Part shown: positions 1-64,000 of the stretch, in pieces
Layout: the number at the start of each line of letters is the position of its first letter
Numbering within the stretch: the first letter of the stretch is position 1
Assembly (NCBI RefSeq): GCF_000688295.1
Contig: NZ_JHZF01000013.1
Coordinates: 930,001-994,000, forward strand
Direction of reading: 5' to 3'
DNA from: Pseudooceanicola nanhaiensis DSM 18065
GTDB taxonomy: Bacteria; Pseudomonadota; Alphaproteobacteria; Rhodobacterales; Rhodobacteraceae
DNA: 64,000 nt
Translations under genes and position numbers: made by a program
The notes under the pieces: generated by a model
Databases searched by the model: none
Told to the model about the DNA's origin: nothing
Seen by the model: the letters and a program-made list of their open reading frames with translations, nothing else

Positions 1-62
1 AGATCATTCTGCGTCAGGTTGCCGTCGACCCGCATGTCGGGTGAAAGGTGCAATATGGTCAT
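1..62 (-). CDS. 5' end of an unknown protein (partial)
   Basis: Only the first 20 codons of a leftward gene lie inside the window, starting MTILHLSPDMRV. The ATG at 62-60 is preceded on the minus strand by GAGG about six bases upstream, and the frame is open to the window edge. The fragment is too short to assign a family. It lies downstream of galE on the same strand, so a sugar or envelope function is conceivable, but that is only context. Confidence 0.4.
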   Translation of the reverse strand, partial: MTILHLSPDMRVDGNLTQND

Positions 63-480
63 CAGAAGCCTCTGTGGCTCGCGGCGCGATCACGGCGCCG
101 GCAGTGGTTTACGTGTCTCCTCGGAGGAAAAACATGTCACCATGGAAACAGAACTTGTCTCTGAGCCTGATCTCTAGAGGCACAGAGGGCGGCATTGCGG
201 TCGGAGATCGGTAAATTCGGTGCAAGTTTGTGGCGGTCTTGAGGCATGCCCCTGACCGCACCAAAATCATCCACACGTTCAGCGATTACCCCGTCTTCTG
301 GAAACCGCGATAGCAATCGCCTGTAACGTGTACAAATTGATTGTTCCGGATCGCGAAACATAAGCAGGCTTCCGCCGCGGATTGCCCCTGCATGACGATT
401 CCACGCTCATCCCCGCCCGATTCCGCATCGTAGGGTTGAGCGGGAGTCAGCAGGGTGTCAGGGTTCCGGCAGCTTTCCGC
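63..480. other. intergenic region of lower GC
   Basis: About 418 bases between the partial gene and galE. The part at roughly 100-400 is visibly less GC-rich than the rest of the window. It contains a 74-codon minus-strand frame (137-361) without a recognisable family or a good ribosome-binding site. No transposase, tRNA or clear terminator was seen. Confidence 0.4.
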
Positions 481-1464
481 TCAGCTTTCGTAGCGGCCGG
501 TCCGGTGCCAGAGCCACGCATCGGCGATCATCTGGGGCATCGTGGAGCGGGTCGGGTGCCATCCCAGCTCCGACTCGGCCCGGGTCGAGCCCGAGACGAG
601 CTTGGTCGCGTCGCCGGCGCGGCGCGGACCCTCGGTATGGGGCACCTCGCGATTGGTCACCGCGCGGCTGGCGTCGATGACCTGCCGGACCGAGAAGCCG
701 GTGCCGGTCCCGAGGTTGAAGACCCGGCTGGGCTTGCCCGCCCGCAGCCAGTCCAGCCCCAGCACATGCGCATCGACCAGGTCGCAGACATGGACGTAAT
801 CGCGGATGCAGGTGCCGTCGGGCGTGTCGTAATCCGTGCCGTGGATGGTCAGCCCGGGGCGGGTTCCGTCGACGGCCTCGAGCATCACGGGGATCAGGTG
901 GGTCTCGGGGCGGTGGTGCTCTCCGACCTCGCCGTCGGGATCGGCACCCGCGACGTTGAAATAGCGGAAGATCACGTGGCGCAGCCCGTGGGCGGCCTCG
1001 AAATCGCGCAGGATCTCCTCGATCGCGCGCTTCGAGGCGCCGTAGGCGTTGAGCGGCTGCTGCGGGGTCTCCTCGTCGAGCACCACGTTGTCGTGCTCGC
1101 CATAGGTGGCGCAGGTCGAGGAGAAGACGAAGTCCATGCAGCCCGCCGCCACCGCGGCCTCGATCAGGTTCAGCGAGCCCATGACGTTGTTGCGCCAGTA
1201 GAGGCCGGGCTTCGCCATCGCCTCGCCGACCTGGCTGAAGGCGGCGAAATGCATCACCGCGTCGGGGCGGTGCGTGGCGAAGACCTCGTCCAGCCGCGCG
1301 CGGTCCAGCAGGTCGCCCTCTTCCGCGGGCCCGAACTTCACCGCGTCGCGCCAGCCGGTCGAGAAATTGTCGAAGGTGACGGGTGTATGCCCCGCGGCCC
1401 GCAGCGCCTTGCAGGCATGCGAACCGATGTAGCCCGCGCCGCCGGTGACCAGAACCTTCGCCAT
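481..1464 (-). CDS. galE: UDP-glucose 4-epimerase
   Basis: A 327-residue extended short-chain dehydrogenase that interconverts UDP-glucose and UDP-galactose in the cytoplasm, feeding polysaccharide or LPS synthesis. The N-terminal NAD motif is VTGGAGYIGSHAC. The catalytic Ser-Ser-Thr stretch (FSSTCATYG) and the YGASK motif (Tyr-x-x-x-Lys) are intact, and the C-terminal substrate region RRAGD is present. Start chosen at ATG 1464, where AGGAGG sits five bases upstream on the minus strand; in-frame extension further upstream is antisense to the next gene. Length is typical for GalE. It is divergent from the gamma-glutamyltransferase gene. Confidence 0.93.
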   Translation of the reverse strand: MAKVLVTGGAGYIGSHACKALRAAGHTPVTFDNFSTGWRDAVKFGPAEEGDLLDRARLDEVFATHRPDAVMHFAAFSQVGEAMAKPGLYWRNNVMGSLNLIEAAVAAGCMDFVFSSTCATYGEHDNVVLDEETPQQPLNAYGASKRAIEEILRDFEAAHGLRHVIFRYFNVAGADPDGEVGEHHRPETHLIPVMLEAVDGTRPGLTIHGTDYDTPDGTCIRDYVHVCDLVDAHVLGLDWLRAGKPSRVFNLGTGTGFSVRQVIDASRAVTNREVPHTEGPRRAGDATKLVSGSTRAESELGWHPTRSTMPQMIADAWLWHRTGRYES

Positions 1465-1665
1465 GTATGCCTCCTGATGTTCCCCGGCGCGGAGCTTAGG
1501 GGAAGGGGCGGGGCGGGACCAGATGAAATGGTGGCCGTTTGCACCGCACGAAGCGCTCCGGTGCGCTCCGGATCCCCGGGGTCCGACAGGTGGGCGCAGG
1601 AGGTGCGCATCCGCTTGCACCTTCGCCGCTTCCCGCCGAACATCCGCGCCGACAAGGAGGCCCAC

Positions 1666-3237
1666 ATGATCCCGAATTTCTCGACCTCGCAGGTCACCCG
1701 CAAACCCGTCGTCGAAACCGAGGGCGGCGTGGTCGCCACCCAGCACAGCAAGGGCGCGCGCGCCGGGGCGGAGGTGCTCAAGGCCGGCGGCAACGCGATC
1801 GACGCGGCCGTCGCCACCGCCTTCGCCATGGGCGTGGTCGAGCCGTGGATGAGCGGGCCGGGCGGCGGCGGCGGGATGGTCTATCACGACGCCGCGACCG
1901 GCGAGACCCATGCGCTGAACTTCGGCATGCGCTCTCCGGCCGGGCTCGATCCGGCGGATTACCCGCTCTCCGGCACCGGCACCGCCTCCGACCTCTTCCC
2001 CTGGCCCAACGTGGTCGAGGATCGCAACCTGCGCGGCGGCACCGCCGTCGCGGTCCCCGGCATGGTCGCGGGCGCCGCCGCCGCGCACGAACGGTTCGGC
2101 ACGATGCCCTGGGCCGACCTGCTGGCCCCGGCCGAGGCGCTCGCCCGCGAGGGGCTGCTCGTCGACTGGTACGCCTCGCTGCTGATCGCCTCCTCCGCGC
2201 GCAACATCGGCACCGACGCGGACCTCGCCGCGATGTTCCTGCAGGACGGCGTCTACGCCCCGGTCGCCGGCTGGACCGCCAGCGGCCTGCCGCGGATCGC
2301 GATGGACGGCATGGCCGACACGCTGGCGGCGCTGGCGAAGGGCGGGGCCAAGGCCTTCTACGAGGGCGAGATCGGCGCCGCCATCGTGACCGACGTGCAG
2401 GCCAAGGGCGGCAGCCTGTCGCGCGAGGACCTCGCCGCCTATGCGGCCGAGTGGCAGGCCCCCTACGCCTTCGACCGCGGCGGCGCGCGATTCAACGTGC
2501 TGCCCGGCCTGACCGCGGGTCCGACCTTCGGCGGCATCTTCGAGCGTCTGCCCGAACCCGCCGCCCGGGCCGCCATGGACACACCGGGATGGGAGGCGCT
2601 GGCCGAGGCGCTCCACGGCGCCTACGCGCATCGGATCGCCACCATGGGCCACGACGGCGAAAGCCCGAAGCAGCCCGCCTGCACGACGCATTTCTCGGTG
2701 ATCGACCGGGACGGCAACATGGTCGCCTGGACCCAGACGCTGCTGTCGATCTTCGGCGCCTGCACGCTCTCGCCCGCGACCGGCATGATGATGAACAACG
2801 GCATCATGTGGTTCGATCCCGAGCCGGGGAAGCCCAACTCCCTCGCCCCCGGCCAGCCCTGCCTGATGAACATCTGCCCGGCGATCGCCATCACCCCCGA
2901 GGGCGGCTATGCCATCGGCGCCTCGGGCGGGCGGAAGATCGTCGGGGCGGTGGCGCAGCTCGCGCATCTGATGACCGACCGGGGGCTCTCGATGGAGGAG
3001 GCCTTCCACCATCCCCGCATCGACTATTCGACCTCGACCATCGTCGCCGACGACACGATCCCCGAGGCCGCCCTGTCGGCGCTCTCGGCGCAGCACAAGC
3101 TCGAAAGCCGCCCGCGCCACGTCTACCCGCTGAACTGGGCCTGCACGAGCGGGGTGATGCGGCGGGACGGCAAGAACGCGGGCTGCACCGAGATCATGAC
3201 CCCCTGGGGCGATGCCTTCCGCGAGGAGATGGCCTGA
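1666..3237 (+). CDS. gamma-glutamyltransferase family protein
   Basis: A 523-residue Ntn-hydrolase proenzyme related to gamma-glutamyltranspeptidase, which cleaves gamma-glutamyl amides or acyl bonds after self-cleavage into two subunits. The processing motif TTHFSVIDRDG is present with the nucleophile threonine near residue 340, and the large-subunit glycine-rich motif SGPGGGGGMV is near residues 64-73. No signal peptide is visible at the N-terminus (MIPNFSTSQV), so a cytoplasmic enzyme is likely, unlike glutathione-degrading GGT. Start ATG 1666 has AAGGAGG in front. It is followed after 10 bases by a flavin amine-oxidase-type gene, so the two probably act on one substrate; the substrate is not evident. 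Confidence 0.85.
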   Translation: MIPNFSTSQVTRKPVVETEGGVVATQHSKGARAGAEVLKAGGNAIDAAVATAFAMGVVEPWMSGPGGGGGMVYHDAATGETHALNFGMRSPAGLDPADYPLSGTGTASDLFPWPNVVEDRNLRGGTAVAVPGMVAGAAAAHERFGTMPWADLLAPAEALAREGLLVDWYASLLIASSARNIGTDADLAAMFLQDGVYAPVAGWTASGLPRIAMDGMADTLAALAKGGAKAFYEGEIGAAIVTDVQAKGGSLSREDLAAYAAEWQAPYAFDRGGARFNVLPGLTAGPTFGGIFERLPEPAARAAMDTPGWEALAEALHGAYAHRIATMGHDGESPKQPACTTHFSVIDRDGNMVAWTQTLLSIFGACTLSPATGMMMNNGIMWFDPEPGKPNSLAPGQPCLMNICPAIAITPEGGYAIGASGGRKIVGAVAQLAHLMTDRGLSMEEAFHHPRIDYSTSTIVADDTIPEAALSALSAQHKLESRPRHVYPLNWACTSGVMRRDGKNAGCTEIMTPWGDAFREEMA

Positions 3238-3247
3238 GGAGCCCCGC

Positions 3248-4537
3248 TTGAAACTCCGCGACAGCATCCGCACCACCCCCGGCACCGCGCTGCCGGGGAG
3301 CCTTTATGCCGCCGGTGTCCCCGCCTCCGACCGCGTGGCGCTGGAGGGCGAGGCCCGGGCGGACGTGGCGATCGTCGGGGCGGGGATCCTCGGCCTCTCG
3401 ACCGCGCTGGCACTGGCCGAGGGCGGGACCGCCTGCGTGGTGCTCGAGGCGAACGAGCCCGGCTGGGGCGCCTCGGGGCGCAACGGCGGGCAGGTGAACT
3501 CGGGGCTGAAATGGTCGCCCTCGCAGGTCGAGCGGGATATCGGCTCCGAGGCCGTCACCTTCTCCTATGACGCCCCCTCGCGGCTGAAGGCGCTGGTCGC
3601 CCGGCTGGGCCTCGACTGCGATTACGCGAACGGCGGCGGCTACCGGGCGGCGACGGATGCCGAGGGCGCGCGCGACATCGACACGCTCGTCGCGGAGATG
3701 GAGCGCCGCAACATCCCCGTTCGCCCGATGGACGCGGTCGGAATGGCCGAGGCGGCGGGAACGGAGCGCTACACCGGCGGCCTCTACGATCCGGTGGCGG
3801 GACAGGTGAACCCGCTGAAATACGTCCGGGGGCTGGCCGCGGCGGCGGTCGCGGCGGGGGCGCGGGTCTATTCCGACAGCCCGGTGATCTCGGCCGAGGA
3901 AAAGGGCGGCTGGGTCCTGAAGACCCTGCGCGGGACGGTGCGGGCCGAGAAGGTCCTTTTTGCCACCAACGGCTATTCCGACGGGCTGGTGCCCCGGCTG
4001 AAGCGCTCCCTTATGCCGGTCTTCAGCACCATAGCCGCGTCGCGGCCCCTGCCGGAGGACCTCCGCCGGAGGATCCTCGCCGGGCGGGAGGTGCTTTACG
4101 AGACCGGCCTCAAGACCGTCTATTACCGGGTGGATGCGGGGGGCCGTTTCCTGTTCGGCGGGCGCGGGCCGCAATCGCCGGCCGAGGGGACGCGGGCCGG
4201 CGCCACCCTCATCGCCCTGGCCGAGAGCCTCTGGCCCGAGCTGCGGGCGGTCGGCTGGGAATACGGCTGGAACGGGCGGGTGGCGATCACCGGCGATCAC
4301 TACCCGCATGTCCACGAGATCGGCGAGACCGGCCTCGCCTGCCTCGGCTTCAACGGGCGCGGCGTGGCGCTGACCACCGCGCTCGGCCCGCGGCTGGCGG
4401 CCCGGCTGACCGGGGGACGGGCCGAGGCGCTGCCACTTCCGGCCAGCCCGATCCGCACGATCCCCTTCCAGCCGTTCTGGCCCGCGGGCGTCGCCGCGGT
4501 CCTCGCCTGGTCCGACCTGAAGGCCCGGCTCACCTGA
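3248..4537 (+). CDS. FAD-dependent oxidoreductase (DAO family, PuuB-like)
   Basis: A 429-residue flavoprotein of the D-amino-acid oxidase / glycine oxidase superfamily. The dinucleotide-binding motif VAIVGAGILGLSTA lies near residue 40, followed by the typical WGASGRNGGQVN segment; the C-terminal part has the family pattern LACLGFNGRGVALT. Such enzymes oxidise amines or N-alkyl amino acids; gamma-glutamylputrescine oxidase is the closest functional analogue by context. I chose the TTG at 3248 because GAGGAG lies just upstream; an ATG at 3212 inside the previous gene is the alternative. It forms an operon with the preceding gamma-glutamyltransferase homologue. Substrate unknown. Confidence 0.85.
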   Translation: MKLRDSIRTTPGTALPGSLYAAGVPASDRVALEGEARADVAIVGAGILGLSTALALAEGGTACVVLEANEPGWGASGRNGGQVNSGLKWSPSQVERDIGSEAVTFSYDAPSRLKALVARLGLDCDYANGGGYRAATDAEGARDIDTLVAEMERRNIPVRPMDAVGMAEAAGTERYTGGLYDPVAGQVNPLKYVRGLAAAAVAAGARVYSDSPVISAEEKGGWVLKTLRGTVRAEKVLFATNGYSDGLVPRLKRSLMPVFSTIAASRPLPEDLRRRILAGREVLYETGLKTVYYRVDAGGRFLFGGRGPQSPAEGTRAGATLIALAESLWPELRAVGWEYGWNGRVAITGDHYPHVHEIGETGLACLGFNGRGVALTTALGPRLAARLTGGRAEALPLPASPIRTIPFQPFWPAGVAAVLAWSDLKARLT

Positions 4538-4543
4538 CGGGAG

Positions 4544-4557
4544 CCGCCGCGCGGCGG
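4544..4557. terminator. GC-rich palindrome between convergent genes
   Basis: A perfect 14-base palindrome CCGCCGCGCGGCGG lies between the stop of the flavoprotein gene and the stop of tex, where a bidirectional terminator would be expected. There is no T-run after it, so intrinsic termination is uncertain. Confidence 0.3.
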
Positions 4558-4564
4558 GGGGCCT

Positions 4565-6889
4565 TCAGCTCTTCTTCATCGCGTCGAGCAGGGCGGCCCC
4601 GAAGGCGCCGTGCTGCGCGCCGCCGCCCTTCGGCCCGGCCTGGTGCTGCGCCTTGCCCGCGCCCTTGCCCCTGGGCCGGTCGCGGGGGGTGTCGCGGGCG
4701 TCGCGCGCCTCCTTCGCCGAGGCGCCGCCGTCCTTCTTCATGCTCAGCCCGATCCGCTTGCGCGGCACGTCCACCTCGGTCACGCGGACCTGCACCACGT
4801 CGCCGGCCTTCACCACCTCGTGCGGGTCCTTCACGAAGCGATCCGCCAGCTGGCTCACATGGACCAGCCCGTCCTGGTGCACGCCGATGTCCACGAAGGC
4901 GCCGAAGGCCGCGACGTTGGTCACGGTGCCCTCAAGCCGCATCCCGGGCTTCAGATCCTTGATGTCGTCCACGCCCTCGGCAAAGGTCGCCGTCTTGAAG
5001 GTCGGCCGGGGGTCGCGTCCGGGCTTCTCCAGCTCCGCGAGGATGTCCTTCACCGTGGGCTCGCCGAACTGATCGTCCACGAACTGCTGCGGCGAGAGGC
5101 CCTTCAGCACCTTCGGGTCGCCCTGGATCGCGCGCAGGTCGCGCCCGCAGGCCTTCACGATCCGCCGCGCGAGGTCATAGGCCTCGGGGTGGACCGAGGA
5201 GGCGTCGAGCGGTTCCTGCCCGTCGCGGATGCGCAGGAAGCCCGCGCATTGCTCGAAGGCGCGGGGCCCGAGGCGCGAGACCTTCAGCAGGTCCTTCCGC
5301 GAACCGAAGGCGCCGTTGAGATCCCGGTGCAGCACGATGGATTCGGCAAGCCCCGCGCTCAGCCCCGAGACATGCGCCAGCAGCGGCGCCGAAGCGGTGT
5401 TCAGATCCACGCCGACCGCGTTCACCGCGTCCTCGACCACGGCCTCGAGCGACTTTGCCAGCCGGTGCTGGTCCACGTCGTGCTGGTACTGGCCGACCCC
5501 GATGCTCTTCGGTTCGATCTTCACCAGCTCGGCCAGCGGATCCTGCAGCCGCCGCGCGATCGAGACGGCGCCGCGCAGCGAGACGTCGAGATCGGGAAAC
5601 TCCCGCGCCGCCAGTTCGGAGGCGGAATAGACCGAGGCGCCGGCTTCGCTGACGATCACCTTGGTGGGTTTCTGCACGCCCGAGGGCAGCATGGCCAGCG
5701 TGTCGGCCACCATCTTCTCGGTCTCGCGCGAGGCGGTGCCGTTGCCGATGGCGATCAGCTCGATCCCGTGTTTCGCGATGAGCGCCATGATCGCCGATTG
5801 CGCGCCGCGCAGGTCGTTCTTGGGCTGGAACGGATAGAGCGTTTCGGTCGCCACCACCTTGCCGGTCGCGTCCACGACGGCGGCCTTCACGCCGGTGCGG
5901 ATGCCGGGATCGAGGCCCAGCGTCGGGCGCGAGCCCGCGGGGGCAGCCAGCAGCAGGTCCTTGAGGTTGCGGGCGAAGACGGCGATCGCCTCGTCCTGGG
6001 CCCGCGCGCGGAGATCGCCCATCAGGTCGAGCATCATCGAGGACGCGAGCTTCACCCGCCACGTCCAGCCCGCGACGCCGCGCAGCCAGCGGTCGCCCGG
6101 CCCGGTGCCGGTGAGTTCAAGCCGTGAGGCCACCATGTCCTCGCAGCGCGGTTGGCCCACCTCCGGATCCGGCCCGATGTCGAGCTGCACGACGCCTTCC
6201 TTCCAGGCCCGCATCATCGCGAGCGCCCGGTGCGAGGGGACGCCCGCCCATTTCTCGGAATGGTCGAAATAATCCGAGAACTTGGCTCCCTTCTCCTCCT
6301 GCCCGGGAACGACCTTGGCGGTCAGCAGCGCCTCCTTCTGGAGGTAGGCGCGCAGGTCTCCGATCAGCCCCGCGTTCTCGGCCAGCTCCTCGGTCAGGAT
6401 GTCGCGCGCGCCGTTCAGCGCGTCCTTCACCGTCGGCACGGCCTCCGAGAGATACCCCGCCGCCAGCGCTTCCGGCTCCGCGCTCCGGTCCGCCATGATC
6501 GCGTCGCGGAGCGGCTCGAGCCCGTTCTCGCGCGCGATCATCGCCTTGGTGCGGCGCTTGGGCTTGTAGGGAAGGTAGATGTCCTCGAGCTGCGCCTTGG
6601 TCTCGGCCCGGGCGATGGCGCGCGAGAGCTCGTCCGTCAGCTTCCCCTGTTCGGTGATCGACTTCAGGATCGAATCGCGCCGGTCGTCCAGTTCGCGCAG
6701 ATAGCCCAGACGGTCGGCCAGCGTCCGGAGCTGCGTGTCGTCGAGCCCGCCGGTCGCCTCTTTCCGGTAGCGCGCCACGAAGGGCACGGTCGCGCCCTCG
6801 TCGAGAAGGCGGACAGCGGCGGCGACCTGCGCGGCCCCGGCGCCGATCTCGGTCCCGATTGTCTGGTTGATGCGGGTGGCGCGATCCAT
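4565..6889 (-). CDS. tex: Tex family transcription accessory / RNA-binding protein
   Basis: A 774-residue protein of the Tex/Spt6-like family: N-terminal helical Tex domain, a YqgF/RNase-H-like core (TLGLDPGIRTGVKAAVVD), helix-hairpin-helix segments (LLAHVSGLSAGLAESIV) and a C-terminal S1 domain (GTVTNVAAFGAFVDIGVHQD). The tail after S1 is rich in Lys, Arg and Gly and probably unstructured. Tex binds nucleic acid and affects transcription and ribosome-associated processes; its exact role is not settled. Start ATG 6889 is chosen because AGAGGG lies six bases upstream; a GTG nine codons earlier is possible. Convergent with the flavoprotein gene. Confidence 0.93.
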   Translation of the reverse strand: MDRATRINQTIGTEIGAGAAQVAAAVRLLDEGATVPFVARYRKEATGGLDDTQLRTLADRLGYLRELDDRRDSILKSITEQGKLTDELSRAIARAETKAQLEDIYLPYKPKRRTKAMIARENGLEPLRDAIMADRSAEPEALAAGYLSEAVPTVKDALNGARDILTEELAENAGLIGDLRAYLQKEALLTAKVVPGQEEKGAKFSDYFDHSEKWAGVPSHRALAMMRAWKEGVVQLDIGPDPEVGQPRCEDMVASRLELTGTGPGDRWLRGVAGWTWRVKLASSMMLDLMGDLRARAQDEAIAVFARNLKDLLLAAPAGSRPTLGLDPGIRTGVKAAVVDATGKVVATETLYPFQPKNDLRGAQSAIMALIAKHGIELIAIGNGTASRETEKMVADTLAMLPSGVQKPTKVIVSEAGASVYSASELAAREFPDLDVSLRGAVSIARRLQDPLAELVKIEPKSIGVGQYQHDVDQHRLAKSLEAVVEDAVNAVGVDLNTASAPLLAHVSGLSAGLAESIVLHRDLNGAFGSRKDLLKVSRLGPRAFEQCAGFLRIRDGQEPLDASSVHPEAYDLARRIVKACGRDLRAIQGDPKVLKGLSPQQFVDDQFGEPTVKDILAELEKPGRDPRPTFKTATFAEGVDDIKDLKPGMRLEGTVTNVAAFGAFVDIGVHQDGLVHVSQLADRFVKDPHEVVKAGDVVQVRVTEVDVPRKRIGLSMKKDGGASAKEARDARDTPRDRPRGKGAGKAQHQAGPKGGGAQHGAFGAALLDAMKKS

Positions 6890-7092
6890 GGAAGCCCTCT
6901 TCTGCCTGTTGGACACCCTTCATAATGCTGCGCCGCGGGGCGGGGAAGGGCGAAGCCGCCCGCGCGGGCGATGGTGATCGGGAAGCCGCCGAGCGCGGGC
7001 CCTGTCACGCTTGTGATGGATGATGCGCCGGGCTTCGTGCCGCGGGCATGATGTCATAACCTTTCAAGGCACTCGAACCTGGGGAGGAGACC

Positions 7093-8001
7093 ATGAGGAT
7101 CGAACCGACCGGCGCCGTGATGGGCGCCATTGGCAGCGACGTGGACCTGTCGCAGCCGCTGAGCGATGCGGATTTCGGCGACATCGTCGCGGCCCTCGGA
7201 CGCCACGGGGTGATCTGCTTTCCGCAGCAGAGCCTCGACGCCCGCAGCCTGAAGGCGTTCTCGGAGAAATTCGGCGGGCTTCAGGTCTCGGTCAGCGGGC
7301 AGTTCACCCACCCGGACCAGCCCGAGGTCATGATCCTGTCCAACATCAAGGAGGACGGGAAGCCCATCGGGCTCGCCGATGCGGGGCAGGACTGGCACAC
7401 CGACATGAGCTACATGGACGTGGTGGGCTTCGTGAACGTGCTCTTTGCCGAGGAGGTGCCGCATCGCGACGGCAAGCCATTGGGCGCCACGGTCTTCGCG
7501 AACATGCGGGCGGCCTATGTCGATCTGCCGGACGAGATGAAGACAAGGCTCAAGGACGCGATCTGCGTGCACGACTTCAACAAGTTCTGGGAGAACATGC
7601 GCGCCCGGCCCGGCTCGGAACGGCCGCCGCTCAGTCCCGAGGCACGGGCCAAGCGCCCGCCGGTGCGGCATCCGCTGTTCCTGACCCATCCGATCACGGG
7701 GGAGGAGATCCTCTATGCCAACCCCGGCTATGCCGAATACATCGAGGGCATGGACCGGGCCGAGAGCGACGAGATCCTGACCTTCCTCTTCGAGCACCAG
7801 CTGCAGGACAAGTACCAGTACACCCACGACTGGGCGAAGGGCGATGTGCTGATCTGGGACCACATCGGCACCCTGCACACGGCGAAGGCCGATTACCGGC
7901 CCGAGGAGCACCGCAAGATGCTGCGCTGCCAGGTCTATGCCGACCGGATCTTCGAGCCTGCCTTCGTGCAGGACGCACTCAGCCACGCCGGCGCGGCCTG
8001 A
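7093..8001 (+). CDS. TauD/TfdA-family 2-oxoglutarate-dependent dioxygenase
   Basis: A 302-residue Fe(II)/2-oxoglutarate dioxygenase. The first iron ligands are in WHTDMSY (His-x-Asp), the distal histidine in GTLHTA, and the 2-oxoglutarate-binding arginine in the HRKMLRCQV segment near the C-terminus. The family hydroxylates small acids such as taurine, 2,4-D or other organosulfur or aryl compounds; the substrate cannot be read from sequence. A strong GGAGGAG precedes ATG 7093. It converges with the GntR-led operon, only three bases separating its stop from that of the last gene of that operon, so a shared substrate is possible but not shown. Confidence 0.85.
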   Translation: MRIEPTGAVMGAIGSDVDLSQPLSDADFGDIVAALGRHGVICFPQQSLDARSLKAFSEKFGGLQVSVSGQFTHPDQPEVMILSNIKEDGKPIGLADAGQDWHTDMSYMDVVGFVNVLFAEEVPHRDGKPLGATVFANMRAAYVDLPDEMKTRLKDAICVHDFNKFWENMRARPGSERPPLSPEARAKRPPVRHPLFLTHPITGEEILYANPGYAEYIEGMDRAESDEILTFLFEHQLQDKYQYTHDWAKGDVLIWDHIGTLHTAKADYRPEEHRKMLRCQVYADRIFEPAFVQDALSHAGAA

Positions 8002-8004
8002 GCG

Positions 8005-8697
8005 TCAGTCGAAACTGAACCGCGCGACCCCGTGCTCCTTGAGCAGGGGGTCGCTTTCCTCGTTCGAGAAGTGGTTCAGCAGGTCATGCGCCGCGTCGCG
8101 GTCCTGGCCGGGCAGGGTCAGCGACATGGAGATGTCGGCATCGGTGCCGAGGGTTCTCGGCAGGATCGCGACCGGATTCAGCCCCACCGTCGACAGGATC
8201 ACGGGCAGCGGCGCCGCGGCGAGGTCGACCTTGCCCGCGGCGGCGGCGCGGGCGGGCTCACCGGCGCCCATCGGGTGCAGCCGGTCGCCGAGCTCTTCGG
8301 TCAGCCCCAGCTCTTCGAGCGCGGCCAGGAACTCCGGCCCGCTGACGCCGCCCTCGGTATAGGCGATCTCACGGGCGTCACGCAGGAAGTCCCGCAGCTC
8401 GGGGACGGTGCGCAGCGGATCGGTCATCTCGCAGGACCGCCCGAGCGCGAGGGAGAGGCGCCCGAACGGGCGGTGCATGTCGCGCGACACGAGATCGGCC
8501 GCGATCAGCGCCTCCATGTCGGCGGGGCTGGTGAGCACGAGGTCCGGCGTGTCCCCCTCGCGCAGCCGCTCGGGCACCTCGGGGTTCAGCAGGCAGGACA
8601 TCGAGACCGGCACGCCGTTCACCTCCTCGAACTGCGCGACGAGCTCTTCGCACAGGGCCTGCACGGCGATCGGCGCCAGAAGGCGCAGACCGCTCAA
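8005..8697 (-). CDS. ModA-like substrate-binding domain protein without signal peptide
   Basis: A 230-residue protein with a type-2 periplasmic-binding-protein fold resembling molybdate-binding ModA: an N-terminal lobe (LRLLAPIAVQALCEEL..FEE..GVPV), a TPDLVLTSPADM segment and a crossing region (AAGKVDLAAAPLPVIL). There is no export signal or lipobox, so it is probably cytoplasmic and not a normal transporter component; no ABC permease genes are nearby. Start is a TTG at 8697 whose first bases overlap the TGA of the preceding gene, indicating translational coupling. It is the last gene of the GntR operon. It may be a sensor or a domain of unknown catabolic use. Confidence 0.7.
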   Translation of the reverse strand: MSGLRLLAPIAVQALCEELVAQFEEVNGVPVSMSCLLNPEVPERLREGDTPDLVLTSPADMEALIAADLVSRDMHRPFGRLSLALGRSCEMTDPLRTVPELRDFLRDAREIAYTEGGVSGPEFLAALEELGLTEELGDRLHPMGAGEPARAAAAGKVDLAAAPLPVILSTVGLNPVAILPRTLGTDADISMSLTLPGQDRDAAHDLLNHFSNEESDPLLKEHGVARFSFD

Positions 8698-9767
8698 GCA
8701 GGTGCCCCCAGGTGCCAGGGCGCGCCGCTTTCGGCGGCGAGGGTCCTGAGCTTCTCGAGCAGGCCGGGCGCGACGGGGATGCCCTCGCGCCGGCGGCGTT
8801 CGGCATGGGCGCGTTCGGGATCGCCCGCGACCATCACCGGCTGGCCCGGCGTGGCGGGTCGGGTGCCGCGGAGCGCGTCGCAGAAGGCCGCGACGTCGGC
8901 GCGGAAATCGTCGGCCGGGCGGAACACGGCCGGGTTGATGGCGAGGAAGAAGTGGCCGATGTCCATGCCCTGGGGTTTCTTCAGATGCTGCGGGTCGGTG
9001 ATGAGTGTAGAGCCCGCGAGGCAGGCGGAAAGGATGTTCACCATCGCCGAGAGCCCGTAGCCCTTGTAGCTCGACCCCTCGAGCGAGCCGCCGAGCGAGG
9101 TGAGGTATCCGCCGCGCGCGCGCGCCTCTGCCGGATCGGTCGAGGGCTGGCCGTCCTTCGTCAGCAGCCAGCCGGGCGGGCAGGGCAGGCCCTCGTTCTC
9201 CTTGTTGCGGATCCGGCCCGCCGCGACGGTCGTTGTCGCCATGTCGAGCAGGAAGGGGCGGCCGGGCTCGCCCGGGGCGGCAAAGGCGAGCGGATCGGTC
9301 CCGAGCCGCGCCTCGGCGCCGCCCGCGGGCGCGACCTGCACCAGCGAGGCCGAGGTGGTGACGAGCCCGATCATCCCCGCCTCGGCGGCCATGTTCGCGT
9401 AATACCCGCAGGCGCCGAAATGGGCGGAGTTCCGGACCGCGGCCATGCCGATCCCGGCCGCCGCCGCCTTGGCGATGGCCTGCTCCATCCCGAGCCGCGC
9501 GGCGGGATGCCCCAGGCCCCCGTCGCCGTCGACCAGCGCGTGGACCGGCCCTTCGGCGATCACCCGCGGCTCCGCCGCCATCCGCAGGCGCCCGGCCTTC
9601 ACGTGCCGGTCATAGACCGTCAGCATCGAGATCCCGTGGCTGTCGACGCCGTGCAGGTCGGTCCAGGCCATCACCTCGGCCGTGCGCGCGGCGTTCCGCG
9701 CAGGCATGCCCCAGGCCGAAAGGATGTCGGCGATCTGCCTCTGGTGGGTCTGCAGGTCCGCGCCCAT
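8694..9767 (-). CDS. Ldh/malate dehydrogenase (LDH2/MDH2) family oxidoreductase
   Basis: A 357-residue NAD(P)-dependent oxidoreductase of the LDH2 family, which includes ureidoglycolate, sulfolactate, malate and diketogulonate dehydrogenases. Family hallmarks are the DLHGVDSHGI motif, AVRNSAHFGACGYY, and the C-terminal SSYKGYGLSAMV segment. It should oxidise a 2-hydroxyacid or reduce a 2-oxoacid in the cytosol. ATG 9767 overlaps the stop of the upstream FAH gene (TGATG) and has GGGAG just before it. Operon order is gntR, SnoaL-like, FAH, this gene, ModA-like protein, which points to catabolism of a hydroxy- or keto-acid; the substrate is unknown. Confidence 0.87.
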   Translation of the reverse strand: MGADLQTHQRQIADILSAWGMPARNAARTAEVMAWTDLHGVDSHGISMLTVYDRHVKAGRLRMAAEPRVIAEGPVHALVDGDGGLGHPAARLGMEQAIAKAAAAGIGMAAVRNSAHFGACGYYANMAAEAGMIGLVTTSASLVQVAPAGGAEARLGTDPLAFAAPGEPGRPFLLDMATTTVAAGRIRNKENEGLPCPPGWLLTKDGQPSTDPAEARARGGYLTSLGGSLEGSSYKGYGLSAMVNILSACLAGSTLITDPQHLKKPQGMDIGHFFLAINPAVFRPADDFRADVAAFCDALRGTRPATPGQPVMVAGDPERAHAERRRREGIPVAPGLLEKLRTLAAESGAPWHLGAPA

Positions 9768-10546
9768 CACGAGGCTCCCACGAGGCGGTTTCGCAGGGTG
9801 CCGATGCCGGTGATCTCGATCTCGACCTCGTCGCCCGCCTGCAGGTCGGGCGAGGAGCCGTCGGTGCCCATCCAGATCACGTCGCCCGGGTGCAGGGTCA
9901 GGTAGCGGCTCATCGTCGAGATGAAGGTCGCGACGCCGAAGATCATGTCGTCGGTGCGGAAGCGGATCGTCTCCTCGCCGTTGCGGCGCACGATGGTCTC
10001 CATCCGGTCGAGCCGCGCCTCGGTGTCGATCCACGGACCCATCGGCTTGAACGTGTCCGCGTTCTTCGCGCGCCAGAAGGTGCGGTCGCTGCGCTGCCAG
10101 TTCCGTTCCGAGACGTCGTTGCCGATGGTATAGCCCAGCACATGGTCGAGCGCCTCGGCCTCCGAGACGTTCCGCGCGGTCCGGCCGATCACCGCGACGA
10201 CCTCGCCCTCGTAATGCACCCTGGTGGCGCCCTCCGGGATCACGATGTCGGCGCCGTGGCCGATCAGCGCGTTGTTGGCCCGGTAGCCGACGTCGGGCTG
10301 CGTGGGCAGGTCGGCGGGCACGCCCTTGCGGTCGGCGGCTTCGCGGATGTGGCGCGCGTAGTTGAGCCCGACGGCGTAGAAGGTCGGCGGGACGACGGGC
10401 GGCAGCAGACGGATCCCGGACAGCCGGTGGACCCGGCCCGTGGGGGCGTGGCCGTTGAACGGATCGCCCTCCACCGCGACGACGCGGTCGCCCTCGACGA
10501 TGCCATGGACGGCGCGGCCGTCCTCCTCGAACCTGCACCAGCGCAT
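9767..10546 (-). CDS. fumarylacetoacetate hydrolase (FAH) family protein
   Basis: A 259-residue member of the FAH superfamily (acylpyruvate hydrolases, oxaloacetate decarboxylases, hydratases). The metal-binding glutamates are in the VHYEGEVVAVIG segment with the aspartate in GYTIGNDVSERNWQ, and the signature FYAVGLNYARH begins the catalytic domain after a short N-terminal extension. C-terminal LHPGDVIWMGT is typical. ATG 10546 has AAGGAGA six bases upstream. It cleaves or decarboxylates a keto acid, probably in series with the LDH2-family enzyme encoded next. Its exact substrate cannot be read. Confidence 0.88.
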   Translation of the reverse strand: MRWCRFEEDGRAVHGIVEGDRVVAVEGDPFNGHAPTGRVHRLSGIRLLPPVVPPTFYAVGLNYARHIREAADRKGVPADLPTQPDVGYRANNALIGHGADIVIPEGATRVHYEGEVVAVIGRTARNVSEAEALDHVLGYTIGNDVSERNWQRSDRTFWRAKNADTFKPMGPWIDTEARLDRMETIVRRNGEETIRFRTDDMIFGVATFISTMSRYLTLHPGDVIWMGTDGSSPDLQAGDEVEIEITGIGTLRNRLVGAS

Positions 10547-10557
10547 GGATGTCTCCT

Positions 10558-10989
10558 TCAGAGCCCGGCGGCGAAGCTGGGCGGGTCGCTCTTCAGCCAG
10601 CGGATGCGCCAGCCGTCCTCCGTCGCCACGGCGCGGGCGCGCAGCGTGCGGATGCTCGTGATCCCCTCGAGCGGCGCAGGCCCGTCGAGATACGTGCCGC
10701 TGTCGTGCTGCACGACCAGCATGTAGGCGGTCAGCGCGATGGTGCCGTCGGCCACCTCCTGCCCGCAGACGTTGGTCAGCAGGTGATGGATGCGCCGGGT
10801 CTGAGATCGGGTGGCCAGCGCCTCCATCACGCCTTCGCGGGTGGTCAGGACGCGGCCCTGCCGGTGCCATTCGCCGTCAAGCAGCCCCGCGAGGCTTTCG
10901 TAATCGCCGTCGTCGAGGTGCCGGAAGAACCGGACCAGCACGTCGATGGCGCGGCTCAGCGGGTCTTCGGTGGGGGTCGGGTCGGTCAT
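10558..10989 (-). CDS. SnoaL/NTF2-like family protein
   Basis: A 143-residue protein with the cone-like SnoaL/NTF2 pattern: an early helix (AIDVLVRFFRHLDDGDYESLAGLLD), GxWHRQG, and the beta-rich HHLLTNVCG ... DGTIALTAYMLVVQ half, ending in DGWRIRWLKSD. The family includes isomerases, dehydratases and ring-dioxygenase small subunits; no catalytic residue assignment is attempted. It sits between the gntR regulator and the FAH gene, 31 bases after gntR and 11 bases before FAH, and is clearly part of the same operon. Confidence 0.78.
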   Translation of the reverse strand: MTDPTPTEDPLSRAIDVLVRFFRHLDDGDYESLAGLLDGEWHRQGRVLTTREGVMEALATRSQTRRIHHLLTNVCGQEVADGTIALTAYMLVVQHDSGTYLDGPAPLEGITSIRTLRARAVATEDGWRIRWLKSDPPSFAAGL

Positions 10990-11020
10990 CGCTCCTCCTC
11001 GGGAACCGTCAGGTCCGGGG

Positions 11021-11818
11021 TCAGCCCCCCGGACCGGGGATGAAGCCGATGTCGGCGCCGCCCTCCCGGAGGACGAGGTCGACGTTGAAGTCGTAATGCG
11101 ACGGGTGGTACCGGACGTCGAGATAATAGACCGGGCGGTCCTTGGCCGTGAAGTAGATCCGCCTGGCCCGGATCACGGGCGTGCCGTCCGGAAGGTCCAG
11201 CAGGCGGGCGACCTCGCCCGAGGCGGCGACGGCCTCCAGCGTCTGCTCGGCCCGCAGGATCCGGCGCCGCGTGCGGATGCCAATGGCGATGGCCGAGGCG
11301 ACGGGGCGGCGGTAATCCTCTTCGGACAGGCGCTCTTCGGGCGTGTCGGCGGAATAGCCGTCGGCCACGGTCAGCGGCTCGCCTTCGCGGTGAACGGCGG
11401 TGCGGATGTGGCGCACGGGCGCGCCGGGCGCGAGGTCGAGAAGCTCCGCCAGCCGCGCGTCGGCCTCCAGCACCTCGTTCGACACCGGCTCCGAGGTGAA
11501 GAGGCGGCCCTCTTCGAGAAAGCCCACGAGGTTGAACTCGCGCGCCGTGTTGCTGCGCCCGGTGACGAAGGTGCCGACGCCCGGCCGCCGGACGAGGAGG
11601 CCGCGCTCGACAAGCTGACCGATGGCCGCGCGGATGGTGATCCGGCTGACGCCGTATTGCTGGCAGAGCTCGGCCTCGGAGGGCAGCATCGCGCCCTTCT
11701 CGAGCCCCTCGCCGGCGATCCGGTCGAGAAGGTCGCGGGAAACCTGCTGGTAAAGGGCACCGGACATGGAGGACCTTTGCGAAATGGCCTCGAGGGCCGG
11801 CTGCGGTGATGCTGTCAT
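11021..11818 (-). CDS. GntR family transcriptional regulator (HutC/UTRA type)
   Basis: A 265-residue repressor-type protein with an N-terminal winged helix (LPSEAELCQQYGVSRITIRAAIGQLVERGLL) and a C-terminal UTRA ligand-binding domain (HIRTAVHREGEPLTV ... RARRIYFTAKDRPVYYLDVRYHPSHY). It heads the operon for the SnoaL-like, FAH, LDH2 and ModA-like proteins and probably senses their substrate. The start is uncertain: ATG 11818 lies inside a perfect palindrome, a GTG lies four codons upstream at 11830 and an ATG at 11767. Two inverted repeats containing TGTCA half-sites near the start suggest autoregulation. Confidence 0.88.
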   Translation of the reverse strand: MTASPQPALEAISQRSSMSGALYQQVSRDLLDRIAGEGLEKGAMLPSEAELCQQYGVSRITIRAAIGQLVERGLLVRRPGVGTFVTGRSNTAREFNLVGFLEEGRLFTSEPVSNEVLEADARLAELLDLAPGAPVRHIRTAVHREGEPLTVADGYSADTPEERLSEEDYRRPVASAIAIGIRTRRRILRAEQTLEAVAASGEVARLLDLPDGTPVIRARRIYFTAKDRPVYYLDVRYHPSHYDFNVDLVLREGGADIGFIPGPGG

Positions 11819-11823
11819 GACAG
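11812..11823. promoter_or_regulatory. 12-base palindrome at the gntR start codon
   Basis: CTGTCATGACAG is a perfect palindrome that includes the proposed ATG of gntR. With the TGTCA-containing inverted repeat 70 bases further upstream it may form part of the GntR operator. Function inferred from position only. Confidence 0.45.
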
Positions 11824-11893
11824 GTTCCACCGGTCAATCGGCGGTCGGCAGCCCGCACGTCCGTGTCACCGGGGCGGCCTGCGCGGCTGGATT

Positions 11894-11917
11894 GACAAGG
11901 CAAAGTATTTTTGTCAG
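11894..11917. promoter_or_regulatory. TGACAA-N12-TTGTCA inverted repeat between gntR and hemP
   Basis: Six-base arms TGACAA (11894-11899) and TTGTCA (11912-11917) flank an AT-rich 12-base spacer in the divergent gntR/hemP intergenic region. The half-site TGTCA matches the palindrome at the gntR start. A candidate GntR operator or part of the divergent promoters. Confidence 0.45.
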
Positions 11918-11985
11918 GAATTGACTCGAACAGCCACCTTGCACCGCAGGGCAGCACGGTCACCGCTCAAGACAGGAGTTTCGCT

Positions 11986-12153
11986 ATGCCGAGCCCGACC
12001 ACCCTTTCGATCGTGCAACCCGCACGCCCCGCCATGCCCACGCATGACGCCGAGGCGCTGACCGGCCCCGACGGGCTGGCGCGGATCGTTCTGAACGACC
12101 AGGTCTACCAGTTGCGGATCACCCGCGCCGGCAAGCTGATCCTGACCAAGTGA
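11986..12153 (+). CDS. hemP: hemin uptake protein HemP
   Basis: A 55-residue protein with the HemP C-terminal signature: a GPDGLARIVLNDQVYQLRITRAGKLILTK-like ending, where family members read YxLRxTrxGKLILTK. HemP is a small activator-like or accessory protein of haem uptake regulons. ATG 11986 is preceded by AGGAG nine bases upstream; longer in-frame starts lack one. The usual hmu haem transporter genes are not next to it: it stands alone between gntR (divergent) and a DinB gene (convergent). Iron regulation is expected from the family, but I did not recognise a clear Fur/Irr/RirA box. Confidence 0.85.
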   Translation: MPSPTTLSIVQPARPAMPTHDAEALTGPDGLARIVLNDQVYQLRITRAGKLILTK

Positions 12154-12175
12154 TCCCTCGGCCGGTCCCGGCGGC

Positions 12176-12688
12176 TCAGGCCCAATAGGCCTCGGCCGTC
12201 GGGGCGCGGTCATATTCGATGTGAAATTCATCGAGCTGCGGCGGGGCGACGCCCGCCTCCTGCAACTGGACATGGGCCTGGCCCCGGTGATGCACCTGGT
12301 GCTGCACGAGATGCAGGATGAGGGCGTCGATCCGCTCGACCGTCTCGGGATCCTCGCGCTCCGTGCGGACGCGGCGCGGCAGGTCCCCTTCCGTCAGGGC
12401 CTGGCAGAATCGGGCGAAGCGCAGGTCGGCCTCGGCCTGCATCTGGCCCAGCACCGCATGGTCCGACACCGGCGCGCGGTCATAGACCGACCGGCCCAGC
12501 CCGCCCTCTTCCAGCGCGTCGATGTAGTAGAGATCGACCTCGTAGATATGGTTCATCGTCTCGGCGAGCGAGGGGAAGAACCCCGGCCGCGGCGCGCTGA
12601 AGGCGCCGGGCGGCAGATCGCGGAAGGCGTCGTAGAGCGTCCGGTTGGCCCAGGCGTTGTTCAGCGCCATGCGCAGGAAAAGGTCCAT
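12176..12688 (-). CDS. DinB family protein
   Basis: A 170-residue four-helix-bundle protein of the DinB/YfiT metalloenzyme superfamily. The three-histidine metal site is visible as NHIYEVD near residue 50 and HQVHHRGQAHV near residues 130-140. Members are thiol transferases, hydrolases or damage-inducible proteins; this one has no assigned substrate. It lies between hemP (convergent, 22 bases) and mipZ (same strand, 61 bases upstream) and is probably transcribed with or just after mipZ. Confidence 0.82.
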   Translation of the reverse strand: MDLFLRMALNNAWANRTLYDAFRDLPPGAFSAPRPGFFPSLAETMNHIYEVDLYYIDALEEGGLGRSVYDRAPVSDHAVLGQMQAEADLRFARFCQALTEGDLPRRVRTEREDPETVERIDALILHLVQHQVHHRGQAHVQLQEAGVAPPQLDEFHIEYDRAPTAEAYWA

Positions 12689-12749
12689 CCGCTGTCCTCC
12701 GGTCGCGATGCCCCGGGCAGCCTAGAGCGGGCGCGCCGGGCCGTCGAGA

Positions 12750-13559
12750 TCAGAAGGTGACCTCGACCCCCGGCAGTTTCAGGGCAGAGATCAGGTCGCG
12801 CAGTTCCTGCCGGGCGGCGACGTTCGAGATGTTGAGCTGCTTGACCCCGACGTCGGGCAGATCGAGCAGCGTCAGGCCGCGGGGGAAGAGTTCGCGGAAG
12901 ATCACCCGCTCCGAGAAGCCGGGCGCGATGCGGAAGCCGATCCGCTTCGACAGGCGCGTGATCGCGGCCTCCATCTTCATCTTGTTGATCATCGCCTGCG
13001 CGCCCAGCCGGTTGCGCAGCACGATCCAGTCCAGCGGCTTCAGCCCGGCCTGGGCGCGGAGCTGGCGGGCGGACCAGACCATCTCGGCATAGACCGAGGG
13101 GCCGAGGATCTTCTCGCCGTCGTTGTCGACATGGGCCAGCAGGTCGAAATCGACGAAGCTGTCGTTCATCGGCGTGACCAGCGTGTCGGCCAGCGAATGC
13201 GCGACCTGGCTGAGGCGCGTGTGCGAGCCGGGGCAGTCGATCAGGATGAAATCGGCCTGCGGTTCGAGCGTCGCGATGGCCATCGAGATACGGTGGTCAT
13301 AGGGGTTCTCGCCGGGCTGGAGGCGGGAGGGATCCGCATCGGGCAGTTCGTGGAATTCGGGCGAGGGAAGGTCGAGCGCCTCGGCCGTCAGGTAGCGGCG
13401 GCGGTTGTCCATGTAGCGGCCCAGCGTGCGCTGGCGCATGTCGAGGTCCAGCACGGCGACCCGGTGTCCCATCCGCGCGAGCGCCGTGGCCACGTGCATC
13501 GACACGGTGGATTTCCCCGCGCCGCCCTTTTCGTTCCCCACGACGATGATATGTGCCAT
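12750..13559 (-). CDS. mipZ: division-plane positioning ATPase MipZ
   Basis: A 269-residue ParA/MinD-superfamily ATPase. The deviant Walker A motif KGGAGKST has the signature lysine at residue 11 and the catalytic lysine at 16; switch motifs DLDMRQRTLGRY and DCPGSHT follow. MipZ forms a polar gradient with ParB and blocks FtsZ assembly near the poles, so it places the division site in many alphaproteobacteria. The long PNDSFVDFDLLAHVD region and the C-terminal DLPDVGVKQLNISNVAARQEL match MipZ rather than ParA. It is upstream of dinB on the same strand; an orphan position is normal for this gene. Confidence 0.93.
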   Translation of the reverse strand: MAHIIVVGNEKGGAGKSTVSMHVATALARMGHRVAVLDLDMRQRTLGRYMDNRRRYLTAEALDLPSPEFHELPDADPSRLQPGENPYDHRISMAIATLEPQADFILIDCPGSHTRLSQVAHSLADTLVTPMNDSFVDFDLLAHVDNDGEKILGPSVYAEMVWSARQLRAQAGLKPLDWIVLRNRLGAQAMINKMKMEAAITRLSKRIGFRIAPGFSERVIFRELFPRGLTLLDLPDVGVKQLNISNVAARQELRDLISALKLPGVEVTF

Positions 13560-13694
13560 GCCGGTCCCCTGGATACCGCTCTGAATGCGGGTATTGTTGT
13601 TGCAGCCACTATATGTTGCGGGTGTGGCCCGATAAAGGCGTTCGGCGCAGGGAATGCGGGAAATGTGGCTCTAATGCAGCCCTTTTTCCGGGTC

Positions 13695-14903
13695 TCAGCC
13701 CTCGACGGCCTGGCCGAAGAGGACGATCCCCAGACCGAAGGTCGCGAGCAGGGCGAAGCCTGTGGCGCGGGCCCCGTCCCCGTCCCGCCGGGCGCCGATC
13801 GCGGCGAGGGCCGCCTGCAGGGCGTAGTAGCCCGCGAAGGCGCGCGAGGCGTAGGAGATGATCTCGAACACGTCCGCTGCCCAGGTGAGCGCGAGGCCCA
13901 CGAGCGTCAGCAGCGCGTAGGCGGTCCGGGGCGTCAGGCGCCCGCGCGAAAGCTCGGACAGCAGGCCGCCCGATCCGCTGGTGTCCGCCACCGCCGCGCT
14001 GAACTGCGCGGCCAGCGCGGCGGCCACCAGCAGCAAGGGCAGGGCCGGCGCGACGATGGCCATCATGTCGACGATGGCGGTCTCGGAGAAGGCCAGCTGG
14101 TCGGGCCGGAAGACATAGGCCAGGAGCAGGATGTAGACCATGTAGATCGCGGCCGAGAGCCATTGCGACCATTTCATCGAGCGGATTCGGGTGGGGACGT
14201 CGTAGCTCTGCCCGAGGTAGCGCGCGGTCTCGAACCCCTGCACGGTGACCAGCAGACCCATGACCAGCGTGAGCGCGCCGATCCCGGTCACCCGCGGCGG
14301 CGTCAGGACCAGCGCGCCCTCGCCCGCGCGCGCCGCGAAGAACACGGCGAGCCCCGTCAGCAGCGCCGCGATGATCGCCAGCTTGACCGAAACGGTGACG
14401 TATTCCATCCCCTCCAGCGCCGCGAACCCGCGGGTCCAGCCGGTCAGCAGGATCAGCGCGAAGACCGCCGTGGTGACGCAGCGGGCGGCGAGCGGGCCGT
14501 CCCATGGCGTGAGGTTGACCGCGAAGGCGCCGAAGAGGTTCAGGTAATAGGCGACCGAGATCATGTAGGCGAAGGCCAGCACCGCCGAGGCCAGCGTCTC
14601 GAGCCGCCTGTCTGCGGCGGGCCGAGGGTCCGCGCCCTCGCCGATCCGGGCGATATTGGCCCGCACGGCCGCGCCGTAAAGCCACGCGATCAGGGAGAGG
14701 ACAGCCATGGCGAGGGGCGCGAGCCAGCCGAAGGCATGTTCCAGAACCGGGCCCACGATCAGGAAGCCCGAACCGATGATCGAGGCCAGCGGCGTGACCA
14801 TGGCCCGCCACGTCGGGATCCCGCGCAGCCGCGGCAGCCAGAGCAGGGCGCCGACGCCCAGGGCCGCGACGAGCAGCAGGATATCGAGAGCTTGTGCGTT
14901 CAT
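13695..14903 (-). CDS. APC superfamily amino acid/polyamine permease-like protein
   Basis: A 402-residue integral membrane protein with about eleven to twelve hydrophobic segments. The first helix contains IIGSGFLIVGP, resembling the APC consensus GxGIF at helix 1, and the region TVQGFETARYLGQSYDVPTRI matches the conserved cytoplasmic loop after helix 6 of the family. It probably transports an amino acid or similar solute across the inner membrane. Start is taken at ATG 14903 (MNAQALDILLLVAALG); the upstream frame is Pro/Arg-rich and lacks a plausible start signal. It stands alone between mipZ and the divergent glsB-like gene. Confidence 0.8.
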   Translation of the reverse strand: MNAQALDILLLVAALGVGALLWLPRLRGIPTWRAMVTPLASIIGSGFLIVGPVLEHAFGWLAPLAMAVLSLIAWLYGAAVRANIARIGEGADPRPAADRRLETLASAVLAFAYMISVAYYLNLFGAFAVNLTPWDGPLAARCVTTAVFALILLTGWTRGFAALEGMEYVTVSVKLAIIAALLTGLAVFFAARAGEGALVLTPPRVTGIGALTLVMGLLVTVQGFETARYLGQSYDVPTRIRSMKWSQWLSAAIYMVYILLLAYVFRPDQLAFSETAIVDMMAIVAPALPLLLVAAALAAQFSAAVADTSGSGGLLSELSRGRLTPRTAYALLTLVGLALTWAADVFEIISYASRAFAGYYALQAALAAIGARRDGDGARATGFALLATFGLGIVLFGQAVEG

Positions 14904-15139
14904 CCGCTGTCGCGCCACATCTGCCCAGGTCCGTTGTCCGCCAGGGCTACCGCGCGGAGCGGCAGGGTCAAGGGGAGGCGGCGGGGCAGCACGGGGCCGC
15001 GGCAACACCGCGGCGGGACAAAAGTTCTGTGCTGCAATTCCAGATTGTGCGCTAGACTGCCCACGCCGCCCGTTCTCGTTTTGCGGTCGCGGCTGATTTC
15101 ACCTGAGGCCCCGCGCGGGGCAGGGACAAGGAGGCGAGA

Positions 15140-15421
15140 ATGGAAGAGGAAATGGCATCGGGCGGCTTCTGGTACGGGTTGCTCATCACCATCGTGATCG
15201 GTGCGATCGTCGGCTGGCTGGCCGGGGTGATCGTGAAGGGCGGCGGCTCGGGCCTCGTCATGAACGTGGTCCTCGGGATCCTCGGGGCGCTGGTCGGCGG
15301 GTGGCTCCTGCCGATGATCGGCATCTCCTGGGGCGGGTTCTGGGGGGCGTTCTTCATGGCGCTGATCGGGGCGATCATCCTGATCCTGATCGTCCGGCTG
15401 CTGCGGCCCGGCCCGGGCTGA
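15140..15421 (+). CDS. GlsB/YeaQ/YmgE family stress-response membrane protein
   Basis: A 93-residue protein with three hydrophobic helices. The glycine-rich pattern IGAIVGWLAGVIVKGGGSG and LGILGALVGGWLLPMIGI is characteristic of the transglycosylase-associated (GlsB/YeaQ/YmgE) family, small inner-membrane proteins often induced by envelope or osmotic stress. ATG 15140 has AAGGAGGCGAGA upstream; an internal ATG at residue 5 is the alternative. A strong hairpin terminator follows immediately after the stop. Confidence 0.87.
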   Translation: MEEEMASGGFWYGLLITIVIGAIVGWLAGVIVKGGGSGLVMNVVLGILGALVGGWLLPMIGISWGGFWGAFFMALIGAIILILIVRLLRPGPG

Positions 15422-15444
15422 GGCCGCCCGGACCCCGAAACGGG

Positions 15445-15470
15445 AAACGCCACCCCGGGGGGTGGCGTTT
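15445..15470. terminator. bidirectional intrinsic terminator
   Basis: A 26-base perfect palindrome: arm AAACGCCACC, central CCCGGG, arm GGTGGCGTTT, followed by TTG on the plus strand and by CCCGTTTC on the minus strand. It lies between the convergent glsB-like gene and rpmE and should terminate both transcripts. Confidence 0.85.
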
Positions 15471-15493
15471 TGTCTGCTCCGCTGCGGCGTGGC

Positions 15494-15715
15494 TCAGAAG
15501 CCGAGGCCCGCGTACTTGTTCTTGAACTTCGACACGCGGCCGCCGACGTCGGTCAGGCGGGCGCCGCCACCGGTCCAGGCCGGGTGCACGGTCGGGTCGA
15601 CGTCGAGCGAGAGGGTGTCGCCTTCCTTGCCCCAGGTGGAGCGCATCTGCAGGATGGTGCCGTCGGTCATCTTGACGTCGATGAGGTGGTATTCGGGGTG
15701 GATGTCTTTTTTCAT
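15494..15715 (-). CDS. rpmE: 50S ribosomal protein L31
   Basis: A 73-residue ribosomal protein L31 ([19 protein letters not shown] ... [13 protein letters not shown]). It lacks the CxxC pair, so it is the zinc-independent form typical of alphaproteobacteria. L31 forms part of the intersubunit bridge B1. It lies 11 bases after rplS and ends the ffh-to-rpmE cluster; the terminator at 15445-15470 closes the unit. Confidence 0.95.
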
Positions 15716-15726
15716 CTCGCGGCTCC

Positions 15727-16113
15727 TCAGGCTTCGGCTTTGGCAGCTTTGGGCTTGTAGTTGGTGACTTCCGCGATACGGGCGGATTTGCCGCGGCGGG
15801 CGCGCAGGTAGTAGAGCTTGGCGCGGCGGACGCGGCCACGGCGCACGACCTCGATGCTGTCGATGTTGGTCGAGTAGAGCGGGAAGACCCGTTCCACGCC
15901 TTCACCGAAGGAGATCTTGCGGACGGTGAACGAGGCGGCGATGCCGTCGCCATGCTTCCGGCTGATCACGACGCCCTCGTAGTTCTGGACGCGCGACCGG
16001 GTGCCTTCGGTCACCTTGAAGCCGACGCGCACGGTGTCGCCGGCCTTGAAATCGGGGATCTCTTTCCCCAGCGAGGCGATCTGTTCCGCCTCGAGCTGTG
16101 CGATCAGGTCCAT
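15727..16113 (-). CDS. rplS: 50S ribosomal protein L19
   Basis: A 128-residue L19, located at the 30S-50S interface. The signature [19 protein letters not shown] segment reads [37 protein letters not shown]. The N-terminus [11 protein letters not shown] is standard. It follows trmD after an unusually long 369-base gap that carries a repeat element, so it may have its own promoter, and it is followed by rpmE. Confidence 0.96.
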
Positions 16114-16482
16114 CTGATCAACTCCTATATGCGCGCGGTTTTTCCCGCGGATGTGGTCGGATCGAGAGAGCTCCTGGTCTTCTGCCGGGTCCGGTCAGAT
16201 CTGGATCTGAGCGCCCGCCGGAGATCACGCCGTGTTTCTTGCTGTCGCCCGTCTGCCGCGGTCCGGGGAGGCCGAAGAAGGGCTCCGCCACGAAAAACAG
16301 GCCCGGCGACTCGCGGGGAGCGCCGGACAGGGGGCGTATATAGCGGAAGGAAAGGGCGATCAAGAGCGGTGTCGCCCGGGCGCGCATGCGCCCCCGGTCG
16401 ACACGGAGGGGGGCTTTGCCCCCCTCTTGCACCTGCGGTGCAATTCACCCCCCAGGATACATGGACCAGAGGAAGGGGGAGG
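16114..16482. other. long gap inside the trmD-rplS operon
   Basis: About 369 bases separate trmD from rplS, although these genes are usually close. The trmD-proximal part holds a two-hairpin repeat element (16406-16475). The rest shows no conserved coding frame; a 100-codon frame on each strand here looks random. A promoter for rplS-rpmE is likely in this gap but I cannot place it. Confidence 0.5.
16406..16475 (+). repeat. dispersed two-hairpin repeat element, copy 1
   Basis: Contains a perfect stem GAGGGGGGC-TTT-GCCCCCCTC (16406-16426), a second perfect stem TTGCACC-TGC-GGTGCAA (16427-16443), then CACCCCCCAGGATAC and an AGAGGAAG end. A related element with the same stem-loop, CCCCCAGGATA and AGAGGAAG tail lies at 50986-51037. 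Probably a dispersed intergenic repeat. Confidence 0.65.
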
Positions 16483-17280
16483 TCAGTCCCCGGGGCTGCG
16501 GGAGCCGCGCGCGGACCAGAGGTCGGGGCGGCGCTCCCGCGTGATCTCCTCGGACATGGCGCGGCGCCATTTCGCGATCTCGCCGTGGTGGCCGGACATC
16601 AGCACGTCGGGGATCGTGCGGCCCTGCCATTCGGCGGGGCGGGTGTATTGCGGGTGTTCGAGGAGGCCGTCGGAGAAGCTCTCCTCCTCGGTCGAGGCGG
16701 CGTTGCCGAGCACGCCGGGGAGCAGGCGGACGGTGGCGTCGATCATCGCCTGGGCCGCGATCTCGCCGCCGGTGAGGACGAAATCGCCCAGCGAGACCTC
16801 CTCGACGCCGTAATGGTCGAGCACGCGCTGGTCGACGCCCTCGAACCGGCCGCAGATCATCGTGATCCCGTCGGCGCGGGCGAGGCGGCGGGCCATCTGC
16901 TGATCGAACCGCGCGCCGCGCGGGGAGAGGTAGACGAGGGGCCAGGCGCCGCGGGCGGTGGCCTGCGCCTCGTCGATGGCGGCGCCCAGCACGTCGGGGC
17001 GCAGCACCATGCCGGCGCCGCCCCCCGCGGGGGTGTCGTCGACGTTGCGGTGCCGCCCGATGCCATGGGTGCGCAGGTCGATCGTGTCGAGCTGCCAGAG
17101 CCCGTCCTTCAGCGCCTTGCCGGTCAGGCTTTCGCCGAGCACGCCGGGGAAGGCCTGCGGAAAGAGGGTGATGATCCGCGCGGTCCAGACACCGGCCAGG
17201 TGCACCGGCTCGGCCATCAGGTCGCGGGGTTTCAGGGTCGGGCGGATGGACTTGCGCCCGTGGCTCTTCGGTTCGGTCAT
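16483..17280 (-). CDS. trmD: tRNA (guanine-N1)-methyltransferase
   Basis: A 265-residue SPOUT methyltransferase that makes m1G37 in tRNAs and so prevents frameshifting. After an N-terminal extension of about 30 residues (MTEPKSHGRKSIRP...) the TrmD core begins at WTARIITLFPQAFPG. Knot motifs are visible: GGGAGMVLRPDVLG, YLSPRG, CGRFEGVDQRVL and SLGDFVLTGGEIAA. ATG 17280 overlaps the stop of the sulfotransferase-like gene by four bases (ATGA), so the inserted genes are in the same transcription unit. Confidence 0.95.
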   Translation of the reverse strand: MTEPKSHGRKSIRPTLKPRDLMAEPVHLAGVWTARIITLFPQAFPGVLGESLTGKALKDGLWQLDTIDLRTHGIGRHRNVDDTPAGGGAGMVLRPDVLGAAIDEAQATARGAWPLVYLSPRGARFDQQMARRLARADGITMICGRFEGVDQRVLDHYGVEEVSLGDFVLTGGEIAAQAMIDATVRLLPGVLGNAASTEEESFSDGLLEHPQYTRPAEWQGRTIPDVLMSGHHGEIAKWRRAMSEEITRERRPDLWSARGSRSPGD

Positions 17281-18050
17281 CGGGTCCCGGCGGCCTGTCG
17301 CAGCCGCGCTGTCTTGGCGTCCCGCCGCGCGGCGCGGTCGGAGATCGTCCGGTTGATGTGGAGGAGGTCGTCCAGCGCCGCGGGGCGCGCCGCGTTGCGG
17401 TGCCGGAGCGGCGGCAGGGCGGCGCGGGCGGTGTCCGGGGCGCCCGCCAGCCGCAGGAGGGCCGCGCGCGGGTCGGGCGTGGTTTCGAGCGGCGGCCGGT
17501 GAACCGGATGGGGCAGGCCCGCCGCGACCGCGGCCTCCGCGGCGGAAAGGTCGGCGCCGGGCCGCAGGCGGGCGGCGAAGCCGGCGGCGTCCTCGGTCAT
17601 CGCGGCGCTCCTGACGTGCTCCCGATGGGCGGAGCGGAGCCAGGGCCCAGGCGCGCGGGTGGTGAGCGCGACATGGATCGCGGCGCGCGGGAAGCGGCGG
17701 GCGAGGGCGGCGGTCAGCTCGGCCGGAAGGGCGAAGCCGGCGGCGCAGCTGTCGATCCCGGGCCGGCCGGGCGGGTGGCCCGAGAGCGCGTCGGCCGAGA
17801 GGATCAGGGCGCGGCCCTTCAGCCGGGCGATGCCCCGCGCGAAGGCCTCGGCGCGCGCGGCGAGCTTTGCCGGCGACTTTGGCTCGGGCAGGGTGGAACA
17901 GGCGCGGCAGGCGTGCAGGAGGGCCTGTATCCCGCGCGCCGGCACGATCTTCGTATGCGGCCGGAGGGGCCCCCGGGCGACGCCGAGCCACTCCTGCGGC
18001 GTCGAGGTGCCGGTCTTGTGGAAGCTCGCGTGGATGACGATGCGGCTCAT
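17277..18050 (-). CDS. sulfotransferase-like P-loop protein 1
   Basis: A 257-residue protein beginning MSRIVIHASFHKTGTS. The HKTGT motif is the phosphosulfate-binding P-loop used by many PAPS-dependent sulfotransferases, and LTTRAPGPWLRSAHREHV corresponds to the second strand-helix region that binds the 3'-phosphate. It is clearly a paralogue of the next upstream gene (FHKTGTS, TTRA..PW..S...H, MTE.A...AA...P.ADL). Acceptor unknown. It overlaps both neighbours by four bases (ATGA) and lies between rimM and trmD, a place where sulfotransferases are not expected. The paralogues look like a tandem duplication. Confidence 0.72.
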   Translation of the reverse strand: MSRIVIHASFHKTGTSTPQEWLGVARGPLRPHTKIVPARGIQALLHACRACSTLPEPKSPAKLAARAEAFARGIARLKGRALILSADALSGHPPGRPGIDSCAAGFALPAELTAALARRFPRAAIHVALTTRAPGPWLRSAHREHVRSAAMTEDAAGFAARLRPGADLSAAEAAVAAGLPHPVHRPPLETTPDPRAALLRLAGAPDTARAALPPLRHRNAARPAALDDLLHINRTISDRAARRDAKTARLRQAAGTR

Positions 18051-18838
18051 GCCTCCAGCCTCCGGGCGCGGCGGACGAGGCGCTTCTTCTCGTCCCGGAC
18101 CTCGGACCAGGGCCGGTCGGACCGGTTGAGGGCGAGGAGCCGGTCCTGCACCTCCGCCGGCAGCGCACGGTTGGCCCGCGCGGGCGGGGTCAGCGTGGCG
18201 CGGCGCGCGGGGTCGAGGGGCAGCAGGTCGAGCAGCGCGTCGAGCGGGCCGAGCGGACCTGCGGCGATGTCCTCGAGTGCGGCGCGGTGGACCGGCGCGG
18301 GGGCCACGGCCGCCGCCACGCGGTCGACCATGGCGCCGAGGTCGGCATGGGGCAGGGCACGGGCGGCGTAATCCTCGGCCGTCTCGGTCATCCGGGTCGC
18401 ACGCAGGTGCTGGGCGTAGCAGCTCTTCACCCAGGGCGCCGCGGCGCGGGTGGTGAAGAGGAAGGCGATCGTGGCGTCCGGCCGGGTCGCGGCCAGCGCC
18501 TCGCGCAGCCCCGCCATCAGCGGCGCGGCGGCCGCGTAGTCGGTGAGGCCGTGGCGGAAGGGCATGTGGCCGCAGAGATCCTCGGACGAGATCAGCACCG
18601 GGCGCGTGTCGTCAGGATCGAGCGCGGAGAAGGTGCCGCGCGCCTCGTGCAGGACGAGCGCCCATTCGAGCTCTTCGGGGCGCCGCGACCAGGCGCGGGC
18701 GGCCTCCGTCAGGGGCTCCATGTCCTCTTTCAGCAGGATGCGGAGCGCGGGCGAAAGGGCCGCGCGGTTGGCCGCGAGGCCCTGCTGGATGCTGGAGGTG
18801 CCGGTCTTGTGAAAGCCCGCGTGCACCAGCACGTGCAT
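18047..18838 (-). CDS. sulfotransferase-like P-loop protein 2
   Basis: A 263-residue paralogue of the adjacent protein, starting [21 protein letters not shown] with the HKTGTS phosphosulfate loop and FTTRAAAPWVKSCYAQHLRAT further on. The C-terminus is strongly basic (DEKKRLVRRARRLEA). No signal peptide is evident. ATG 18838 overlaps the rimM stop by one base (TGATG) and its own stop overlaps the next gene (ATGA), giving tight coupling within the ribosomal/tRNA operon. Cellular target unknown; sulfation of a polysaccharide, lipid or small molecule is the family expectation. Confidence 0.72.
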   Translation of the reverse strand: MHVLVHAGFHKTGTSSIQQGLAANRAALSPALRILLKEDMEPLTEAARAWSRRPEELEWALVLHEARGTFSALDPDDTRPVLISSEDLCGHMPFRHGLTDYAAAAPLMAGLREALAATRPDATIAFLFTTRAAAPWVKSCYAQHLRATRMTETAEDYAARALPHADLGAMVDRVAAAVAPAPVHRAALEDIAAGPLGPLDALLDLLPLDPARRATLTPPARANRALPAEVQDRLLALNRSDRPWSEVRDEKKRLVRRARRLEA

Positions 18839-19356
18839 CAGATCAGACCCTCGGGCGGGTCGGCGATGATCCGGCCGCCGGCGAGGTCGACGGTCGGCAC
18901 GCAGGCGCGCGTGAAGGGCAGCAGGAAGGTCTTCGGGCTGCCGGGCATGTGGACCTCGAGCAGGTCGTCGGCGCCGTGGTTCAGCACCGCCTTGACGCGG
19001 CCGAGCTCGGTCCCGCCGGTGTCGAGGATGGTCAGCCCGATGAGATCCGCATGGTAGAATTCGTCGTCCGGCAGCGCCGGCAGCCGGTCGCGCGGGGCGT
19101 AGAGGCGGACGCCCTTCAGGGCATCGGCCTCCTCCTTCGTCTTCACCCCGCCGAGCCGGGCGGACAGCCCGTTCTTGATCTGCCCGGTAAGGGTGACGGT
19201 ATAGGCCGTGGCGCCGTCCTCGGTGGTGAGGGGGGCGTAATCGGCGATGGCTTCGGGATCGGCGCAGAAGCTCTTCAGGCGGACCTCGCCCTTCACGCCG
19301 AAGGACCCGCCGATCGCGCCGACGCAGACTTTGTCGTTCATGGCCTTGTCGCTCAT
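18838..19356 (-). CDS. rimM: 16S rRNA processing protein RimM
   Basis: A 172-residue RimM, a 30S assembly factor that binds S19 and the 16S head. The N-terminal beta-barrel begins [21 protein letters not shown], and the C-terminal PRC-barrel contains [18 protein letters not shown] and [23 protein letters not shown] 19356 overlaps the stop of the upstream 42-residue membrane protein by four bases. It is followed by two sulfotransferase-like genes and then trmD, instead of trmD directly. Confidence 0.95.
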
Positions 19357-19481
19357 GGGGTCCCCTTGCAGAGCAGGTCCGACAGGACGCCGGCGCGGTC
19401 CGCGCAGCGCTCCGCGGCGCGATTGCGTTCATACACCATGCCCGCGACGAAGGCGATTGCGATGAGGATCAGGGTGCGCAT
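19353..19481 (-). CDS. small single-pass membrane protein of unknown function
   Basis: A 42-codon frame encoding [20 protein letters not shown] followed by a short tail with two cysteines (ERCADRAG and DLLCKG). It has one hydrophobic helix, so it is either membrane-anchored or exported with the cysteine tail outside. Its stop overlaps the rimM start as ATGA, which is the main reason to believe it is translated. The Shine-Dalgarno sequence is weak, and a longer start at 19541 exists but adds a low-complexity extension. No family recognised. Confidence 0.6.
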
Positions 19482-19690
19482 GGTGTGGGATTTCGGTTCG
19501 GGGTTGGGGGGAGCTAGATCTCGACGCCGGGGGCCGGCCACCCTGCCACGAGCGGGACGCGCGCGGGGCAGGTGCCGGACCGGCTTCGTCGGGGAAAAGG
19601 TCCGCCGGACCTCTTCCTGATCCGCCTCATCGGGCCGGGGCCTGTCCGGCGACCTTCGGCCTCGAGCGCGGACATCGGAGCGTGGATCCG

Positions 19691-19735
19691 GCGCCCCGCA
19701 CGGGGCGCGGGGTGAAACCCGCCCTGCGGGGCGCA
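19691..19735. repeat. inverted repeat between rpsP and the rimM unit
   Basis: Nine-base perfect arms GCGCCCCGC (19692-19700) and GCGGGGCGC (19727-19735) with a 26-base loop that can itself fold (GCGGG-GTGAAA-CCCGC). It sits in the 306-base gap downstream of rpsP and could attenuate or terminate rpsP transcripts; no T-run follows. Confidence 0.45.
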
Positions 19736-19787
19736 GGATGCCCGAGCGGCGTGGGGTGGGTATGGTCCCACCCCCGCACCGCGAGGA

Positions 19788-20156
19788 TCACTCCTCGGCG
19801 GCGGCTTCTTCTGCCGGGGCGGCGGATTTCGCGGCCTTGGCTTCGGCGCGTTCCTGGGCGGCCTTGCCCGGGGTGCCCTTCTTGGGGTTGTTGCGCTCTT
19901 TCTTGTCGACGACGCCGGCGGCCTCGAGCATGCGGGACACGCGGTCGGTGGTCTGCGCGCCCTGGGCCAGCCAGTACTGCACGCGCTCGACGTCCATCTT
20001 CACCCGGTCTTCGCTGTCTTTCGGCAGGAGCGGGTTGTAGGTGCCCAGCTTCTCGATGAAGCGGCCGTCGCGCGGCATGCGCGAGTCAGCCGCGACGATG
20101 CGGTAGAAGGGGCGTTTCTTGGAGCCGCCGCGGGCGAGGCGAATTTTCATGGCCAT
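19788..20156 (-). CDS. rpsP: 30S ribosomal protein S16
   Basis: A 122-residue S16 with the standard start [26 protein letters not shown] and the [11 protein letters not shown] segment. The C-terminal extension after about residue 85 is alanine- and glutamate-rich ([19 protein letters not shown]), common in alphaproteobacterial S16. It follows chorismate mutase after 48 bases. A 306-base gap with an inverted repeat separates it from the rimM unit. Confidence 0.96.
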
Positions 20157-20204
20157 TGTGGTATCTCCTTGGAATGGCTTGGGGTTCGACGGGACGGGCC
20201 CGCC

Positions 20205-20516
20205 TTACGATTGGTGTTGCTGGTGGTGCCGAATGACTTCGGCGATGATGAAGTTCAGGAACTTCTTGGCGAAGTCCGGGTCGAGGTCGGCCCGGATCGC
20301 CAGATCTTCGAGCCGGGCGATCTGCGTGGCTTCACGCGTGGGATCGGACGGCGGAAGGTCGTGTTCGGCCTTGAGTTTCCCCACGGCCTGGGTGTGCTTG
20401 AAGCGCTCGCCCAGGGTGTAGACGAGGATGGCGTCGAGGCGGTCGATGCTCTCGCGGTGCTCCTTCAGAAGCTCCGCGGCGCGGGCGACAGGATCGGTGT
20501 CATTCATGTCGTTCAT
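20205..20516 (-). CDS. chorismate mutase (AroQ type)
   Basis: A 103-residue monofunctional AroQ chorismate mutase, converting chorismate to prephenate for phenylalanine and tyrosine synthesis. Three-helix fold signs: HRESIDRLDAILVYTLGERFK (first catalytic arginine and the conserved DR-LD), QAVGKLKAEHDLPPSDPTRE, and a C-terminal helix KKFLNFIIAEVIRHHQQ. Position between ffh and rpsP is typical of Rhodobacterales. ATG 20516 was chosen; a second ATG lies three codons later. The eight-GNAT array lies immediately upstream. Confidence 0.9.
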   Translation of the reverse strand: MNDMNDTDPVARAAELLKEHRESIDRLDAILVYTLGERFKHTQAVGKLKAEHDLPPSDPTREATQIARLEDLAIRADLDPDFAKKFLNFIIAEVIRHHQQHQS

Positions 20517-20555
20517 GGTCTCGTCCCTGGGGTCGTTTCGAAACGGTTCCCGCGC

Positions 20556-21161
20556 TCAGTCGAGCGCGTAGCCCTGCGGCTGGAACTGCGGGTTGGCGTA
20601 ATGCGCGATCTCCAGCGCGATCGCGTCGGCGATCTGGCTGTGTCTCAGCGCGGCGGGCGACGGGTGGCGGTAGCAGACGTCGTTGCCGTCCACGGTCCGC
20701 GCCTCGACATCCCTCGTTGCGCCCAGCCGTTCGGCGAGGCGGATCGAATCGAGGTTCTTCGGGTCGAGGTAACTGACCGCGCCGTCCCATCCAAGGGTCT
20801 CGTAGAAGTAGCGGCGCGCGGCATGGGTCGCCTCGAGCGCATAGCCCTTGCCGGCGGTCTCGGGCCAGATGATCCAGGCGATCTCGGCCTCGGGCCAGCT
20901 TGCGGGCTGCCAGCCGCCGGCCATGCCGAGGGGGCGGCCGGATGCCTTGTCGTGGAACATCCACATGCCGAAGCCGCGGATGCGCCAATGGCCGATCTCG
21001 GCGGCGTAGAGCATCCAGCTTTCATACGGGTTCAGCGGCCCGCCCATGAAGCGGGAGCGGTAGGACGAGAAGGTCGCGCGGAAGTCGGGATAATCCTCCG
21101 GCTCCGGCCCGCGCAGGACAAGGCGGTTGGTCTCGATCACGGGGATCTCGCTATGCGGCAT
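20556..21161 (-). CDS. GNAT N-acetyltransferase, array member 8 (last)
   Basis: A 201-residue RimJ/RimL-type acetyltransferase and the final gene of the eight-gene array. It starts with the shared pattern ET-NRLVLRGPE and keeps IGHWRIRGFGMWM, the WPEAEIAWIIWPETAGKGYALEA acetyl-CoA loop region and the SIRLAERLGATRD ending. It is longer than its paralogues by about 25 C-terminal residues (SQIADAIALEIAHYAN...). It overlaps gene 7 by 11 bases, and 39 bases separate it from chorismate mutase. Substrate unknown. Confidence 0.88.
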   Translation of the reverse strand: MPHSEIPVIETNRLVLRGPEPEDYPDFRATFSSYRSRFMGGPLNPYESWMLYAAEIGHWRIRGFGMWMFHDKASGRPLGMAGGWQPASWPEAEIAWIIWPETAGKGYALEATHAARRYFYETLGWDGAVSYLDPKNLDSIRLAERLGATRDVEARTVDGNDVCYRHPSPAALRHSQIADAIALEIAHYANPQFQPQGYALD

Positions 21162-21678
21162 CTTCGGCCCCCCTCGGATCGGGATGGCGGAAGATCAGGC
21201 AGGGTTCGCCCAGAAGCTCGGCCTCTTCCTCCTGCACGGCGCCGAGGCGCAGGGCGAGCGAGATCGAGCGGCCGTTCTCCGGGTGGATCTGCGAGATCAG
21301 CCGGGTGAAGCCCCATTCCTCGGCGGCGTAGAGCCGGGCGGCCTCGGCGGCCTCGCGGGCATAGCCCTTGCCCTCCTGACCCTCGAAGATGACCCAGCCG
21401 AGCTCGGGCTCGGGCCAGCCGTCGTGGCGGATGACGCCGGTGCGGCCGATGGCTTCGCCGGTCTCCTTCGACTCGATCATCCACATGCCGTAACCGCGCA
21501 GGGCCCAGTGTCCGAGCTGCGCGAGCAGCCCGCGCCAGGCGCCGAACCGGTCCTGCGGCCCGCCGATGTATTCGGTGCGGGGGGATTCGGCGAATTCGGC
21601 CACGGTCTCGAAATCCTCCTCGCGCGGGGCGCGGAGGATCAGGCGGTCGGTCTTCACGGTGGGGATCTCGAGGCTCAT
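21151..21678 (-). CDS. GNAT N-acetyltransferase, array member 7
   Basis: A 175-residue GNAT of the RimJ/RimL type. N-terminal strand VKTDRLILRAPREEDF, then LGHWALRGYGMWMIE, then the acetyl-CoA-binding loop region PEPELGWVIFEGQEGKGYAREAAEAARLYAAEEWGF, and SISLALRLGAVQ. ATG 21678 overlaps the stop of a 29-codon micro-ORF by four bases (ATGA), and its own stop lies 11 bases inside gene 8. The substrate is not predictable from sequence; the family acetylates protein N-termini, amino groups of antibiotics or small metabolites. Confidence 0.88.
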   Translation of the reverse strand: MSLEIPTVKTDRLILRAPREEDFETVAEFAESPRTEYIGGPQDRFGAWRGLLAQLGHWALRGYGMWMIESKETGEAIGRTGVIRHDGWPEPELGWVIFEGQEGKGYAREAAEAARLYAAEEWGFTRLISQIHPENGRSISLALRLGAVQEEEAELLGEPCLIFRHPDPRGAEDAA

Positions 21679-21764
21679 GCCCGCCCTCCCCGCCGCGCGC
21701 GCGGCTGGTCCGCCAGCCCGAGGCTGCGGATGGTGTCGCCGATGATGCGGAAGACGCGGGTCAT
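21675..21764 (-). CDS. 29-residue micro-ORF bridging GNAT genes 6 and 7
   Basis: A 30-codon frame starting ATG at 21764 and ending TGA at 21675 encodes MTRVFRIIGDTIRSLGLA followed by a basic tail (PRARRGGR). The start overlaps the stop of GNAT gene 6 by four bases and the stop overlaps the start of GNAT gene 7 by four bases. A GGGGAGG lies about six bases before its ATG. The first half could form an amphipathic helix. It may be a real micropeptide or a device that keeps ribosomes coupled across the gap. Confidence 0.6.
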   Translation of the reverse strand: MTRVFRIIGDTIRSLGLADQPRARRGGRA

Positions 21765-22336
21765 GTCCGGGCCTCCCCGGCCTTGTAGCGGTAGATCACG
21801 GTGTCCTCGTGGGCGGCGGACAGCGCCGCGTCCACCTTCGCGCCCAGCCGTTCGGCCAGCGCGGCGGAGCGGGTGTTGCCCCTGGCGACGCAGCTTGTGA
21901 GCGTTGTCCAGCCGAGTTCCGCGAAGGCATAGTCGCGGGCCGCGCGGGCGGCTTCGGAGGCGATGCCCCGGCCCTCGGCCCGGCCGGTGAAGAGGTAGCC
22001 CAGCTCCGGCTCCGGGTCCTCCTGGTCGAAGCCCAGGAGGACGAAGCCGAGCGGCGCGCCGCCATCGCGGGGTTCGACGGTCCAGAGCCCGTGCCCGCGC
22101 AGCAGCCAGCCGGCGGCCATCTGGGAGAAGTCGAGCCAGGCCTCTTCGCGCGTCGCGATGTCGAGGTGCTTGCCGCGCGGGCCGAGCACGATCTCGGCAT
22201 AGGTGGCGAAATCCTCGGACAGCGGCGCGCGCAGGCGCAGCCGTTCGGTCACCAGCACGGGCACGCCGGAGGCGACGCGGCGGGCGAGCCGGGCGGAGGC
22301 ACCCGACGGAGCGGTTTCGCAGGCGAGCCTCGTCAT
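21761..22336 (-). CDS. GNAT N-acetyltransferase, array member 6
   Basis: A 191-residue GNAT, slightly longer than its neighbours because of a 28-residue N-terminal extension before VLVTERLRLRAPLSEDF. The motif GHW is replaced by MAAGWLLRGHGLWTVE, and the loop region reads PEPELGYLFTGRAEGRGIASEAARAARDYAFAELGW, with the more canonical Arg-x-x-Gly-x-Gly acetyl-CoA motif. The ending SAALAERLGAKVD is conserved. It is coupled by ATGA to gene 5 upstream and to the micro-ORF downstream. Substrate unknown. Confidence 0.87.
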   Translation of the reverse strand: MTRLACETAPSGASARLARRVASGVPVLVTERLRLRAPLSEDFATYAEIVLGPRGKHLDIATREEAWLDFSQMAAGWLLRGHGLWTVEPRDGGAPLGFVLLGFDQEDPEPELGYLFTGRAEGRGIASEAARAARDYAFAELGWTTLTSCVARGNTRSAALAERLGAKVDAALSAAHEDTVIYRYKAGEART

Positions 22337-22860
22337 GCCGCGGCCTCCGTCACGTCCGGGTGGCGCCAGATGTCGATCGGCGTGCCGCGCAGCTCGGACC
22401 GCTTTTCGATCGTCGCGCCCAGGCGGGTCGCCAGTGCGGCGGATCGGTCGTTGCGCGGGTCGATGAAGCTGATCGGCGCGCGGATGCCCAGGTCGCCGGC
22501 CGCGTAGGCCCGGGCGGCCAGCGCGGCCTCGTGGGCGAGGCCCTGACCCTCGAACCCGTCGAAGACGGCCCAGCCGAGCTCCGGCTCGGGCCAGTCGAGG
22601 TGGTGCAGGATGCCGGTCCAGCCCGCGGTCTTCCCGGTCTCGCGGTGCTCGATCACCCAGAGCCCGTAGCCGCGCATGTGCCAATGCCCGGCCAGGATCA
22701 TGAGCATGGAGTAGGTCTCCACCTCGCCGCGCTGGCCGCCGGTGAAATCGGCGCGGGGCGTGGTGAAATACTGCGCATAGCCGGGCAGGTCCGCGTCGCG
22801 GGGGCCGCGGAGGACGAGGCGCTCGGTCTCGATCACCGGGATGGGGGTCCGGAGGCTCAT
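22333..22860 (-). CDS. GNAT N-acetyltransferase, array member 5
   Basis: A 175-residue RimJ/RimL-type GNAT: VIETERLVLRGPRDADL at the N-terminus, AGHWHMRGYGLWVIEHRETGKTAG, then PEPELGWAVFDGFEGQGLAHEAALAARAYAA and SAALATRLGATIE. The C-terminus IDIWRHPDV is the recurrent IWRHP ending of this array. ATG 22860 overlaps the previous stop (ATGA). The divergence between paralogues is considerable outside the shared blocks, so these are old or fast-evolving duplicates rather than a recent expansion. Confidence 0.88.
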   Translation of the reverse strand: MSLRTPIPVIETERLVLRGPRDADLPGYAQYFTTPRADFTGGQRGEVETYSMLMILAGHWHMRGYGLWVIEHRETGKTAGWTGILHHLDWPEPELGWAVFDGFEGQGLAHEAALAARAYAAGDLGIRAPISFIDPRNDRSAALATRLGATIEKRSELRGTPIDIWRHPDVTEAAA

Positions 22861-23396
22861 GAATAGGCCTCCATCCCGCCGTCTGCGATGTCGGCGGGCG
22901 CGGGGTGGCGCCAGACCTGCATGTGGCCCCAGCGTTCGTGGGTGAATTCGCTGTCGAGGAAGGCGCCCATCCGGGCCGCGACCCTGGCCGAGGCTTCGTT
23001 GGCGGGCTTCACCAGCGAGATGACGGTCGTCCAGCCCAGCACGTCGTAGGCATAGGCGCGCGCGGCGAGCGCCGCCTCGGTGGCATAGCCCTTGCCCTCG
23101 GCGCCCTCGAAGAGGTCCCAGCCGATTTCCGGCTCGGGCCAGCCCTCGGGGTTCCAGAGGCCCACGTTGCCGACGATCTCGCCGGTCTCGGTGACCTCGA
23201 CCATCCAGCGGCCGTAGCCGCGCAGAGTCCAGTGGCCGATCTCGGTCCCGAGGTGGCGCCAGGCCAGCTCCGCCGTCAGCGGGCCGCCGACGAAGCGCGA
23301 GCGGTCCGAGGCGTAGAAGGCGCGCATCGGTTCGATGTCGCGGGCGTCGGGACCGCGCAGCGTCAGGCGTTCGGTGTGCAGGGTCGGGATCTTCAT
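22857..23396 (-). CDS. GNAT N-acetyltransferase, array member 4
   Basis: A 179-residue GNAT with the clearest version of the array consensus: LHTERLTLRGPDARD, YASDRSRFVGGPL, IGHWTLRGYGRWMVEVTETGEIVGNVGLWNPEGWPEPEIGW, then the acetyl-CoA loop FEGAEGKGYATEAALAARAYAYDVLGWT and SARVAARMGAFLD, ending VWRHP. Both ends overlap neighbours by four bases. Function unknown; the shared YASDRS-GGP block near residue 30 is probably part of the acceptor pocket. Confidence 0.88.
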   Translation of the reverse strand: MKIPTLHTERLTLRGPDARDIEPMRAFYASDRSRFVGGPLTAELAWRHLGTEIGHWTLRGYGRWMVEVTETGEIVGNVGLWNPEGWPEPEIGWDLFEGAEGKGYATEAALAARAYAYDVLGWTTVISLVKPANEASARVAARMGAFLDSEFTHERWGHMQVWRHPAPADIADGGMEAYS

Positions 23397-23920
23397 GCCG
23401 CCTTCTCCCTGAGGTCGAAATCGAAGCGGAGCGAGAGCGGCTCCCGCCCCGGCTCGGGGCTGAGCACGCCGCCGAGGGCCCGCGCGATGGCGATGGAGCC
23501 GTCGTTGTCCTCGTGCACGTAAGCCACGAGCTCCGTCCAGCCGAGGTCGTCGCGGTAGTGGCGGAGCGTTTCTGCGGCGGCCTCCCGGGCATAGCCCTTG
23601 CCTTCGTCGGCGCCGTCCCAGAGCGTCCAGGACAGTTCCGGCGGCAGGGTGTCGTCGTGGCAGAACGCGCCCACGTGGCCGATCGCGCGACCGGTCGCCT
23701 TTTCGGTGATCGTGTAGCGCCCGTAGCCGCGCAGCAGCCAGTGGCCCGCGAAGTTCGCGAGCTTGTCGAAGGCGAGGCGACGGGACTTCGGCCCGCCGAT
23801 ATAGAGCGTCCGTTCGCTCATCGAGTAGGCGGCAAAGGCGTCGAAATCCGACAGCTCGGGCCGGCGCAGGACCAGCCGCCCGGTGGTAAGCGTTTCGGCC
23901 GCGATCAGGGGCGTGCTCAT
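23393..23920 (-). CDS. GNAT N-acetyltransferase, array member 3
   Basis: A 175-residue GNAT. Blocks in order: LTTGRLVLRRPELSDFDAF, YIGGPKSRRLAFDKLANFAGHWLLRGYGRYTITEKATGRAIGHVG, LPPELSWTLWDGADEGKGYAREAAAETLRHYRDDLGW, and SIAIARALGGVL. The C-terminus differs (LSLRFDFDLREKAA), lacking the WRHP ending. ATGA overlaps on both sides. The conserved Gly-x-Gly loop indicates acetyl-CoA binding; the acceptor is not predictable. Confidence 0.87.
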   Translation of the reverse strand: MSTPLIAAETLTTGRLVLRRPELSDFDAFAAYSMSERTLYIGGPKSRRLAFDKLANFAGHWLLRGYGRYTITEKATGRAIGHVGAFCHDDTLPPELSWTLWDGADEGKGYAREAAAETLRHYRDDLGWTELVAYVHEDNDGSIAIARALGGVLSPEPGREPLSLRFDFDLREKAA

Positions 23921-24474
23921 GCGAGGCCCTCCAGCAGCTTGCGGCCCGCCTGCGTCTTGGGCAGGTGGCGCCAGATCCGCATCTCGCCGGTCATCTTGTG
24001 ATCGAAGATGCCCTCGGAGCGGGCGCCCAGCCGGGTCACCAGCGCGGTCGAGCGGGGGTTCTCCTCGTCCACGAGGGAGATGCAGGAGGCCCAGCCTCTC
24101 TCGCGGAAGAGCCAGTCGAGCACGCCGCGCGCCGCCTCGGTGGCATAGCCCTTGCCCTCGGCGCCCTCGAGCAGCTGCCAGGACAGCTCGGGCTCGGGCC
24201 AGCCCTTCGGGAACCACGGGCCGACGAGGCCGACATGCAGGCCGGTCGCCTTCTCGCTGACCGCAAAATGGCCATAGCCGCGCAGGTGCCAGTGGCCGAT
24301 GATGGTGGCGATGGACCACCAGACGGCCTCCTCGTCGGGGTACTGATCGACGAAGGGGCGGGCACCGGCCATCAGGTAGGCGGCGGTGGCGTCGAAATCC
24401 GGCGCGGCGGGGCAGACGAGGCGCAGCCGCTCGGTCAGGATCTCGGGATAGGCCATGGGGGCGGGGCGCATCAT
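23917..24474 (-). CDS. GNAT N-acetyltransferase, array member 2
   Basis: A 185-residue GNAT. It begins MMRPAPMAYPEILTERLRLVCPAAPDF, then IIGHWHLRGYGHFAVSEKATGLHVGLVG, PEPELSWQLLEGAEGKGYATEAARGVLDWLFRERGW and STALVTRLGARSE, with IWRHLPKT near the end. The start is ATG 24474 because it overlaps the stop of gene 1 by four bases; the following ATG is the alternative. Its YLMAGARPFVDQYPDEEA block replaces the GGP motif of the others, suggesting a different acceptor. Confidence 0.87.
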   Translation of the reverse strand: MMRPAPMAYPEILTERLRLVCPAAPDFDATAAYLMAGARPFVDQYPDEEAVWWSIATIIGHWHLRGYGHFAVSEKATGLHVGLVGPWFPKGWPEPELSWQLLEGAEGKGYATEAARGVLDWLFRERGWASCISLVDEENPRSTALVTRLGARSEGIFDHKMTGEMRIWRHLPKTQAGRKLLEGLA

Positions 24475-25022
24475 CGGGCGGCCTCCGCGGTCAGTGCCGT
24501 CAGGTCGTGGTAGATGACCACGTCGCCCGGCTCGGTCCCCGGCAGGTCGCTGCGGCGGGTGCCGCCGATCCGCTCGCCAAGCGCGATGGACCGGGCGTTG
24601 CCCGGGTCGATGTAATTGACGAGGTGATCGAGGCCCAGCGTGTCCCGCGCCCAGTGCAGCACGGCCGTCGCGGCCTCCCGCGCGATGCCGCGGCCCTCGG
24701 CCTCGGGGACGACGAACCAGCCGAGCTCGGGCTTGGGGTAGCCCTCGGGCTGGTAGATGCCGACCTCGCCCAGATAGGTGCCGTCCGTGTCCTCGACCGA
24801 GAACGGGCCCGCGCCCATGAGCGGCCATTGCGCCACCTCGGAGGCCCAGATCCGCCACGCGGTCTCACGCGACACGGGGCCGCCTTCCCAGACCGAACGG
24901 TCCGAGGCGTAGAATCCCGCCCGATGCTCGAAATCCGCCAGCACCGGCATGCGCAGGCGCAGCCGGGCGGTGGTGAGCGTCGGCGCGACCGCGAGGTCGC
25001 TGAGGCGGGCCGCCCTGGTCAT
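24471..25022 (-). CDS. GNAT N-acetyltransferase, array member 1 (first)
   Basis: A 183-residue GNAT, first of eight. LTTARLRLRMPVLADFEH and FYASDRSVWEGGPVSRETAWRIW match member 4, but the GHW-LRGYG block is degenerate (QWPLMGAGPFSVEDTDG). The acetyl-CoA region is PKPELGWFVVPEAEGRGIAREAATAVLHWARDTLGL, with SIALGERIGGTRR following. Its ATG shares one base with the ffh stop (TAATG), so the array is translated directly after the SRP GTPase. Substrate unknown. Confidence 0.88.
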   Translation of the reverse strand: MTRAARLSDLAVAPTLTTARLRLRMPVLADFEHRAGFYASDRSVWEGGPVSRETAWRIWASEVAQWPLMGAGPFSVEDTDGTYLGEVGIYQPEGYPKPELGWFVVPEAEGRGIAREAATAVLHWARDTLGLDHLVNYIDPGNARSIALGERIGGTRRSDLPGTEPGDVVIYHDLTALTAEAAR

Positions 25023-26530
25023 TACTTCTTCTTCCCGAAGCCGCTGAGGCCCGGGGGCAGGGCCGCGCCGCTGCCCATGCCGCCGAAACCGCCGGGCATC
25101 TTGCCGCCGGGCATGGTGCGGCCCATCTGCTTGGCCGCCGCCTCCAGCGCCTGCGGGTCCATCTGGGAGGGGTCCATGCCGCCCTTGCCCATCGACTTCA
25201 TCGCCTGCTTGAGCATGCCGCCTTTGCCCATCTTGCCCATCTTCTTCATCATGTCCGCCATCTGGCGGTGCATCTTGAGAAGCTTGTTCAGGTCGGAGAC
25301 CTCCATGCCCGAACCCGCCGCGATCCGCTTCTTGCGGCTCGCCTGCAGGATCTGCGGGTTCGCCCGCTCGCGCTTGGTCATCGACTGGATCATCGCGATC
25401 TGGTGCCGGATGGCGCTGTCGTCGAAGCCCGCCTCCTGCACCTGCTTGGCCATCTTGCCCATGCCGGGAAGCATGCCCATCACGCCTTCCATGCCGCCCA
25501 TCCTGAGCATCTGGTCAAGCTGCTCGCGCATGTCGTTCATGTTGAACTGGCCCTTGGCGAAGCGCTTCATCATGCGCTCGGCCTGCTCGGCCTCGATCGT
25601 CGCCTGCGCCTTCTCGACGAGGGCCACGATGTCGCCCATGCCGAGGATCCGGCCGGCGATCCGCTCGGGCTCGAAGGTCTCGATGGCGTCCATCTTCTCG
25701 CCGAGACCCACGAAGCGGATCGGCTTGCCGGTCACCGCGCGCATCGACAGCGCGGCGCCGCCACGGCCGTCGCCGTCCATCCGGGTCAGGACCACGCCGG
25801 AAACGCCGATCTTGTCGTCGAACTCCTCGGCCACCTCGACGGCGACCTGGCCCGTCAGGCCGTCGACCACGAGCAGCGTCTCGCGCGGGTTCACCACGTC
25901 GCGCACGTCGGCGGCCTGCTGGATCAGCTCCTGGTCGATATGCAGCCGACCGGCGGTGTCGAGCATGTAGACATCGTAGCCGCCCAGGGACGCCTGCGTC
26001 TTGGCGCGCCTGGCGATCTGCACCGGGGTCTCGCCCTTCACGATCGGCAGCGTGTCGACGCCGATCTGCACGCCGAGGATCTGCAGCTGCTCCATCGCGG
26101 CCGGGCGGTTGACGTCGAGCGAGGCCATCAGGACCCGCTTGCCCTCGCGATCCTTCAGCCGTTTGGCGAGTTTCGCGGTGGTCGTCGTCTTGCCCGACCC
26201 CTGGAGGCCGACCATCAGGATCGGCGCGGGGGCGTTGTCGATCTTCAGCTTGCCGGGGTCGCCTTCGCCCTGCAGCACGTGGACCAGCTCGTCATGCACG
26301 ATCTTGACGACCTGCTGGCCGGGGGTGATCGACTTGGTGACCGCCTGGCCGGTGGCCTTGTCCTGCACCGCCTTCACGAATTCCCGCGCGACGGGGAGGG
26401 AGACGTCGGCCTCCAGCAGCGCCACGCGGACCTCGCGGAGCGCGGTCTTCACGTCGTCCTCGGAGAGCGCCCCCTGCTTGGTCAGCCGGTCGAAGACGCC
26501 GGAGAGGCGTTCGGAAAGATTTTCAAACAT
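25022..26530 (-). CDS. ffh: signal recognition particle GTPase Ffh
   Basis: A 502-residue SRP54-type GTPase that, with 4.5S RNA, brings nascent membrane proteins to FtsY. N domain (MFENLSERLSGVFDRL), G domain with GLQGSGKTTTTAKLA, DTAGRLHID and TRMDGDGRGGAALS, then the M domain with methionine-rich helices (MRMGGMEGVMGMLPGMGKM) and a Gly/Met-rich tail ending GFGKKK. ATG 26530 has AGGAGG in front. The eight acetyltransferase genes follow directly, starting with a one-base overlap. Confidence 0.97.
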   Translation of the reverse strand: MFENLSERLSGVFDRLTKQGALSEDDVKTALREVRVALLEADVSLPVAREFVKAVQDKATGQAVTKSITPGQQVVKIVHDELVHVLQGEGDPGKLKIDNAPAPILMVGLQGSGKTTTTAKLAKRLKDREGKRVLMASLDVNRPAAMEQLQILGVQIGVDTLPIVKGETPVQIARRAKTQASLGGYDVYMLDTAGRLHIDQELIQQAADVRDVVNPRETLLVVDGLTGQVAVEVAEEFDDKIGVSGVVLTRMDGDGRGGAALSMRAVTGKPIRFVGLGEKMDAIETFEPERIAGRILGMGDIVALVEKAQATIEAEQAERMMKRFAKGQFNMNDMREQLDQMLRMGGMEGVMGMLPGMGKMAKQVQEAGFDDSAIRHQIAMIQSMTKRERANPQILQASRKKRIAAGSGMEVSDLNKLLKMHRQMADMMKKMGKMGKGGMLKQAMKSMGKGGMDPSQMDPQALEAAAKQMGRTMPGGKMPGGFGGMGSGAALPPGLSGFGKKK

Positions 26531-26889
26531 GCCCGGCCCTCCTGCGGCCCCTGAAATGCGACATGCCCCCGATGTGGGCGGGGACGGTGAGTTACACAAG
26601 CGCGAACCGAAGGCGCGCGCCCAAACGACGATGGCACCAGTGGGCGCAACGCGCTGACTGGTGGCGATCCCTGCTCGAATGGCAAAGGGACCGGAAGTGC
26701 CTTGGCTTCCGGGTATTGCAGCGGCGTTTAGGCCCGCGCGGGCGCGGAGTCAAGGAAAGAGCGGCCCCGGAGCCGCCGGGCGCGGGTTTCCGACACCCGG
26801 GCGCCGGGCCTGTTCGCGTGCCTGCCCCTACGGCATTTACAGGGCGCGCGGTTTTTTCCATCCTCGGCGCAGCGTCACAGGAGGCCCGC
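26531..26889. other. divergent intergenic region between ffh and the caspase-like gene
   Basis: About 359 bases that must contain the ffh promoter and the promoter of the exported caspase cluster. Frames cross it on both strands but carry no recognisable family. I could not assign a convincing sigma-70 promoter or operator; an AT-rich patch near 26850-26862 precedes the caspase-like gene. Confidence 0.4.
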
Positions 26890-29862
26890 TTGTCCCTCGT
26901 TCCCGTCCTTGCCCGCGCCATGGTCGCGCTTGCCCTCGCCACGCAGGCCTGCGCGCAGGAGGCGCCCGAGCTGCGGCTGGAGCTCGACACCGGCGGGCAT
27001 CTCGCGGTGATCCGGGCGCTTTCGGCGGATGCCTCGGGGCGCCATGTCGCCTCGGCCTCCGAGGACAAGACCGTCCGGGTCTGGGACCTGGCGGGCGCCG
27101 CGCCTCCGGTGGTGCTGCGGGGCTACGCGGGGCCCGGCAACGACGGGATGGTGAACGCGGTGGCGCTGTCCCCGGACGGGCGCTTCGCCGCGGTCGGCGG
27201 CTATTTCGGCCCGCATCACGCGGTGGACGCGACATTCGGCGACGTGCGCATCTTCGACACCCGCACGCGCGAGGTGGTGCGGGTGCTCGAAGGCCACCGC
27301 TACGTGGTCGACAGCATCGCCTATTCGGCCGAGCGGGACGAACTGGCGGTGACCGGGCAGGGCGGGATCGTGATGCGCTGGAAGGACCCCTTCGGCGCGG
27401 CGCCCGAGGCCCTGCCCCCGCTCGACAGCCAGGCAAGCCGGGTGCTGCGGGTGGCCTATGCGGCGGGCGGCACGCGGGTGCTGGCGGCGACGACGGATTA
27501 CGGGCTGCGGATGTGGTCCCTGCCGGAGGGCGCCGAGATCGCGCCGCCCGAGGCGGAACCGCTCTGGGACATCGTGGTGAGCGGGCTGGCGGTCAGCCCC
27601 GACGGCGCGCGCTTCGCGGTCTCGGGTTCGGACGGGCGGGTGGAGATCCGGGCCAGCGCCGACGGTGCCGTGATCGCGCGCCTGCCGGAACGGCCCTTCC
27701 GCGCGGATGCGCTGGCCTTCACGCCGGACGGGCGGCTGGCGGTCGGCTGCAGCTATCGCTGCGCCGGGGCGCACGAGGCCGAGGTCTGGACGCCCGGCGC
27801 GACGGCGCCGGACACGGTCTACCGCGACCACGACGGCGCGGTGAGCGCGGCGCTGGCGCTGCCCTCGGGCGCGGTGGTCACGGCGGGCGGGCGGGGCACC
27901 GCGCTGCATGTCTGGCAGCCGGGCGCAAACGCGGCGCGCCGGGTGCTCTCGGGCGCGGGCACCCCGGTGACGGCGGCGGGGATCGCGCCCGACGCCTCCT
28001 GGATCGCCTGGGGCCGGGCGGATCCCTGCCCGGACCGCCCCGTCTGCCCCGAGGTGCTGGCCCCGCTCGCCATGCGGATGGACCTGCCGCAGGGCGACCG
28101 CGGCTTCGGACCGCCGGGCCCCGGCGACACCGCGGCCGCGCTCCGCGCGCGGCTCGAGGGCGACGGCCGCACGCTCAGCTTCGAGACGGCGCCGGGCGCG
28201 GGGTTCGTCGGCGATACGATGGCGATCTCGGGCGCGGCAAAGCCCGTCCGCCTGCGCCGCTCGGCGACCGACGGGTATTACCACAGCGCGGCCACCCTCG
28301 CGGGGGAGGAGGCGATTTCCGGCGGCGCCAGCGGCCTGCTGCTCGCCTATGGCCCCGACGGCGCCTTCGCGGGCGAGTTCCGGGGCCACACCGGCGACAT
28401 CCTGGCGCTGGCGGCCGCGCCCTCGGCCGGGCGGCTGCTTTCGGCGGCGGCGGACCGGACGATGATCCTATGGAACCTCGCCACCCGGGCCGAGATCGCG
28501 CGCTTTTTCGTGGCCGGGGATCAGTGGATCACCTGGACGCCGCAGGGCTATTTCCACGCCTCGCCCGATGGCGACCGCATGGTCGGCTGGCGGGTGAACC
28601 GCGGCCGCGACGCGGCGGCCCGCTACATCCGGGCGAGCGAGCTGAAGCGTCATCTCCATTCGCCCGAGATCGTCCGGCGCGCGATCCTCGCCGGCGATCC
28701 GGCACAGGCGGCGCGGGACCTGCGCGGGACCGATGGCGAGCTTGCGGCGCTGCTGACCCGTGCCCCGCCCGCCTTCGACCTGCGCCTCGCGTCCGAGATC
28801 GACGCGCCCGAGGGGGCCGCGGTGCTCGAGATCACGGGCGCCGGGGTCGAGGAGATCGAGGCCTGGGGCTATTCCATCCTCGTCAACGACCGCCGCGTGC
28901 CGCCGCTGCCCTACCCGGACCCGACCGGGCAGGGGCGCAAGCTCTACCAGGTGCCGCTCGGCCCGGGCGAAAACGCGATCAGCGTCACGGGAGAGGACGA
29001 TTTCGGCTATGTCGCCGAACGCGCGGCGATGGCCCTTGGCGAGACGGTCGCGCGCGCGCCCGAAAAGGTGGGCAAGCTCTATGTCGCGGTGATCGGCGTG
29101 GCGGATTACCCGAACCTGCCCGAGGGCTGCAACGGCGGGCCCTGCGATCTTGCCTACCCGGTGCAGGACGCGGTCGAGATGCTGGCGACCCTGGCCGAGA
29201 CGACCGGCCGGCTGCACACGGAGATGGAGACGCTGGTGATGGTCTCGCCCTCGCGCCTGGCCGGGTCGGACCGGCTGATGCAGGCGCTGAGCGCGGTCAC
29301 GCCCGCCGATGCCGTCCTGCCGCCCGAGGGCCGGCTGGTGGAGGATGCGCTGACCGATTTCCTCGCCAGGCCCGGGCCCGAGGACACCACCATCGTCTTC
29401 GTCGCCGGGCACGGGCTGAACCTCGACGAGGATTACTACCTGCTGCCCGAGGATGCCGAACAGCGCGGCGGGGAATGGCGGACCCGCTCGCTCTTCGACT
29501 GGCAGATCCTGCAGGAGGAGCTGGGCTATGCCCTGGGGCGCCGGATCCTGCTGATCGACACCTGCCACGCCGCGGGCGCCTTCAACGCGCGGCTCGAGAA
29601 GGACGCGGCCGATGCGCGGATCGTGGTCTTCTCGGCCACCGCCGCCAACAACACCGCCGCCGAGCGCCGCGACCTCGGGCACGGGATCTTCACCTACGCC
29701 CTGCTCGAGGGGCTGCGCGGCAAGGCGGCCTCGGGCGACGGGGTGCGGCTGCTGGGGCTTGCGGATTACGTCCATCGCGAGGTGCTGCGGCTGTCCGACG
29801 CCCGGCAGGAGCCGTTCTATTCGCTGCTCGAGACCTCCAACTTCCTGCTGGCGCAGCCGTGA
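26890..29862 (+). CDS. exported WD40-repeat caspase-like (C14) protease
   Basis: A 990-residue protein. A signal peptide (MSLVPVLARAMVALALATQACA) precedes about 550 residues of WD40 repeats (for example ASASEDKTVRVWDL and LLSAAADRTMILWNL), a linking beta domain, and from about residue 722 a caspase/metacaspase p20-like domain. The catalytic dyad is visible: His841 in FVAGHG and Cys892 in LIDTCHA. TTG 26890 was chosen because AGGAGG lies eight bases upstream and it begins the signal peptide; no ATG fits. Its TGA overlaps the GTG start of the MEMO-CapA gene. Bacterial WD40-caspase fusions are known but their roles are largely unknown; periplasmic location is inferred. Confidence 0.88.
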   Translation: MSLVPVLARAMVALALATQACAQEAPELRLELDTGGHLAVIRALSADASGRHVASASEDKTVRVWDLAGAAPPVVLRGYAGPGNDGMVNAVALSPDGRFAAVGGYFGPHHAVDATFGDVRIFDTRTREVVRVLEGHRYVVDSIAYSAERDELAVTGQGGIVMRWKDPFGAAPEALPPLDSQASRVLRVAYAAGGTRVLAATTDYGLRMWSLPEGAEIAPPEAEPLWDIVVSGLAVSPDGARFAVSGSDGRVEIRASADGAVIARLPERPFRADALAFTPDGRLAVGCSYRCAGAHEAEVWTPGATAPDTVYRDHDGAVSAALALPSGAVVTAGGRGTALHVWQPGANAARRVLSGAGTPVTAAGIAPDASWIAWGRADPCPDRPVCPEVLAPLAMRMDLPQGDRGFGPPGPGDTAAALRARLEGDGRTLSFETAPGAGFVGDTMAISGAAKPVRLRRSATDGYYHSAATLAGEEAISGGASGLLLAYGPDGAFAGEFRGHTGDILALAAAPSAGRLLSAAADRTMILWNLATRAEIARFFVAGDQWITWTPQGYFHASPDGDRMVGWRVNRGRDAAARYIRASELKRHLHSPEIVRRAILAGDPAQAARDLRGTDGELAALLTRAPPAFDLRLASEIDAPEGAAVLEITGAGVEEIEAWGYSILVNDRRVPPLPYPDPTGQGRKLYQVPLGPGENAISVTGEDDFGYVAERAAMALGETVARAPEKVGKLYVAVIGVADYPNLPEGCNGGPCDLAYPVQDAVEMLATLAETTGRLHTEMETLVMVSPSRLAGSDRLMQALSAVTPADAVLPPEGRLVEDALTDFLARPGPEDTTIVFVAGHGLNLDEDYYLLPEDAEQRGGEWRTRSLFDWQILQEELGYALGRRILLIDTCHAAGAFNARLEKDAADARIVVFSATAANNTAAERRDLGHGIFTYALLEGLRGKAASGDGVRLLGLADYVHREVLRLSDARQEPFYSLLETSNFLLAQP

Positions 29863-31496
29863 TCCGGGCGCTGCTGCTCTGGGCCGCGTCGGCCTCTGCC
29901 GGGTTCGGCGCCTGCCCGGAGGGCAGGGCGCCCTTCCCGCCCTTCTACACCGATGCGGCGCTCTTCGAGGGCGCGCTGGCGGCGACCGGGCACGAAGCCC
30001 CGGCGCCCGACCCGGTGCGCGCGGTGACGGTGCCGCATCATCTGGAGGTCCCGGAGCTGATCGCGCTCGGCCTGCGCCGCGCGGGCGGGGCGCCGCGCCG
30101 GATCGTCGTGCTGTTCCCGGACCATTTCCGCGGGCTGCGCCGGCATCTGGGCACCACGACCCGCGGGTTCGAGACCCTGCTGGGCCCCGTTCCCGCCGAT
30201 CCGGCGGCGCAGGCGCTCATCGACAGCGGGCTGGCCGAGGATGCCTGCATCTTCGACCGCGATCACGGGGTCCGAGCCGTGCTGCCCTTCCTCGCCCGCC
30301 TGCATCCCGGGGTGCCGGTTCTGCCGCTGGCCATCGGCATCGGCTCGGGCCCCGCGGAATGGGAGGCGGCGGCGGACGCGCTCGCGCCGCTCGTGGACGC
30401 CGGGACGCTGCTGGTGCAGGCCACCGATTTCTCGCATTACCTGCCGCATCACCTTGCCCGGCAGCGCGACCAGCAGGTGCTGAACCTGATGGCCGCGGGC
30501 GATCTCGACGCGATCGCGGCGCTGCGGCAGCCCGACCACGTGGACAGCCTCGGCGCGCTCTGGGTGACCTCCCGGCTGATGGCGGCGCAGGGGATGGCGC
30601 CGGTGGTGATCGCGAACCGCAACCTGCAGGAAGGGCACCGCGACTTCATCGCCGAGACGACGAGCTACGTCGTCGCGCTCTACCAGCCGCCGGGCGCCGA
30701 CCCCGGCCCGGCGCCGGGTGACACGCCGGTCTACATGCTGGGCGGCGACTTCTTCACCGGCCGGGCCCTGACGCCGCTGCTCGCCGACGCGCATGTGGCG
30801 GACCGGGTCGCCGCGGCGGCACGGCAGGCCACCCGCGGTCTGCCGCTGGTGCTGAACCTCGAGGGCGTGCTGCTGGAGGAGGTGCCCGCCGGGCTGGAGC
30901 ACCTGACGCTCGGGATGCCCGCGGCGCTGGCCGTGGCCATGGCGGAGAGCCTGGGCGTCGCGGGCTTCGGCCTGGCCAACAACCATGCGAACGACCTCGG
31001 CGTCTCGGGCCGGGCGGCGACCCGGGCGGCGCTGGCGGAGGCGGGGATCGCCTTTGCCGGGCCGGGCGAGGCGCTCGACCTGCCGGGGCTGCGGATCGTG
31101 GCGCTGAGCGATCTCGACGGGCAGGGCGGACAACTCACCGATGCGGCGCTCGACGCGCTGGTCTCGGACCCGGGCGTCCCGGTGCTGGCCTTCGTGCACT
31201 GGGGCGAGGAATGGGTGACCGCGCCCTCGGACCGCGAGCGCGACCTCGCGCTGGCCATGTCGCGGCGCGGGGTGGCGGCCGTGGTGGGCGCCCATCCCCA
31301 CGCCGCCGGCGCCGGCGTCTCGGTGGTGAACGGCGGCGACACCGGCGTGGTCCATTCGCTGGGCAACTTCCTGTTCGACCAGCGCCCGCCCGCGGCGAGC
31401 GGCGCGCTTGTCGAGGTCCGGACCTTTCCGCAAGGCACGCTGTTCCTGCGGCAGATTCCGCTGCCACCGCTCTACGAGATCGCGCGCGGGCGCTGA
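29859..31496 (+). CDS. MEMO-like / CapA-like metallophosphatase fusion, exported
   Basis: A 545-residue two-domain protein. Residues about 20-280 resemble the MEMO (AmmeMemoRadiSam protein B) family: VPHHLEVPE (His60/61), LFPDHFRG (His89) and TDFSHY (His193), but the position of the usual metal-site cysteine (TxCG) reads DSLGAL, with leucine at 231. Residues about 290-530 resemble CapA/PgsA metallophosphatases: GGDFF, NLEG, NNHANDLG, HWGEEW, GAHPH and SLGNFLFDQ. The N-terminus MIRALLLWAASASAGFGACPEG looks like a signal peptide. GTG 29859 overlaps the caspase stop (GTGA). The fusion suggests action on a surface polymer. Confidence 0.82.
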   Translation: MIRALLLWAASASAGFGACPEGRAPFPPFYTDAALFEGALAATGHEAPAPDPVRAVTVPHHLEVPELIALGLRRAGGAPRRIVVLFPDHFRGLRRHLGTTTRGFETLLGPVPADPAAQALIDSGLAEDACIFDRDHGVRAVLPFLARLHPGVPVLPLAIGIGSGPAEWEAAADALAPLVDAGTLLVQATDFSHYLPHHLARQRDQQVLNLMAAGDLDAIAALRQPDHVDSLGALWVTSRLMAAQGMAPVVIANRNLQEGHRDFIAETTSYVVALYQPPGADPGPAPGDTPVYMLGGDFFTGRALTPLLADAHVADRVAAAARQATRGLPLVLNLEGVLLEEVPAGLEHLTLGMPAALAVAMAESLGVAGFGLANNHANDLGVSGRAATRAALAEAGIAFAGPGEALDLPGLRIVALSDLDGQGGQLTDAALDALVSDPGVPVLAFVHWGEEWVTAPSDRERDLALAMSRRGVAAVVGAHPHAAGAGVSVVNGGDTGVVHSLGNFLFDQRPPAASGALVEVRTFPQGTLFLRQIPLPPLYEIARGR

Positions 31497-31500
31497 AGTC

Positions 31501-31530
31501 TTGCCAGATCCGGAGCGGCGCCGGTAACAT
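31501..31530 (+). promoter_or_regulatory. possible promoter of the MORN gene
   Basis: TTGCCA (31501-31506) and TAACAT (31525-31530) with an 18-base spacer lie just after the MEMO-CapA stop and before the MORN-repeat gene. A weak candidate; co-transcription with the upstream pair is equally possible. Confidence 0.3.
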
Positions 31531-31556
31531 TCGCGTTATTTACGGATGAGGTTTGC

Positions 31557-33368
31557 ATGACCCGACGTTTTCTTATCGCCGTCCTCTCGGCCCATTTCCT
31601 GTCCGCCGCCCCCGCGATCGCCGATCCGCAGACCGCCCCCCAGGAGCGCCTGCACGTGCTCTATGACCGGGCCGCGGGCGAGGTCGTGCGCCGCATGGTG
31701 CGTGTCGTTGCCCCGCATCCCGAGCTCAGCCTGACCTTCCGCTGGGATCCTGCGCCCGGGAACTGGCCCGGCGTCGATGCGGCGGGCTTTGCCGAGGGGC
31801 CGGGCGTGGTGACGTGGCGGATCGAGGGGCTGGCCGATTACGATCCGCGCGGCGTCGATCACCGCTACGAGGGCAGTCTGAAGGCCGGGCGCTTCGAAGG
31901 GCCGGGCCAGCTGACCTACCGCGACGGGGCCGAGCGCCGCGGCCAATGGATCGCCGGCAGGCTCGAGGGCGAGGGCTACAGCCGCGATGCCGGGGGCAAT
32001 GTCTACGAGGGCGGTTTCGCCGCGAACCGCCCGGACGGCACGGGCACCTGGCGCGGGCGCGACGGCACGGTCTACGCGGGCGGGTTCGTGGCCGGAGAAC
32101 GGCACGGCCCCGGCCGCATCACCGAGCCGGGCGGCCTGAGCTACGCGGTCACCCATGACATGGGGCAACTGGTCGAAACCGCCCGGCCCGACGTGCCCGA
32201 CGCGCTGGTCGGCGGGCTGCTTCCGGCACAGGGCGGGGATTCCGCCTCCAACGTCAGGTTGGCGCTCGGGGTCGACCTGCGGACCACCGAGAATGCCGCG
32301 GTGCAATATGCCAGCGAGGCCGCCGACGGTTCGGTCTACATCTTCCCGCGCGACGAGGGCGACCAGAACCTCTGGAACGGGCGGGGCTGGCTGTCGGAAT
32401 TCGGCTATACCCTCAGGCGCGGCACCGATGCGGAATGGGACGAGACGCGCGCCTTCCTCGCCCTCGAGATGGGGACCAGAAACGGCGGGCGGGAGCGGCT
32501 GAAGTCGCTCGACCTCGTCGTGCGTCAGGCCGCGCCGCATCTCCAGCCGATGCTGACGGCCGATCCGCACCTGGGCTGTGTCGGCTTCCGGCCCAGCTTC
32601 TCGATCCTGAATTACGGCTGGGGACCGGTCGAGAGCGGCACCGCGCAGGTCCGCTTCATCGACCCGAAGGGCTACGATCCAAACGTCCCGCGCGGGCAGG
32701 AGCATGGCTCGGGCTGGTTCGAGCTGCCGATCCCCCGGATCGAGCAGGGCGTTGACATCTACGTGCGCGATGTCCTCGCCGCGGCGGGGGTGGACGTGAA
32801 CCGGCTGGAGACCGAGCGCTTCACCTGCCCCTCTGCGGACCTGCTGGACCAGTGCCGGGCCACCGCGAAGCAATCGGTGAACTTCGGCCAGCTCGGACCC
32901 TACGTGAACGGCTGGGACGGGCTGAGTACGCGGATGCAGGCGAAGATGAGCTACGGCTGGACCGACGCTTTCGGCAAGCCGCAGACCTCGGAGCAGTGGT
33001 TCTCGGTCGACATTCCGCTGCTCAAGATCGAAACGCCCGCGCCGCTGGCCGAGTGCGGCGATGCCGGGGCCTATGCGCCCGAGGCGCCGCAGTTCCAGCA
33101 CGTCGAGCTGAACCCGGACGCGGGCGGATACCGGGTGAACATCCCGGTCCGCGGCAATCCGAACATCGACCGGCTGATCGCGGGGCTCGCGCTCTGGTCG
33201 CGCAAGAGCGCATGGCACAACTTGCAGGTCGAGGCGAGCTTCGCCGACGGCAGCGTCCGCAGCACGCCGCCCGTCCACCTGTTCTTCCTGCACCCGCGGC
33301 AGCCCGCGTTCACCAGCAGCGCCCGCCCGGCGAGCTGCTACCTCGACCCGGCCGGGGGGAGTTGCTGA
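31557..33368 (+). CDS. exported MORN-repeat protein
   Basis: A 603-residue protein with a signal peptide (MTRRFLIAVLSAHFLSAAPAIA) and four or five MORN motifs at about residues 95-205 (YEGSLKAGRFEGPGQLTYRDG, YEGGFAANRPDGTGTW, YAGGFVAGERHGPGRI). The remaining 400 residues form a beta-rich region with several cysteines and no family I recognise; the protein ends in GGSC. MORN repeats usually bind lipid or act as scaffolds. ATG 31557 has GAGG five bases upstream. It lies 60 bases after the MEMO-CapA gene and is probably part of the same exported cluster. Confidence 0.78.
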   Translation: MTRRFLIAVLSAHFLSAAPAIADPQTAPQERLHVLYDRAAGEVVRRMVRVVAPHPELSLTFRWDPAPGNWPGVDAAGFAEGPGVVTWRIEGLADYDPRGVDHRYEGSLKAGRFEGPGQLTYRDGAERRGQWIAGRLEGEGYSRDAGGNVYEGGFAANRPDGTGTWRGRDGTVYAGGFVAGERHGPGRITEPGGLSYAVTHDMGQLVETARPDVPDALVGGLLPAQGGDSASNVRLALGVDLRTTENAAVQYASEAADGSVYIFPRDEGDQNLWNGRGWLSEFGYTLRRGTDAEWDETRAFLALEMGTRNGGRERLKSLDLVVRQAAPHLQPMLTADPHLGCVGFRPSFSILNYGWGPVESGTAQVRFIDPKGYDPNVPRGQEHGSGWFELPIPRIEQGVDIYVRDVLAAAGVDVNRLETERFTCPSADLLDQCRATAKQSVNFGQLGPYVNGWDGLSTRMQAKMSYGWTDAFGKPQTSEQWFSVDIPLLKIETPAPLAECGDAGAYAPEAPQFQHVELNPDAGGYRVNIPVRGNPNIDRLIAGLALWSRKSAWHNLQVEASFADGSVRSTPPVHLFFLHPRQPAFTSSARPASCYLDPAGGSC

Positions 33369-33435
33369 CGCGGCAGCCCTTGCCCGTCGCGCCGCTTCGC
33401 TGCATCAAGGCCCGACGAAGCCGAGGGAGGGGCAT

Positions 33436-34836
33436 GTGCTGGACGACTACCGCGCCATCGTGGGCGAGAAATACCTGCTGACCGGAGAGGGCGCCGCCCG
33501 CTGGACGACGGACGCCACCGGCAAGATCAAGGCGACGCCGCTGGCCGTGGCCCGGCCCGCGGACACGGCCGAGGTGGCCGCGCTGGTGACGGCCGCGAAC
33601 GCCGCCGGGCAGGCCATCGTCCCGGCAGGCGGGCTGACCGGGCTCACCGGCGCCACGGCGGCCGAGGGCGCGCTGGTGATCTCGCTCGACCGGATGAACG
33701 CGATCCGCGAGATCCGGCAGGACGCGCGGTCGGCGGTGGTCGAGGCGGGGGTGGTCCTGACCCGGCTGCACGAGGCGGTCGAGGACAGGGGCCTGAGCTT
33801 TCCGCTGACCTTCGGTGCGCGCGGCTCCTGCATGGTGGGTGGCTTCCTCTCGACCAATGCCGGCGGTTCGAACGTGCTGCGCTACGGCAACACCCGCGAC
33901 CTCGTGCTCGGGATCGAGGCGGTGCTGCCCTCGGGCGAGGTGCTGGACCTGATGACGGGCCTGCACAAGAACAATTCCGGCTACGACCTGCGGCACCTGA
34001 TGATCGGGGCCGAGGGAACGCTGGGCATCATCACCGCCGCCGTCCTGAAGCTGGTGCCGAAGCCGCGCGCCCATGCGACCGCCATGCTTGCCCCCCGCGA
34101 CCTCGGCGCGGCGCTGAAGATCCTGAACGCGGTGCAGGAGGACAGCGGCGGCGCGGTCGAGGCCTGCGAATACATGCCGGGCGATTACGTCGAGAACTAT
34201 GCGCAGATGCATCCCGAACACGGGATGCCCTTCGACACGCCGCAGCCCGTCAACGTGCTGATGGAGCTCGGCTCCACCGTGCCGCGGGACAGCACGCCCG
34301 GCCCGGACGGAGAGGTGCCGCTCGTCGCCCGCTTCGAGGCGATCCTGGGCCGGTTCTTCGAGGAGGGCCTGCTGCTCGATGCCGTGGTGGCGCAGAGCGA
34401 GGCGCAGCGCCGCGTGATGTGGGCCCGGCGCGAGGCCGCGGCCGAGGTCGCGGGCACGCGGTCGCCGCGGGTGACGAACGACGTCGCGGTCGAGGTCGAC
34501 CGGATGGACGAATTCATCACGCGGGCGGACGCGGTGCTGGCCCGGGTCGATCCGGGCGCCGGGCGGTCGATCGTCGCCCATCTCGGCGACGGCAACATCC
34601 ACTACACCGTCTGGCCCGGCAGCGACGATCCCCTGGAGCACGACCGGATGGTCGAGGCGATCGAGGATATCGTCGTGGACATGCGCGGCAGTTTCTCTGC
34701 CGAGCACGGGATCGGGATCTACAAGCTGAACTCGATGGCGCGGCGGAAGAACCCGGCCGCGCTCGGCGCGATGCGCGCCATCAAGGCCGCGCTCGATCCG
34801 AAGGGGATCATGAACCCGGGCAAGATGCTGCCCTGA
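33436..34836 (+). CDS. FAD-linked oxidase, D-lactate/D-2-hydroxyacid dehydrogenase type
   Basis: A 466-residue flavoprotein of the GlcD/DLD family. The PCMH-type FAD domain contains AIVPAGGLTGLTGATA and GARGSCMVGGFLSTNAGGSNVLRYG, and the C-terminal domain carries the HLGDGNIHY metal/substrate motif and SAEHGIGIYK. It should oxidise a D-2-hydroxyacid (lactate, glycolate or 2-hydroxyglutarate) and pass electrons to a quinone or cytochrome. Start is GTG 33436 with GGGAGGGG upstream. Located 67 bases after the MORN gene, but a metabolic link is not apparent; convergent with the ArsR gene. Confidence 0.88.
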   Translation: MLDDYRAIVGEKYLLTGEGAARWTTDATGKIKATPLAVARPADTAEVAALVTAANAAGQAIVPAGGLTGLTGATAAEGALVISLDRMNAIREIRQDARSAVVEAGVVLTRLHEAVEDRGLSFPLTFGARGSCMVGGFLSTNAGGSNVLRYGNTRDLVLGIEAVLPSGEVLDLMTGLHKNNSGYDLRHLMIGAEGTLGIITAAVLKLVPKPRAHATAMLAPRDLGAALKILNAVQEDSGGAVEACEYMPGDYVENYAQMHPEHGMPFDTPQPVNVLMELGSTVPRDSTPGPDGEVPLVARFEAILGRFFEEGLLLDAVVAQSEAQRRVMWARREAAAEVAGTRSPRVTNDVAVEVDRMDEFITRADAVLARVDPGAGRSIVAHLGDGNIHYTVWPGSDDPLEHDRMVEAIEDIVVDMRGSFSAEHGIGIYKLNSMARRKNPAALGAMRAIKAALDPKGIMNPGKMLP

Positions 34837-34890
34837 GCGGGCGGCCCGTCGCTGCAATGGTCGCGGCGGGCCGGTTCGCGGGGTGTCCGG

Positions 34891-35220
34891 TCAGCTGACC
34901 GGTTCGCAGAACAGACGGTAGAGCAGCGCGATCACCTGCGAGGTGCTGTCGCCCGCGAGACGGTAGTAGACCGTCTTGCCGTCGCGCCGCGTGTCCACCA
35001 GACCCTCGTCCCGCAGGCGGGCCAGCATCTGGCTGACGGCCGCCTGCCGCATCTCGAGCAGCGACTCGAGTTCGCCGACGGATTTCTCGCCATTTCCGAG
35101 GTGGCAGAGAATCATCAGCCGCCCCTCATGGGCCAGAGTCTTGAGGAAGGCGGCTGCCTTTCCGGCGTTTTCCGCCATTTCTTCCGCGGGTGCGGGGGGA
35201 GCGGCATCCATTGGGCTCAC
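34891..35220 (-). CDS. ArsR/SmtB regulator of the SqrR/BigR persulfide-sensing type
   Basis: A 109-residue winged-helix repressor. The core LKTLAHEGRLMILCHLGNGEKSVGELESLLEMRQAAVSQMLARLRDEGLVDTRRDGKTVYYRL resembles SqrR and BigR, and it has the two cysteines of that group: Cys39 in ILCHL and Cys105 in YRLFCEP, which form a per- or polysulfide cross-link in SqrR. Metal-site residues of classical ArsR are absent. GTG 35220 is chosen because GGAAAG lies just upstream and the ATG three codons later has no ribosome-binding site. A palindromic operator sits 12 bases upstream, so autoregulation is likely. Confidence 0.85.
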   Translation of the reverse strand: MSPMDAAPPAPAEEMAENAGKAAAFLKTLAHEGRLMILCHLGNGEKSVGELESLLEMRQAAVSQMLARLRDEGLVDTRRDGKTVYYRLAGDSTSQVIALLYRLFCEPVS

Positions 35221-35231
35221 ACGCTTTCCAA

Positions 35232-35251
35232 TTCGTTTTTGTCAGAACGAA
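35232..35251. promoter_or_regulatory. TTCGTT-N8-AACGAA operator in front of the arsR-family gene
   Basis: Six-base perfect arms with an eight-base spacer lie 12 bases before the GTG start of the regulator. The geometry (two short inverted half-sites, eight-base spacer) resembles SqrR/BigR operators. Inference from position and symmetry. Confidence 0.6.
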
Positions 35252-35285
35252 AGTTTCTTACCATTTCGCTACGGCAAAAGCGAGA

Positions 35286-36518
35286 TCAGGATTTCACGCT
35301 CGGAGCCCCCCCTTCGAAGACGTTCTCGTCCGTGTAGTCGCAGGGAGCGTCCTGCATCTGCAGGTGCAGGCTTTTGCCACTCCACAGATGGGTACGCGCG
35401 AGCTCTTCGTCCACCTCTATGCCCAGGCCGGGCCCGGAGGGGGGCGTGACGTACCCGCCCTCGACCGAGATCGCCCCCTTGATGAGGGCGGCGTGGAACG
35501 GGGTCTCGATGGTCTCGATCATCAACAGGTTGGGGATCGAGGCCGCGAACTGGATGTTGGCCGCCCATTCGACGGGCCCGCAGTAGAGATGCGGCGCCAT
35601 CTGCACGTTCCAGCCTTCCGCCATGGCGGCGATCTTCTTCGCCTCCCAGATGCCGCCGACGCGCCCGAGGGCCGGTTGCAGGATCGTCGCGGCGCCGGTG
35701 CGCAAAAGCGCCGCGAACTCGGCCTTGGTGGTCAGCCGCTCGCCCGCCGCGACGGGGATCGAGGTGGCGCGCGCGACCTCGGCCATGCTGTCGGGATTGT
35801 CGGGCGGCACCGGCTCCTCGTACCAGAGCGGGGACCAGGGCTCGATCGCCTTGGCGAGCCGGATCGCGCCGCCGGTCGAGAATTGCCCGTGGGTGCCGAA
35901 GAGCAGGTCGGCGCGGTCGCCGACGGCCGCGCGCACGTCGCGGCAGAATTCGGCGGAGCGCGAGATGTCGCGCATCGCGGGCATGTGGCCGCCCCGGATC
36001 GTGTAGGGGCCGGCCGGGTCGAACTTGACCGCCGTGTAGCCGCGGTCGACGAGGTCGCGCGCGCTTTCGGCGGCGAGGTCCGAGCGGATCCAGAAATCAC
36101 CCGGATCGTGGTGCGGCAGCGGATAGAGGTAGGAATAGGCCCGCAGGCGGTCGTTCATCCGTCCGCCGATCAACGCGTGCACGGGGCGGTCGCGGTGCTT
36201 GCCCAGGATGTCCCAGCAGGCGATCTCGAGCCCCGAGAAGGCGCCCATCACGGTCGGGTCGGGACGCTGCGTGAAGCCAGAGGAATAGGCGCGGCGGAAC
36301 ATCAGCTCGATGTTCTCGGGGTTTTCGCCCGCCATGTGGCGGTCGAAGACGTCGCGGATGACGGCGGTCTGCGCCCCGGCGCCGACGGCGGCGGCGTATA
36401 CCTCGCCCCAGCCGGTGATCCCGGTGTCGGTGGTGACCTTCACGAGGATCCAGTAGCGACCGCCCCAGCCCGGCGCGGGCGGGGCGGTCACGATGATGTC
36501 GAGGCCGTCGAGCCTCAC
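35286..36518 (-). CDS. mandelate racemase / muconate lactonizing (enolase superfamily) dehydratase
   Basis: A 410-residue enolase-superfamily enzyme, probably a sugar-acid dehydratase such as galactonate dehydratase. The N-terminal capping domain starts RYWILVKVTTDTGITGWGE; barrel residues include YTAVKFDPAGPY, WYEEPVPPDNPD with a metal-ligand glutamate, AAGERL, and MAPHLYCGPVEW with the catalytic histidine. Start GTG 36518 lies just after the stop of the zinc dehydrogenase gene (36523), so both are one operon. Which sugar acid is used cannot be read. The ArsR gene lies 65 bases downstream with its own operator. Confidence 0.88.
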   Translation of the reverse strand: MRLDGLDIIVTAPPAPGWGGRYWILVKVTTDTGITGWGEVYAAAVGAGAQTAVIRDVFDRHMAGENPENIELMFRRAYSSGFTQRPDPTVMGAFSGLEIACWDILGKHRDRPVHALIGGRMNDRLRAYSYLYPLPHHDPGDFWIRSDLAAESARDLVDRGYTAVKFDPAGPYTIRGGHMPAMRDISRSAEFCRDVRAAVGDRADLLFGTHGQFSTGGAIRLAKAIEPWSPLWYEEPVPPDNPDSMAEVARATSIPVAAGERLTTKAEFAALLRTGAATILQPALGRVGGIWEAKKIAAMAEGWNVQMAPHLYCGPVEWAANIQFAASIPNLLMIETIETPFHAALIKGAISVEGGYVTPPSGPGLGIEVDEELARTHLWSGKSLHLQMQDAPCDYTDENVFEGGAPSVKS

Positions 36519-36522
36519 CCGA

Positions 36523-37605
36523 TCACCGCATCACGATGACGTTGCGCCGCGCGGCCCCCGTCTTGGTGTTCTCGATCGCGTCGTTGATCTGGTCGAACCG
36601 GTAGCGGCCCGAGATCAGCTCGTCGAGCTTCAGGCGGCCCTGCTTGTAGAGGTCGATGATCCAGGGGATGTCGCGCTTGATGACCACGTCGCCCATCTTG
36701 GAGCCGACGAAGCCCTGGCCCTGGTTGGCCATGATCAGCGGCGAGTAGGACGAGGTCTTGTCGCCATGCGGCATGCCGACCATCACGACGTTGCCGCCGG
36801 CGGCGAGGTAGAGCGGCGCCTGGTTGTAGACGGCATCGACGCCCACGGTGACGAGGACGGCATCGGCGCCGCGGCCGAGGATCTCCTTCACCAGCTTCCA
36901 GGGCTTCTGCTCCCTGGCCGAGACCACGTCGGTCGCGCCGAATTCCTTCGCGACCTCGAGCTTCTCGTCCAGCATGTCGACGGCGACGACCCGCCGGGCG
37001 CCGGCGATCACCGCGCCCTGGATCGCGTTGAGCCCGACGCCGCCCGCGCCGATCACCACGACGTCCTGGCCGACGCGGATGTCGGCCGCGAGCGCCGCGG
37101 CGCCCACGCCGGTGATCACGCCGCAGGAGATCAGCGAGGCCACGTCCTTCGGCAGGTCCGCGGGGATCCTGCAGAGCTGCGACTGGTCGACCACGACCTT
37201 CTCGGCGAAGGCGCCCGAGGCCATCGCCTGGAAGACCGGCTGGCCGTCCTGGCTGAGCGGGCCCCTGGTGCCGTCATAGGGGGTTTCGCAGATCGTCGGC
37301 TGGCCCGACCCGCAGGAGGTGCAATGCCCGCAGGCGCGGATCAGCGTGACGCAGACATGATCGCCCACCTCCAGACCCTGCACGCCCTCGCCGAGCTTCG
37401 TGATCCGGCCCGCGGCCTCGTGGCCGAAGACGGCCGGCACGGGACCGCCGAAGCCGCCCTCCTGGAACGAGATGTCGGAATGGCAGATGGCGACGGCGTC
37501 GATCTCGACCTCGACCTCGCCCATTTTCGGGTCGGCGAGCTGGATGTCCTGAATGACGAGCGGTTTGCCGTGCTCGACGCAGACGGCGGCCTTGACGGTT
37601 TGCAT
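36523..37605 (-). CDS. zinc-dependent alcohol dehydrogenase
   Basis: A 360-residue medium-chain dehydrogenase. The catalytic zinc ligands are in VAICHSD and GHEAAG, the structural zinc loop is CGHCTSCGSGQPTIC, and the NAD motif is VVVIGAGGVGLNAIQGAVIAGA, followed by VAVD. It should oxidise an alcohol or sugar alcohol using NAD. ATG 37605 has GGAGGAG eight bases upstream. It is followed after only four bases by the enolase-superfamily dehydratase, suggesting consecutive steps in sugar-acid or polyol catabolism. Confidence 0.9.
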   Translation of the reverse strand: MQTVKAAVCVEHGKPLVIQDIQLADPKMGEVEVEIDAVAICHSDISFQEGGFGGPVPAVFGHEAAGRITKLGEGVQGLEVGDHVCVTLIRACGHCTSCGSGQPTICETPYDGTRGPLSQDGQPVFQAMASGAFAEKVVVDQSQLCRIPADLPKDVASLISCGVITGVGAAALAADIRVGQDVVVIGAGGVGLNAIQGAVIAGARRVVAVDMLDEKLEVAKEFGATDVVSAREQKPWKLVKEILGRGADAVLVTVGVDAVYNQAPLYLAAGGNVVMVGMPHGDKTSSYSPLIMANQGQGFVGSKMGDVVIKRDIPWIIDLYKQGRLKLDELISGRYRFDQINDAIENTKTGAARRNVIVMR

Positions 37606-37726
37606 GATGGGGCTCCTCCGGTGTTGCGGTGACCTTGTCCGGGGGTGGTGTAGCATGCAAGTGCGAAATTGAATTCCGTTCGCCGGAAATTCCGTTGCGT
37701 CACAGGGCCGGGCGGGATCGAACGGA

Positions 37727-37837
37727 GCGCGGCCCTGCGGGCCGCGCACACGATGTTTGCGATCCGGCCGGGGGCCGGATCGCGATGCCTCCGGCGGGGG
37801 TGAGCGGCGTCCCGGCCAACGTCCAGTGGACGTTGGC
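37727..37837. repeat. cluster of three strong hairpins between pcaB and the adh gene
   Basis: Three perfect inverted repeats: GCGCGGCCC-TGC-GGGCCGCGC (37727-37747), GCGATCCGGCC-GGG-GGCCGGATCGC (37759-37783) and GCCAACGTCC-AGT-GGACGTTGGC (37815-37837). They lie downstream of pcaB and upstream of the adh gene, both minus-strand. They probably act as terminators or are REP-like repeats; the first resembles the hairpin at 50944-50965. Confidence 0.7.
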
Positions 37838-37881
37838 AGCCGCGAACGGGCGGAGCCCCGGGATCGGGGTGCTCTCTTTGC

Positions 37882-39210
37882 TCAGGCGGTCTGGCGGGCC
37901 TTCTTCGCGAAAAGCCGGGCTTCCTGCGGGGCAGTGCCGAGGGCTGCCACCGGGTCGAAGATGTCGCGCGTGTCGGTCTCGGGCCAGGTCTCGGTGGCGA
38001 TTTCGGCGAGGTGGCGGTTCTCGTCGCGGGCCCGGAGGCAGGCCTGTTTGACCGCCGCCTGCGCCTCGGGGCGGGGCATGTGGGCGGCCAGCCGGAAGGA
38101 GAGCGCCTCGGCGTGGAGGAGGCCGCGGCTGTCGTTCAGGGCGGCGCGCATGGCCTCGGCGTCCGGCGTGAGGGCCGGAGCCAGGGTGCGGGCGGTCTCG
38201 AGCGCGGAGGCGGCGGAGAGGGTGAGCTGCGGCAGGGTCAGCCATTCGGTGAACCAGGCCGCGCCGTCCCGTTCCTGCCGGGGGTGACCGGCGGCGAGCA
38301 TCGCGCCGTTCAGGGCGTTGACGTGGGCGGCCAGCGCCACGAGGGCGGAGGGGCCGACGGGGTTCTGCTTCTGCGGCATGGTCGAGGAGCCGCCGGAGGT
38401 GCCGAGACGGATCTCTCCGATGCCGGATTGCGTGGCGAGGATCAGGTCCTCGCCCATCTTCGCGAGCGCCGTGGCGAGGCGGGCGAGCCAGGCGGTGATG
38501 CGGAGGAGCGGGCTGCGGTCGGCGTGCCAGGAGCGTTCGGGATCCGTCAGGCCGAGGGCCCTGGCGAGATCGGCGCGGAGGGCCGCCGGGTCGGGGCCGA
38601 GCTCGGAGCCGGTGCCAGCGGCGCCGGAGAGGGAGACGGGGAGGCTTTCGCGGATCGTGGCGAGCTCGGTGCGCAGGTCGATCAGCGGGAAGCCCCAGTG
38701 CGCGACCTGCGCGCCGAAGCTGACGGGGGTGGCGTGCTGTCCGTAGGTGCGGCCGGGCATCGGAAGCTCGGCATGGGTCTCGGCCAGCGTCGCGAGGTCG
38801 GAGAGCAGCGCGGAGAGCCCGTCGTGGAAGAGCGCGAGTGCCTGCCGGAGGCGGAGCATCAGGGCGGTGTCCATGATGTCCTGCGAGGTGGCGCCCCAGT
38901 GGAGGTACTGCGCGTGTTCGGGGGCCTCCATCGCCTTGCGGAAGGCCGCGACCAGCGCCGGGACGGGGACGCCGTTCCGGCCCGTCGCCTCGGCCATGCC
39001 GCCGGGGTCGAGCGGGATCTCGAGCGCGGCGCGGTGGATGAAGGCGGCGGAGATCTCGGGGATCACGCCGGCCGCACCCTGGACCTTGGCCAGCGTCCCC
39101 TCGACCAGCAGCATGGCGCGGATCTCGGCGCTGTCGGTGAAGAGGCGGCCGATCTCGCCGGGGTTGAAGAGCTTGGCGTAGAGCTGGCTGTCGTGCGGGG
39201 AGGCGGCCAT
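37882..39210 (-). CDS. pcaB: 3-carboxy-cis,cis-muconate cycloisomerase
   Basis: A 442-residue fumarase/aspartase-superfamily enzyme, second ring-cleavage step of the protocatechuate branch of the beta-ketoadipate pathway (carboxymuconate to 4-carboxymuconolactone). The signature GSSTMPQKQNP is intact, as are HWGATSQDIMDT and RTYGQHATPVSFG. It is the last gene of the pob-pca operon; its ATG at 39210 overlaps the stop of the alpha/beta hydrolase by one base. Three strong hairpins follow downstream. Length is normal for PcaB. Confidence 0.95.
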   Translation of the reverse strand: MAASPHDSQLYAKLFNPGEIGRLFTDSAEIRAMLLVEGTLAKVQGAAGVIPEISAAFIHRAALEIPLDPGGMAEATGRNGVPVPALVAAFRKAMEAPEHAQYLHWGATSQDIMDTALMLRLRQALALFHDGLSALLSDLATLAETHAELPMPGRTYGQHATPVSFGAQVAHWGFPLIDLRTELATIRESLPVSLSGAAGTGSELGPDPAALRADLARALGLTDPERSWHADRSPLLRITAWLARLATALAKMGEDLILATQSGIGEIRLGTSGGSSTMPQKQNPVGPSALVALAAHVNALNGAMLAAGHPRQERDGAAWFTEWLTLPQLTLSAASALETARTLAPALTPDAEAMRAALNDSRGLLHAEALSFRLAAHMPRPEAQAAVKQACLRARDENRHLAEIATETWPETDTRDIFDPVAALGTAPQEARLFAKKARQTA

Positions 39211-39914
39211 CAGGAGCTTTCGGCGATGCGGTGGATCAGGGCGGCAAGGCCGCGCGGATCGGAGAGGAAGGGGGAATGGCCCGTGGCCAGGTCGTAGCGC
39301 GCGGCCTTGCCTTGCGCCGCCATCCGCTCCTGGTCTGCGGCGGGGATCATCCGGTCCTCGGTGCAGCGGATGTAGCTTTTCGGCACCGCGTCGAAACCGG
39401 GCTCGAGGCGGATTTCCTCCTGATGCGGGGCGTTCGGCTCGGGGACGATATGGTCGAGCGCGGCGGCGGCCTCGGCCTCTGTCGCGCCGTTGTAGAGGAA
39501 GGGGGCGGCGCCCTCGGGATCGAAGATGTAGGCGTCGGTGCCGGCGCGGCGGAAGCGGGGGCGCTCCTTGGCTTCGAAGCTGCGCATCTTGCCGACGAGG
39601 GTGTCGCCGTCCTGCGGAAGCAGGGCCGCGACGTAGATCAGGTGCAGCGCCTTTTCCGGCGCGGCCTGCGCGGCGGCGGAGATCGAGAAGCCGCCGGCGG
39701 AATGGCCGACGAGGACCGCGCCGTCGCCCGCCGCTCCGAGGATCGTCTCGGCGTGGTCGGCGAGGGTGAGGGCCGCCGGATCGCGGGTGTCGTTCCCGCG
39801 GCCCGGCATGTCGAGGGCAAGGACGTCATGGCCCTGCGCCTCGAGGAGGGGGACGGTCGCGTGCCAGCACCAATGGTCATGGCACGCGCCGTGGATGAGG
39901 AGAATCCGTTTCAC
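39210..39914 (-). CDS. alpha/beta hydrolase inserted in the pca operon
   Basis: A 234-residue alpha/beta hydrolase resembling plant-type methylesterases/hydroxynitrile lyases: oxyanion segment LLIHGACHDHWCW, nucleophile motif VGHSAGGFS, acid near DRMIP and the C-terminal histidine in ATGHSPFLS. It probably cleaves an ester or lactone. Its start overlaps the pcaG stop and its end overlaps pcaB, so it is co-translated with the protocatechuate genes. It is not PcaD, which is encoded separately at 41613-42401; it could de-esterify an aromatic ester substrate feeding the pathway, but this is inference. Confidence 0.82.
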   Translation of the reverse strand: MKRILLIHGACHDHWCWHATVPLLEAQGHDVLALDMPGRGNDTRDPAALTLADHAETILGAAGDGAVLVGHSAGGFSISAAAQAAPEKALHLIYVAALLPQDGDTLVGKMRSFEAKERPRFRRAGTDAYIFDPEGAAPFLYNGATEAEAAAALDHIVPEPNAPHQEEIRLEPGFDAVPKSYIRCTEDRMIPAADQERMAAQGKAARYDLATGHSPFLSDPRGLAALIHRIAESS

Positions 39915-40510
39915 AGGTCGAGGAAAACGGTTTCCTTGTCTCCCTGCAAGACGATGTCGAAGCGATATTCCCCGTCGGCGGTCTTTTTCGCCATCAGGGT
40001 CTCGACCCGGGGGCGCTGCTCGATCCGCTTCAGGAGGGGATCGTCGCCGTTTTCCTCGTCCTCGAAGTAGATGCGGGTCTGCAGGCCCGTGTTGATCCCC
40101 CGCGCCACGATCCAGAGCGAGATATGCGGGGCCTGGAAGCCGCCGCCGCGCGCCGGGACCCTGCCGGGCTTGACGGTGCGCAGTTCGTATTCCCCGCTCT
40201 CGCCATGGGCGGCGAAGCGGGCGAAGCCCGAGACCCTGGGGTCGGCGCCGTCCTGGCCGGGGAATTTCCCCGCCGCATCGGGCTGCCAGCTTTCGATCAT
40301 CGCGTCGCGGAGCGCCCAGCCGGTGCCGTCGAAGACCTGCCCGCGGATGGTGATGACCTCGCCCCGGGCCCCGTCCTCGATGGGCGAGGTGCCGAGCTCG
40401 ATCTCGTAGGCGCCGGCGTTGCCCGCGTGGGTCGGCATGCAGCCGATATGGACGTAGGGGCCCGCCGTCTGGGAGGGGCTTTCCTGCAGGGTGTCGAGTT
40501 TCTGGACCAT
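39911..40510 (-). CDS. pcaG: protocatechuate 3,4-dioxygenase alpha subunit
   Basis: A 199-residue alpha subunit of the intradiol ring-cleaving dioxygenase that converts protocatechuate to 3-carboxy-cis,cis-muconate. Typical features: SQTAGPYVHIG at the N-terminus, GQVFDGTGWALRDAMIESWQPDAAGKF, and APHISLWIVARGINTGLQTRIYFEDE. The alpha subunit lacks the iron ligands, which sit in PcaH. ATG 40510 shares one base with the pcaH stop; a GTG one codon earlier is possible. Operon order H-G is standard. Confidence 0.95.
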   Translation of the reverse strand: MVQKLDTLQESPSQTAGPYVHIGCMPTHAGNAGAYEIELGTSPIEDGARGEVITIRGQVFDGTGWALRDAMIESWQPDAAGKFPGQDGADPRVSGFARFAAHGESGEYELRTVKPGRVPARGGGFQAPHISLWIVARGINTGLQTRIYFEDEENGDDPLLKRIEQRPRVETLMAKKTADGEYRFDIVLQGDKETVFLDL

Positions 40511-41241
40511 CACATGCCCTCCGGCTTGTTCTCGAACATGGTCTGGCGGCGGCCGCGCAGGACGATGTCGAACTTGTAGGCGAGGAAGTCGAGCGGCCGC
40601 GACTTCGCCATGTCGAGCGGCGCGACCAGCCGGTCGAGGTGGCTGCGGTCGCGGATCGTGTTGGCGATCGGGCAGAGGTCGATCAGCGGGTCGCCCTGGA
40701 AATACATCTGGGAGATCAGGCGCTGGCCGAAGCTGTGGCCGAAGATCGAGAAGTGGATGTGCATCGGCCGCCAGTCATTCGCCCGGTTGGGCCAGGGATA
40801 GGCCCCGGGGCGGATGGTGAGGAACTCGTAATAGCCGTTGTCGTCGGTGATGGTCCTGCCGCAGCCGCCGAAGTTCGGATCGATCGGGGCGAAATAGGTG
40901 TCCTTCACGTGGCGGTAGCGACCGCCCGCGTTGGCCTGCCAGATCTCGACCAGCGTCTGCGGCACGGGCCTGCCGAATTCGTCGAGCACCCGGCCGTGGA
41001 CGAGGATGCGCTCGCCGACAGCGGGGCTTTCGCCCCTGGTCCAGTTCAGGATCAGGTTGTTGTCGAGTTTTCCCAGGATGTTGTGGCCGAAGCGGGGGCC
41101 GGTTTCCTCGGAGGGCGTCGATTCCATCGACAGCAGCGCCTGGTTCGGGGAGCGCGGCACGCTCGTCTTGTAATCCACCGCGTAGGCGGGCGGGTGGATG
41201 TCCCGGTTGCGCGGGACCAGCGGTCCGAGGTCTTCATTCAT
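40510..41241 (-). CDS. pcaH: protocatechuate 3,4-dioxygenase beta subunit
   Basis: A 243-residue beta subunit with the catalytic non-haem Fe(III). The ligands Tyr-Tyr-His-His are consistent with YRHVKDTY, GAYPWPN and WRPMHIHFSIFG. LVEIWQANAGGRYRH and GCGRTITDDNGYYEF are conserved family blocks. ATG 41241 overlaps the pcaC end by eight bases. With PcaG it opens the protocatechuate ring with O2. Confidence 0.96.
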   Translation of the reverse strand: MNEDLGPLVPRNRDIHPPAYAVDYKTSVPRSPNQALLSMESTPSEETGPRFGHNILGKLDNNLILNWTRGESPAVGERILVHGRVLDEFGRPVPQTLVEIWQANAGGRYRHVKDTYFAPIDPNFGGCGRTITDDNGYYEFLTIRPGAYPWPNRANDWRPMHIHFSIFGHSFGQRLISQMYFQGDPLIDLCPIANTIRDRSHLDRLVAPLDMAKSRPLDFLAYKFDIVLRGRRQTMFENKPEGM

Positions 41242-41620
41242 TCGTCGTCTCCTCCATCTCGGCGAACGTGGCCTTGGCGATCTTGATCGCGTGGTTGGCC
41301 CTGGGCACCCCCGCGTAGATCGCCACGTGCTGCATGACTTCCTGGATGTCCTTCTTCGTGGCCCCGGTGTTCTGCGTCGCGCGGACATGCATCGCGACCT
41401 CGTCGAAATTCCCCAGCCCGGCGAGCAGGGCGAGGGTGACGAGCGAGCGTTCGCGCGGCGTCAGCCCGTCCGAGGCCCAGACGGTGCCCCAGGCGCCTTC
41501 GGTTATGAGCTCCTGGAAGGGCTGGTCGAACGCGGTCTTGTTCGCTTCGGCGCGGTCGACATGGGCGTCGCCCAGGACCGAGCGGCGGACCTGCATGCCG
41601 CGGTCGTATTTCTCAGACAT
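41234..41620 (-). CDS. pcaC: 4-carboxymuconolactone decarboxylase
   Basis: A 128-residue carboxymuconolactone decarboxylase, forming beta-ketoadipate enol-lactone and CO2. Family features: RRSVLGDAHVDRAEANKTAFDQPFQELITEGAWGTVWA, LTPRERSLVTLALLAGLGN and MHVRATQNTGATKKDIQEVMQHVAIYAGVPRANHA. It is free-standing, not fused to PcaD. The 3' end overlaps pcaH by eight bases and the 5' end overlaps pcaD by eight bases. Confidence 0.95.
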   Translation of the reverse strand: MSEKYDRGMQVRRSVLGDAHVDRAEANKTAFDQPFQELITEGAWGTVWASDGLTPRERSLVTLALLAGLGNFDEVAMHVRATQNTGATKKDIQEVMQHVAIYAGVPRANHAIKIAKATFAEMEETTNE

Positions 41621-42400
41621 GGCCGGTCCCCCTGATGAAATCGTTCAGGATGCGGGAATAGGCCTCGGGCTGCTCGACGGGAGGAAGGTGGCCCGCCTTG
41701 CGGATCAGCTCGAACCTGGAGCCGGGGATCAGGTCGATGGTCTCGCGCACGAGGTCGGGGGGCGTGGAGCCGTCGTCGGCCCCCGCGATGCCGAGCGCGG
41801 GGATGCGCAGGCCCGAGGTGGGGGTGTAGAAATCGGTGCCGGAGATCGCGGCGGAGCAGCCGGCATAGCCCTCAGTGGGCGTCGCCAGCAGCATGTTGCG
41901 CCAGGCGTGGAATTCATCGGTTGCGTGGAAGGGCTTGGCGAACCAGCGGTCCATGATCGCGTCGGCCAGCGCCGCCACGCCGCCCTCGCGGACCGCCTTG
42001 ATGCGGTCGTCCCACATCTCCTTGGTGCCGATCTTGGCGCCGGAGTTAGAGATCACCACCGCGCGGACGAGGTCGGGGCGCTTCACCGAGAGCCCCTGGG
42101 CGATCATGCCCCCGATGGAGAGGCCGACGAAGAGCGCGTCCTTCACCCCGAGGCGGTCCATCAGCTTCTCGGCGTCCGAGACGAGGGTGCCCATCGAATA
42201 GGGCCCCGCCGGAACGTCGCTCAGCCCGTGGCCGCGCTTGTCGTAGCGGATGATCCGCAGCCCGGCGGGAAGGTTGGGCACGATCTTGTCCCAGAGCCGG
42301 AAATCGGTGCCGAGGGAATTGGCGAAGACGATGGGCGCGCCATCCGGGTCGCCCTCGTCGGAGTAATGCAGGCGGATGTCGCCGAGGTCTGCGATCTTCA

Positions 42401-42401
<1 letters not shown>
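41613..42401 (-). CDS. pcaD: 3-oxoadipate enol-lactonase
   Basis: A 262-residue alpha/beta hydrolase that opens 3-oxoadipate enol-lactone. Motifs: IVFANSLGTDFRLWDKI (oxyanion region), nucleophile serine in VGLSIGGMIAQ, aspartate in GADDGSTPP and histidine in AGHLPPVEQP. ATG 42401 shares a base with the pobA stop (TGATG) and the end overlaps pcaC. The genes for beta-ketoadipate activation (pcaIJF) are not in the window. Confidence 0.95.
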
Positions 42402-43622
<1,221 letters not shown>

Positions 43623-43650
43623 TCAATTTTGGCCCCGCCCGGGGCCGGGC

Positions 43651-44640
43651 TCATTTCCCGATGGTCTGCAAGGCCTTGGCGAACATGGCCGGATCGACGT
43701 TGCCGCCCGAGACGACGGCGACGACGGAATCGCCCTCGATCTCGTGCTTTCTGGTCAGCGCCGCGGCGAGCGCGACGGCGCCGCCCGGCTCGGCCACGAT
43801 CTTTAGCCGCAGGAAGGCCTCGGCCACCCCCGAGAGCGCCTCGTCATCCGTGACGGTGAGGCCGGGGCCGCAGAGCGCGGACATGATCGGGAAGGTCAGG
43901 TTGCCCGGCTGCGGGGTCACGATGGCGTCGCAGATCGAGCCGCCCATCGACTCGTTGCGCTGGATCGAGCCTGCCGCGAGCGAGCGGGTCACGTCGTCGA
44001 ACCCCTCGGGCTCGACCGGCCGGGCGCGCAGGCCGGGTGCCTTGTCGGCCAGTGCCAGCGCGATGCCCGAGGTCAGCCCGCCGCCGCCGCAGCAGACCAG
44101 CACGTCGGCCTTCGCGATGCCCGCCTCGGCGGCCTGCTCGGCGATCTCGAGGCCGGTCGTTCCCTGTCCCGCGATCACCATCGGCTCGTCGAAGGGCTTC
44201 ACCAGCGTGAGCCCGCGCGCCTCGGCCATCTCGGTGCCGATCTGGTCGCGGTCCTCGGTCAGCCGGTCGTAGAGGACCACCTCGGCGCCATAGGCACGAG
44301 TGTTCGCGATCTTCAGCGCGGGCGCGTCCGAGGGCATGATGATGACCGCCGGCGCCCCGTGCATCTTCGCCGCCCACGCGACGCCCTGCGCGTGGTTGCC
44401 CGAGGAGAAGGCGATCACGCCTTTCCGGCGCAGATCGGGGGCGAGCGCCGAGACGGCCGACCACGCGCCGCGCGCCTTGAACGATCCGGTGTGCTGGAGG
44501 CATTCCGGCTTCACGAAGACCTTCCGGCCCGCGATCTCGTCGAGGAAGGGCGAGGTCAGCAGCGGGGTGCGCCGGATATGGCCCTTCAGCCGGGAGGCGG
44601 CGGCCTCGATGTCTGCCACGGTGATTGCGAAGTCGTTCAT
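43651..44640 (-). CDS. threonine/serine dehydratase-like PLP enzyme
   Basis: A 329-residue fold-type II PLP enzyme. The cofactor lysine is in HTGSFKARGAWSAV, the phosphate-binding loop in CCGGGGLTSG, and SSGNHAQGVAWAA is the family signature. It probably deaminates L-threonine or L-serine, or racemises serine or 3-hydroxyaspartate; there is no regulatory ACT domain. ATG 44640 overlaps the upstream hydrolase gene by four bases and it forms a three-gene operon with that hydrolase and a haloacid dehalogenase. Confidence 0.88.
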   Translation of the reverse strand: MNDFAITVADIEAAASRLKGHIRRTPLLTSPFLDEIAGRKVFVKPECLQHTGSFKARGAWSAVSALAPDLRRKGVIAFSSGNHAQGVAWAAKMHGAPAVIIMPSDAPALKIANTRAYGAEVVLYDRLTEDRDQIGTEMAEARGLTLVKPFDEPMVIAGQGTTGLEIAEQAAEAGIAKADVLVCCGGGGLTSGIALALADKAPGLRARPVEPEGFDDVTRSLAAGSIQRNESMGGSICDAIVTPQPGNLTFPIMSALCGPGLTVTDDEALSGVAEAFLRLKIVAEPGGAVALAAALTRKHEIEGDSVVAVVSGGNVDPAMFAKALQTIGK

Positions 44641-45464
44641 TTCAGCTGCTCCAGCCATGCCGTCAGCGCGGCGAGCGCCTCGGGTTCGTCAAGAAAGGGG
44701 ATGTGGGCCCGGTCGGGCACATGGGCCACGATCAGGTCGGGATTGCGGCGGGCCATCTCCTCGACCGTCTCGCGCGTCAGGAGGTCCGAGTTCTCGCCGT
44801 GGATGACGGCACAGGGCAGGGGCGCGATGGCCTCGAACAGCGGCCAGAGCGCGATGTCCCCCTCCACCGGGCCGCCCGCCTCGGTGGCGGTGACGAGGCC
44901 GGGATCGTAGTTCAGCCGCAGCCCCTCGGGCGTCATGTCGGTGGCGTTCTCGACCTCGGTGATCCAGCGCTCGAGCGGCACGCCGGGGAAGGCGGCGGCG
45001 TTCTGCGCCATCTTCGCGCGGGCGGCCTCTTCGACTGTCGCCTGTTCCGGGTGCTTGCCGAGATAGCCGCGGATCGCCTGCAGCCCGGCGCCGGAGACCA
45101 CCGCGCCCACGTCGTTCATCGCCAGGCCGAGCAGACGGTCCTTCCGGGTCGCGGCCATCATCATGCCGATGAGCCCGCCGCGCGAGGTGCCCAGCACGGC
45201 GGCCTTCTCCACGCCCAGATCGTCGAGCAGCTTCAGCGCATCCGCCATCTCGACCGCGGGGTCGTAGGTCTTCCACTCCGCCCAGTCCGATTTCCCGCGC
45301 CCGCGGTAATCCATGCGGATCATGCGGACGCCGCTCAGGTGCGGGGCGACGTGGTCGAAATCCCGGGTCGTGCGGGTCAGTCCCGACAGGCACAGAAGCG
45401 GCAGGCCCTCGCCCGTGTCCTCGTACCAGAGCGAGAGACCGTCGGGGGCGGTGAAATGCGGCAT
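44637..45464 (-). CDS. alpha/beta hydrolase
   Basis: A 275-residue alpha/beta hydrolase: oxyanion segment LLCLSGLTRTTRDFD, nucleophile LGTSRGGLIGM, aspartate region HGENSDLLT and histidine in DRAHIPFLDEP. The elbow is Gly-x-Ser-x-Gly with threonine-serine-arginine, like many C-C bond or ester hydrolases of unknown substrate. It shares a base with the dehalogenase stop at its start and overlaps the dehydratase by four bases at its end, so the three enzymes are co-expressed. Confidence 0.85.
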   Translation of the reverse strand: MPHFTAPDGLSLWYEDTGEGLPLLCLSGLTRTTRDFDHVAPHLSGVRMIRMDYRGRGKSDWAEWKTYDPAVEMADALKLLDDLGVEKAAVLGTSRGGLIGMMMAATRKDRLLGLAMNDVGAVVSGAGLQAIRGYLGKHPEQATVEEAARAKMAQNAAAFPGVPLERWITEVENATDMTPEGLRLNYDPGLVTATEAGGPVEGDIALWPLFEAIAPLPCAVIHGENSDLLTRETVEEMARRNPDLIVAHVPDRAHIPFLDEPEALAALTAWLEQLK

Positions 45465-46150
45465 CAGAAAAGCTCCAGCGCGGGGACGCCGGAGAGGTCC
45501 GGCAGGATGTGGGCGGGCCGGCCGGGCAGGCGATCGAGCGGTTCGCCCTTGCGGTTCACCCAGAGCGCGGTGAAGCCGTAGGCGGCGGCCGCCGCCGCGT
45601 CCCAGCCGTTCGACGAGACGAAGAGCACCTGATCCGGCGCGGTTCCGAAGCGGTGCCCGACAAGGTCATAGACGGCGCGGGCAGGCTTGAAGATGCCGAC
45701 GCTTTCGACCGAGAGGCAATCGTCCAGCACGTCGCCGATCCCCGCCGAGGCGACCGCATCGGCCAGCATCCCGGGCGCGCCGTTCGACAGGATCGCGGTG
45801 GTGAGCCCACGGTCCTTCAGGGCCCGCAGCATGGCGGGAACCTCGGGGTAGGCCTCGAGTTCGCGGTAGAGCGCCAGCAGCCGGTCGCGCAGCGCGGCGT
45901 CGCCGTCCAGCCCGTGCCGCTCGAGCGCCCAGTCGAGCGCGTCCTGCGTGACGGTCCAGAAATCCGCGTGATCGCCCGACACCGCGCGAAGCCAGGAATA
46001 GGAGAGCTGCTTGATCCGCCAGTCCTCGGCCAGCGCCTGCCAGCACGCGGCCAGCCGGGCGCGGTCCGGTTCGCGCGCCGCGGCACGCGCGGCGGCGGCC
46101 ACGTCGAAGAGCGTGCCGTAGGCGTCGAAGATACAGGTCGTCACGGGCAT
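45464..46150 (-). CDS. haloacid dehalogenase, type II
   Basis: A 228-residue HAD-superfamily L-2-haloacid dehalogenase type enzyme. Nucleophile Asp9 is in IFDAYGTLFD, motif II is in LSNGAPGML, the lysine in VGIFKPARAVYDL, and the type II signature VSSNGWDAAAAAAYGFTALWVNR is clear. It hydrolyses 2-haloacids such as 2-chloropropionate or haloacetate, although many members act on other substrates. It starts the operon with the hydrolase and dehydratase; the divergent neighbour is the FKBP gene. Confidence 0.88.
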   Translation of the reverse strand: MPVTTCIFDAYGTLFDVAAAARAAAREPDRARLAACWQALAEDWRIKQLSYSWLRAVSGDHADFWTVTQDALDWALERHGLDGDAALRDRLLALYRELEAYPEVPAMLRALKDRGLTTAILSNGAPGMLADAVASAGIGDVLDDCLSVESVGIFKPARAVYDLVGHRFGTAPDQVLFVSSNGWDAAAAAAYGFTALWVNRKGEPLDRLPGRPAHILPDLSGVPALELF

Positions 46151-46317
46151 GGCGGATACTCCGTCGCGAGGTCGCGGCGACCCTGCCACGACGCGCGGGC
46201 CGGCGGAAGGCTTGTTTGCATTGCGCGGCCGGAGCCCCTAAATTGGGTGGCAAGACCGGGCAACCCGTAGAGATCGGCCCCGGCAAACCCATCCCCCTAC
46301 ATCGAAAAGGAAACGCC

Positions 46318-46746
46318 ATGAGCGAAGCCAAGCAGGGCGATACCGTCCGTATCCATTACACCGGAACCCTCAACGACGGGACCACCTTCGACAGCTCCGA
46401 AGGCCGCGATCCGCTGGAATTCACCGTGGGCACCGGCCAGATCATCCCGGGCCTCGAAAAGGCCATTCCGGGCATGAACGTCGGTGAGAAGAAGACCGTG
46501 GAGGTGCCCTGCGCCGAAGCCTACGGCGAGCGCGAACCCGGCGCCATGCAGACCGTGCCGCGCGACCAGATCCCCGAGGAGATCGAGGTCAAGCCGGGCC
46601 TTCAGCTGCAGGTGCAGACCCCGCAGGGTCAGGTGATGCCGGTGACCGTCGCCGAGGTGAACGAGAGCGAAGTGACGCTCGACGCGAACCACCCGCTGGC
46701 CGGCCGCGACCTGACCTTCGACATCGAGCTGGTCGAGATCGCCTGA
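46318..46746 (+). CDS. FKBP-type peptidyl-prolyl isomerase (SlyD-like)
   Basis: A 142-residue FKBP with an inserted-in-flap domain, resembling SlyD without its histidine-rich metal tail. DTVRIHYTGTLNDGTTFDSSEGRDPLEFTVGTGQIIPGLEKAIPGMNVGEKKTVEVP is the isomerase core, and EAYGEREPGAMQTVPRDQIPE ... VNESEVTLDANHPLAGRDLTFDIELVEI matches the SlyD insert and return strands. It speeds cis-trans prolyl isomerisation in the cytosol. A strong terminator follows. Confidence 0.93.
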   Translation: MSEAKQGDTVRIHYTGTLNDGTTFDSSEGRDPLEFTVGTGQIIPGLEKAIPGMNVGEKKTVEVPCAEAYGEREPGAMQTVPRDQIPEEIEVKPGLQLQVQTPQGQVMPVTVAEVNESEVTLDANHPLAGRDLTFDIELVEIA

Positions 46747-46774
46747 GCGACCGCCGCTTTCTTGAACCGGGCAA

Positions 46775-46804
46775 GGGCCGGGCGGGACACCGCCCGGCCC
46801 TTTT
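46775..46804 (+). terminator. intrinsic terminator after the FKBP gene
   Basis: Perfect 11-base stem GGGCCGGGCGG with loop GACA and CCGCCCGGCCC, followed by TTTT. It lies 28 bases after the stop and overlaps the end of the convergent MFS gene by one base. Confidence 0.88.
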
Positions 46805-48441
46805 CAGTGCTGCGTGATCTCGGGCGGAAGGGGCTTCACCGCGAGGTCCTCGTGCAGCGGCACGGTCTGACGCTCGATCAGCCGGTGGACCCGGGGCCGC
46901 CCCGGGCCACGGTGCAGGGCCTGCAGCGTCTCGAACCCCTCGAGGTCGGATTTCGTGCGCCGGGCATTGTGGCGGAGATAATCGTTCCAGGTGGCGACGT
47001 GGAACCGCTCGCTCCAGAGGTCGGGGTTCTCGAGATCGCGCAACAGGCACCAGTTCCGCGCGCCGTCCCGGATCCGCACCCTCCGGCGGCGGTGGATGGC
47101 GGCCAGGAAGGCGTCGGTGTCCTTCTCGTCGATGACGTAGTCGATCATGATCACGATCGGGCCGGACCGCGCCCTCAGATCAAGCCGCAGCTCGGGTTCG
47201 GTGAAGGTGTTCAGCGGATCGAGGTCGAGCGCCCCGAATTCGCCGACGCCGAACCAGCGCCCGATGAAGACCCCCAGCGTCAGCAGCGCGCAGGAGATCA
47301 GCAGCGCGACCGAAACCGAATGGCTCTCGGCCACGAGGCCCCAGATCCACGACCCGAGCGCCATGCCCCCGAAGGTGGCGGTCTGGTAGAACGACAGCGC
47401 GCGGCCGACCACCCAGCGGGGCGTGGACATCTGCACCGACACGTTGAAGAGCGACAGCGCCAGCACCCAGCAGGCCCCGGCGATCATCAGCCCGACTGCG
47501 CTGACCGCGATGTGGCGCCCGAGCGCGAGGATGAAGAGCCCGATGGCGAAGCCCAGGAACGAGGCCGCGATGATGCGCTCGTTCGGGTAGCGTTCGCGGA
47601 CCCGGCCGTTGAGCAGCACGCCGCCGATCGCGCCCAGTCCGAAGAAGCCCAGAAGCAGGCCGTAGGTGAGCGCGGTGCCGTTCAGCATGTCGCGCGCGAC
47701 CAGCGGCATCAGCGCCAGTGCGGAGGAGGCGGCGAAACCGAACAGGCAGCTGCGCACCAGCACCTTCAGCAGGTGCGGCGACATCGACATGTAGCGCAGC
47801 CCCGCCCCGAGCGCCTGCGCCAGCGGCTCGCGCGGGAGACGTTCGGTCTTCTCGGCCGGTTTCCAGAGGAAGAGCGCGGCGATGATCGGGATGTAGCTCA
47901 GCGCGTTGAAGGCGAAGGCCGCCGCCGCCCCCGCGAAGGCCACCAGCGCGCCGCCGAAGGCCGGACCGACCGAGCGCATGAGGTTGAAGCCCATGGCGTT
48001 CAGCGTCACCGCCGAGGACAGGTTCGTCCGGCTCACGATGTCACCCATCGAGGCCTGCCAGGACGGGTTGTAAAGCGCCATGCCCGAGCCGATGGCGAAG
48101 GTGAAACCGAGCAGGCCCCAGGGCCCCAGCACGTCGAGCCAGGCGCAGATCGCGAGGCCGAGGGAGGCCGCCAACATGAAGAGCTGCGCGCTGAGCAGGA
48201 TGCGCCGGCGGTCGAAACTGTCCGCGAGCGCCCCCGCGATCAGCGAGAAGGCCATGATCGGCAGCGTGTTGGAGGCCTGCACCAGCGCCACCATCTCGGA
48301 GCTGCCGGCGAGCGAGGTCATCAGCCAGCCCGCGCCCACCATCTGCACCAGCCCGCCGAGGTTCGAGGTCTGCGAGGCGATCCAGAGCCGGCGGAACGTC
48401 TGATTGGCGAACGGAGCGAAGGTGTTGCTCTTGGGTTCTAT
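46804..48441 (-). CDS. MFS transporter (MFS_3/EntS-like) with C-terminal extra domain; start codon unusual
   Basis: A twelve-helix major-facilitator protein of the enterobactin-exporter-like group, with a C-terminal domain of about 110 residues (DYVIDEKDTDAFLAAIHRRRRVRIRDG ... RPRVHRLIERQTV) resembling a monooxygenase-like dimeric fold. The first ATG, GTG or TTG in frame is GTG 48348, but the family N-terminus FAPFANQTFRRLWIASQTSN lies upstream in the same open frame, and between it and the next in-frame stop at about 48574 there is no canonical start. An ATA at 48441, eight bases after GGAG, is the best candidate. Either it is a rare start, a start-codon loss, or a sequence error. Confidence 0.72.
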   Translation of the reverse strand: MEPKSNTFAPFANQTFRRLWIASQTSNLGGLVQMVGAGWLMTSLAGSSEMVALVQASNTLPIMAFSLIAGALADSFDRRRILLSAQLFMLAASLGLAICAWLDVLGPWGLLGFTFAIGSGMALYNPSWQASMGDIVSRTNLSSAVTLNAMGFNLMRSVGPAFGGALVAFAGAAAAFAFNALSYIPIIAALFLWKPAEKTERLPREPLAQALGAGLRYMSMSPHLLKVLVRSCLFGFAASSALALMPLVARDMLNGTALTYGLLLGFFGLGAIGGVLLNGRVRERYPNERIIAASFLGFAIGLFILALGRHIAVSAVGLMIAGACWVLALSLFNVSVQMSTPRWVVGRALSFYQTATFGGMALGSWIWGLVAESHSVSVALLISCALLTLGVFIGRWFGVGEFGALDLDPLNTFTEPELRLDLRARSGPIVIMIDYVIDEKDTDAFLAAIHRRRRVRIRDGARNWCLLRDLENPDLWSERFHVATWNDYLRHNARRTKSDLEGFETLQALHRGPGRPRVHRLIERQTVPLHEDLAVKPLPPEITQH

Positions 48442-48644
48442 CGGTCTGCTCCGGATCCTGGCTGGCGCGCGCCGCGCCCTTGTGGCGGGCGTGGCTGCGG
48501 GCGGCGGCAGGAAGGGGGCGGAGCCGTCCTGTCCCGCGTCGTCGGAGCATAACGCACCGATTTCGCGGGCAGTTCAAGGGGCGCGATTGCGCCGGGACGG
48601 CGGCCCCTGCCGGCAGGCGGGGCCGCGTCGGTCTTGCGGCCGGG

Positions 48645-49607
48645 TCAGCCGTTGGCGGCGATGAGCTCGGCCTGTTTCACGATCACCTCGGCCTGCTTGA
48701 TCGAGGCGATGTCGACGAGGCGGCCCTTGTAGACCACCGCGCCGGCGCCGGATTTCTGCGCCTCTTCCATCGCGGCGAGGATCTCTTTCGCCTCGGTCAC
48801 CTTGTGCTCGGGGGGGGTGAACACCTCGTTGGCGAGCGCGACCTGCTTGGGGTGGATCGCCCATTTCCCGACCATGCCGAGCGTCGCGGAGCGCAGCGCC
48901 TGCGCCCGGAAGCCCTCGTCGTCCGAGAAATCGCCGAAGGGGCCGTCGACCGGCAGGACGCCATGGGTCCGGCAGGCGGCGACGATGGCGGCCTGCGCCC
49001 AGTGCCAGGGGTCGGACCAGTATTTCTGGCCCGCCTGCAGCATGTAGTAATCCTCCTGCGTGCCGCCGATGCCGGTGGTCTGCATCCCCATGGAGGCCGC
49101 GAAATCGGCCGCGCCCAGGCTCATCGCGACGAGGCGGGGGGAGGCGGCGGCGATCTGTTCGACATGGGCGATGCCCGCCGCGCTTTCGATGATGACCTCG
49201 AACTTGATCGGCTTCTTGCGGCCCTTGGCGCGTTCGATGGCGGTCACGAGGGCGTCGACGGCGTAGATGTCCTCGGCGCAGCCCACCTTGGGGATCATGA
49301 TCATGTCGAGCCGGTCGGAGCTCTGCTCCAGCAGATCGACCACGTCGCGGTACCAGTAGGGGGTGTCGAGCCCGTTGATCCGGACCGAGAGGGTCTTCCT
49401 GCCCCAGTCGATGTCGCCGATGGCCTCGACGGCGAGCTTGCGGGCGCTCTCCTTGTCGTCGGGCGCAACGGCATCCTCGAGGTCGAGGTTGATCACGTCG
49501 GCGGCCGAGGCGGCCATCTTCGGCGGCAGCTTGGTGTTCGAGGCCGGGCCGAAGAGCTGGCAGCGGTTCGGCCGGGCGACGGGCTGGGGCTGGATGCGGA
49601 AGGACAT
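48645..49607 (-). CDS. mcl1: L-malyl-CoA / beta-methylmalyl-CoA lyase
   Basis: A 320-residue CitE-superfamily lyase of the ethylmalonyl-CoA and glyoxylate-related pathways. It starts MSFRIQPQPVARPNRCQLFGPASN, has INLDLEDAVAPDDK, VRINGLDTPYWYRDVV, EVIIESAAGIAHVEQIA and AMSLGAADFAASMGMQTTGIGGTQE, and the ending YKGRLVDIASIKQAEVIVKQAE seen in Rhodobacter Mcl1. It cleaves malyl-CoA to glyoxylate and acetyl-CoA and methylmalyl-CoA to glyoxylate and propionyl-CoA. A 29-base palindrome lies 66 bases upstream and may be its operator. Divergent from dgcN. Confidence 0.95.
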   Translation of the reverse strand: MSFRIQPQPVARPNRCQLFGPASNTKLPPKMAASAADVINLDLEDAVAPDDKESARKLAVEAIGDIDWGRKTLSVRINGLDTPYWYRDVVDLLEQSSDRLDMIMIPKVGCAEDIYAVDALVTAIERAKGRKKPIKFEVIIESAAGIAHVEQIAAASPRLVAMSLGAADFAASMGMQTTGIGGTQEDYYMLQAGQKYWSDPWHWAQAAIVAACRTHGVLPVDGPFGDFSDDEGFRAQALRSATLGMVGKWAIHPKQVALANEVFTPPEHKVTEAKEILAAMEEAQKSGAGAVVYKGRLVDIASIKQAEVIVKQAELIAANG

Positions 49608-49932
49608 GGGTGGAACCTCGCGGCAAGGAAATTACGTTTCGGTCGGAGTCCGGGTTATGAAATTGCGCTCTGTGCTGCAAGGGGATTTCGCGCTTGCAGC
49701 AATGGGCTCGGGGCCGGGGCGGATGTCGTGCCTACGGGGCGTGGCGGCCTTTCGGAGCGGCGGCGCTGCATCCTGAGCGCCGTGGCTTCGCGGTGTGGGA
49801 ACTTCTTCGGCAGATGTGCCGGGATTTCGGACAATCTTGCGCGCCGCGCGGCAGAACGGCACTAAATGCAAAGCAATCCCGGGGCGAATCCTGTTTCCTC
49901 CGGCGCAACGAATTCTCCTGACGAGGGCTGAC
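49608..49932. other. divergent region between mcl1 and dgcN
   Basis: About 325 bases holding both promoters. The mcl1-proximal half has the TGCTGCAAG-N11-CTTGCAGCA palindrome (49673-49701). Nearer dgcN there is an AT-richer patch around 49860-49920 that could hold its promoter. No gene was recognised. Confidence 0.5.
49673..49701. promoter_or_regulatory. TGCTGCAAG-N11-CTTGCAGCA palindrome upstream of mcl1
   Basis: Nine-base perfect arms with an 11-base spacer, 66 bases upstream of the malyl-CoA lyase start. It contains TTGC/GCAA elements that recall sites of ScfR-family (RamB/PccR) regulators of short-chain acyl metabolism, but the match is only approximate. Confidence 0.5.
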
Positions 49933-50934
49933 ATGATCGAAACGCCGTATCTTCTCTTCCTGGGCGACGCGCCCGATCCGCTGGCCGCCAAGGTGGCGCA
50001 GGGCATCCGCGACTGGCGCCCCGACAACGCGGTCGGGCAGTTCCGGATGGAAGGCTGCAAGGCGGACATGAAGCTGCCGGACATGACGCTGGCCGAGGCG
50101 AAGGCCGCCGGCGCCAAGACGCTGGTGATCGGCGTGGCGAACCGGGGCGGCGTGATCTCGCAGGCCTGGAAGAAGGTGCTGATCGCGGCTCTGGAAGAGG
50201 GCTTCGACCTCGCCTCGGGCCTGCACAACCTGCTGCGCGACGAGCCCGACCTGAAGGCCGTCGCGGAGGCCACGGGCCGCAAGCTGCACGACGTGCGGGT
50301 GCCGTCGGTGAAATATCCGATCGCGAATGGCGAGAAGCGGACCGGCAAGCGCTGCCTGGCCGTGGGCACGGATTGCTCGGTCGGCAAGATGTACACCGCG
50401 CTGGCGATGGACCGCGAGATGAAGAAGCGGGGGCTCAAGTCCTCGTTCCGCGCGACCGGACAGACCGGGATCCTGATCACCGGCGAGGGCGTGCCCCTGG
50501 ATGCGGTGATCGCGGATTTCATGGCCGGTTCCATCGAATGGCTGACGCCCGACAACGATGACGATCACTGGGACATGATCGAAGGGCAGGGCAGCCTGTT
50601 CCATGTCTCCTATTCCGGCGTCACCATGGCGCTCGTGCATGGCGGCCAGCCGGATGCGCTGATCCTCTGCCACGAGCCGACCCGCGAACACATGCGCGGG
50701 CTGCCGGGCTACAAGCTGCCCACGCTCGAGGACCTGCGGGACACCGCGCTCGCCATGGCGCGGGTGGCGAACCCGGCCTGCGAGGTGGTGGGGATCTCGG
50801 TCAACACGCAGCACCTTTCGGACGACGAGGCGCGCGCCTATCTCGACGAGGTCGAGGGGCGGATGGGGCTGCCGACGGTCGATCCCTACCGGCACGGCGC
50901 CGAACGGCTGGTCGACGCGCTCGAGGCGGTCTGA
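49933..50934 (+). CDS. dgcN: D-glutamate N-acetyltransferase DgcN-like (DUF1611)
   Basis: A 333-residue DUF1611 protein. The N-terminal domain contains TLVIGVANRGGVI, and the C-terminal P-loop domain begins VGTDCSVGKMYTALAM; HWDMIEGQGSLFHVSYSGV and ALILCHEPTREHMRG are conserved. In the DgcN-DgcA pathway described for marine bacteria, DgcN acetylates D-glutamate and DgcA epimerises the product to N-acetyl-L-glutamate. ATG 49933 follows GAGGG. A dgcA homologue and a D-amino-acid transaminase follow directly, which makes this assignment strong. Confidence 0.88.
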   Translation: MIETPYLLFLGDAPDPLAAKVAQGIRDWRPDNAVGQFRMEGCKADMKLPDMTLAEAKAAGAKTLVIGVANRGGVISQAWKKVLIAALEEGFDLASGLHNLLRDEPDLKAVAEATGRKLHDVRVPSVKYPIANGEKRTGKRCLAVGTDCSVGKMYTALAMDREMKKRGLKSSFRATGQTGILITGEGVPLDAVIADFMAGSIEWLTPDNDDDHWDMIEGQGSLFHVSYSGVTMALVHGGQPDALILCHEPTREHMRGLPGYKLPTLEDLRDTALAMARVANPACEVVGISVNTQHLSDDEARAYLDEVEGRMGLPTVDPYRHGAERLVDALEAV

Positions 50935-50943
50935 TCCGGCGGA

Positions 50944-50965
50944 GCGCGGGCCTTGCGGCCCGCGC
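50944..50965. repeat. REP-like hairpin after dgcN
   Basis: Perfect nine-base stem GCGCGGGCC-TTGC-GGCCCGCGC. The flanks (GGAGCGCGG on the left, CGCGCA and CGAT on the right) resemble the first hairpin of the cluster at 37727-37747, so both may belong to one repeat family. Confidence 0.6.
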
Positions 50966-50985
50966 ATGCGATCCATTTTTGCGGA

Positions 50986-51037
50986 CGAGGGGGCTTTGCC
51001 CCCTCGAGCTCCCCCAGGATATTTTTGGCAAGAGGAA
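50986..51037 (+). repeat. dispersed hairpin repeat element, copy 2
   Basis: Perfect stem CGAGGGGGC-TTT-GCCCCCTCG (50986-51006), then CTCCCCCAGGATATTT and an AGAGGAAG end at 51030-51037. Same layout as the element at 16406-16475 but without its second hairpin. It lies between dgcN and dgcA and supplies part of the sequence before the dgcA start. Confidence 0.65.
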
Positions 51038-51048
51038 GAGGCGGACCA

Positions 51049-52014
51049 TTGGAGATATCGGTCAAGGCAGAGACGTTCCGGCTGGCGGAGGTGTTCACCA
51101 TCTCGCGCGGGTCGCGGACCGAGGCGAAGGTTCTGACCGTGAAGGTCTCGGACGATGGTGTCGTGGGGTGGGGGGAATGCGTGCCCTATGCCCGCTATGA
51201 CGAGACGCTGGAGAGCGTGACCGAGGAGATCGAGGGGCTGCCGGAGCGCTTCACGCGGGAGGAGCTGCAGGGACTGCTGCCCGGCGGGGCGGCGCGGAAC
51301 GCGGTGGATTGCGCGCTCTGGGACCTCGAGGCGAAACGCGCGGGCAAGCGGGCGTGGGAGCTGGCCGGGCTGAAGGTGCCGGGGCCGGAGATCACGGCGT
51401 TCACGCTCTCGCTCGACACGGCGGAGAAGATGGAGGCGCAGGCGCGCAAGCATGCGCACCGGCCGCTGCTGAAGATCAAGCTCGGGACGCCCGACGACAT
51501 GGCGCGGCTGGAGGCCGTGCGGCGGGGGGCGCCCGCGTCGAAGATCATCGTCGATGCGAACGAGGGCTGGTCGGCGGAGGTCTATGCCGAGCTCGCGCCG
51601 CATCTCGTGCGCCTCGGCGTCGCGCTGGTGGAGCAGCCGCTGCCCGCGGGCGATGACGCGGCGCTGATCGGCATGGACCGCCCGGTGCCCGTCTGCGCCG
51701 ACGAGAGCTGCCATGACCGCGCCTCGCTGCCGAAGCTGAAGGGCAAGTACGACGTGGTGAACATCAAGCTCGACAAGACCGGCGGGCTGACCGAGGCGCT
51801 GGCGCTGCGCGACGCGGCGCTGGCCGAAGGCTACAGGGTCATGGTCGGCTGCATGGTGGGCACCTCGCTCGCCATGGCGCCGGCCGTCCTGGTGGCGCAG
51901 GGGGCGATGGTGACCGATCTTGACGGTCCGCTGCTTCTGGCGGAAGACCGCGACGCGCCGCTGCGCTACGACGAACAGGGCGTGTACCCGCCCGAAGCCT
52001 CGCTCTGGGGCTGA
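51049..52014 (+). CDS. dgcA: N-acetyl-D-glutamate racemase DgcA-like (dipeptide epimerase family)
   Basis: A 321-residue enolase-superfamily epimerase. The Lys-x-Lys of the second barrel strand is LLKIKLG, metal ligands are in IIVDANEGW, VEQPLP and VCADESCHD, and the opposite catalytic lysine is in VVNIKLDKTGG, the full set for 1,1-proton transfer. Start is TTG 51049 (LEISVKAETFRL), preceded by AGAGGAAGAGG from a repeat element; there is no ATG nearby. Between dgcN and a D-amino-acid transaminase, so racemisation of N-acetyl-D-glutamate is the best reading rather than Ala-Glu dipeptide epimerisation. Confidence 0.88.
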   Translation: MEISVKAETFRLAEVFTISRGSRTEAKVLTVKVSDDGVVGWGECVPYARYDETLESVTEEIEGLPERFTREELQGLLPGGAARNAVDCALWDLEAKRAGKRAWELAGLKVPGPEITAFTLSLDTAEKMEAQARKHAHRPLLKIKLGTPDDMARLEAVRRGAPASKIIVDANEGWSAEVYAELAPHLVRLGVALVEQPLPAGDDAALIGMDRPVPVCADESCHDRASLPKLKGKYDVVNIKLDKTGGLTEALALRDAALAEGYRVMVGCMVGTSLAMAPAVLVAQGAMVTDLDGPLLLAEDRDAPLRYDEQGVYPPEASLWG

Positions 52015-52034
52015 CAGGACATCAGGAGAGACAG

Positions 52035-52898
52035 ATGAGCCGGACCGTATATGTGAACGGGGAGTATCTTCCCGAGGAGGAGGCGAAGGTCTCGATCTTC
52101 GACCGCGGCTTCCTGATGGCCGACGGGGTCTACGAGGTGACCTCGGTGCTGGACGGCAAGCTGGTGGATTTCGAAGGCCACGCGAAGCGGCTGGAGCGCT
52201 CGCTGGGCGAGCTCGAGATGAAGGCGCCCTGCACCACCGGGGAGCTTCTGGAGATCCACCGGGAGCTCGTCGCGAGGAACGGGATCGAGGAGGGGATGAT
52301 CTATCTCCAGATCACCCGCGGGTCGCCCGGCGACCGGGATTTCGTCTTCCCGGATCCGGAGACGACGGCGCCGACCATCGTGCTCTTCACCCAGAACAAG
52401 CCAGGTCTGGCGGACAACCCGGTGGCGAAGCAGGGCATCAGCGTGATCTCGATCGAGGACATCCGCTGGGGCCGGCGCGACATCAAGACGGTGCAGCTGC
52501 TCTACCCCTCGATGGGCAAGATGATGGCCAAGAAGGCCGGTGCGGATGACGCCTGGCTGGTCGAGGACGGGAAGGTCACCGAGGGCACCTCGAACAACGC
52601 CTATATCGTGAAGGGTGGCAAGATCATCACCCGCGCGCTGTCGAACGACATCCTGCACGGGATCACCCGGGCGGCGGTGCTGCGTTTCGCGCGGGAGGCG
52701 CAGATGGAGGTCGAAGAGCGATCCTTCTCCATCGAGGAGGCGCAGGGGGCGGACGAGGCCTTCTTCACCTCGGCTTCGGCCTTCGTCATGCCGGTGGTGA
52801 AGATCGACGGCGCCGAGGTCGGCACCGGCAAGCCGGGGCCGGTGGCGGCGCGGCTGCGGGAGATTTACCTCGACGAGAGCCGGAAGACGGCCATCTGA
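52035..52898 (+). CDS. D-amino-acid aminotransferase
   Basis: A 287-residue fold-type IV PLP aminotransferase of the DAAT/branched-chain group. FDRGFLMADGVYEVTSVLDGKL is the family N-terminal motif, the Schiff-base lysine is near residue 162 in YPSMGKMMAKKAGADDAWLV, and VTEGTSNNAYIVKGGK is the phosphate-binding loop. It moves the amino group of D-amino acids to 2-oxoglutarate to form D-glutamate, which DgcN and DgcA then recover. It begins 20 bases after dgcA with GGAGAGAC upstream. Confidence 0.9.
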   Translation: MSRTVYVNGEYLPEEEAKVSIFDRGFLMADGVYEVTSVLDGKLVDFEGHAKRLERSLGELEMKAPCTTGELLEIHRELVARNGIEEGMIYLQITRGSPGDRDFVFPDPETTAPTIVLFTQNKPGLADNPVAKQGISVISIEDIRWGRRDIKTVQLLYPSMGKMMAKKAGADDAWLVEDGKVTEGTSNNAYIVKGGKIITRALSNDILHGITRAAVLRFAREAQMEVEERSFSIEEAQGADEAFFTSASAFVMPVVKIDGAEVGTGKPGPVAARLREIYLDESRKTAI

Positions 52899-53204
52899 CA
52901 CGACTGGATTTGTGCGGTTGTGCACAGGTCCTGTTTTGCGGGCCGTGATGCGCATATGTGGGGTCCGGCCTCGGGGTCGGATGCTACATATTGCGTTTTC
53001 GGGTTGAGTTTTATCACCCGAATGTGAGCGGGGCATTTGCCGTGCGCGCGGCGTAAATCCTACAAGCGGCTGATTTTATTTGATGAATCGCAATTCCCGC
53101 GCCGCGGCGCGGCATGCGGCCCGATTGCGGAACCTGCGCATCCGCACAGGCATTGTCTTCCCGAACGCCGGCAGTGTCGGCAACACCGGAACAGGAGTTA
53201 CATC
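52899..53204. other. intergenic region before the first small exported protein
   Basis: About 306 bases after the transaminase. It holds an FNR-like box at 53078-53095 and an AT-rich stretch around 53000-53095 suited to a promoter. A weak hairpin-forming stretch lies at about 52960-52980. No gene recognised. Confidence 0.5.
53078..53095. promoter_or_regulatory. FNR/Crp-like box, copy 1 (ATTTGATGAATCGCAATT)
   Basis: Matches an element 146 bases upstream of another small exported gene (55337-55354) at 16 of 18 positions. The core TTGAT-N4-NNCAA resembles FnrL/Dnr sites (TTGAT-N4-ATCAA) with an imperfect right half. It lies 110 bases before the ATG at 53205. Confidence 0.5.
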
Positions 53205-53498
53205 ATGAAACGCATCATCACCACGTCCGCCCTTGCCCTCGCACTCGCCGGGCCGGCCCTCGCCGCGACGGAATACACCAACAACGGCGTCGTCCCGCCG
53301 CGTGAATACCAGCAGGACGTCGTCGGCCAGACGATCGAGCCCGATGCCCGCACAGTGGTGAAGACCGACCGTGTCTTCGACCCGAAGGCAGCGGCCGTGA
53401 TCGATCAGGAAAACGTCAACCAGTACATCTTCAATGACGACGGCCAGCGCGTCGAGGCTGGCGGCAACTACAAGATGGAAGATGCCCGCTACCGGTAA
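53205..53498 (+). CDS. small exported protein, family member A
   Basis: A 97-residue protein with a signal peptide (MKRIITTSALALALAGPALA), mature length about 77. The C-terminal half has the motif FDPKAAAVIDQENVNQYIFNDD and ends ARYR, shared with the proteins at 53635 and 55500. PPREYQQDVVGQ also matches. ATG 53205 has AGGAG eight bases upstream. It is followed by a perfect terminator. I do not recognise the family; it looks like a small periplasmic or surface protein with no cysteines. Confidence 0.82.
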   Translation: MKRIITTSALALALAGPALAATEYTNNGVVPPREYQQDVVGQTIEPDARTVVKTDRVFDPKAAAVIDQENVNQYIFNDDGQRVEAGGNYKMEDARYR

Positions 53499-53520
53499 TC
53501 CCGGATCCTGGCAGGCCTTG

Positions 53521-53552
53521 CGCCCTCTCCCCGGCCGGGGAGAGGGCGTTTT
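53521..53552 (+). terminator. strong intrinsic terminator
   Basis: A perfect 28-base palindrome (53521-53548, arms CGCCCTCTCCCCGG and CCGGGGAGAGGGCG) followed by TTTT. It ends the transcript of small exported protein A. Confidence 0.88.
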
Positions 53553-53634
53553 CATGTCCGGCAGGGGTGGGCAGGGATGAGGCCGGGCCCTAGATGGAGT
53601 GCAGGGCGCACAGCGCCGATGGAGGAGATCCCGG

Positions 53635-53907
53635 ATGCATCGCATGGCGATCCTTATGTGCCTTCTGGCCGCCCCCGCGGCCGCCGGAAGCGAGAATGCC
53701 GAAGCGCCGCAGGTGCCCGAGCGCGAGGCCGAGCTGGGTATCGTCGGCAAGGTGATCGGCGCGGACCGGCGGGAGCGGGTTCCCACGCTTCAGGTCTATG
53801 ACCCGTTCGAGGCGGCGCTGATCGGACAGCGATACGTGAACCAGTACGTGTTCGAGAACGACGCCGAGGCCGCGGCCCGCAAGGCCGATCCGCGCGACTA
53901 TCGGTAA
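53635..53907 (+). CDS. small exported protein, family member B
   Basis: A 90-residue protein with a short signal peptide (MHRMAILMCLLAAPAAA). Its C-terminal half YDPFEAALIGQRYVNQYVFEND ... DYR aligns with proteins A and C; REAELGIVG corresponds to REYQQDVVG and RDYELGYVT. ATG 53635 has GGAGGAG eight bases upstream; earlier starts lack this and would disrupt the signal peptide. It follows A after a terminator, so it has its own promoter or relies on read-through. An inverted repeat GCCGCCGGA/TCCGGCGGC (53933-53963) follows it. Confidence 0.75.
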   Translation: MHRMAILMCLLAAPAAAGSENAEAPQVPEREAELGIVGKVIGADRRERVPTLQVYDPFEAALIGQRYVNQYVFENDAEAAARKADPRDYR

Positions 53908-54062
53908 GCCTGCCGGCTGTGAGGTTGACGACGCCGCCGGATGACGCGCGGCGGTCCGGCGGCGCCTTGGGCGCGACGGTCCAGCGGGCGGGAGACCCGG
54001 ATCCGTCGCCCCTGCGCCCGGTCCGGGGCCGGTCAGGTCCGGCGCCCGGTGGGCTTTCCCCT

Positions 54063-54560
54063 TCAGGCTTCGGGCGCCTGCCGGACGAGGCAGGACGACG
54101 TGCCGAGGGCGAGGATCCGGCCCTGCGCGTCCACCGCGCGCCCCTCTGACGTGCCGACCTGCCGTCCGCGGGTCTGGATGCGGGCGGTCACCGTGACTTC
54201 GCCCGTCGCGGGCGTGATGGGCTTCACGAACTTCACGTCCGTATCCAGCGACACGTAGGTCTCGCCCGGTGCCAGCGTCGTATGCACGGCGCAGCCCAGG
54301 GCGCTGTCGAGCAGGGTCATCACCCAGCCCCCGTGCACGAGGCCCATCGGGTTCAGCATGTCGCCGGACGGGGTGCCGCGGAACTCGGCCCAGCCATCTC
54401 CGGCCTCTGTCAGGATGAAATCAAGCGCCCGGCAGATCGTCGGAGCCGGGAGCTCGCCGCGCAGCATCGCCTGCAGCTGCTCCAGTCCCGTGAGCGTTGC
54501 GATCTGGTCGGGACGGGCGAGGCCGTAGCTGACCGCGTCTGTGGACGGCGCGTCCTTCAT
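54063..54560 (-). CDS. PaaI-family (hotdog) thioesterase
   Basis: A 165-residue hotdog-fold acyl-CoA thioesterase. The motif NPMGLVHGGWVMTLLDSALGCAVHTTL carries the conserved HGG and the catalytic acid, followed by SLDTDVKFVKPITPATGEVTVTARI. It should hydrolyse aryl- or acyl-CoA thioesters. ATG 54560 is divergent from a marR-family gene; the 82-base gap contains two palindromes, so MarR control of this thioesterase is probable. Confidence 0.88.
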   Translation of the reverse strand: MKDAPSTDAVSYGLARPDQIATLTGLEQLQAMLRGELPAPTICRALDFILTEAGDGWAEFRGTPSGDMLNPMGLVHGGWVMTLLDSALGCAVHTTLAPGETYVSLDTDVKFVKPITPATGEVTVTARIQTRGRQVGTSEGRAVDAQGRILALGTSSCLVRQAPEA

Positions 54561-54574
54561 GGGATACCCTCAAA

Positions 54575-54611
54575 TTGCATGTCTATGCAAGTAATGTCCA
54601 TGCATATGCAT
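54575..54611. promoter_or_regulatory. two MarR-type palindromes between the thioesterase and marR genes
   Basis: TTGCAT-GTCT-ATGCAA (54575-54590) and ATGCATATGCAT (54600-54611) share the half-site ATGCA(A/T). They lie in the divergent gap just before both starts, as expected for a MarR-family regulator controlling itself and its neighbour. Confidence 0.65.
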
Positions 54612-54642
54612 CGAGTCAAGGGCAAAACGGGAGGAGGCCGTC

Positions 54643-55104
54643 ATGGCCGAGGGATTGAAGGACGACATCGCGGTCACGCCCGCCTTCGAGGAGCTGATGT
54701 CGGGCGCGTGCTATTGTCTCGCGCTGCGACGGGCGTCCCGGCGGATGATCCGGCTCTACGACAAGGTGCTGGAGGAACACGGGCTGACGATTGCGCAGTT
54801 CTCTCTCCTGCCGTGGATCCATGCGATGAAGCGGCCGACGGTGCAGCGGCTCGCCGAGAAGGCGCAGATGGACCAGTCGACGCTGTCGCGCGGGCTCGCG
54901 CTCTTGGAGCGGGACGGGTTCGTCACCTCCGACGTCGATCCGGAGGACAGGCGCAAGCGGATCCTGCGACTCACGGACGAGGGCCGGCGCCGCATGGTGG
55001 CGGCCGCCGAGGCCTGGAAACAGGCGCAGGACGAGGTCGCGACGGCGATGGAGGGCGTCTCGATGGCCGATCTCATGCGTGACGTGGGACGTCTGGGAGA
55101 GTGA
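54643..55104 (+). CDS. MarR family transcriptional regulator
   Basis: A 153-residue winged-helix dimeric regulator. FSLLPWIHAMKRPTVQRLAEKAQMDQSTLSRGLALLERDGFV is the recognition region and DPEDRRKRILRLTDEGRRRM the wing. Two cysteine-like positions lie in GACYCLALRR near residue 23. It is divergent from the thioesterase gene with two palindromes between them. Ligand unknown; an aromatic or acyl-CoA compound would fit the neighbour. Confidence 0.88.
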   Translation: MAEGLKDDIAVTPAFEELMSGACYCLALRRASRRMIRLYDKVLEEHGLTIAQFSLLPWIHAMKRPTVQRLAEKAQMDQSTLSRGLALLERDGFVTSDVDPEDRRKRILRLTDEGRRRMVAAAEAWKQAQDEVATAMEGVSMADLMRDVGRLGE

Positions 55105-55207
55105 CACCCGCGATTGCCGCAACGGAGCCCTGCAGCGGCTGCAATCCTGCTATCCGGATTCCGTAAACAGACGACCTGTGCGCAGATGCGCAGAAGCCTT
55201 GAAAAAA

Positions 55208-55231
55208 TAACTGAACTGACCTGTTTAGTTA
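55208..55231. promoter_or_regulatory. imperfect palindrome TAACTGAAC-N6-GTTTAGTTA
   Basis: Nine-base arms match at eight positions across a six-base spacer. This is the sort of site bound by dimeric repressors. Its regulator and target are unknown; it lies about 270 bases before the small exported gene. Confidence 0.4.
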
Positions 55232-55271
55232 CAAAAACGACGCTTTACGAGTCGAAAGCGACGATTTTGGC

Positions 55272-55302
55272 GGGCGATGTCACGGCGGCGTGATTTTCGC
55301 CC
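55272..55302. repeat. nested hairpin GGGCGA/TCGCCC with inner TCACG/CGTGA
   Basis: Outer stem GGGCGA (55272-55277) with TCGCCC (55297-55302) and inner stem TCACG-GCGG-CGTGA. It may terminate the marR transcript (followed by AAAAC, not T) or be a regulatory structure. Confidence 0.35.
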
Positions 55303-55336
55303 AAAACTTCGTCAAAGTGCGAAAAACACGCCAAGC

Positions 55337-55354
55337 ATTTGATAAATAGCAATT
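55337..55354. promoter_or_regulatory. FNR/Crp-like box, copy 2 (ATTTGATAAATAGCAATT)
   Basis: 16 of 18 positions match the element at 53078-53095, which also precedes a member of the same small exported family. Core TTGAT-N4-NGCAA. It is 146 bases before the ATG at 55500. Confidence 0.5.
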
Positions 55355-55499
55355 ATTCTGTCAAGTTTCACGCGAGTAACCTTGTCATACTGCTGTTACC
55401 TTGCTGTGCATGCCCGATCTTGAAGCTTCCGACAAAAAGGCACAGATCACCGTCATCGGAGGCGATACACCGCCCCCGCACAGCAAAAGGAAGACAGAA

Positions 55500-55787
55500 A
55501 TGAAACTCGCAACCTTCGCGACCAGCGCTCTCGCAACCGTCCTCGTCGCGGGCTCCGCATTCGCCTACAGCCCCTCCGACGAACGCGCCAACGTCCCGAC
55601 CCGTGACTACGAACTGGGCTACGTGACCGCACAGCCGACCGATGGTCAGAAGACCACCGTCAAGACCTCGGACGTGTACGATTCCCGCGATGCCGCGCTG
55701 ATCGGCGAGGAAACCGTGAACGAATACGTGTTCACCTCGGACAACCGCGACAACGACGACACCGCCTTCGGCAACCGCTACCGCTGA
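55500..55787 (+). CDS. small exported protein, family member C
   Basis: A 95-residue protein with a signal peptide (MKLATFATSALATVLVAGSAFA). It carries the shared block VYDSRDAALIGEETVNEYVFTSD and ends NRYR; PTRDYELGYVT and TTVKTSDVYD match member A. The start is ATG 55500 because the signal peptide begins there, with AAGGAAGA just upstream; longer frames have no export signal. It is coupled to a fourth small exported gene four bases downstream. Unknown function. Confidence 0.82.
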   Translation: MKLATFATSALATVLVAGSAFAYSPSDERANVPTRDYELGYVTAQPTDGQKTTVKTSDVYDSRDAALIGEETVNEYVFTSDNRDNDDTAFGNRYR

Positions 55788-55791
55788 TCGG

Positions 55792-56049
55792 ATGCCGTGG
55801 CTTCGTGACCTGACCGGTACCCTTCCCCGGGTGCCCCTGGTGCTGGCGGTGGGGCTCAGCCTCTCCGCCGGCGCTGCCGGAGCCTATATCGGCCCGGACG
55901 AGGTCTCGCCGCCCTATGGCTGGGGCCTGAGCGAGCTGAGCCAGCCGCGCAATCCCATGCCGTCACCCATCGACGACGGGCACAGCGTGAACCCGGACAC
56001 GGCAGATGCCGCGACCGGCACGACCCCCGCTTCCGGGACGCAGGACTGA
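55792..56049 (+). CDS. small exported protein of unknown function
   Basis: An 85-residue protein beginning MPWLRDLTGTLPRVPLVLAVGLSLSAGAAGAYIGPDEV, a signal peptide or single N-terminal helix, followed by a Pro/Ser/Asp-rich, probably disordered tail. It starts four bases after the stop of member C, so translation is coupled, but it does not carry the shared VN(Q/E)Y(V/I)F motif. The Shine-Dalgarno sequence is poor. No family recognised. Convergent with a GNAT gene. Confidence 0.65.
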   Translation: MPWLRDLTGTLPRVPLVLAVGLSLSAGAAGAYIGPDEVSPPYGWGLSELSQPRNPMPSPIDDGHSVNPDTADAATGTTPASGTQD

Positions 56050-56068
56050 CACCTGCGCCCCGGAGCCG

Positions 56069-56578
56069 TCAGCCCGCCTGACGCCTCATCTGCACCGCCG
56101 GGAACCAGACCCCGGGCGCGATGCGGATATCGATCCTCCCCCCGATCTCGAACCCGAGCGAGCTGTAGAAGGGCTGCGCCGTGAGCGTGCTCTGACAATG
56201 CAGGCGCCGGATTCCGGCCGCCTCGGCAGAGGCGAGCACCTCGGCCATCAGGCGGCGTCCCAGCCCCCTCCGGACGCAGTCCGGATCGGTGGCGACGTGG
56301 CGCACGTGGCCCTCGCTCCGCCGCCCGACGGACCCATGGGGCGAGGTGTCGGTCCAGCCGCCCGCGGCCAGCGGACGCCCGTCCTGATCGATCGCGACGA
56401 AATAGGTCCCGCAGCGCATCAGCCGCGGGTTGGCCCGTGCCAGGTGGGGCAGGGCGTCGCGCAGCACGTCGGGCTCGTAATCGGCGGCGAGGAGGGCGCG
56501 GTAGGACCGTGCGAGCATGGTGGAGACCCTCTCGAGGTCTCCGGGCACGGCGGGTCTTATCGTTATCGTCTGGCACAT
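56069..56578 (-). CDS. GNAT family N-acetyltransferase
   Basis: A 169-residue GNAT unrelated to the eight-gene array in detail. Blocks: ITIRPAVPGDLERVSTMLARSYRALLAADYEPD, GRPLAAGGWTD, then the acetyl-CoA region RHVATDPDCVRRGLGRRLMAEVLASAEAAGI (with Arg-x-x-Gly-x-Gly) and QPFYSSLGFEIGGRIDI. ATG 56578 has AGGAG eight bases upstream, so the longer frame is not used. It probably acts on a small metabolite. Isolated between the small exported protein and rpmG. Confidence 0.85.
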   Translation of the reverse strand: MCQTITIRPAVPGDLERVSTMLARSYRALLAADYEPDVLRDALPHLARANPRLMRCGTYFVAIDQDGRPLAAGGWTDTSPHGSVGRRSEGHVRHVATDPDCVRRGLGRRLMAEVLASAEAAGIRRLHCQSTLTAQPFYSSLGFEIGGRIDIRIAPGVWFPAVQMRRQAG

Positions 56579-56630
56579 CGGGATGGCTCCTGGGTCCCGT
56601 GGGGGAGGGGAGCGCAACCCTGAAACGACA

Positions 56631-56657
56631 AGAGCCGCGCTCTGGCGGCGCGGCTCT
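56631..56657 (-). terminator. intrinsic terminator after rpmG
   Basis: Ten-base stem AGAGCCGCGC ... GCGCGGCTCT with a seven-base loop, followed on the minus strand by TTGTCGTTTC. It lies about 27 bases after the rpmG stop. Confidence 0.7.
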
Positions 56658-56683
56658 GCATCTTCTTCGAGTTGGGGGCGATC

Positions 56684-56851
56684 TTACTTGATCTTGCCTT
56701 CCTTGTACTCGACGTGCTTCCGCGCGACGGGATCGTACTTACGTACGGTCATCTTCTCGGTCATCGTGCGTGCGTTCTTCTTGGTCACGTAGAAGTGGCC
56801 CGTGCCCGCGCTCGAGTTCAGGCGGATCTTGATGGTGGTCGGCTTCGCCAT
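56684..56851 (-). CDS. rpmG: 50S ribosomal protein L33
   Basis: A 55-residue L33: [19 protein letters not shown], then [28 protein letters not shown] and EYKEGKIK. The family signature FYVTKKNxR is exact. The CxxC zinc motif is absent, as is usual in the zinc-independent form. ATG 56851 has AGGAG about six bases upstream. It stands alone with a terminator downstream; the upstream neighbour is a LuxR-type gene on the same strand. Confidence 0.95.
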
Positions 56852-56970
56852 TTTCGTGTCTCCTGCGGCGGAACGGGTCGTGGTTCCGCGAAATCTCTTG
56901 AACTGCGCCTTTTACCCAAGCCCGGGGATGAGTCAACCGCTATCCGCCGAAAAAGCGCGTGCGGCCGGAC

Positions 56971-57618
56971 TCAGCCGAAGGGCAGCCCCTTGGCGACCCC
57001 CGTCAGGCTGGTCGAGGTCAGGTGTCCGCGCTCGATCGCGATGCGGATCGCCTCGGCATTGGTGGCGGCGCCGAGCACCTTGCGGGCGCCCTTCAGCCGG
57101 TTGACCACCGCGGTGCGGGAGAGGTCCAGCTCTGCGCAGATCTGCTCGTAGGTGAGGCCTGCCTCGAGCAGCTGCAGCACCTCCTGCTGGTGGCTCTTGA
57201 GGCCGGGCAGCCGCTCCACCCGGGCGTGGATGCGGGTCACCACGTCGAGGATCGCGGCGATCTCGGCATCGGTGAATTCCCGGTCCCGCCGGGCGCAACT
57301 GCCCAGGCTGCGCGATTCGATCGGGCCGGTGCTGCAGGTGACGCCGAAGCGGTATCCATATCCGGCCGCCTCGCAAAGGACGCCAAGCGGATCGGGAATG
57401 TCGATCTCGGACCAGCGGGTCGCGCCGGTGTGGAGCAGCGACCAGATCATCGTCGGATCGGCAAGGATGAACTTGCGTTTGGAGTAATGGAGCGACCAGA
57501 CGTCCTCATAGGTCGAGCGGACCAGAACGGGCCTGGAATAACGCAAATGGAAGCCGAAATTGTATCCGCCGCCGCAAAGCGAATGCAATTCCCTGAAGAG
57601 GTCATCGGTTTCGTGCAT
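56971..57618 (-). CDS. LuxR-type autoinducer-binding regulator (orphan)
   Basis: A 215-residue protein with an N-terminal autoinducer-binding domain (HYSKRKFILADPTMIWSLLHTGATRWSEI, keeping the Asp-Pro and Trp of the acyl-HSL pocket) and a C-terminal LuxR-like helix-turn-helix (LTYEQICAELDLSRTAVVNRLKGARKVLGAATNAEAIRIA). No luxI-type synthase is in the window, so it is likely an orphan receptor. ATG 57618; a seven-base-arm inverted repeat lies 44 bases upstream. rpmG follows on the same strand. Confidence 0.87.
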   Translation of the reverse strand: MHETDDLFRELHSLCGGGYNFGFHLRYSRPVLVRSTYEDVWSLHYSKRKFILADPTMIWSLLHTGATRWSEIDIPDPLGVLCEAAGYGYRFGVTCSTGPIESRSLGSCARRDREFTDAEIAAILDVVTRIHARVERLPGLKSHQQEVLQLLEAGLTYEQICAELDLSRTAVVNRLKGARKVLGAATNAEAIRIAIERGHLTSTSLTGVAKGLPFG

Positions 57619-57948
57619 GACGTTTCGCCGTTCCTGCGATCATGCAATGGCAGCAGAAAATATCGTTAACCACAACCCGTGACGTAACGATCCGATTCCC
57701 GGCAACCCTGGGACGACTCATCCCTCGGCAATTGCAAAGGGCGAAGGTGGTGCCGTTTTTTGCAGCGCCCTAGCACTATGGGTCTAAGTCTGGGCAGACA
57801 TCGTGTCCAATGCGGCACGCTAAACGTGTGTTGGGTCGGCGCCTGCACGCAAGAGAACTTCGTTCCGCGGCGATGCACTATTCTATTTCAGGCGATGCGG
57901 GGTCGCGCTGAAATTGAGGCCATGTCTGAATTCTGAAGGAGTTTCGCG
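57619..57948. other. intergenic region upstream of the luxR gene
   Basis: About 330 bases between the divergent luxR and a small membrane-protein gene. It holds the ATCGTTA/TAACGAT inverted repeat (57662-57691). No further gene was recognised; several frames cross it at random. Confidence 0.5.
57662..57691. promoter_or_regulatory. ATCGTTA-N16-TAACGAT inverted repeat upstream of luxR
   Basis: Seven-base perfect arms with a 16-base spacer, 44 bases before the luxR ATG. Longer than a classical 20-base lux box, but a symmetric site in this place suggests control of the luxR gene. Confidence 0.5.
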
Positions 57949-58203
57949 TTGAAGGCGAATGACGACCCGCACGACCGGCATCTGATCAGGGCAAGGAACG
58001 GCAAGAGCCTGGGGCTGGCATTCTTACTGACGCTCGTCTTCGGCCCGGTCGGTCTGTTCTATTCTTCCATCGTCGGCGGCATTTTCATGGTGACGATCGC
58101 CATCATCATCGCGCTGGTCACCATGAGCTGGGGAGTCCTGCTGACCTGGCCGCTCAGTATCGTCTGGGGCGTCGTGGCGACCATCGCCCACGAACGGACC
58201 TGA
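57949..58203 (+). CDS. small two-helix membrane protein
   Basis: An 84-residue protein with a hydrophilic N-terminus (MKANDDPHDRHLIRARNGKS) and two or three hydrophobic segments (LGLAFLLTLVFGPVGLFYSS, GGIFMVTIAIIIALVTMSWGVLLTW). LLTLVFGPVGLFYSS resembles the small TM2-like or YqaE-like families, but I cannot assign one. TTG start with AAGGAG seven bases upstream. Convergent with dtd, seven bases between stops. Confidence 0.72.
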   Translation: MKANDDPHDRHLIRARNGKSLGLAFLLTLVFGPVGLFYSSIVGGIFMVTIAIIIALVTMSWGVLLTWPLSIVWGVVATIAHERT

Positions 58204-58210
58204 CCCGGCC

Positions 58211-58654
58211 TCAGCCGTCGGTGTCGATCCAGATCGTCACCGGGCCGTCGTTGATCAGCGATACCTTCATGTCCGCGCCGAAGCGCCCCGTCTCGACCGC
58301 GGGGCCGAGCGCCGCGAGGCTGGCGGCGAAGGCGGTGTAGAGCCGTTCGGCCTCGGCCGGGGCGGCGGCGCCGGAGAAGCCGGGGCGATTGCCGCGGCTG
58401 GTATCGGCGGCGAGGGTGAACTGGCTGACGACAAGCGCGCTGCCGCCGGTATCGACGAGCGCGCGGTTCATCTTGCCTGCCTCGTCCTCGAAGATCCGCA
58501 TCTTCGAGATCTTCGCGGCCAGTTTCTCTCCGGTCGCCGTGTCATCGCCGGGCATGGCGCAGACCAGGATCAGAAGGCCCGGGCCGCACTGGCCGATCAC
58601 CTCTCCGTCCACCCGCACCGCGGCCTCGGACACACGCTGGATCAGGGCCCGCAT
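58211..58654 (-). CDS. dtd: D-aminoacyl-tRNA deacylase
   Basis: A 147-residue DTD that removes D-amino acids mis-attached to tRNA. The two signature motifs are intact: [15 protein letters not shown] and the C-terminal [11 protein letters not shown] (Gly-cisPro). It follows a nitroreductase gene three bases upstream on the same strand, so it ends the run from telA. The function fits the D-amino-acid module further left, although the link is only thematic. Confidence 0.95.
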
Positions 58655-58657
58655 CCG

Positions 58658-59350
58658 TCAGCCCCGCATGTCGAGGATTTCGGAGAGCGGCGCGCGCTCG
58701 GTCCGGAAGGCGTTGGCGGGGTGGTCGCGGTCCTCGTATCCGAAGCTGAGCGCACAGAGGATCATGCGGTCCTCGGGCACGCCGAAATGGTCGCGCAGCA
58801 GCGGGGCATGGGCCGCGATGGCCGCCTGCGGCACGCAGCCCAGCCCGAGCGCCTCGGCCGCGAGGCAGAAGGCGAGGATGAAGCCGCCGCAATCCATCGC
58901 GCCGTAGGGGCCAAGCTCGGTCCCGGAGGTCAGGATCGCGGTGTGCGGCGCGCCGAAGAAGCGGAAGTTCTCCATCGCCTGCCGGGCCGAGCCCTCCCGG
59001 TCGCCCTTGGTCACCCCGACCGCGTCATAGAGCTGCCAGCCGCAGGTGCGGCGGCGGTCGCGGTGCTGGCCGGTGTAGCCTGTGGGGAAGGTCATGTCCG
59101 GGTGCCCGCCCTCGGTCGAGGTGGGGTTGGCAAGCAGCTTCGCGCGCAGCGCCTCGGTCTCGGCCGGGCGGGTCACGATCACCTGCCAGGGCTGGGAGTT
59201 GCACCAGGACGGGGCACGCCCCGCGGTGGCGACGAGTGTCTCTATGATGTCGTCCGGCACCGGCGTGTCGGTGAAGGCGCGGCAGGAATGGCGCGATTTC
59301 AGAAGCCCGTCGAGGGCGGCAAGGTCGGTCGTGTCTGTCATCTGTCTCAT
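58658..59350 (-). CDS. nitroreductase family protein
   Basis: A 230-residue FMN-dependent nitroreductase-fold enzyme. SRHSCRAFTDTPVPDDIIETLVATAGRAPSWCNSQPWQVIV is the FMN/N-terminal motif, and DCGGFILAFCLAAEALGLGCVPQ and the C-terminal SFGYEDRDHPANAFRTERAPLSEI complete it. Substrates range from nitroaromatics to quinones. ATG 59350 overlaps the upstream zinc-ribbon gene by four bases (ATGA); a second ATG three codons later is possible. Confidence 0.88.
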   Translation of the reverse strand: MRQMTDTTDLAALDGLLKSRHSCRAFTDTPVPDDIIETLVATAGRAPSWCNSQPWQVIVTRPAETEALRAKLLANPTSTEGGHPDMTFPTGYTGQHRDRRRTCGWQLYDAVGVTKGDREGSARQAMENFRFFGAPHTAILTSGTELGPYGAMDCGGFILAFCLAAEALGLGCVPQAAIAAHAPLLRDHFGVPEDRMILCALSFGYEDRDHPANAFRTERAPLSEILDMRG

Positions 59351-60459
59351 CCCGATTGCGAGGTCACGAAGGCGACGATCCCGGCGACGATCAGGCCGAG
59401 GAGCACCGCGAAGGCGATCTTCCACGCGGACCATGGCCGTTCGCCCTGAACCCGCCCGGTGCGGCCGTTGACCACGAAGCGATAGGTCTTGCCGCGGAAC
59501 CGGTAGGCGGCCAGCCAGACCGGCAGCAGCACGTGCTTGAAGGTCACGTCCGCGACCGTGGTGTCGATCGCGTGGACCTGCTGGGCGTCCCCGCCGATGT
59601 CGAATTTCACGTCGCGCTCGATCACCCGGTCCATCTTCTGCCGTGCCTCGTCGAAGCCGGCGCGCAGCTCCACCTGATAGGCCTCGGCCCGGAACCCGGC
59701 GAGGAAGTCGGGCCGGTAGGGCTCCAGCGCGGACAGGTCCCACGGCTCCAGCGCGTCGGTGTAGCGCTTGGGCAGCGAGGTGGAGGCCAGCACCAGCACG
59801 TCGTCGAAGAAGCGCCGGACACGGCCCGAGGCGGGACTCCAGCGGATCTTCTGGACCTGCACCCGCTGCGGCTTGCCATCGCGCATCACGGTATGCGTCT
59901 CGTAGTAGATATGCCCCCGTGCGCCGGTATAGCGCGACGCCGTGTCGGCGTCGAAGGTCCAGTAGGGCACGTAGATGCCCTGCATCCGGCGCCCCTTGCG
60001 CGCGTAATCGGTCAGCCCGTTCGGCGCGAACCACAAGGCGCCCAGCCACGCGGTCATCGCCTGCCGCGCCGCCGCTTCGTCCAGCGCGAAGGGCAGGACC
60101 CCCCGCGGCTTGATGTGTCGGTTCACCCCGGTGTCGGTGACGACGGGCGTGGCGCAGAAGGGGCATTCGGTGGCGTGGATATCCGGGTCGAACTCGACCT
60201 CCGCGCCGCAGTTCGGACATTTGGAGACGCGGCTCTCCTCGGTCTCGGCCTCGGGCAGGCGCGCCTCGAGCGCCGCGTTGAAGTCGAGCTCGCGGATCGC
60301 GGGAACATGGGATTGGGTCAGCCCCTCGACCTGTTCGGTGTTGCCGCAGAAATCGCAGACCAGCTCCCCGGTGGCGGGGTTGAAGCGGTAATCCGCGCCG
60401 CAATTGGGGCAGGGGAAGCGGTGGTCCGTCGGGACGGCCGCAGCCGCGTCGCTGGTCAT
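59347..60459 (-). CDS. two-zinc-ribbon membrane protein (YdjG-like)
   Basis: A 370-residue protein with two CxxC-type zinc ribbons: CPNCGADYRFNPATGELVCDFCG near residue 18 and CPNCGAEVEFDPDIHATECPFC near residue 83. A central basic/beta region of about 230 residues follows (IYVPYWTFDADTASRY, KIRWSPASGRVRRFFDDVLV), and a single C-terminal helix (WKIAFAVLLGLIVAGIVAFVTS). It resembles the B. subtilis YdjG-type membrane-stress protein that accompanies an SPFH protein. ATG 60459 was chosen; ATG 60486 is the alternative. It overlaps the nitroreductase gene; the SPFH gene is upstream. Confidence 0.78.
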   Translation of the reverse strand: MTSDAAAAVPTDHRFPCPNCGADYRFNPATGELVCDFCGNTEQVEGLTQSHVPAIRELDFNAALEARLPEAETEESRVSKCPNCGAEVEFDPDIHATECPFCATPVVTDTGVNRHIKPRGVLPFALDEAAARQAMTAWLGALWFAPNGLTDYARKGRRMQGIYVPYWTFDADTASRYTGARGHIYYETHTVMRDGKPQRVQVQKIRWSPASGRVRRFFDDVLVLASTSLPKRYTDALEPWDLSALEPYRPDFLAGFRAEAYQVELRAGFDEARQKMDRVIERDVKFDIGGDAQQVHAIDTTVADVTFKHVLLPVWLAAYRFRGKTYRFVVNGRTGRVQGERPWSAWKIAFAVLLGLIVAGIVAFVTSQSG

Positions 60460-60550
60460 GGTCGTGCTGCCCCTCGTCTCCGGCATCCGGGGCGGAGAGT
60501 GTGGCCCCCGCCCCGGAGGGTCAAGGGCCGGCTCCGCCGCGTTCCGCGGT

Positions 60551-61684
60551 TCAGGCCCCCGGCGGGGGCGGCGGCATCACGGTGAAGAGCTGCGCCAGCT
60601 CCGGCACGTCCTCGGCCCGTTTCCAGCCGTCCTGCCCGGCGGTCCAGACGTGGGTGTCGCGGCTGAAGGACCCTTCCGTCACCATCCGCCCCAGCCGGGC
60701 CCTGGAGAAGGGACCCGAGGTCTGGCCGTTCTCGGCCAGGTGCCAGACGTGTTCGACCGGCGGGGGCGGGGGCGGGGCCGCGGCGGCCGGCGCCGCCTGC
60801 GCCGGAGCGGCGGCGGCAGGCGCGGTGCCCCAGGGGCCGCGCTGGCCGAGCGCCGCACCCATGGCCATGCCCATCCCGGCCCCGATCCCCGCGCCCATGC
60901 CCGAATTCGGCGTGCTCGCCGCCCTCTCCATCGCCTGCGCGGCGGCGAACTGGGTGTATTTGCCGAGATCGCCGACGATTCCCATCGAAGTCCGCTTGTC
61001 GAGCACCTCCTCGACCGCGGGCGGCAGCGAGATGTTCTCGACGTAGAGCTCGGGCATCTCCATGCCGTATTGCGCCAGCGTGCCGGTGATCTCCTTCGCC
61101 ACGAGCGTGCCGAGGTCGCGGGTGTTCGCCGCCATGTCGAGCACCGGAATGCCGGAGGAGGCGACGACGCGCGAGAATTCCTGCACGATGATGTTGCGGA
61201 TCTGGAAGGCGATCTCGTCCATCGTGAACTCGCCATCCGTCCCTACGATCTCCTGCAGGAACTTCGCCGGGTCGGTGACGCGGATCGCGTAAGTCCCGAA
61301 GGCGCGCAGCCGGACCGGCCCGAACTCGGGGTCGCGGCAGATGATCGGGTTCTTCGTGCCCCATTTCAGGTCGGTGAACCGGGTCGTGTTGACGAAGTAG
61401 ATCTCGGACTTGAACGGCGACTTGAAGCCGTGGTCCCAGTGCTGAAGCGTGGTCAGCACCGGCATGTTGTTGGTCTCGAGCATGTAGAGCCCGGGCGTGA
61501 AGACATCGGCCAACTGGCCTTCATGCACGAAGACCGCCGCCTGCCCCTCGCGCACCGTGAGCTTGGCGCCGTACTTGATCGCGTGGCCATGCCGCTCGAA
61601 CCGCCAGACGAGCGTGTCGCGGGTGTCGTCGGTCCAGTGGATGACGTCGATGAACTCGCCGGAGAGGAAATCGAAGATGCCCAT
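60551..61684 (-). CDS. SPFH domain protein with GYF-like C-terminal domain (YdjI-like)
   Basis: A 377-residue protein. The SPFH/prohibitin-like core runs from GKxFIDVIHWTDDTRDTLVWRF through DVFTPGLYMLETNNMPVLTTLQHW to LSLPPAVEEVLDKRTSMGIVGDLGKYTQFAAAQAME. It is followed by a Gly/Met-rich and Ala/Pro-rich linker (residues about 255-310) and a C-terminal GYF_2-like domain (VWHLAENGQTSGPFSRARLGRM ... DGWKRAEDVPEL). It is the class called virion core protein/YdjI, tied to membrane stress. 91 bases before the zinc-ribbon gene and 194 bases after DUF2927. Confidence 0.85.
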   Translation of the reverse strand: MGIFDFLSGEFIDVIHWTDDTRDTLVWRFERHGHAIKYGAKLTVREGQAAVFVHEGQLADVFTPGLYMLETNNMPVLTTLQHWDHGFKSPFKSEIYFVNTTRFTDLKWGTKNPIICRDPEFGPVRLRAFGTYAIRVTDPAKFLQEIVGTDGEFTMDEIAFQIRNIIVQEFSRVVASSGIPVLDMAANTRDLGTLVAKEITGTLAQYGMEMPELYVENISLPPAVEEVLDKRTSMGIVGDLGKYTQFAAAQAMERAASTPNSGMGAGIGAGMGMAMGAALGQRGPWGTAPAAAAPAQAAPAAAAPPPPPPVEHVWHLAENGQTSGPFSRARLGRMVTEGSFSRDTHVWTAGQDGWKRAEDVPELAQLFTVMPPPPPGA

Positions 61685-61878
61685 GGTGACCTCGGAATGA
61701 CGTGGTGGTTAGGGGTGACGGGTTTCGGCGGCCCCGAACCCCGTGTGGATCGGATGGCCGGAAACCGCGCGACGCTGCGTGCAAGCTGCGCCCGGATCGC
61801 GCCCGGCCTGGTGGCGGGGTCGGGCGGCGACGGTCCGCAGCCTATTCGCCGGGTTCGTGGAAAGCCGCGGAGGGTGCA

Positions 61879-62832
61879 TCACGACGGCCCCCCCGACAGC
61901 CCTTCCGCGATCTCCTGCACGATCGGGCGGGCCTGCGCCGGGGTCATCCCCGTGGACAGGCGCGTGTCGTAGAGCATCCGCAGCAGCAGCTCGTCGTGGG
62001 TGGTCAGCAATGCGAATTCGTCGTCGTCGTTGAAGATCGACGGCCGCGCGTTCGGGCTGTCGTTGGCGAGGCCGAGGCCCTGCGCCATCTCCTCGTGATA
62101 GCAGGAGCGGCGCATCAGGTCGGGATGTTCGGCCCGGACGAAGGCGATGGCCTTGCGGTATTCGTAATCGCTGCTGCCGCCCGAGAAGGCGACCACGAGG
62201 CAGTGGATCGACCGGGGCAGCGTCCGGAAGATGTCGACCGAGCTGTCCGAGATGTTCGGCACCAGCTGCCGGATCCGGCGGATCGCGGGGCCGCGGTCGT
62301 CCTCGCCCATCACCAGCACGTGGAAATTGGCCGACGCTCCGCGGGCCATGGTCACCGGATGCCCGGTCAGCCGCCCCAGCCGGGCGGCGTAATCGGCGAT
62401 GTAGGCGCTGTCCGTGGCCCTGATCTCCTCGGGCACCGTGTCCCCGAACTCCACGTTGACGCGCACCGGAAGGACCCAGCGGCGCAGGTGCGAGGGCGCG
62501 TCCGAGGCCGTCCGCAACCCCGCCCCGCGCGCGTATTCGTCATACAGCGCGATGCGCTCGAAATTCTCGGCCAGCTGGCGGGTGTTGAACGGCGTGTCGA
62601 TCCCGCCGCCGTCCTGCCGCAGGAGCCCCTGCGCCAGAAGGTCGGCCTGCACGCCCGCGTAATACCGCGTGAGCTCTTCCGAGCGGGCCGAGGGCTTGGG
62701 CCGCTCCTCGACGGGCTTCGGCAGCACCACGGGTCTGGCCTTCGGTGTCAGCGATGTCTGCAAGCCCTGCTCGCAGCCCGCGAGCAGGGCGGTCACGGCG
62801 AGTCCCGTGAGGAATGTCCTGAAGCCGCCCAC
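61879..62832 (-). CDS. DUF2927 lipoprotein
   Basis: A 317-residue predicted lipoprotein: MGGFRTFLTGLAVTALLAGC with the lipobox Leu-Ala-Gly-Cys at residue 20. The DUF2927 core includes LRRWVLPVRVNVEFGDTVPEE, VDIFRTLPRSIHCLVVAFSG and SCYHEEMAQGLGLANDSPNARPSIFNDDDEFALLTTHDELLLRMLYD, where HEE-x3-GLGL resembles a zinc-peptidase-like motif. Start GTG 62832 lies 12 bases after the telA stop. It probably works at the inner or outer membrane together with TelA; the reaction is unknown. Confidence 0.82.
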   Translation of the reverse strand: MGGFRTFLTGLAVTALLAGCEQGLQTSLTPKARPVVLPKPVEERPKPSARSEELTRYYAGVQADLLAQGLLRQDGGGIDTPFNTRQLAENFERIALYDEYARGAGLRTASDAPSHLRRWVLPVRVNVEFGDTVPEEIRATDSAYIADYAARLGRLTGHPVTMARGASANFHVLVMGEDDRGPAIRRIRQLVPNISDSSVDIFRTLPRSIHCLVVAFSGGSSDYEYRKAIAFVRAEHPDLMRRSCYHEEMAQGLGLANDSPNARPSIFNDDDEFALLTTHDELLLRMLYDTRLSTGMTPAQARPIVQEIAEGLSGGPS

Positions 62833-62844
62833 CCCTGTGTGACC

Positions 62845-64000
62845 TCAGCCCTGCTGCGGCGGAACGGCGGTCGAGGTCGTGTCGCCGAGCCCCGTCGCCT
62901 TCGCCTTGGCCGAGGCGAGCGTGTCGCGCAGCTCGGCCTCCATCTTCTGCAGGTCGGCCTCGGCGGCCGCGCGCTTCTTCTTGCCTTCGTCGGCGATCTG
63001 CAGGCTTTCCTGGATCGTGCCGATCAGATCGGCGTTGGCCTGCTTCACGGCCTCGATGTCGAAGACCCCGCGCTCCATCTCCTGCCGGATGGCCTTGTTG
63101 CTGTCGCGCAGGTTCTTGGCGTTGGCGGTCAGCAGCTCGTTGGTCAGGTCGTTGGCGTCGCGCACGGCGGTCGCCGCCTCGGCAGAGCGCTGGATGGTGA
63201 CCGCCTGGGCCAGCTGCGTCTCCCACAGCGGCACGGTGTTGACGAGGGTCGAGTTGATCTTCGTGACCAGCGACTTGTCGTTCTCCTGCACCAGCCGGAT
63301 CGAGGGCAGCGACTGCATCGTCACCTGCCGCGTCAGCTTCAGGTCATGCACCCGGCGCTCGAGGTCGTCGCGGGCGGCGCGGAGGTCGCGCAGCTCCTGC
63401 GCCTTCATCACCTGCGCGTTCTCCGCCGCGGCCTGCACATCGGCCTCCAAGGCGGGAATCTCGCCGCCGTCGAGCGATTTCAGCTTCTCCTCTCCGGCCG
63501 CGATGTAGAGCGCGAGCTCGTCGTAGAAGTTCAGCGTCTTGTCGTAGAGCATGTCGAGCGACTTGATGTCCTTCATCAGCGCGTGCTCGTGCTTGAGCAG
63601 GTCATCGGTGATGCGGTCGATCTGGCCCTGCACCTCCTCGAACCGGGCGGTGAACTTGGCCATCGGCGTCGCCCGGCCGAGGATCCGGTCCCAAAGGCTG
63701 CGCTTGCGGCCGACGTCCAGCTCGCTGACCGAGAAGCCGCGGATCGCCGAGACGATGTCGCGCAGGCTGTCGCCGGCGGGGCCGACGTCCTTGTTCTTGA
63801 CGTCCGCCAGCATCGCCTGGCTGATCTGCTGCAGCTCGGCCTGGGCGGCGGAGCCGAAGCTGACGATGGAGTTGGTGTCCCCCATGTCGATCTCGGCGAT
63901 GCGCTTGCGGATCGCCTCGGCCGCGGCGGGCTCGGCCTGTTCCAGCGGAACGATCTCCTGTTTGGGTTCGGGCAGCACGGTGGCGGTGACCTCTTCGACC
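62845..64000 (-). CDS. toxic anion resistance protein TelA family (5' end beyond window)
   Basis: At least 377 residues are visible; the frame remains open to the window edge, so the start probably lies outside. Coiled-coil protein of the TelA/KlaA family: VSFGSAAQAELQQISQAMLADVKNKDVGPAGDSLRDIVSAIRGFSVSEL near the N-terminus, SLWDRILGRATPMAKFTARFEEVQGQIDRI, and IRLVQENDKSLVTKINSTLVNTVPLWETQLAQAVTIQR, a family signature. The family contributes to tellurite and envelope-stress resistance. It opens the run telA, DUF2927, SPFH/GYF, zinc-ribbon protein, nitroreductase and dtd. Confidence 0.9.
   Translation of the reverse strand, partial: VEEVTATVLPEPKQEIVPLEQAEPAAAEAIRKRIAEIDMGDTNSIVSFGSAAQAELQQISQAMLADVKNKDVGPAGDSLRDIVSAIRGFSVSELDVGRKRSLWDRILGRATPMAKFTARFEEVQGQIDRITDDLLKHEHALMKDIKSLDMLYDKTLNFYDELALYIAAGEEKLKSLDGGEIPALEADVQAAAENAQVMKAQELRDLRAARDDLERRVHDLKLTRQVTMQSLPSIRLVQENDKSLVTKINSTLVNTVPLWETQLAQAVTIQRSAEAATAVRDANDLTNELLTANAKNLRDSNKAIRQEMERGVFDIEAVKQANADLIGTIQESLQIADEGKKKRAAAEADLQKMEAELRDTLASAKAKATGLGDTTSTAVPPQQG

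Follow-up and report, generated by a model that had tools for sequence, protein, structure and literature searches.

The window analysed here, a stretch of 64,000 nucleotides from Pseudooceanicola nanhaiensis DSM 18065, contains three consecutive genes on the same strand that encode a WD40-caspase (gene 1), a fusion of Memo and CapA domains (gene 2, Memo-CapA) and a MORN-repeat protein (gene 3; Table 1). On re-reading the window, the observations of the first-pass annotation on the trio (coordinates, TTG and GTG starts, the GTGA by which the start of gene 2 overlaps the end of gene 1 by 4 nt, the His841/Cys892 dyad and all domains) were confirmed in full. A simple gene caller of our own picked shadow frames in this GC-rich sequence and was not used for the window; the same caller set the neighbour frames at other loci, some of which are possibly shadow frames. 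The three window neighbours scanned with Pfam are ffh, a GNAT gene and an FAD oxidase gene, and no conflict-type gene is found among them. A scan of positions 26300-33600 for promoter-like sites gave a single hit (0.2 expected), located downstream of gene 2 and ahead of gene 3, and gene 3 may thus have transcription of its own. The proposal that all three genes are co-transcribed sits poorly with the strand of gene 3, which is opposite in 39 of 47 loci.

Table 1. Features of the three-gene locus, in window coordinates.
Feature	Position	Strand	Basis
Shine-Dalgarno-like AGGAGG ahead of gene 1 TTG start	26879..26884	+	read from sequence
Gene 1, WD40-orthocaspase, exported-looking, 990 aa, TTG start	26890..29862	+	Pfam, orthologues
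Peptidase_C14 (caspase p20) domain, gene 1	29089..29823	+	Pfam
Gene 2, Memo-CapA fusion, exported-looking, 545 aa, GTG start	29859..31496	+	Pfam, NCBIfam
Memo (class III extradiol dioxygenase-like) match, gene 2 residues 71-220	30069..30518	+	Pfam
CapA/PGA_cap (calcineurin-like) domain, gene 2 residues ~292-508	30732..31382	+	Pfam
Promoter-like site, gene 2-gene 3 intergenic region	31501..31530	+	consensus match only
Gene 3, MORN-repeat protein with conserved C-terminal domain, exported-looking, 603 aa	31557..33368	+	Pfam, orthologues
MORN repeats, gene 3 residues ~104-200	31866..32156	+	Pfam
C-terminal domain, gene 3 residues ~205-603	32169..33365	+	no Pfam match; retained in MORN-less plasmid homologue

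Gene 1 matches the Pfam families WD40 (1.8e-27) and Peptidase_C14 (1.8e-11, residues 734-978), and its dyad residues lie in the motifs VAGHG (His841) and DTCHA (Cys892). Both residues, together with D760 and D890, are invariant in 51/51 aligned orthologues, and three Cys pairs (287/291, 380/386 and 747/752) are kept in all 51 aligned caspases; these counts exclude L031, L073, L101, L107 and L115. A PF00656 match over the cut-off and the His-Cys dyad place the protein among the orthocaspases (C14B), p20-only bacterial caspases. Gene 1 scores 47.3 bits with the NCBIfam model 'caspase, EACC1-associated' (NF047832), under that model's cut-off of 140, and the caspase model of PADLOC-DB 2.0.0 gives it a weak match (4.1e-5). 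The nucleophile of TbMCA2 is Cys213. According to PMC4357240, its pocket residues are Asp95 and Asp211, with which we paired D760 and D890 by motif (a pairing of our own), and PMC6426788 describes orthocaspases as cleaving after positively charged residues. From the acidic residues at the supposed S1 pocket, the window-type caspase is predicted to cut after Arg or Lys. Gene 1 shares with orthocaspases the p20 domain and the dyad and, by this motif pairing, putatively the acidic pocket residues, but differs from them by its export signs, the invariant Cys pairs, the N-terminal WD40 region and its linkage to Memo-CapA.

Gene 2 combines a Memo match (Pfam, 3.6e-10) with a PGA_cap/CapA match (3.1e-25) and scores 60.4 bits against AmmeMemoSam_B (TIGR04336; cut-off 26). 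Both domains were found in 51/51 homologues scanned, and their active-site residues are invariant or at least 90% conserved among 51 aligned rows (once near-copies had been thinned and partial rows removed, 34 rows were left in alignment A1 and 51 in A2). The Memo half aligns to human MEMO1 chains with matching His and Asp motifs. To our knowledge, no role has been assigned to the bacterial Memo fold. The Memo domain, the TIGR04336 score and these motifs liken gene 2 to protein B of the AmmeMemoRadiSam system and to MEMO1, but it differs by its CapA fusion, its exported look and the lack of an AMMECR1 match in all 51 members; of the combination that defines that system (Memo, AMMECR1 and a radical SAM partner), nothing beyond Memo is seen in gene 2 and its three scanned neighbours (ffh, GNAT and FAD oxidase genes). 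Three family genomes whose short Memo matches were scanned carry AMMECR1-Memo fusions instead, and Pfam ruled out that such fusions (L031, L032, L034) are divergent copies of Memo-CapA. With gene 2 as the only query, no match was obtained among 50,697 phage records.

The CapA domain takes its name from capsule synthesis, and the CapA/poly-gamma-glutamate (pgs/cap) system is defined by capB/C (pgsB/C), neither of which occurs among the neighbours scanned at six loci (the window, L047, L093, L086, L109 and L099). Among solved structures, those closest to the CapA half are MslH peptide epimerase chains (1.7e-15), and no polymer gene lies among the window's three scanned neighbours; the earlier description of gene 2 as a 'polymer-linked' metallophosphatase is thus left without support. 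In PMC10406935, the MslH dyads are given as His295/Asp11 and His88/Asp91, with which H481/D297 and H376/D379 of gene 2 align. Motif alignment pairs D297, E335, N375, H376, D379, H447 and H481 with MslH D11, E44, N87, H88, D91, H259 and H295, so that the dyads and three Ca ligands have counterparts. The metal ligand His261 has none: Gly449, which never varies, stands in its place, and H479 is conserved in its stead. Memo-CapA resembles this lasso-peptide epimerase of calcineurin-like fold in seven residues aligned by motif, but departs from it in the His261 position and the retained His479, in a score of 19.1 bits against the MslH model (NF038314; cut-off 700) and in the Memo domain in front.

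Gene 3 matches MORN (2.4e-11), and the approximately 400 aa past the repeats match no Pfam family. A plasmid homologue lacks the MORN repeats and retains the C-terminal domain, which suggests that Memo-CapA has its partner in this domain rather than in the repeats, although no MORN/C-domain homologue was found in the available DNA of six alphaproteobacterial loci (L043, L076, L077, L082, L100 and L101). With the repeats missing from that homologue, the 'membrane scaffold' role proposed for the MORN protein lacks support. Conservation counts for gene 3 exclude L041 and L083 besides the five loci left out for gene 1. Single proteins joining MORN and metacaspase are listed in a table of PMC4933709; they resemble the trio in combining MORN with a caspase, but there in one protein, whereas here the two are separate and the C-terminal domain is kept where MORN is absent.

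All three proteins carry sequence signs of export, to which the invariant Cys pairs of the caspase also belong. Each passes a simple hydrophobic-N-terminus rule in the window, and so do 51/52 rows of the gene 1 family (174/731 internal control stretches), 75/83 rows of the gene 2 family (241/569 controls, a weak discrimination) and 53/62 rows of the gene 3 family (58/480 controls), the window being included in each family. Start codons of homologues were set by a rule of our own, and the partial row L073 is scored as a gene 1 pass. The signal-like N-terminus of gene 1 spans residues ~1-22. Lipobox-like N-termini occur in homologues from Deltaproteobacteria and candidate phyla, and the lipobox rule also matches three alphaproteobacterial copies and the window copy.

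From 281 relatives, 80 Memo-CapA loci were kept, 63 of which have enough flank. A WD40-caspase of the gene 1 type is present in 45 of these 63 loci, a MORN/C-domain homologue in 52 and both in 42, and the overlap of caspase and Memo-CapA is exactly 4 nt in 14/50 pairs. The prospect that neighbours might differ in most relatives is therefore contradicted by the loci fetched. Strong matches to all three genes occur in the same 2 of 198 family genomes, the rest of which give no strong match to any of the three, and among 289 class genomes only in the window's own; the trio is absent from the single same-genus genome sampled. Protein distances are congruent (mirror-tree r 0.98-0.99, partly reflecting shared species history; L041, L073, L083 and L108 excluded). 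Across 11 Rhodobacteraceae loci and the window, compared over 4 kb of flank (several flanks being shorter), only two pairs, window/L037 and L039/L042, have a non-module gene in common in their flanks; all further genes in common are the second caspase and the trypsin-like gene. Mesorhizobium loci count little as independent cases because flanking genes are common to them. Simple Mesorhizobium synteny was nevertheless rejected as an explanation, since the trio also occurs in Rhodobacteraceae with other flanks and in another gene order in L045 and L056, and a chance neighbourhood is ruled out by conservation amid changing flanks and by co-occurrence. The genes are hence linked and co-inherited, and linkage and alignment also support the idea of a conserved, exported-looking module with intact catalytic residues. 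Given that the trio is kept together in many related bacteria, it most likely forms a single cell-envelope system, undescribed so far; the open-access literature searched yielded no description of it. No insertion border could be drawn by comparison with the same-genus genome (G192), where the 18 kb retrieved around the nearest FAD oxidase (60%) contain no ffh and no trio.

The surroundings of Memo-CapA vary between lineages, as judged from about a dozen loci in which neighbours were named with Pfam. Most Rhizobiales loci extend the trio by genes for a second exported caspase, which matches the PADLOC caspase model at 1.1e-13, for a trypsin-like protein and for a pair of small proteins; L045 holds these seven genes in a different order and on different strands. 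Loci of the Devosia type have proteins of the caspase-FGE, RyR and TIR-STAND kinds where the WD40-caspase would be, and the caspases accompanying Memo-CapA and a MORN/C-domain protein come in three forms, the window type, caspase-FGE (L093) and a distant WD40-caspase (L099); L052 has lost the caspase. A TIR-nSTAND1-WD40 homologue is found in 7/80 loci (by similarity, with Pfam for L093 only) and on plasmid pRL31b3, and one copy resides on a conjugative plasmid with a CHAT protein nearby. In support of the earlier interpretation, relatives do have TIR-STAND, second-caspase and trypsin-like genes as neighbours. No gasdermin match was seen among neighbours scanned at a few loci, with Pfam coverage of bacterial gasdermins unconfirmed. 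In 8/63 loci, from Deltaproteobacteria, Riflebacteria and candidate phyla, Memo-CapA has neither caspase nor MORN, and its chemistry does not, therefore, depend on caspases; such copies often lie near DUF3160 or another secreted protein, and no similarity was found that would make the candidate-phylum partner protein a DUF3160 relative. A search of the window's own genome, run there without a positive control, returned no trypsin-like orthologue. Among the relatives of the second caspase in that genome, one adjoins a DegP-like protease gene.

The trypsin-like zymogen is a hypothetical substrate of the caspase. Arg occupies the proposed boundary in 38/40 sequences (L046 excluded), one of four Arg columns conserved at 90% or more up to that point; because the three propeptide columns have Arg in 36 to 40 of the 40 sequences, the boundary Arg is weak as a caspase site. 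Conflict systems that combine caspase, trypsin or TIR with STAND or MoxR-VMAP have been described (PMC10907252), and caspase, trypsin-like, TIR, STAND, WD40 and FGE-type parts surround Memo-CapA in relatives; as against those systems, the window copy has no NTPase hub among the neighbours scanned and its core is an exported-looking enzyme with a partner.

We tentatively favour, as a possible reading, a proteolytic, death-like envelope system with exchangeable caspase outputs. Its core would consist of the Memo-CapA enzyme together with the MORN protein's C-terminal domain; this core would make, remove or sense an envelope-derived ligand and control an output protease, in the window a WD40-gated orthocaspase. 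The two caspases and the zymogen of Rhizobiales would form a periplasmic proteolytic cascade, and in Devosia and Rhizobium the output would be swapped for proteins of the caspase-FGE, RyR or TIR-STAND kinds, which are familiar components of conflict and death systems in bacteria. Envelope attack would then result in regulated envelope damage or death, or in a strong envelope stress response. Somewhat less probable is the broader claim of a new class of envelope surveillance, in which the core licenses exchangeable exported caspases (elsewhere TIR-STAND or RyR proteins) acting in a periplasmic cascade and Memo-CapA, from candidate phyla to Alphaproteobacteria, carries out a new two-centre chemistry at the Memo metal site and the CapA site.

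Chromosomal, vertical-looking inheritance, flanks common within Mesorhizobium, the congruent distances (in part shared species history) and the DegP-like neighbour would all suit envelope maintenance, that is, periplasmic quality control or wall remodelling in which the caspases and the trypsin-like protein do ordinary processing or housekeeping work beside a phosphoesterase-like Memo-CapA, with no death function. We consider this rather doubtful given the patchy presence of the trio (2/198 family genomes), the outputs of other kinds (TIR-STAND, RyR and caspase-FGE proteins) that take its caspase's place, and the copy on a conjugative plasmid. Maturation of an exported peptide or polymer, in which CapA would epimerise or hydrolyse the substrate in a metal-dependent way, an oxidase-like Memo would assist it and the caspase would be the maturation protease, draws on the MslH relationship, with both dyads given in PMC10406935 aligned, and on the name of CapA; the Gly449 substitution with H479 kept, the low NCBIfam score and the lack of pgs-type genes among neighbours scanned in a few loci make it unlikely. 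Least probable of all is abortive infection in the envelope as a true anti-phage defence: it would accommodate the TIR-nSTAND1-WD40 homologues, the weak ThsB-like TIR matches of the L093 homologue in PADLOC (4.5e-5), the patchy presence and the plasmid copy with its CHAT protein, but no PADLOC-DB 2.0.0 model matches genes 2 and 3, the trio yields no strong core match there, and the gene scans of type A loci show no STAND or MoxR hub.

Work on bacterial caspases has mostly concerned cytosolic components of defence and death systems. If the envelope reading of the trio is true, its exported, intact caspases and two-domain metalloenzyme would place caspase signalling in the bacterial envelope. 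The bacterial Memo fold would likewise be given a genetic context, and one found in rhizobia and Rhodobacteraceae that can be cultured; the module also brings to light the C-terminal domain of gene 3, which is conserved but belongs to no Pfam family.

The gene trio that the first-pass annotation had described, encoding a WD40-caspase, a Memo-CapA fusion and a MORN-repeat protein, was borne out when coordinates, starts and domains were re-read from the sequence and with Pfam. The dyad numbering His841/Cys892 holds with the TTG start, and the proposed GTGA overlap of the first two genes contains the GTG of the second. Pfam scans of the genes next to the trio gave ffh plus a GNAT gene to one side and a FAD-linked oxidase to the other.

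Coordinates of the trio and of further features in the window, the same genome (G000) and loci of relatives (L numbers)
Feature	Location	Strand	Remarks
Gene 1, WD40-caspase	window 26890-29862	+	TTG start, preceded by AGGAGG; Pfam WD40, Peptidase_C14
Gene 2, Memo-CapA	window 29859-31496	+	GTG start; Pfam Memo, PGA_cap
Gene 3, MORN protein	window 31557-33368	+	Pfam MORN
Overlapping open frames in tandem, beside ffh	window 21761-25022	-	GNAT acetyltransferase-like by reading; Pfam scan covered the last, 24471-25022
ffh sRNA, ahead of ffh	window 26627-26678	-	Rfam RF01793, 62.5 bits
Second-caspase relative	G000:C13:1026995-1028815		L178 (G000:C13:1022000-1041000) 4798-6846
Second-caspase orthologue	G000:C13:1033455-1035560		41%, 1.1e-125; L178 11390-13570
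RyR-domain protein	L093 7786-9840	-	N-terminus with a hydrophobic stretch; gene lies between caspase-FGE and Memo-CapA
C-domain proteins, consecutive	L099 2012-3280, 3305-5173		second with MORN; precede Memo-CapA and distant WD40-caspase
Mesorhizobium kowhaii WD40-caspase	L108 6426-9770		967 aa; odd C-terminal end; perhaps a damaged copy
7TMR-DISM histidine-kinase-type protein	L077 11693-13834	-	at the MORN gene position of other Rhizobiales

A pattern-based scan of 84,980 species' genomes yielded 281 Memo-CapA relatives, the best 80 of which were retained with flanks of up to 10 kb, and the trio proteins of the window were then mapped on these loci and counted. Pfam supplied the neighbour names in roughly a dozen loci (a few genes each) and similarity those in the rest, homologue start codons were picked by rule, and many rows of the set are Mesorhizobium. 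The WD40-caspase is present in 50 of the 80 loci. Among the 63 whose flanks reach 3.5 kb or more before Memo-CapA and 2.5 kb or more after it, 45 carry the WD40-caspase, 52 a homologue of the MORN protein or its C-terminal domain (C-domain), and 42 both; the caspase occurs without MORN in three (L043, L077, L082), MORN without a window-type caspase in 10 (one of them, L099, having a distantly related WD40-caspase in a different gene order), and neither in eight, from Deltaproteobacteria, Riflebacteria and candidate phyla. On a thinned Memo-CapA tree (53 rows), caspase presence takes five changes, against 17.9 in shuffles, a clustering of labels that near-copies in the tree also produce. Three caspase-lacking loci inside the caspase clade (L046, L076, L079) start less than 170 bases from a contig end; L052, in the same clade and with more than 9 kb of upstream DNA, looks like a true caspase loss. 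The linkage holds in many relatives; most Rhizobiales loci carry the MORN gene on the other strand.

The loci fall into several types. Type A, in Rhodobacteraceae, consists of WD40-caspase, Memo-CapA and MORN, mostly on one strand; in G184, the other genome of the family with strong matches to all three genes, a second caspase adjoins the trio as well. Most Rhizobiales loci comprise a second caspase, a small exported-looking protein rich in Cys and a DUF4760 protein carrying a membrane segment (43, 40 and 40 of the 80 loci, respectively), then WD40-caspase and Memo-CapA, with MORN and a trypsin-like protein (42/80) on the other strand. Three Rhodobacteraceae loci contribute to these counts: L045 has all four extras, L056 the second caspase and the trypsin-like gene, and L079 the second caspase. 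The seven genes of L045 differ in order and strand from those of the Rhizobiales loci. Type B, seen in three loci from Devosia and one from a relative (L094, L097, L098, L093), has caspase-FGE, RyR protein, Memo-CapA, MORN and a TIR-nSTAND1-WD40 protein, the neighbours being named by similarity and, for L093 only, by Pfam; Bauldia and Rhizobium SL86 retain, by similarity, MORN and a TIR-nSTAND1 homologue. Type C, in Deltaproteobacteria, Riflebacteria and one Peregrinibacterium, has DUF3160 beside or near Memo-CapA in seven of the 80 loci (L086, L087, L089, L091, L092, L105, L112), a second conserved Memo-CapA pairing. Five other candidate-phylum loci (L109, L111, L113, L114, L115) hold a different conserved protein near the Memo-CapA relative. 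This protein measures around 600 aa, or 751 aa in L111, and Pfam gave no match for the copies of L109, L111 and L114. AMMECR1-Memo fusions were identified by Pfam at L031, L032 and L034, in relatives belonging to the window's family.

One of 72,556 plasmid records, the conjugative Rhizobium leguminosarum plasmid pRL31b3, matches Memo-CapA, and the adjoining gene is the only plasmid match of gene 3. Its 408-aa product showed no MORN match; the similarity to gene 3 covers residues 299-583, in the C-terminal domain that has no Pfam family, and the product also matches MORN proteins from type A and type B loci. This MORN-less neighbour suggests that, across most alphaproteobacterial loci, Memo-CapA is partnered by a gene 3-type C-domain, and that the MORN repeats may be optional. 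Six loci (L043, L076, L077, L082, L100, L101) in whose fetched DNA no MORN/C-domain homologue was found, also with the plasmid protein as query, count against a strict pairing rule.

Among 198 genomes of the family, Memo-CapA was matched at E 1e-3 in 19, near full length only in G000 and G184, the other 17 matching one domain only. Gene 3 (residue 144 onward, 1e-10) was matched in four, fully in the same two and over about 50 residues of repeats in the others, and the caspase domain (1e-10) in five, strongly in those two and at 1e-11 to 1e-12 in three. Among 289 genomes of the class, Memo-CapA reached E 1e-20 or better in G000 only; gene 3 matched in 28 at 1e-5, the matches listed outside G000 being to the repeat region (best 9e-17), and the caspase domain in 15 (best beyond G000 2e-16). 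None of the three was found at these thresholds in G192, the sole same-genus genome of the family sample. The module is thus rare, occurs patchily and is kept as a whole. Between the three genes, protein distances correlate at 0.98-0.99 (45 rows), a value that shared species history by itself could also give. When the window and 11 Rhodobacteraceae loci were compared within 4 kb, several flanks being shorter, a flanking gene outside the module was common to two pairs (window/L037, L039/L042), and the remaining genes in common were, by place, the second caspase and the trypsin-like gene. G000 itself has Peptidase_C14 matches at seven places and Memo-CapA at one. Its second-caspase orthologue lies about 70 kb from the trio; both second-caspase relatives lie outside the window, some 33-40 kb beyond its end, and between them is a DegP-like protease that combines Trypsin_2 and PDZ. 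No trypsin-like orthologue was found in this genome, in a search without positive control.

Across 51 aligned caspases, H841, C892, D760 and D890 never vary, and neither do the Cys pairs 287/291, 380/386 and 747/752. We match D760 and D890 to the pocket residues Asp95 and Asp211 of the trypanosome metacaspase TbMCA2 (PMC4357240); a positively charged residue precedes the orthocaspase cut (PMC6426788). All 51 Memo-CapA proteins contain both domains, with H89, D190, D297, E335, N374, N375, H376, H447 and H481 invariant and H60, H61, H136, H193, D379, E451 and H479 conserved in at least 90%. The Memo half aligns with MEMO1 and the CapA half with MslH, described as a Ca-dependent peptide epimerase with dyads His88/Asp91 and His295/Asp11 (PMC10406935); in the alignment these fall on H376/D379 and H481/D297, and the MslH ligand His261 on an invariant Gly. 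Cysteines recur in gene 3 (C424 and C433 in 59/59, four others in 48-56) and gene 2 (C19 and C130, 55/78 each). The second caspase keeps D.CHS in 44/44, with a twin-arginine-like motif close to the N-terminus in 32 by a rough pattern, and the trypsin-like protein its His and Ser motifs in 40/40.

At the level of sequence, linkage, co-inheritance, exchange of the caspase form, intact active sites and signs of export are established. The Memo-CapA/C-domain pair would act on an envelope ligand and control an exported protease, the WD40 propeller serving as a gate on the caspase. In Rhizobiales a trypsin-like zymogen might act downstream of the caspase, a weak step: the Arg at the zymogen boundary is conserved (38/40), but so are three Arg columns within the propeptide (36-40/40).

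It is neighbours found in relatives (TIR-nSTAND1, RyR, caspase-FGE, CHAT), rather than the genes around the window copy, that lend the module a conflict-system flavour; on pRL31b3, a TIR-nSTAND1-WD40 protein comes after the pair, along with a CHAT-annotated gene. PADLOC gave a weak match for gene 1 and none for genes 2 and 3; the second caspase matched its 'caspase' model at 1.1e-13. Proteins that unite MORN and metacaspase in one chain (PMC4933709) have already been described, as have conflict-system effectors of the caspase, trypsin and TIR kinds (PMC10907252); a title and abstract search of the open-access literature, with subscription journals and preprints outside its scope, found no description of the trio or of Memo-CapA. 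We therefore place the trio, within that scope undescribed, among caspase-based bacterial systems, and its Memo-CapA/C-domain core may possibly represent a new kind of system.
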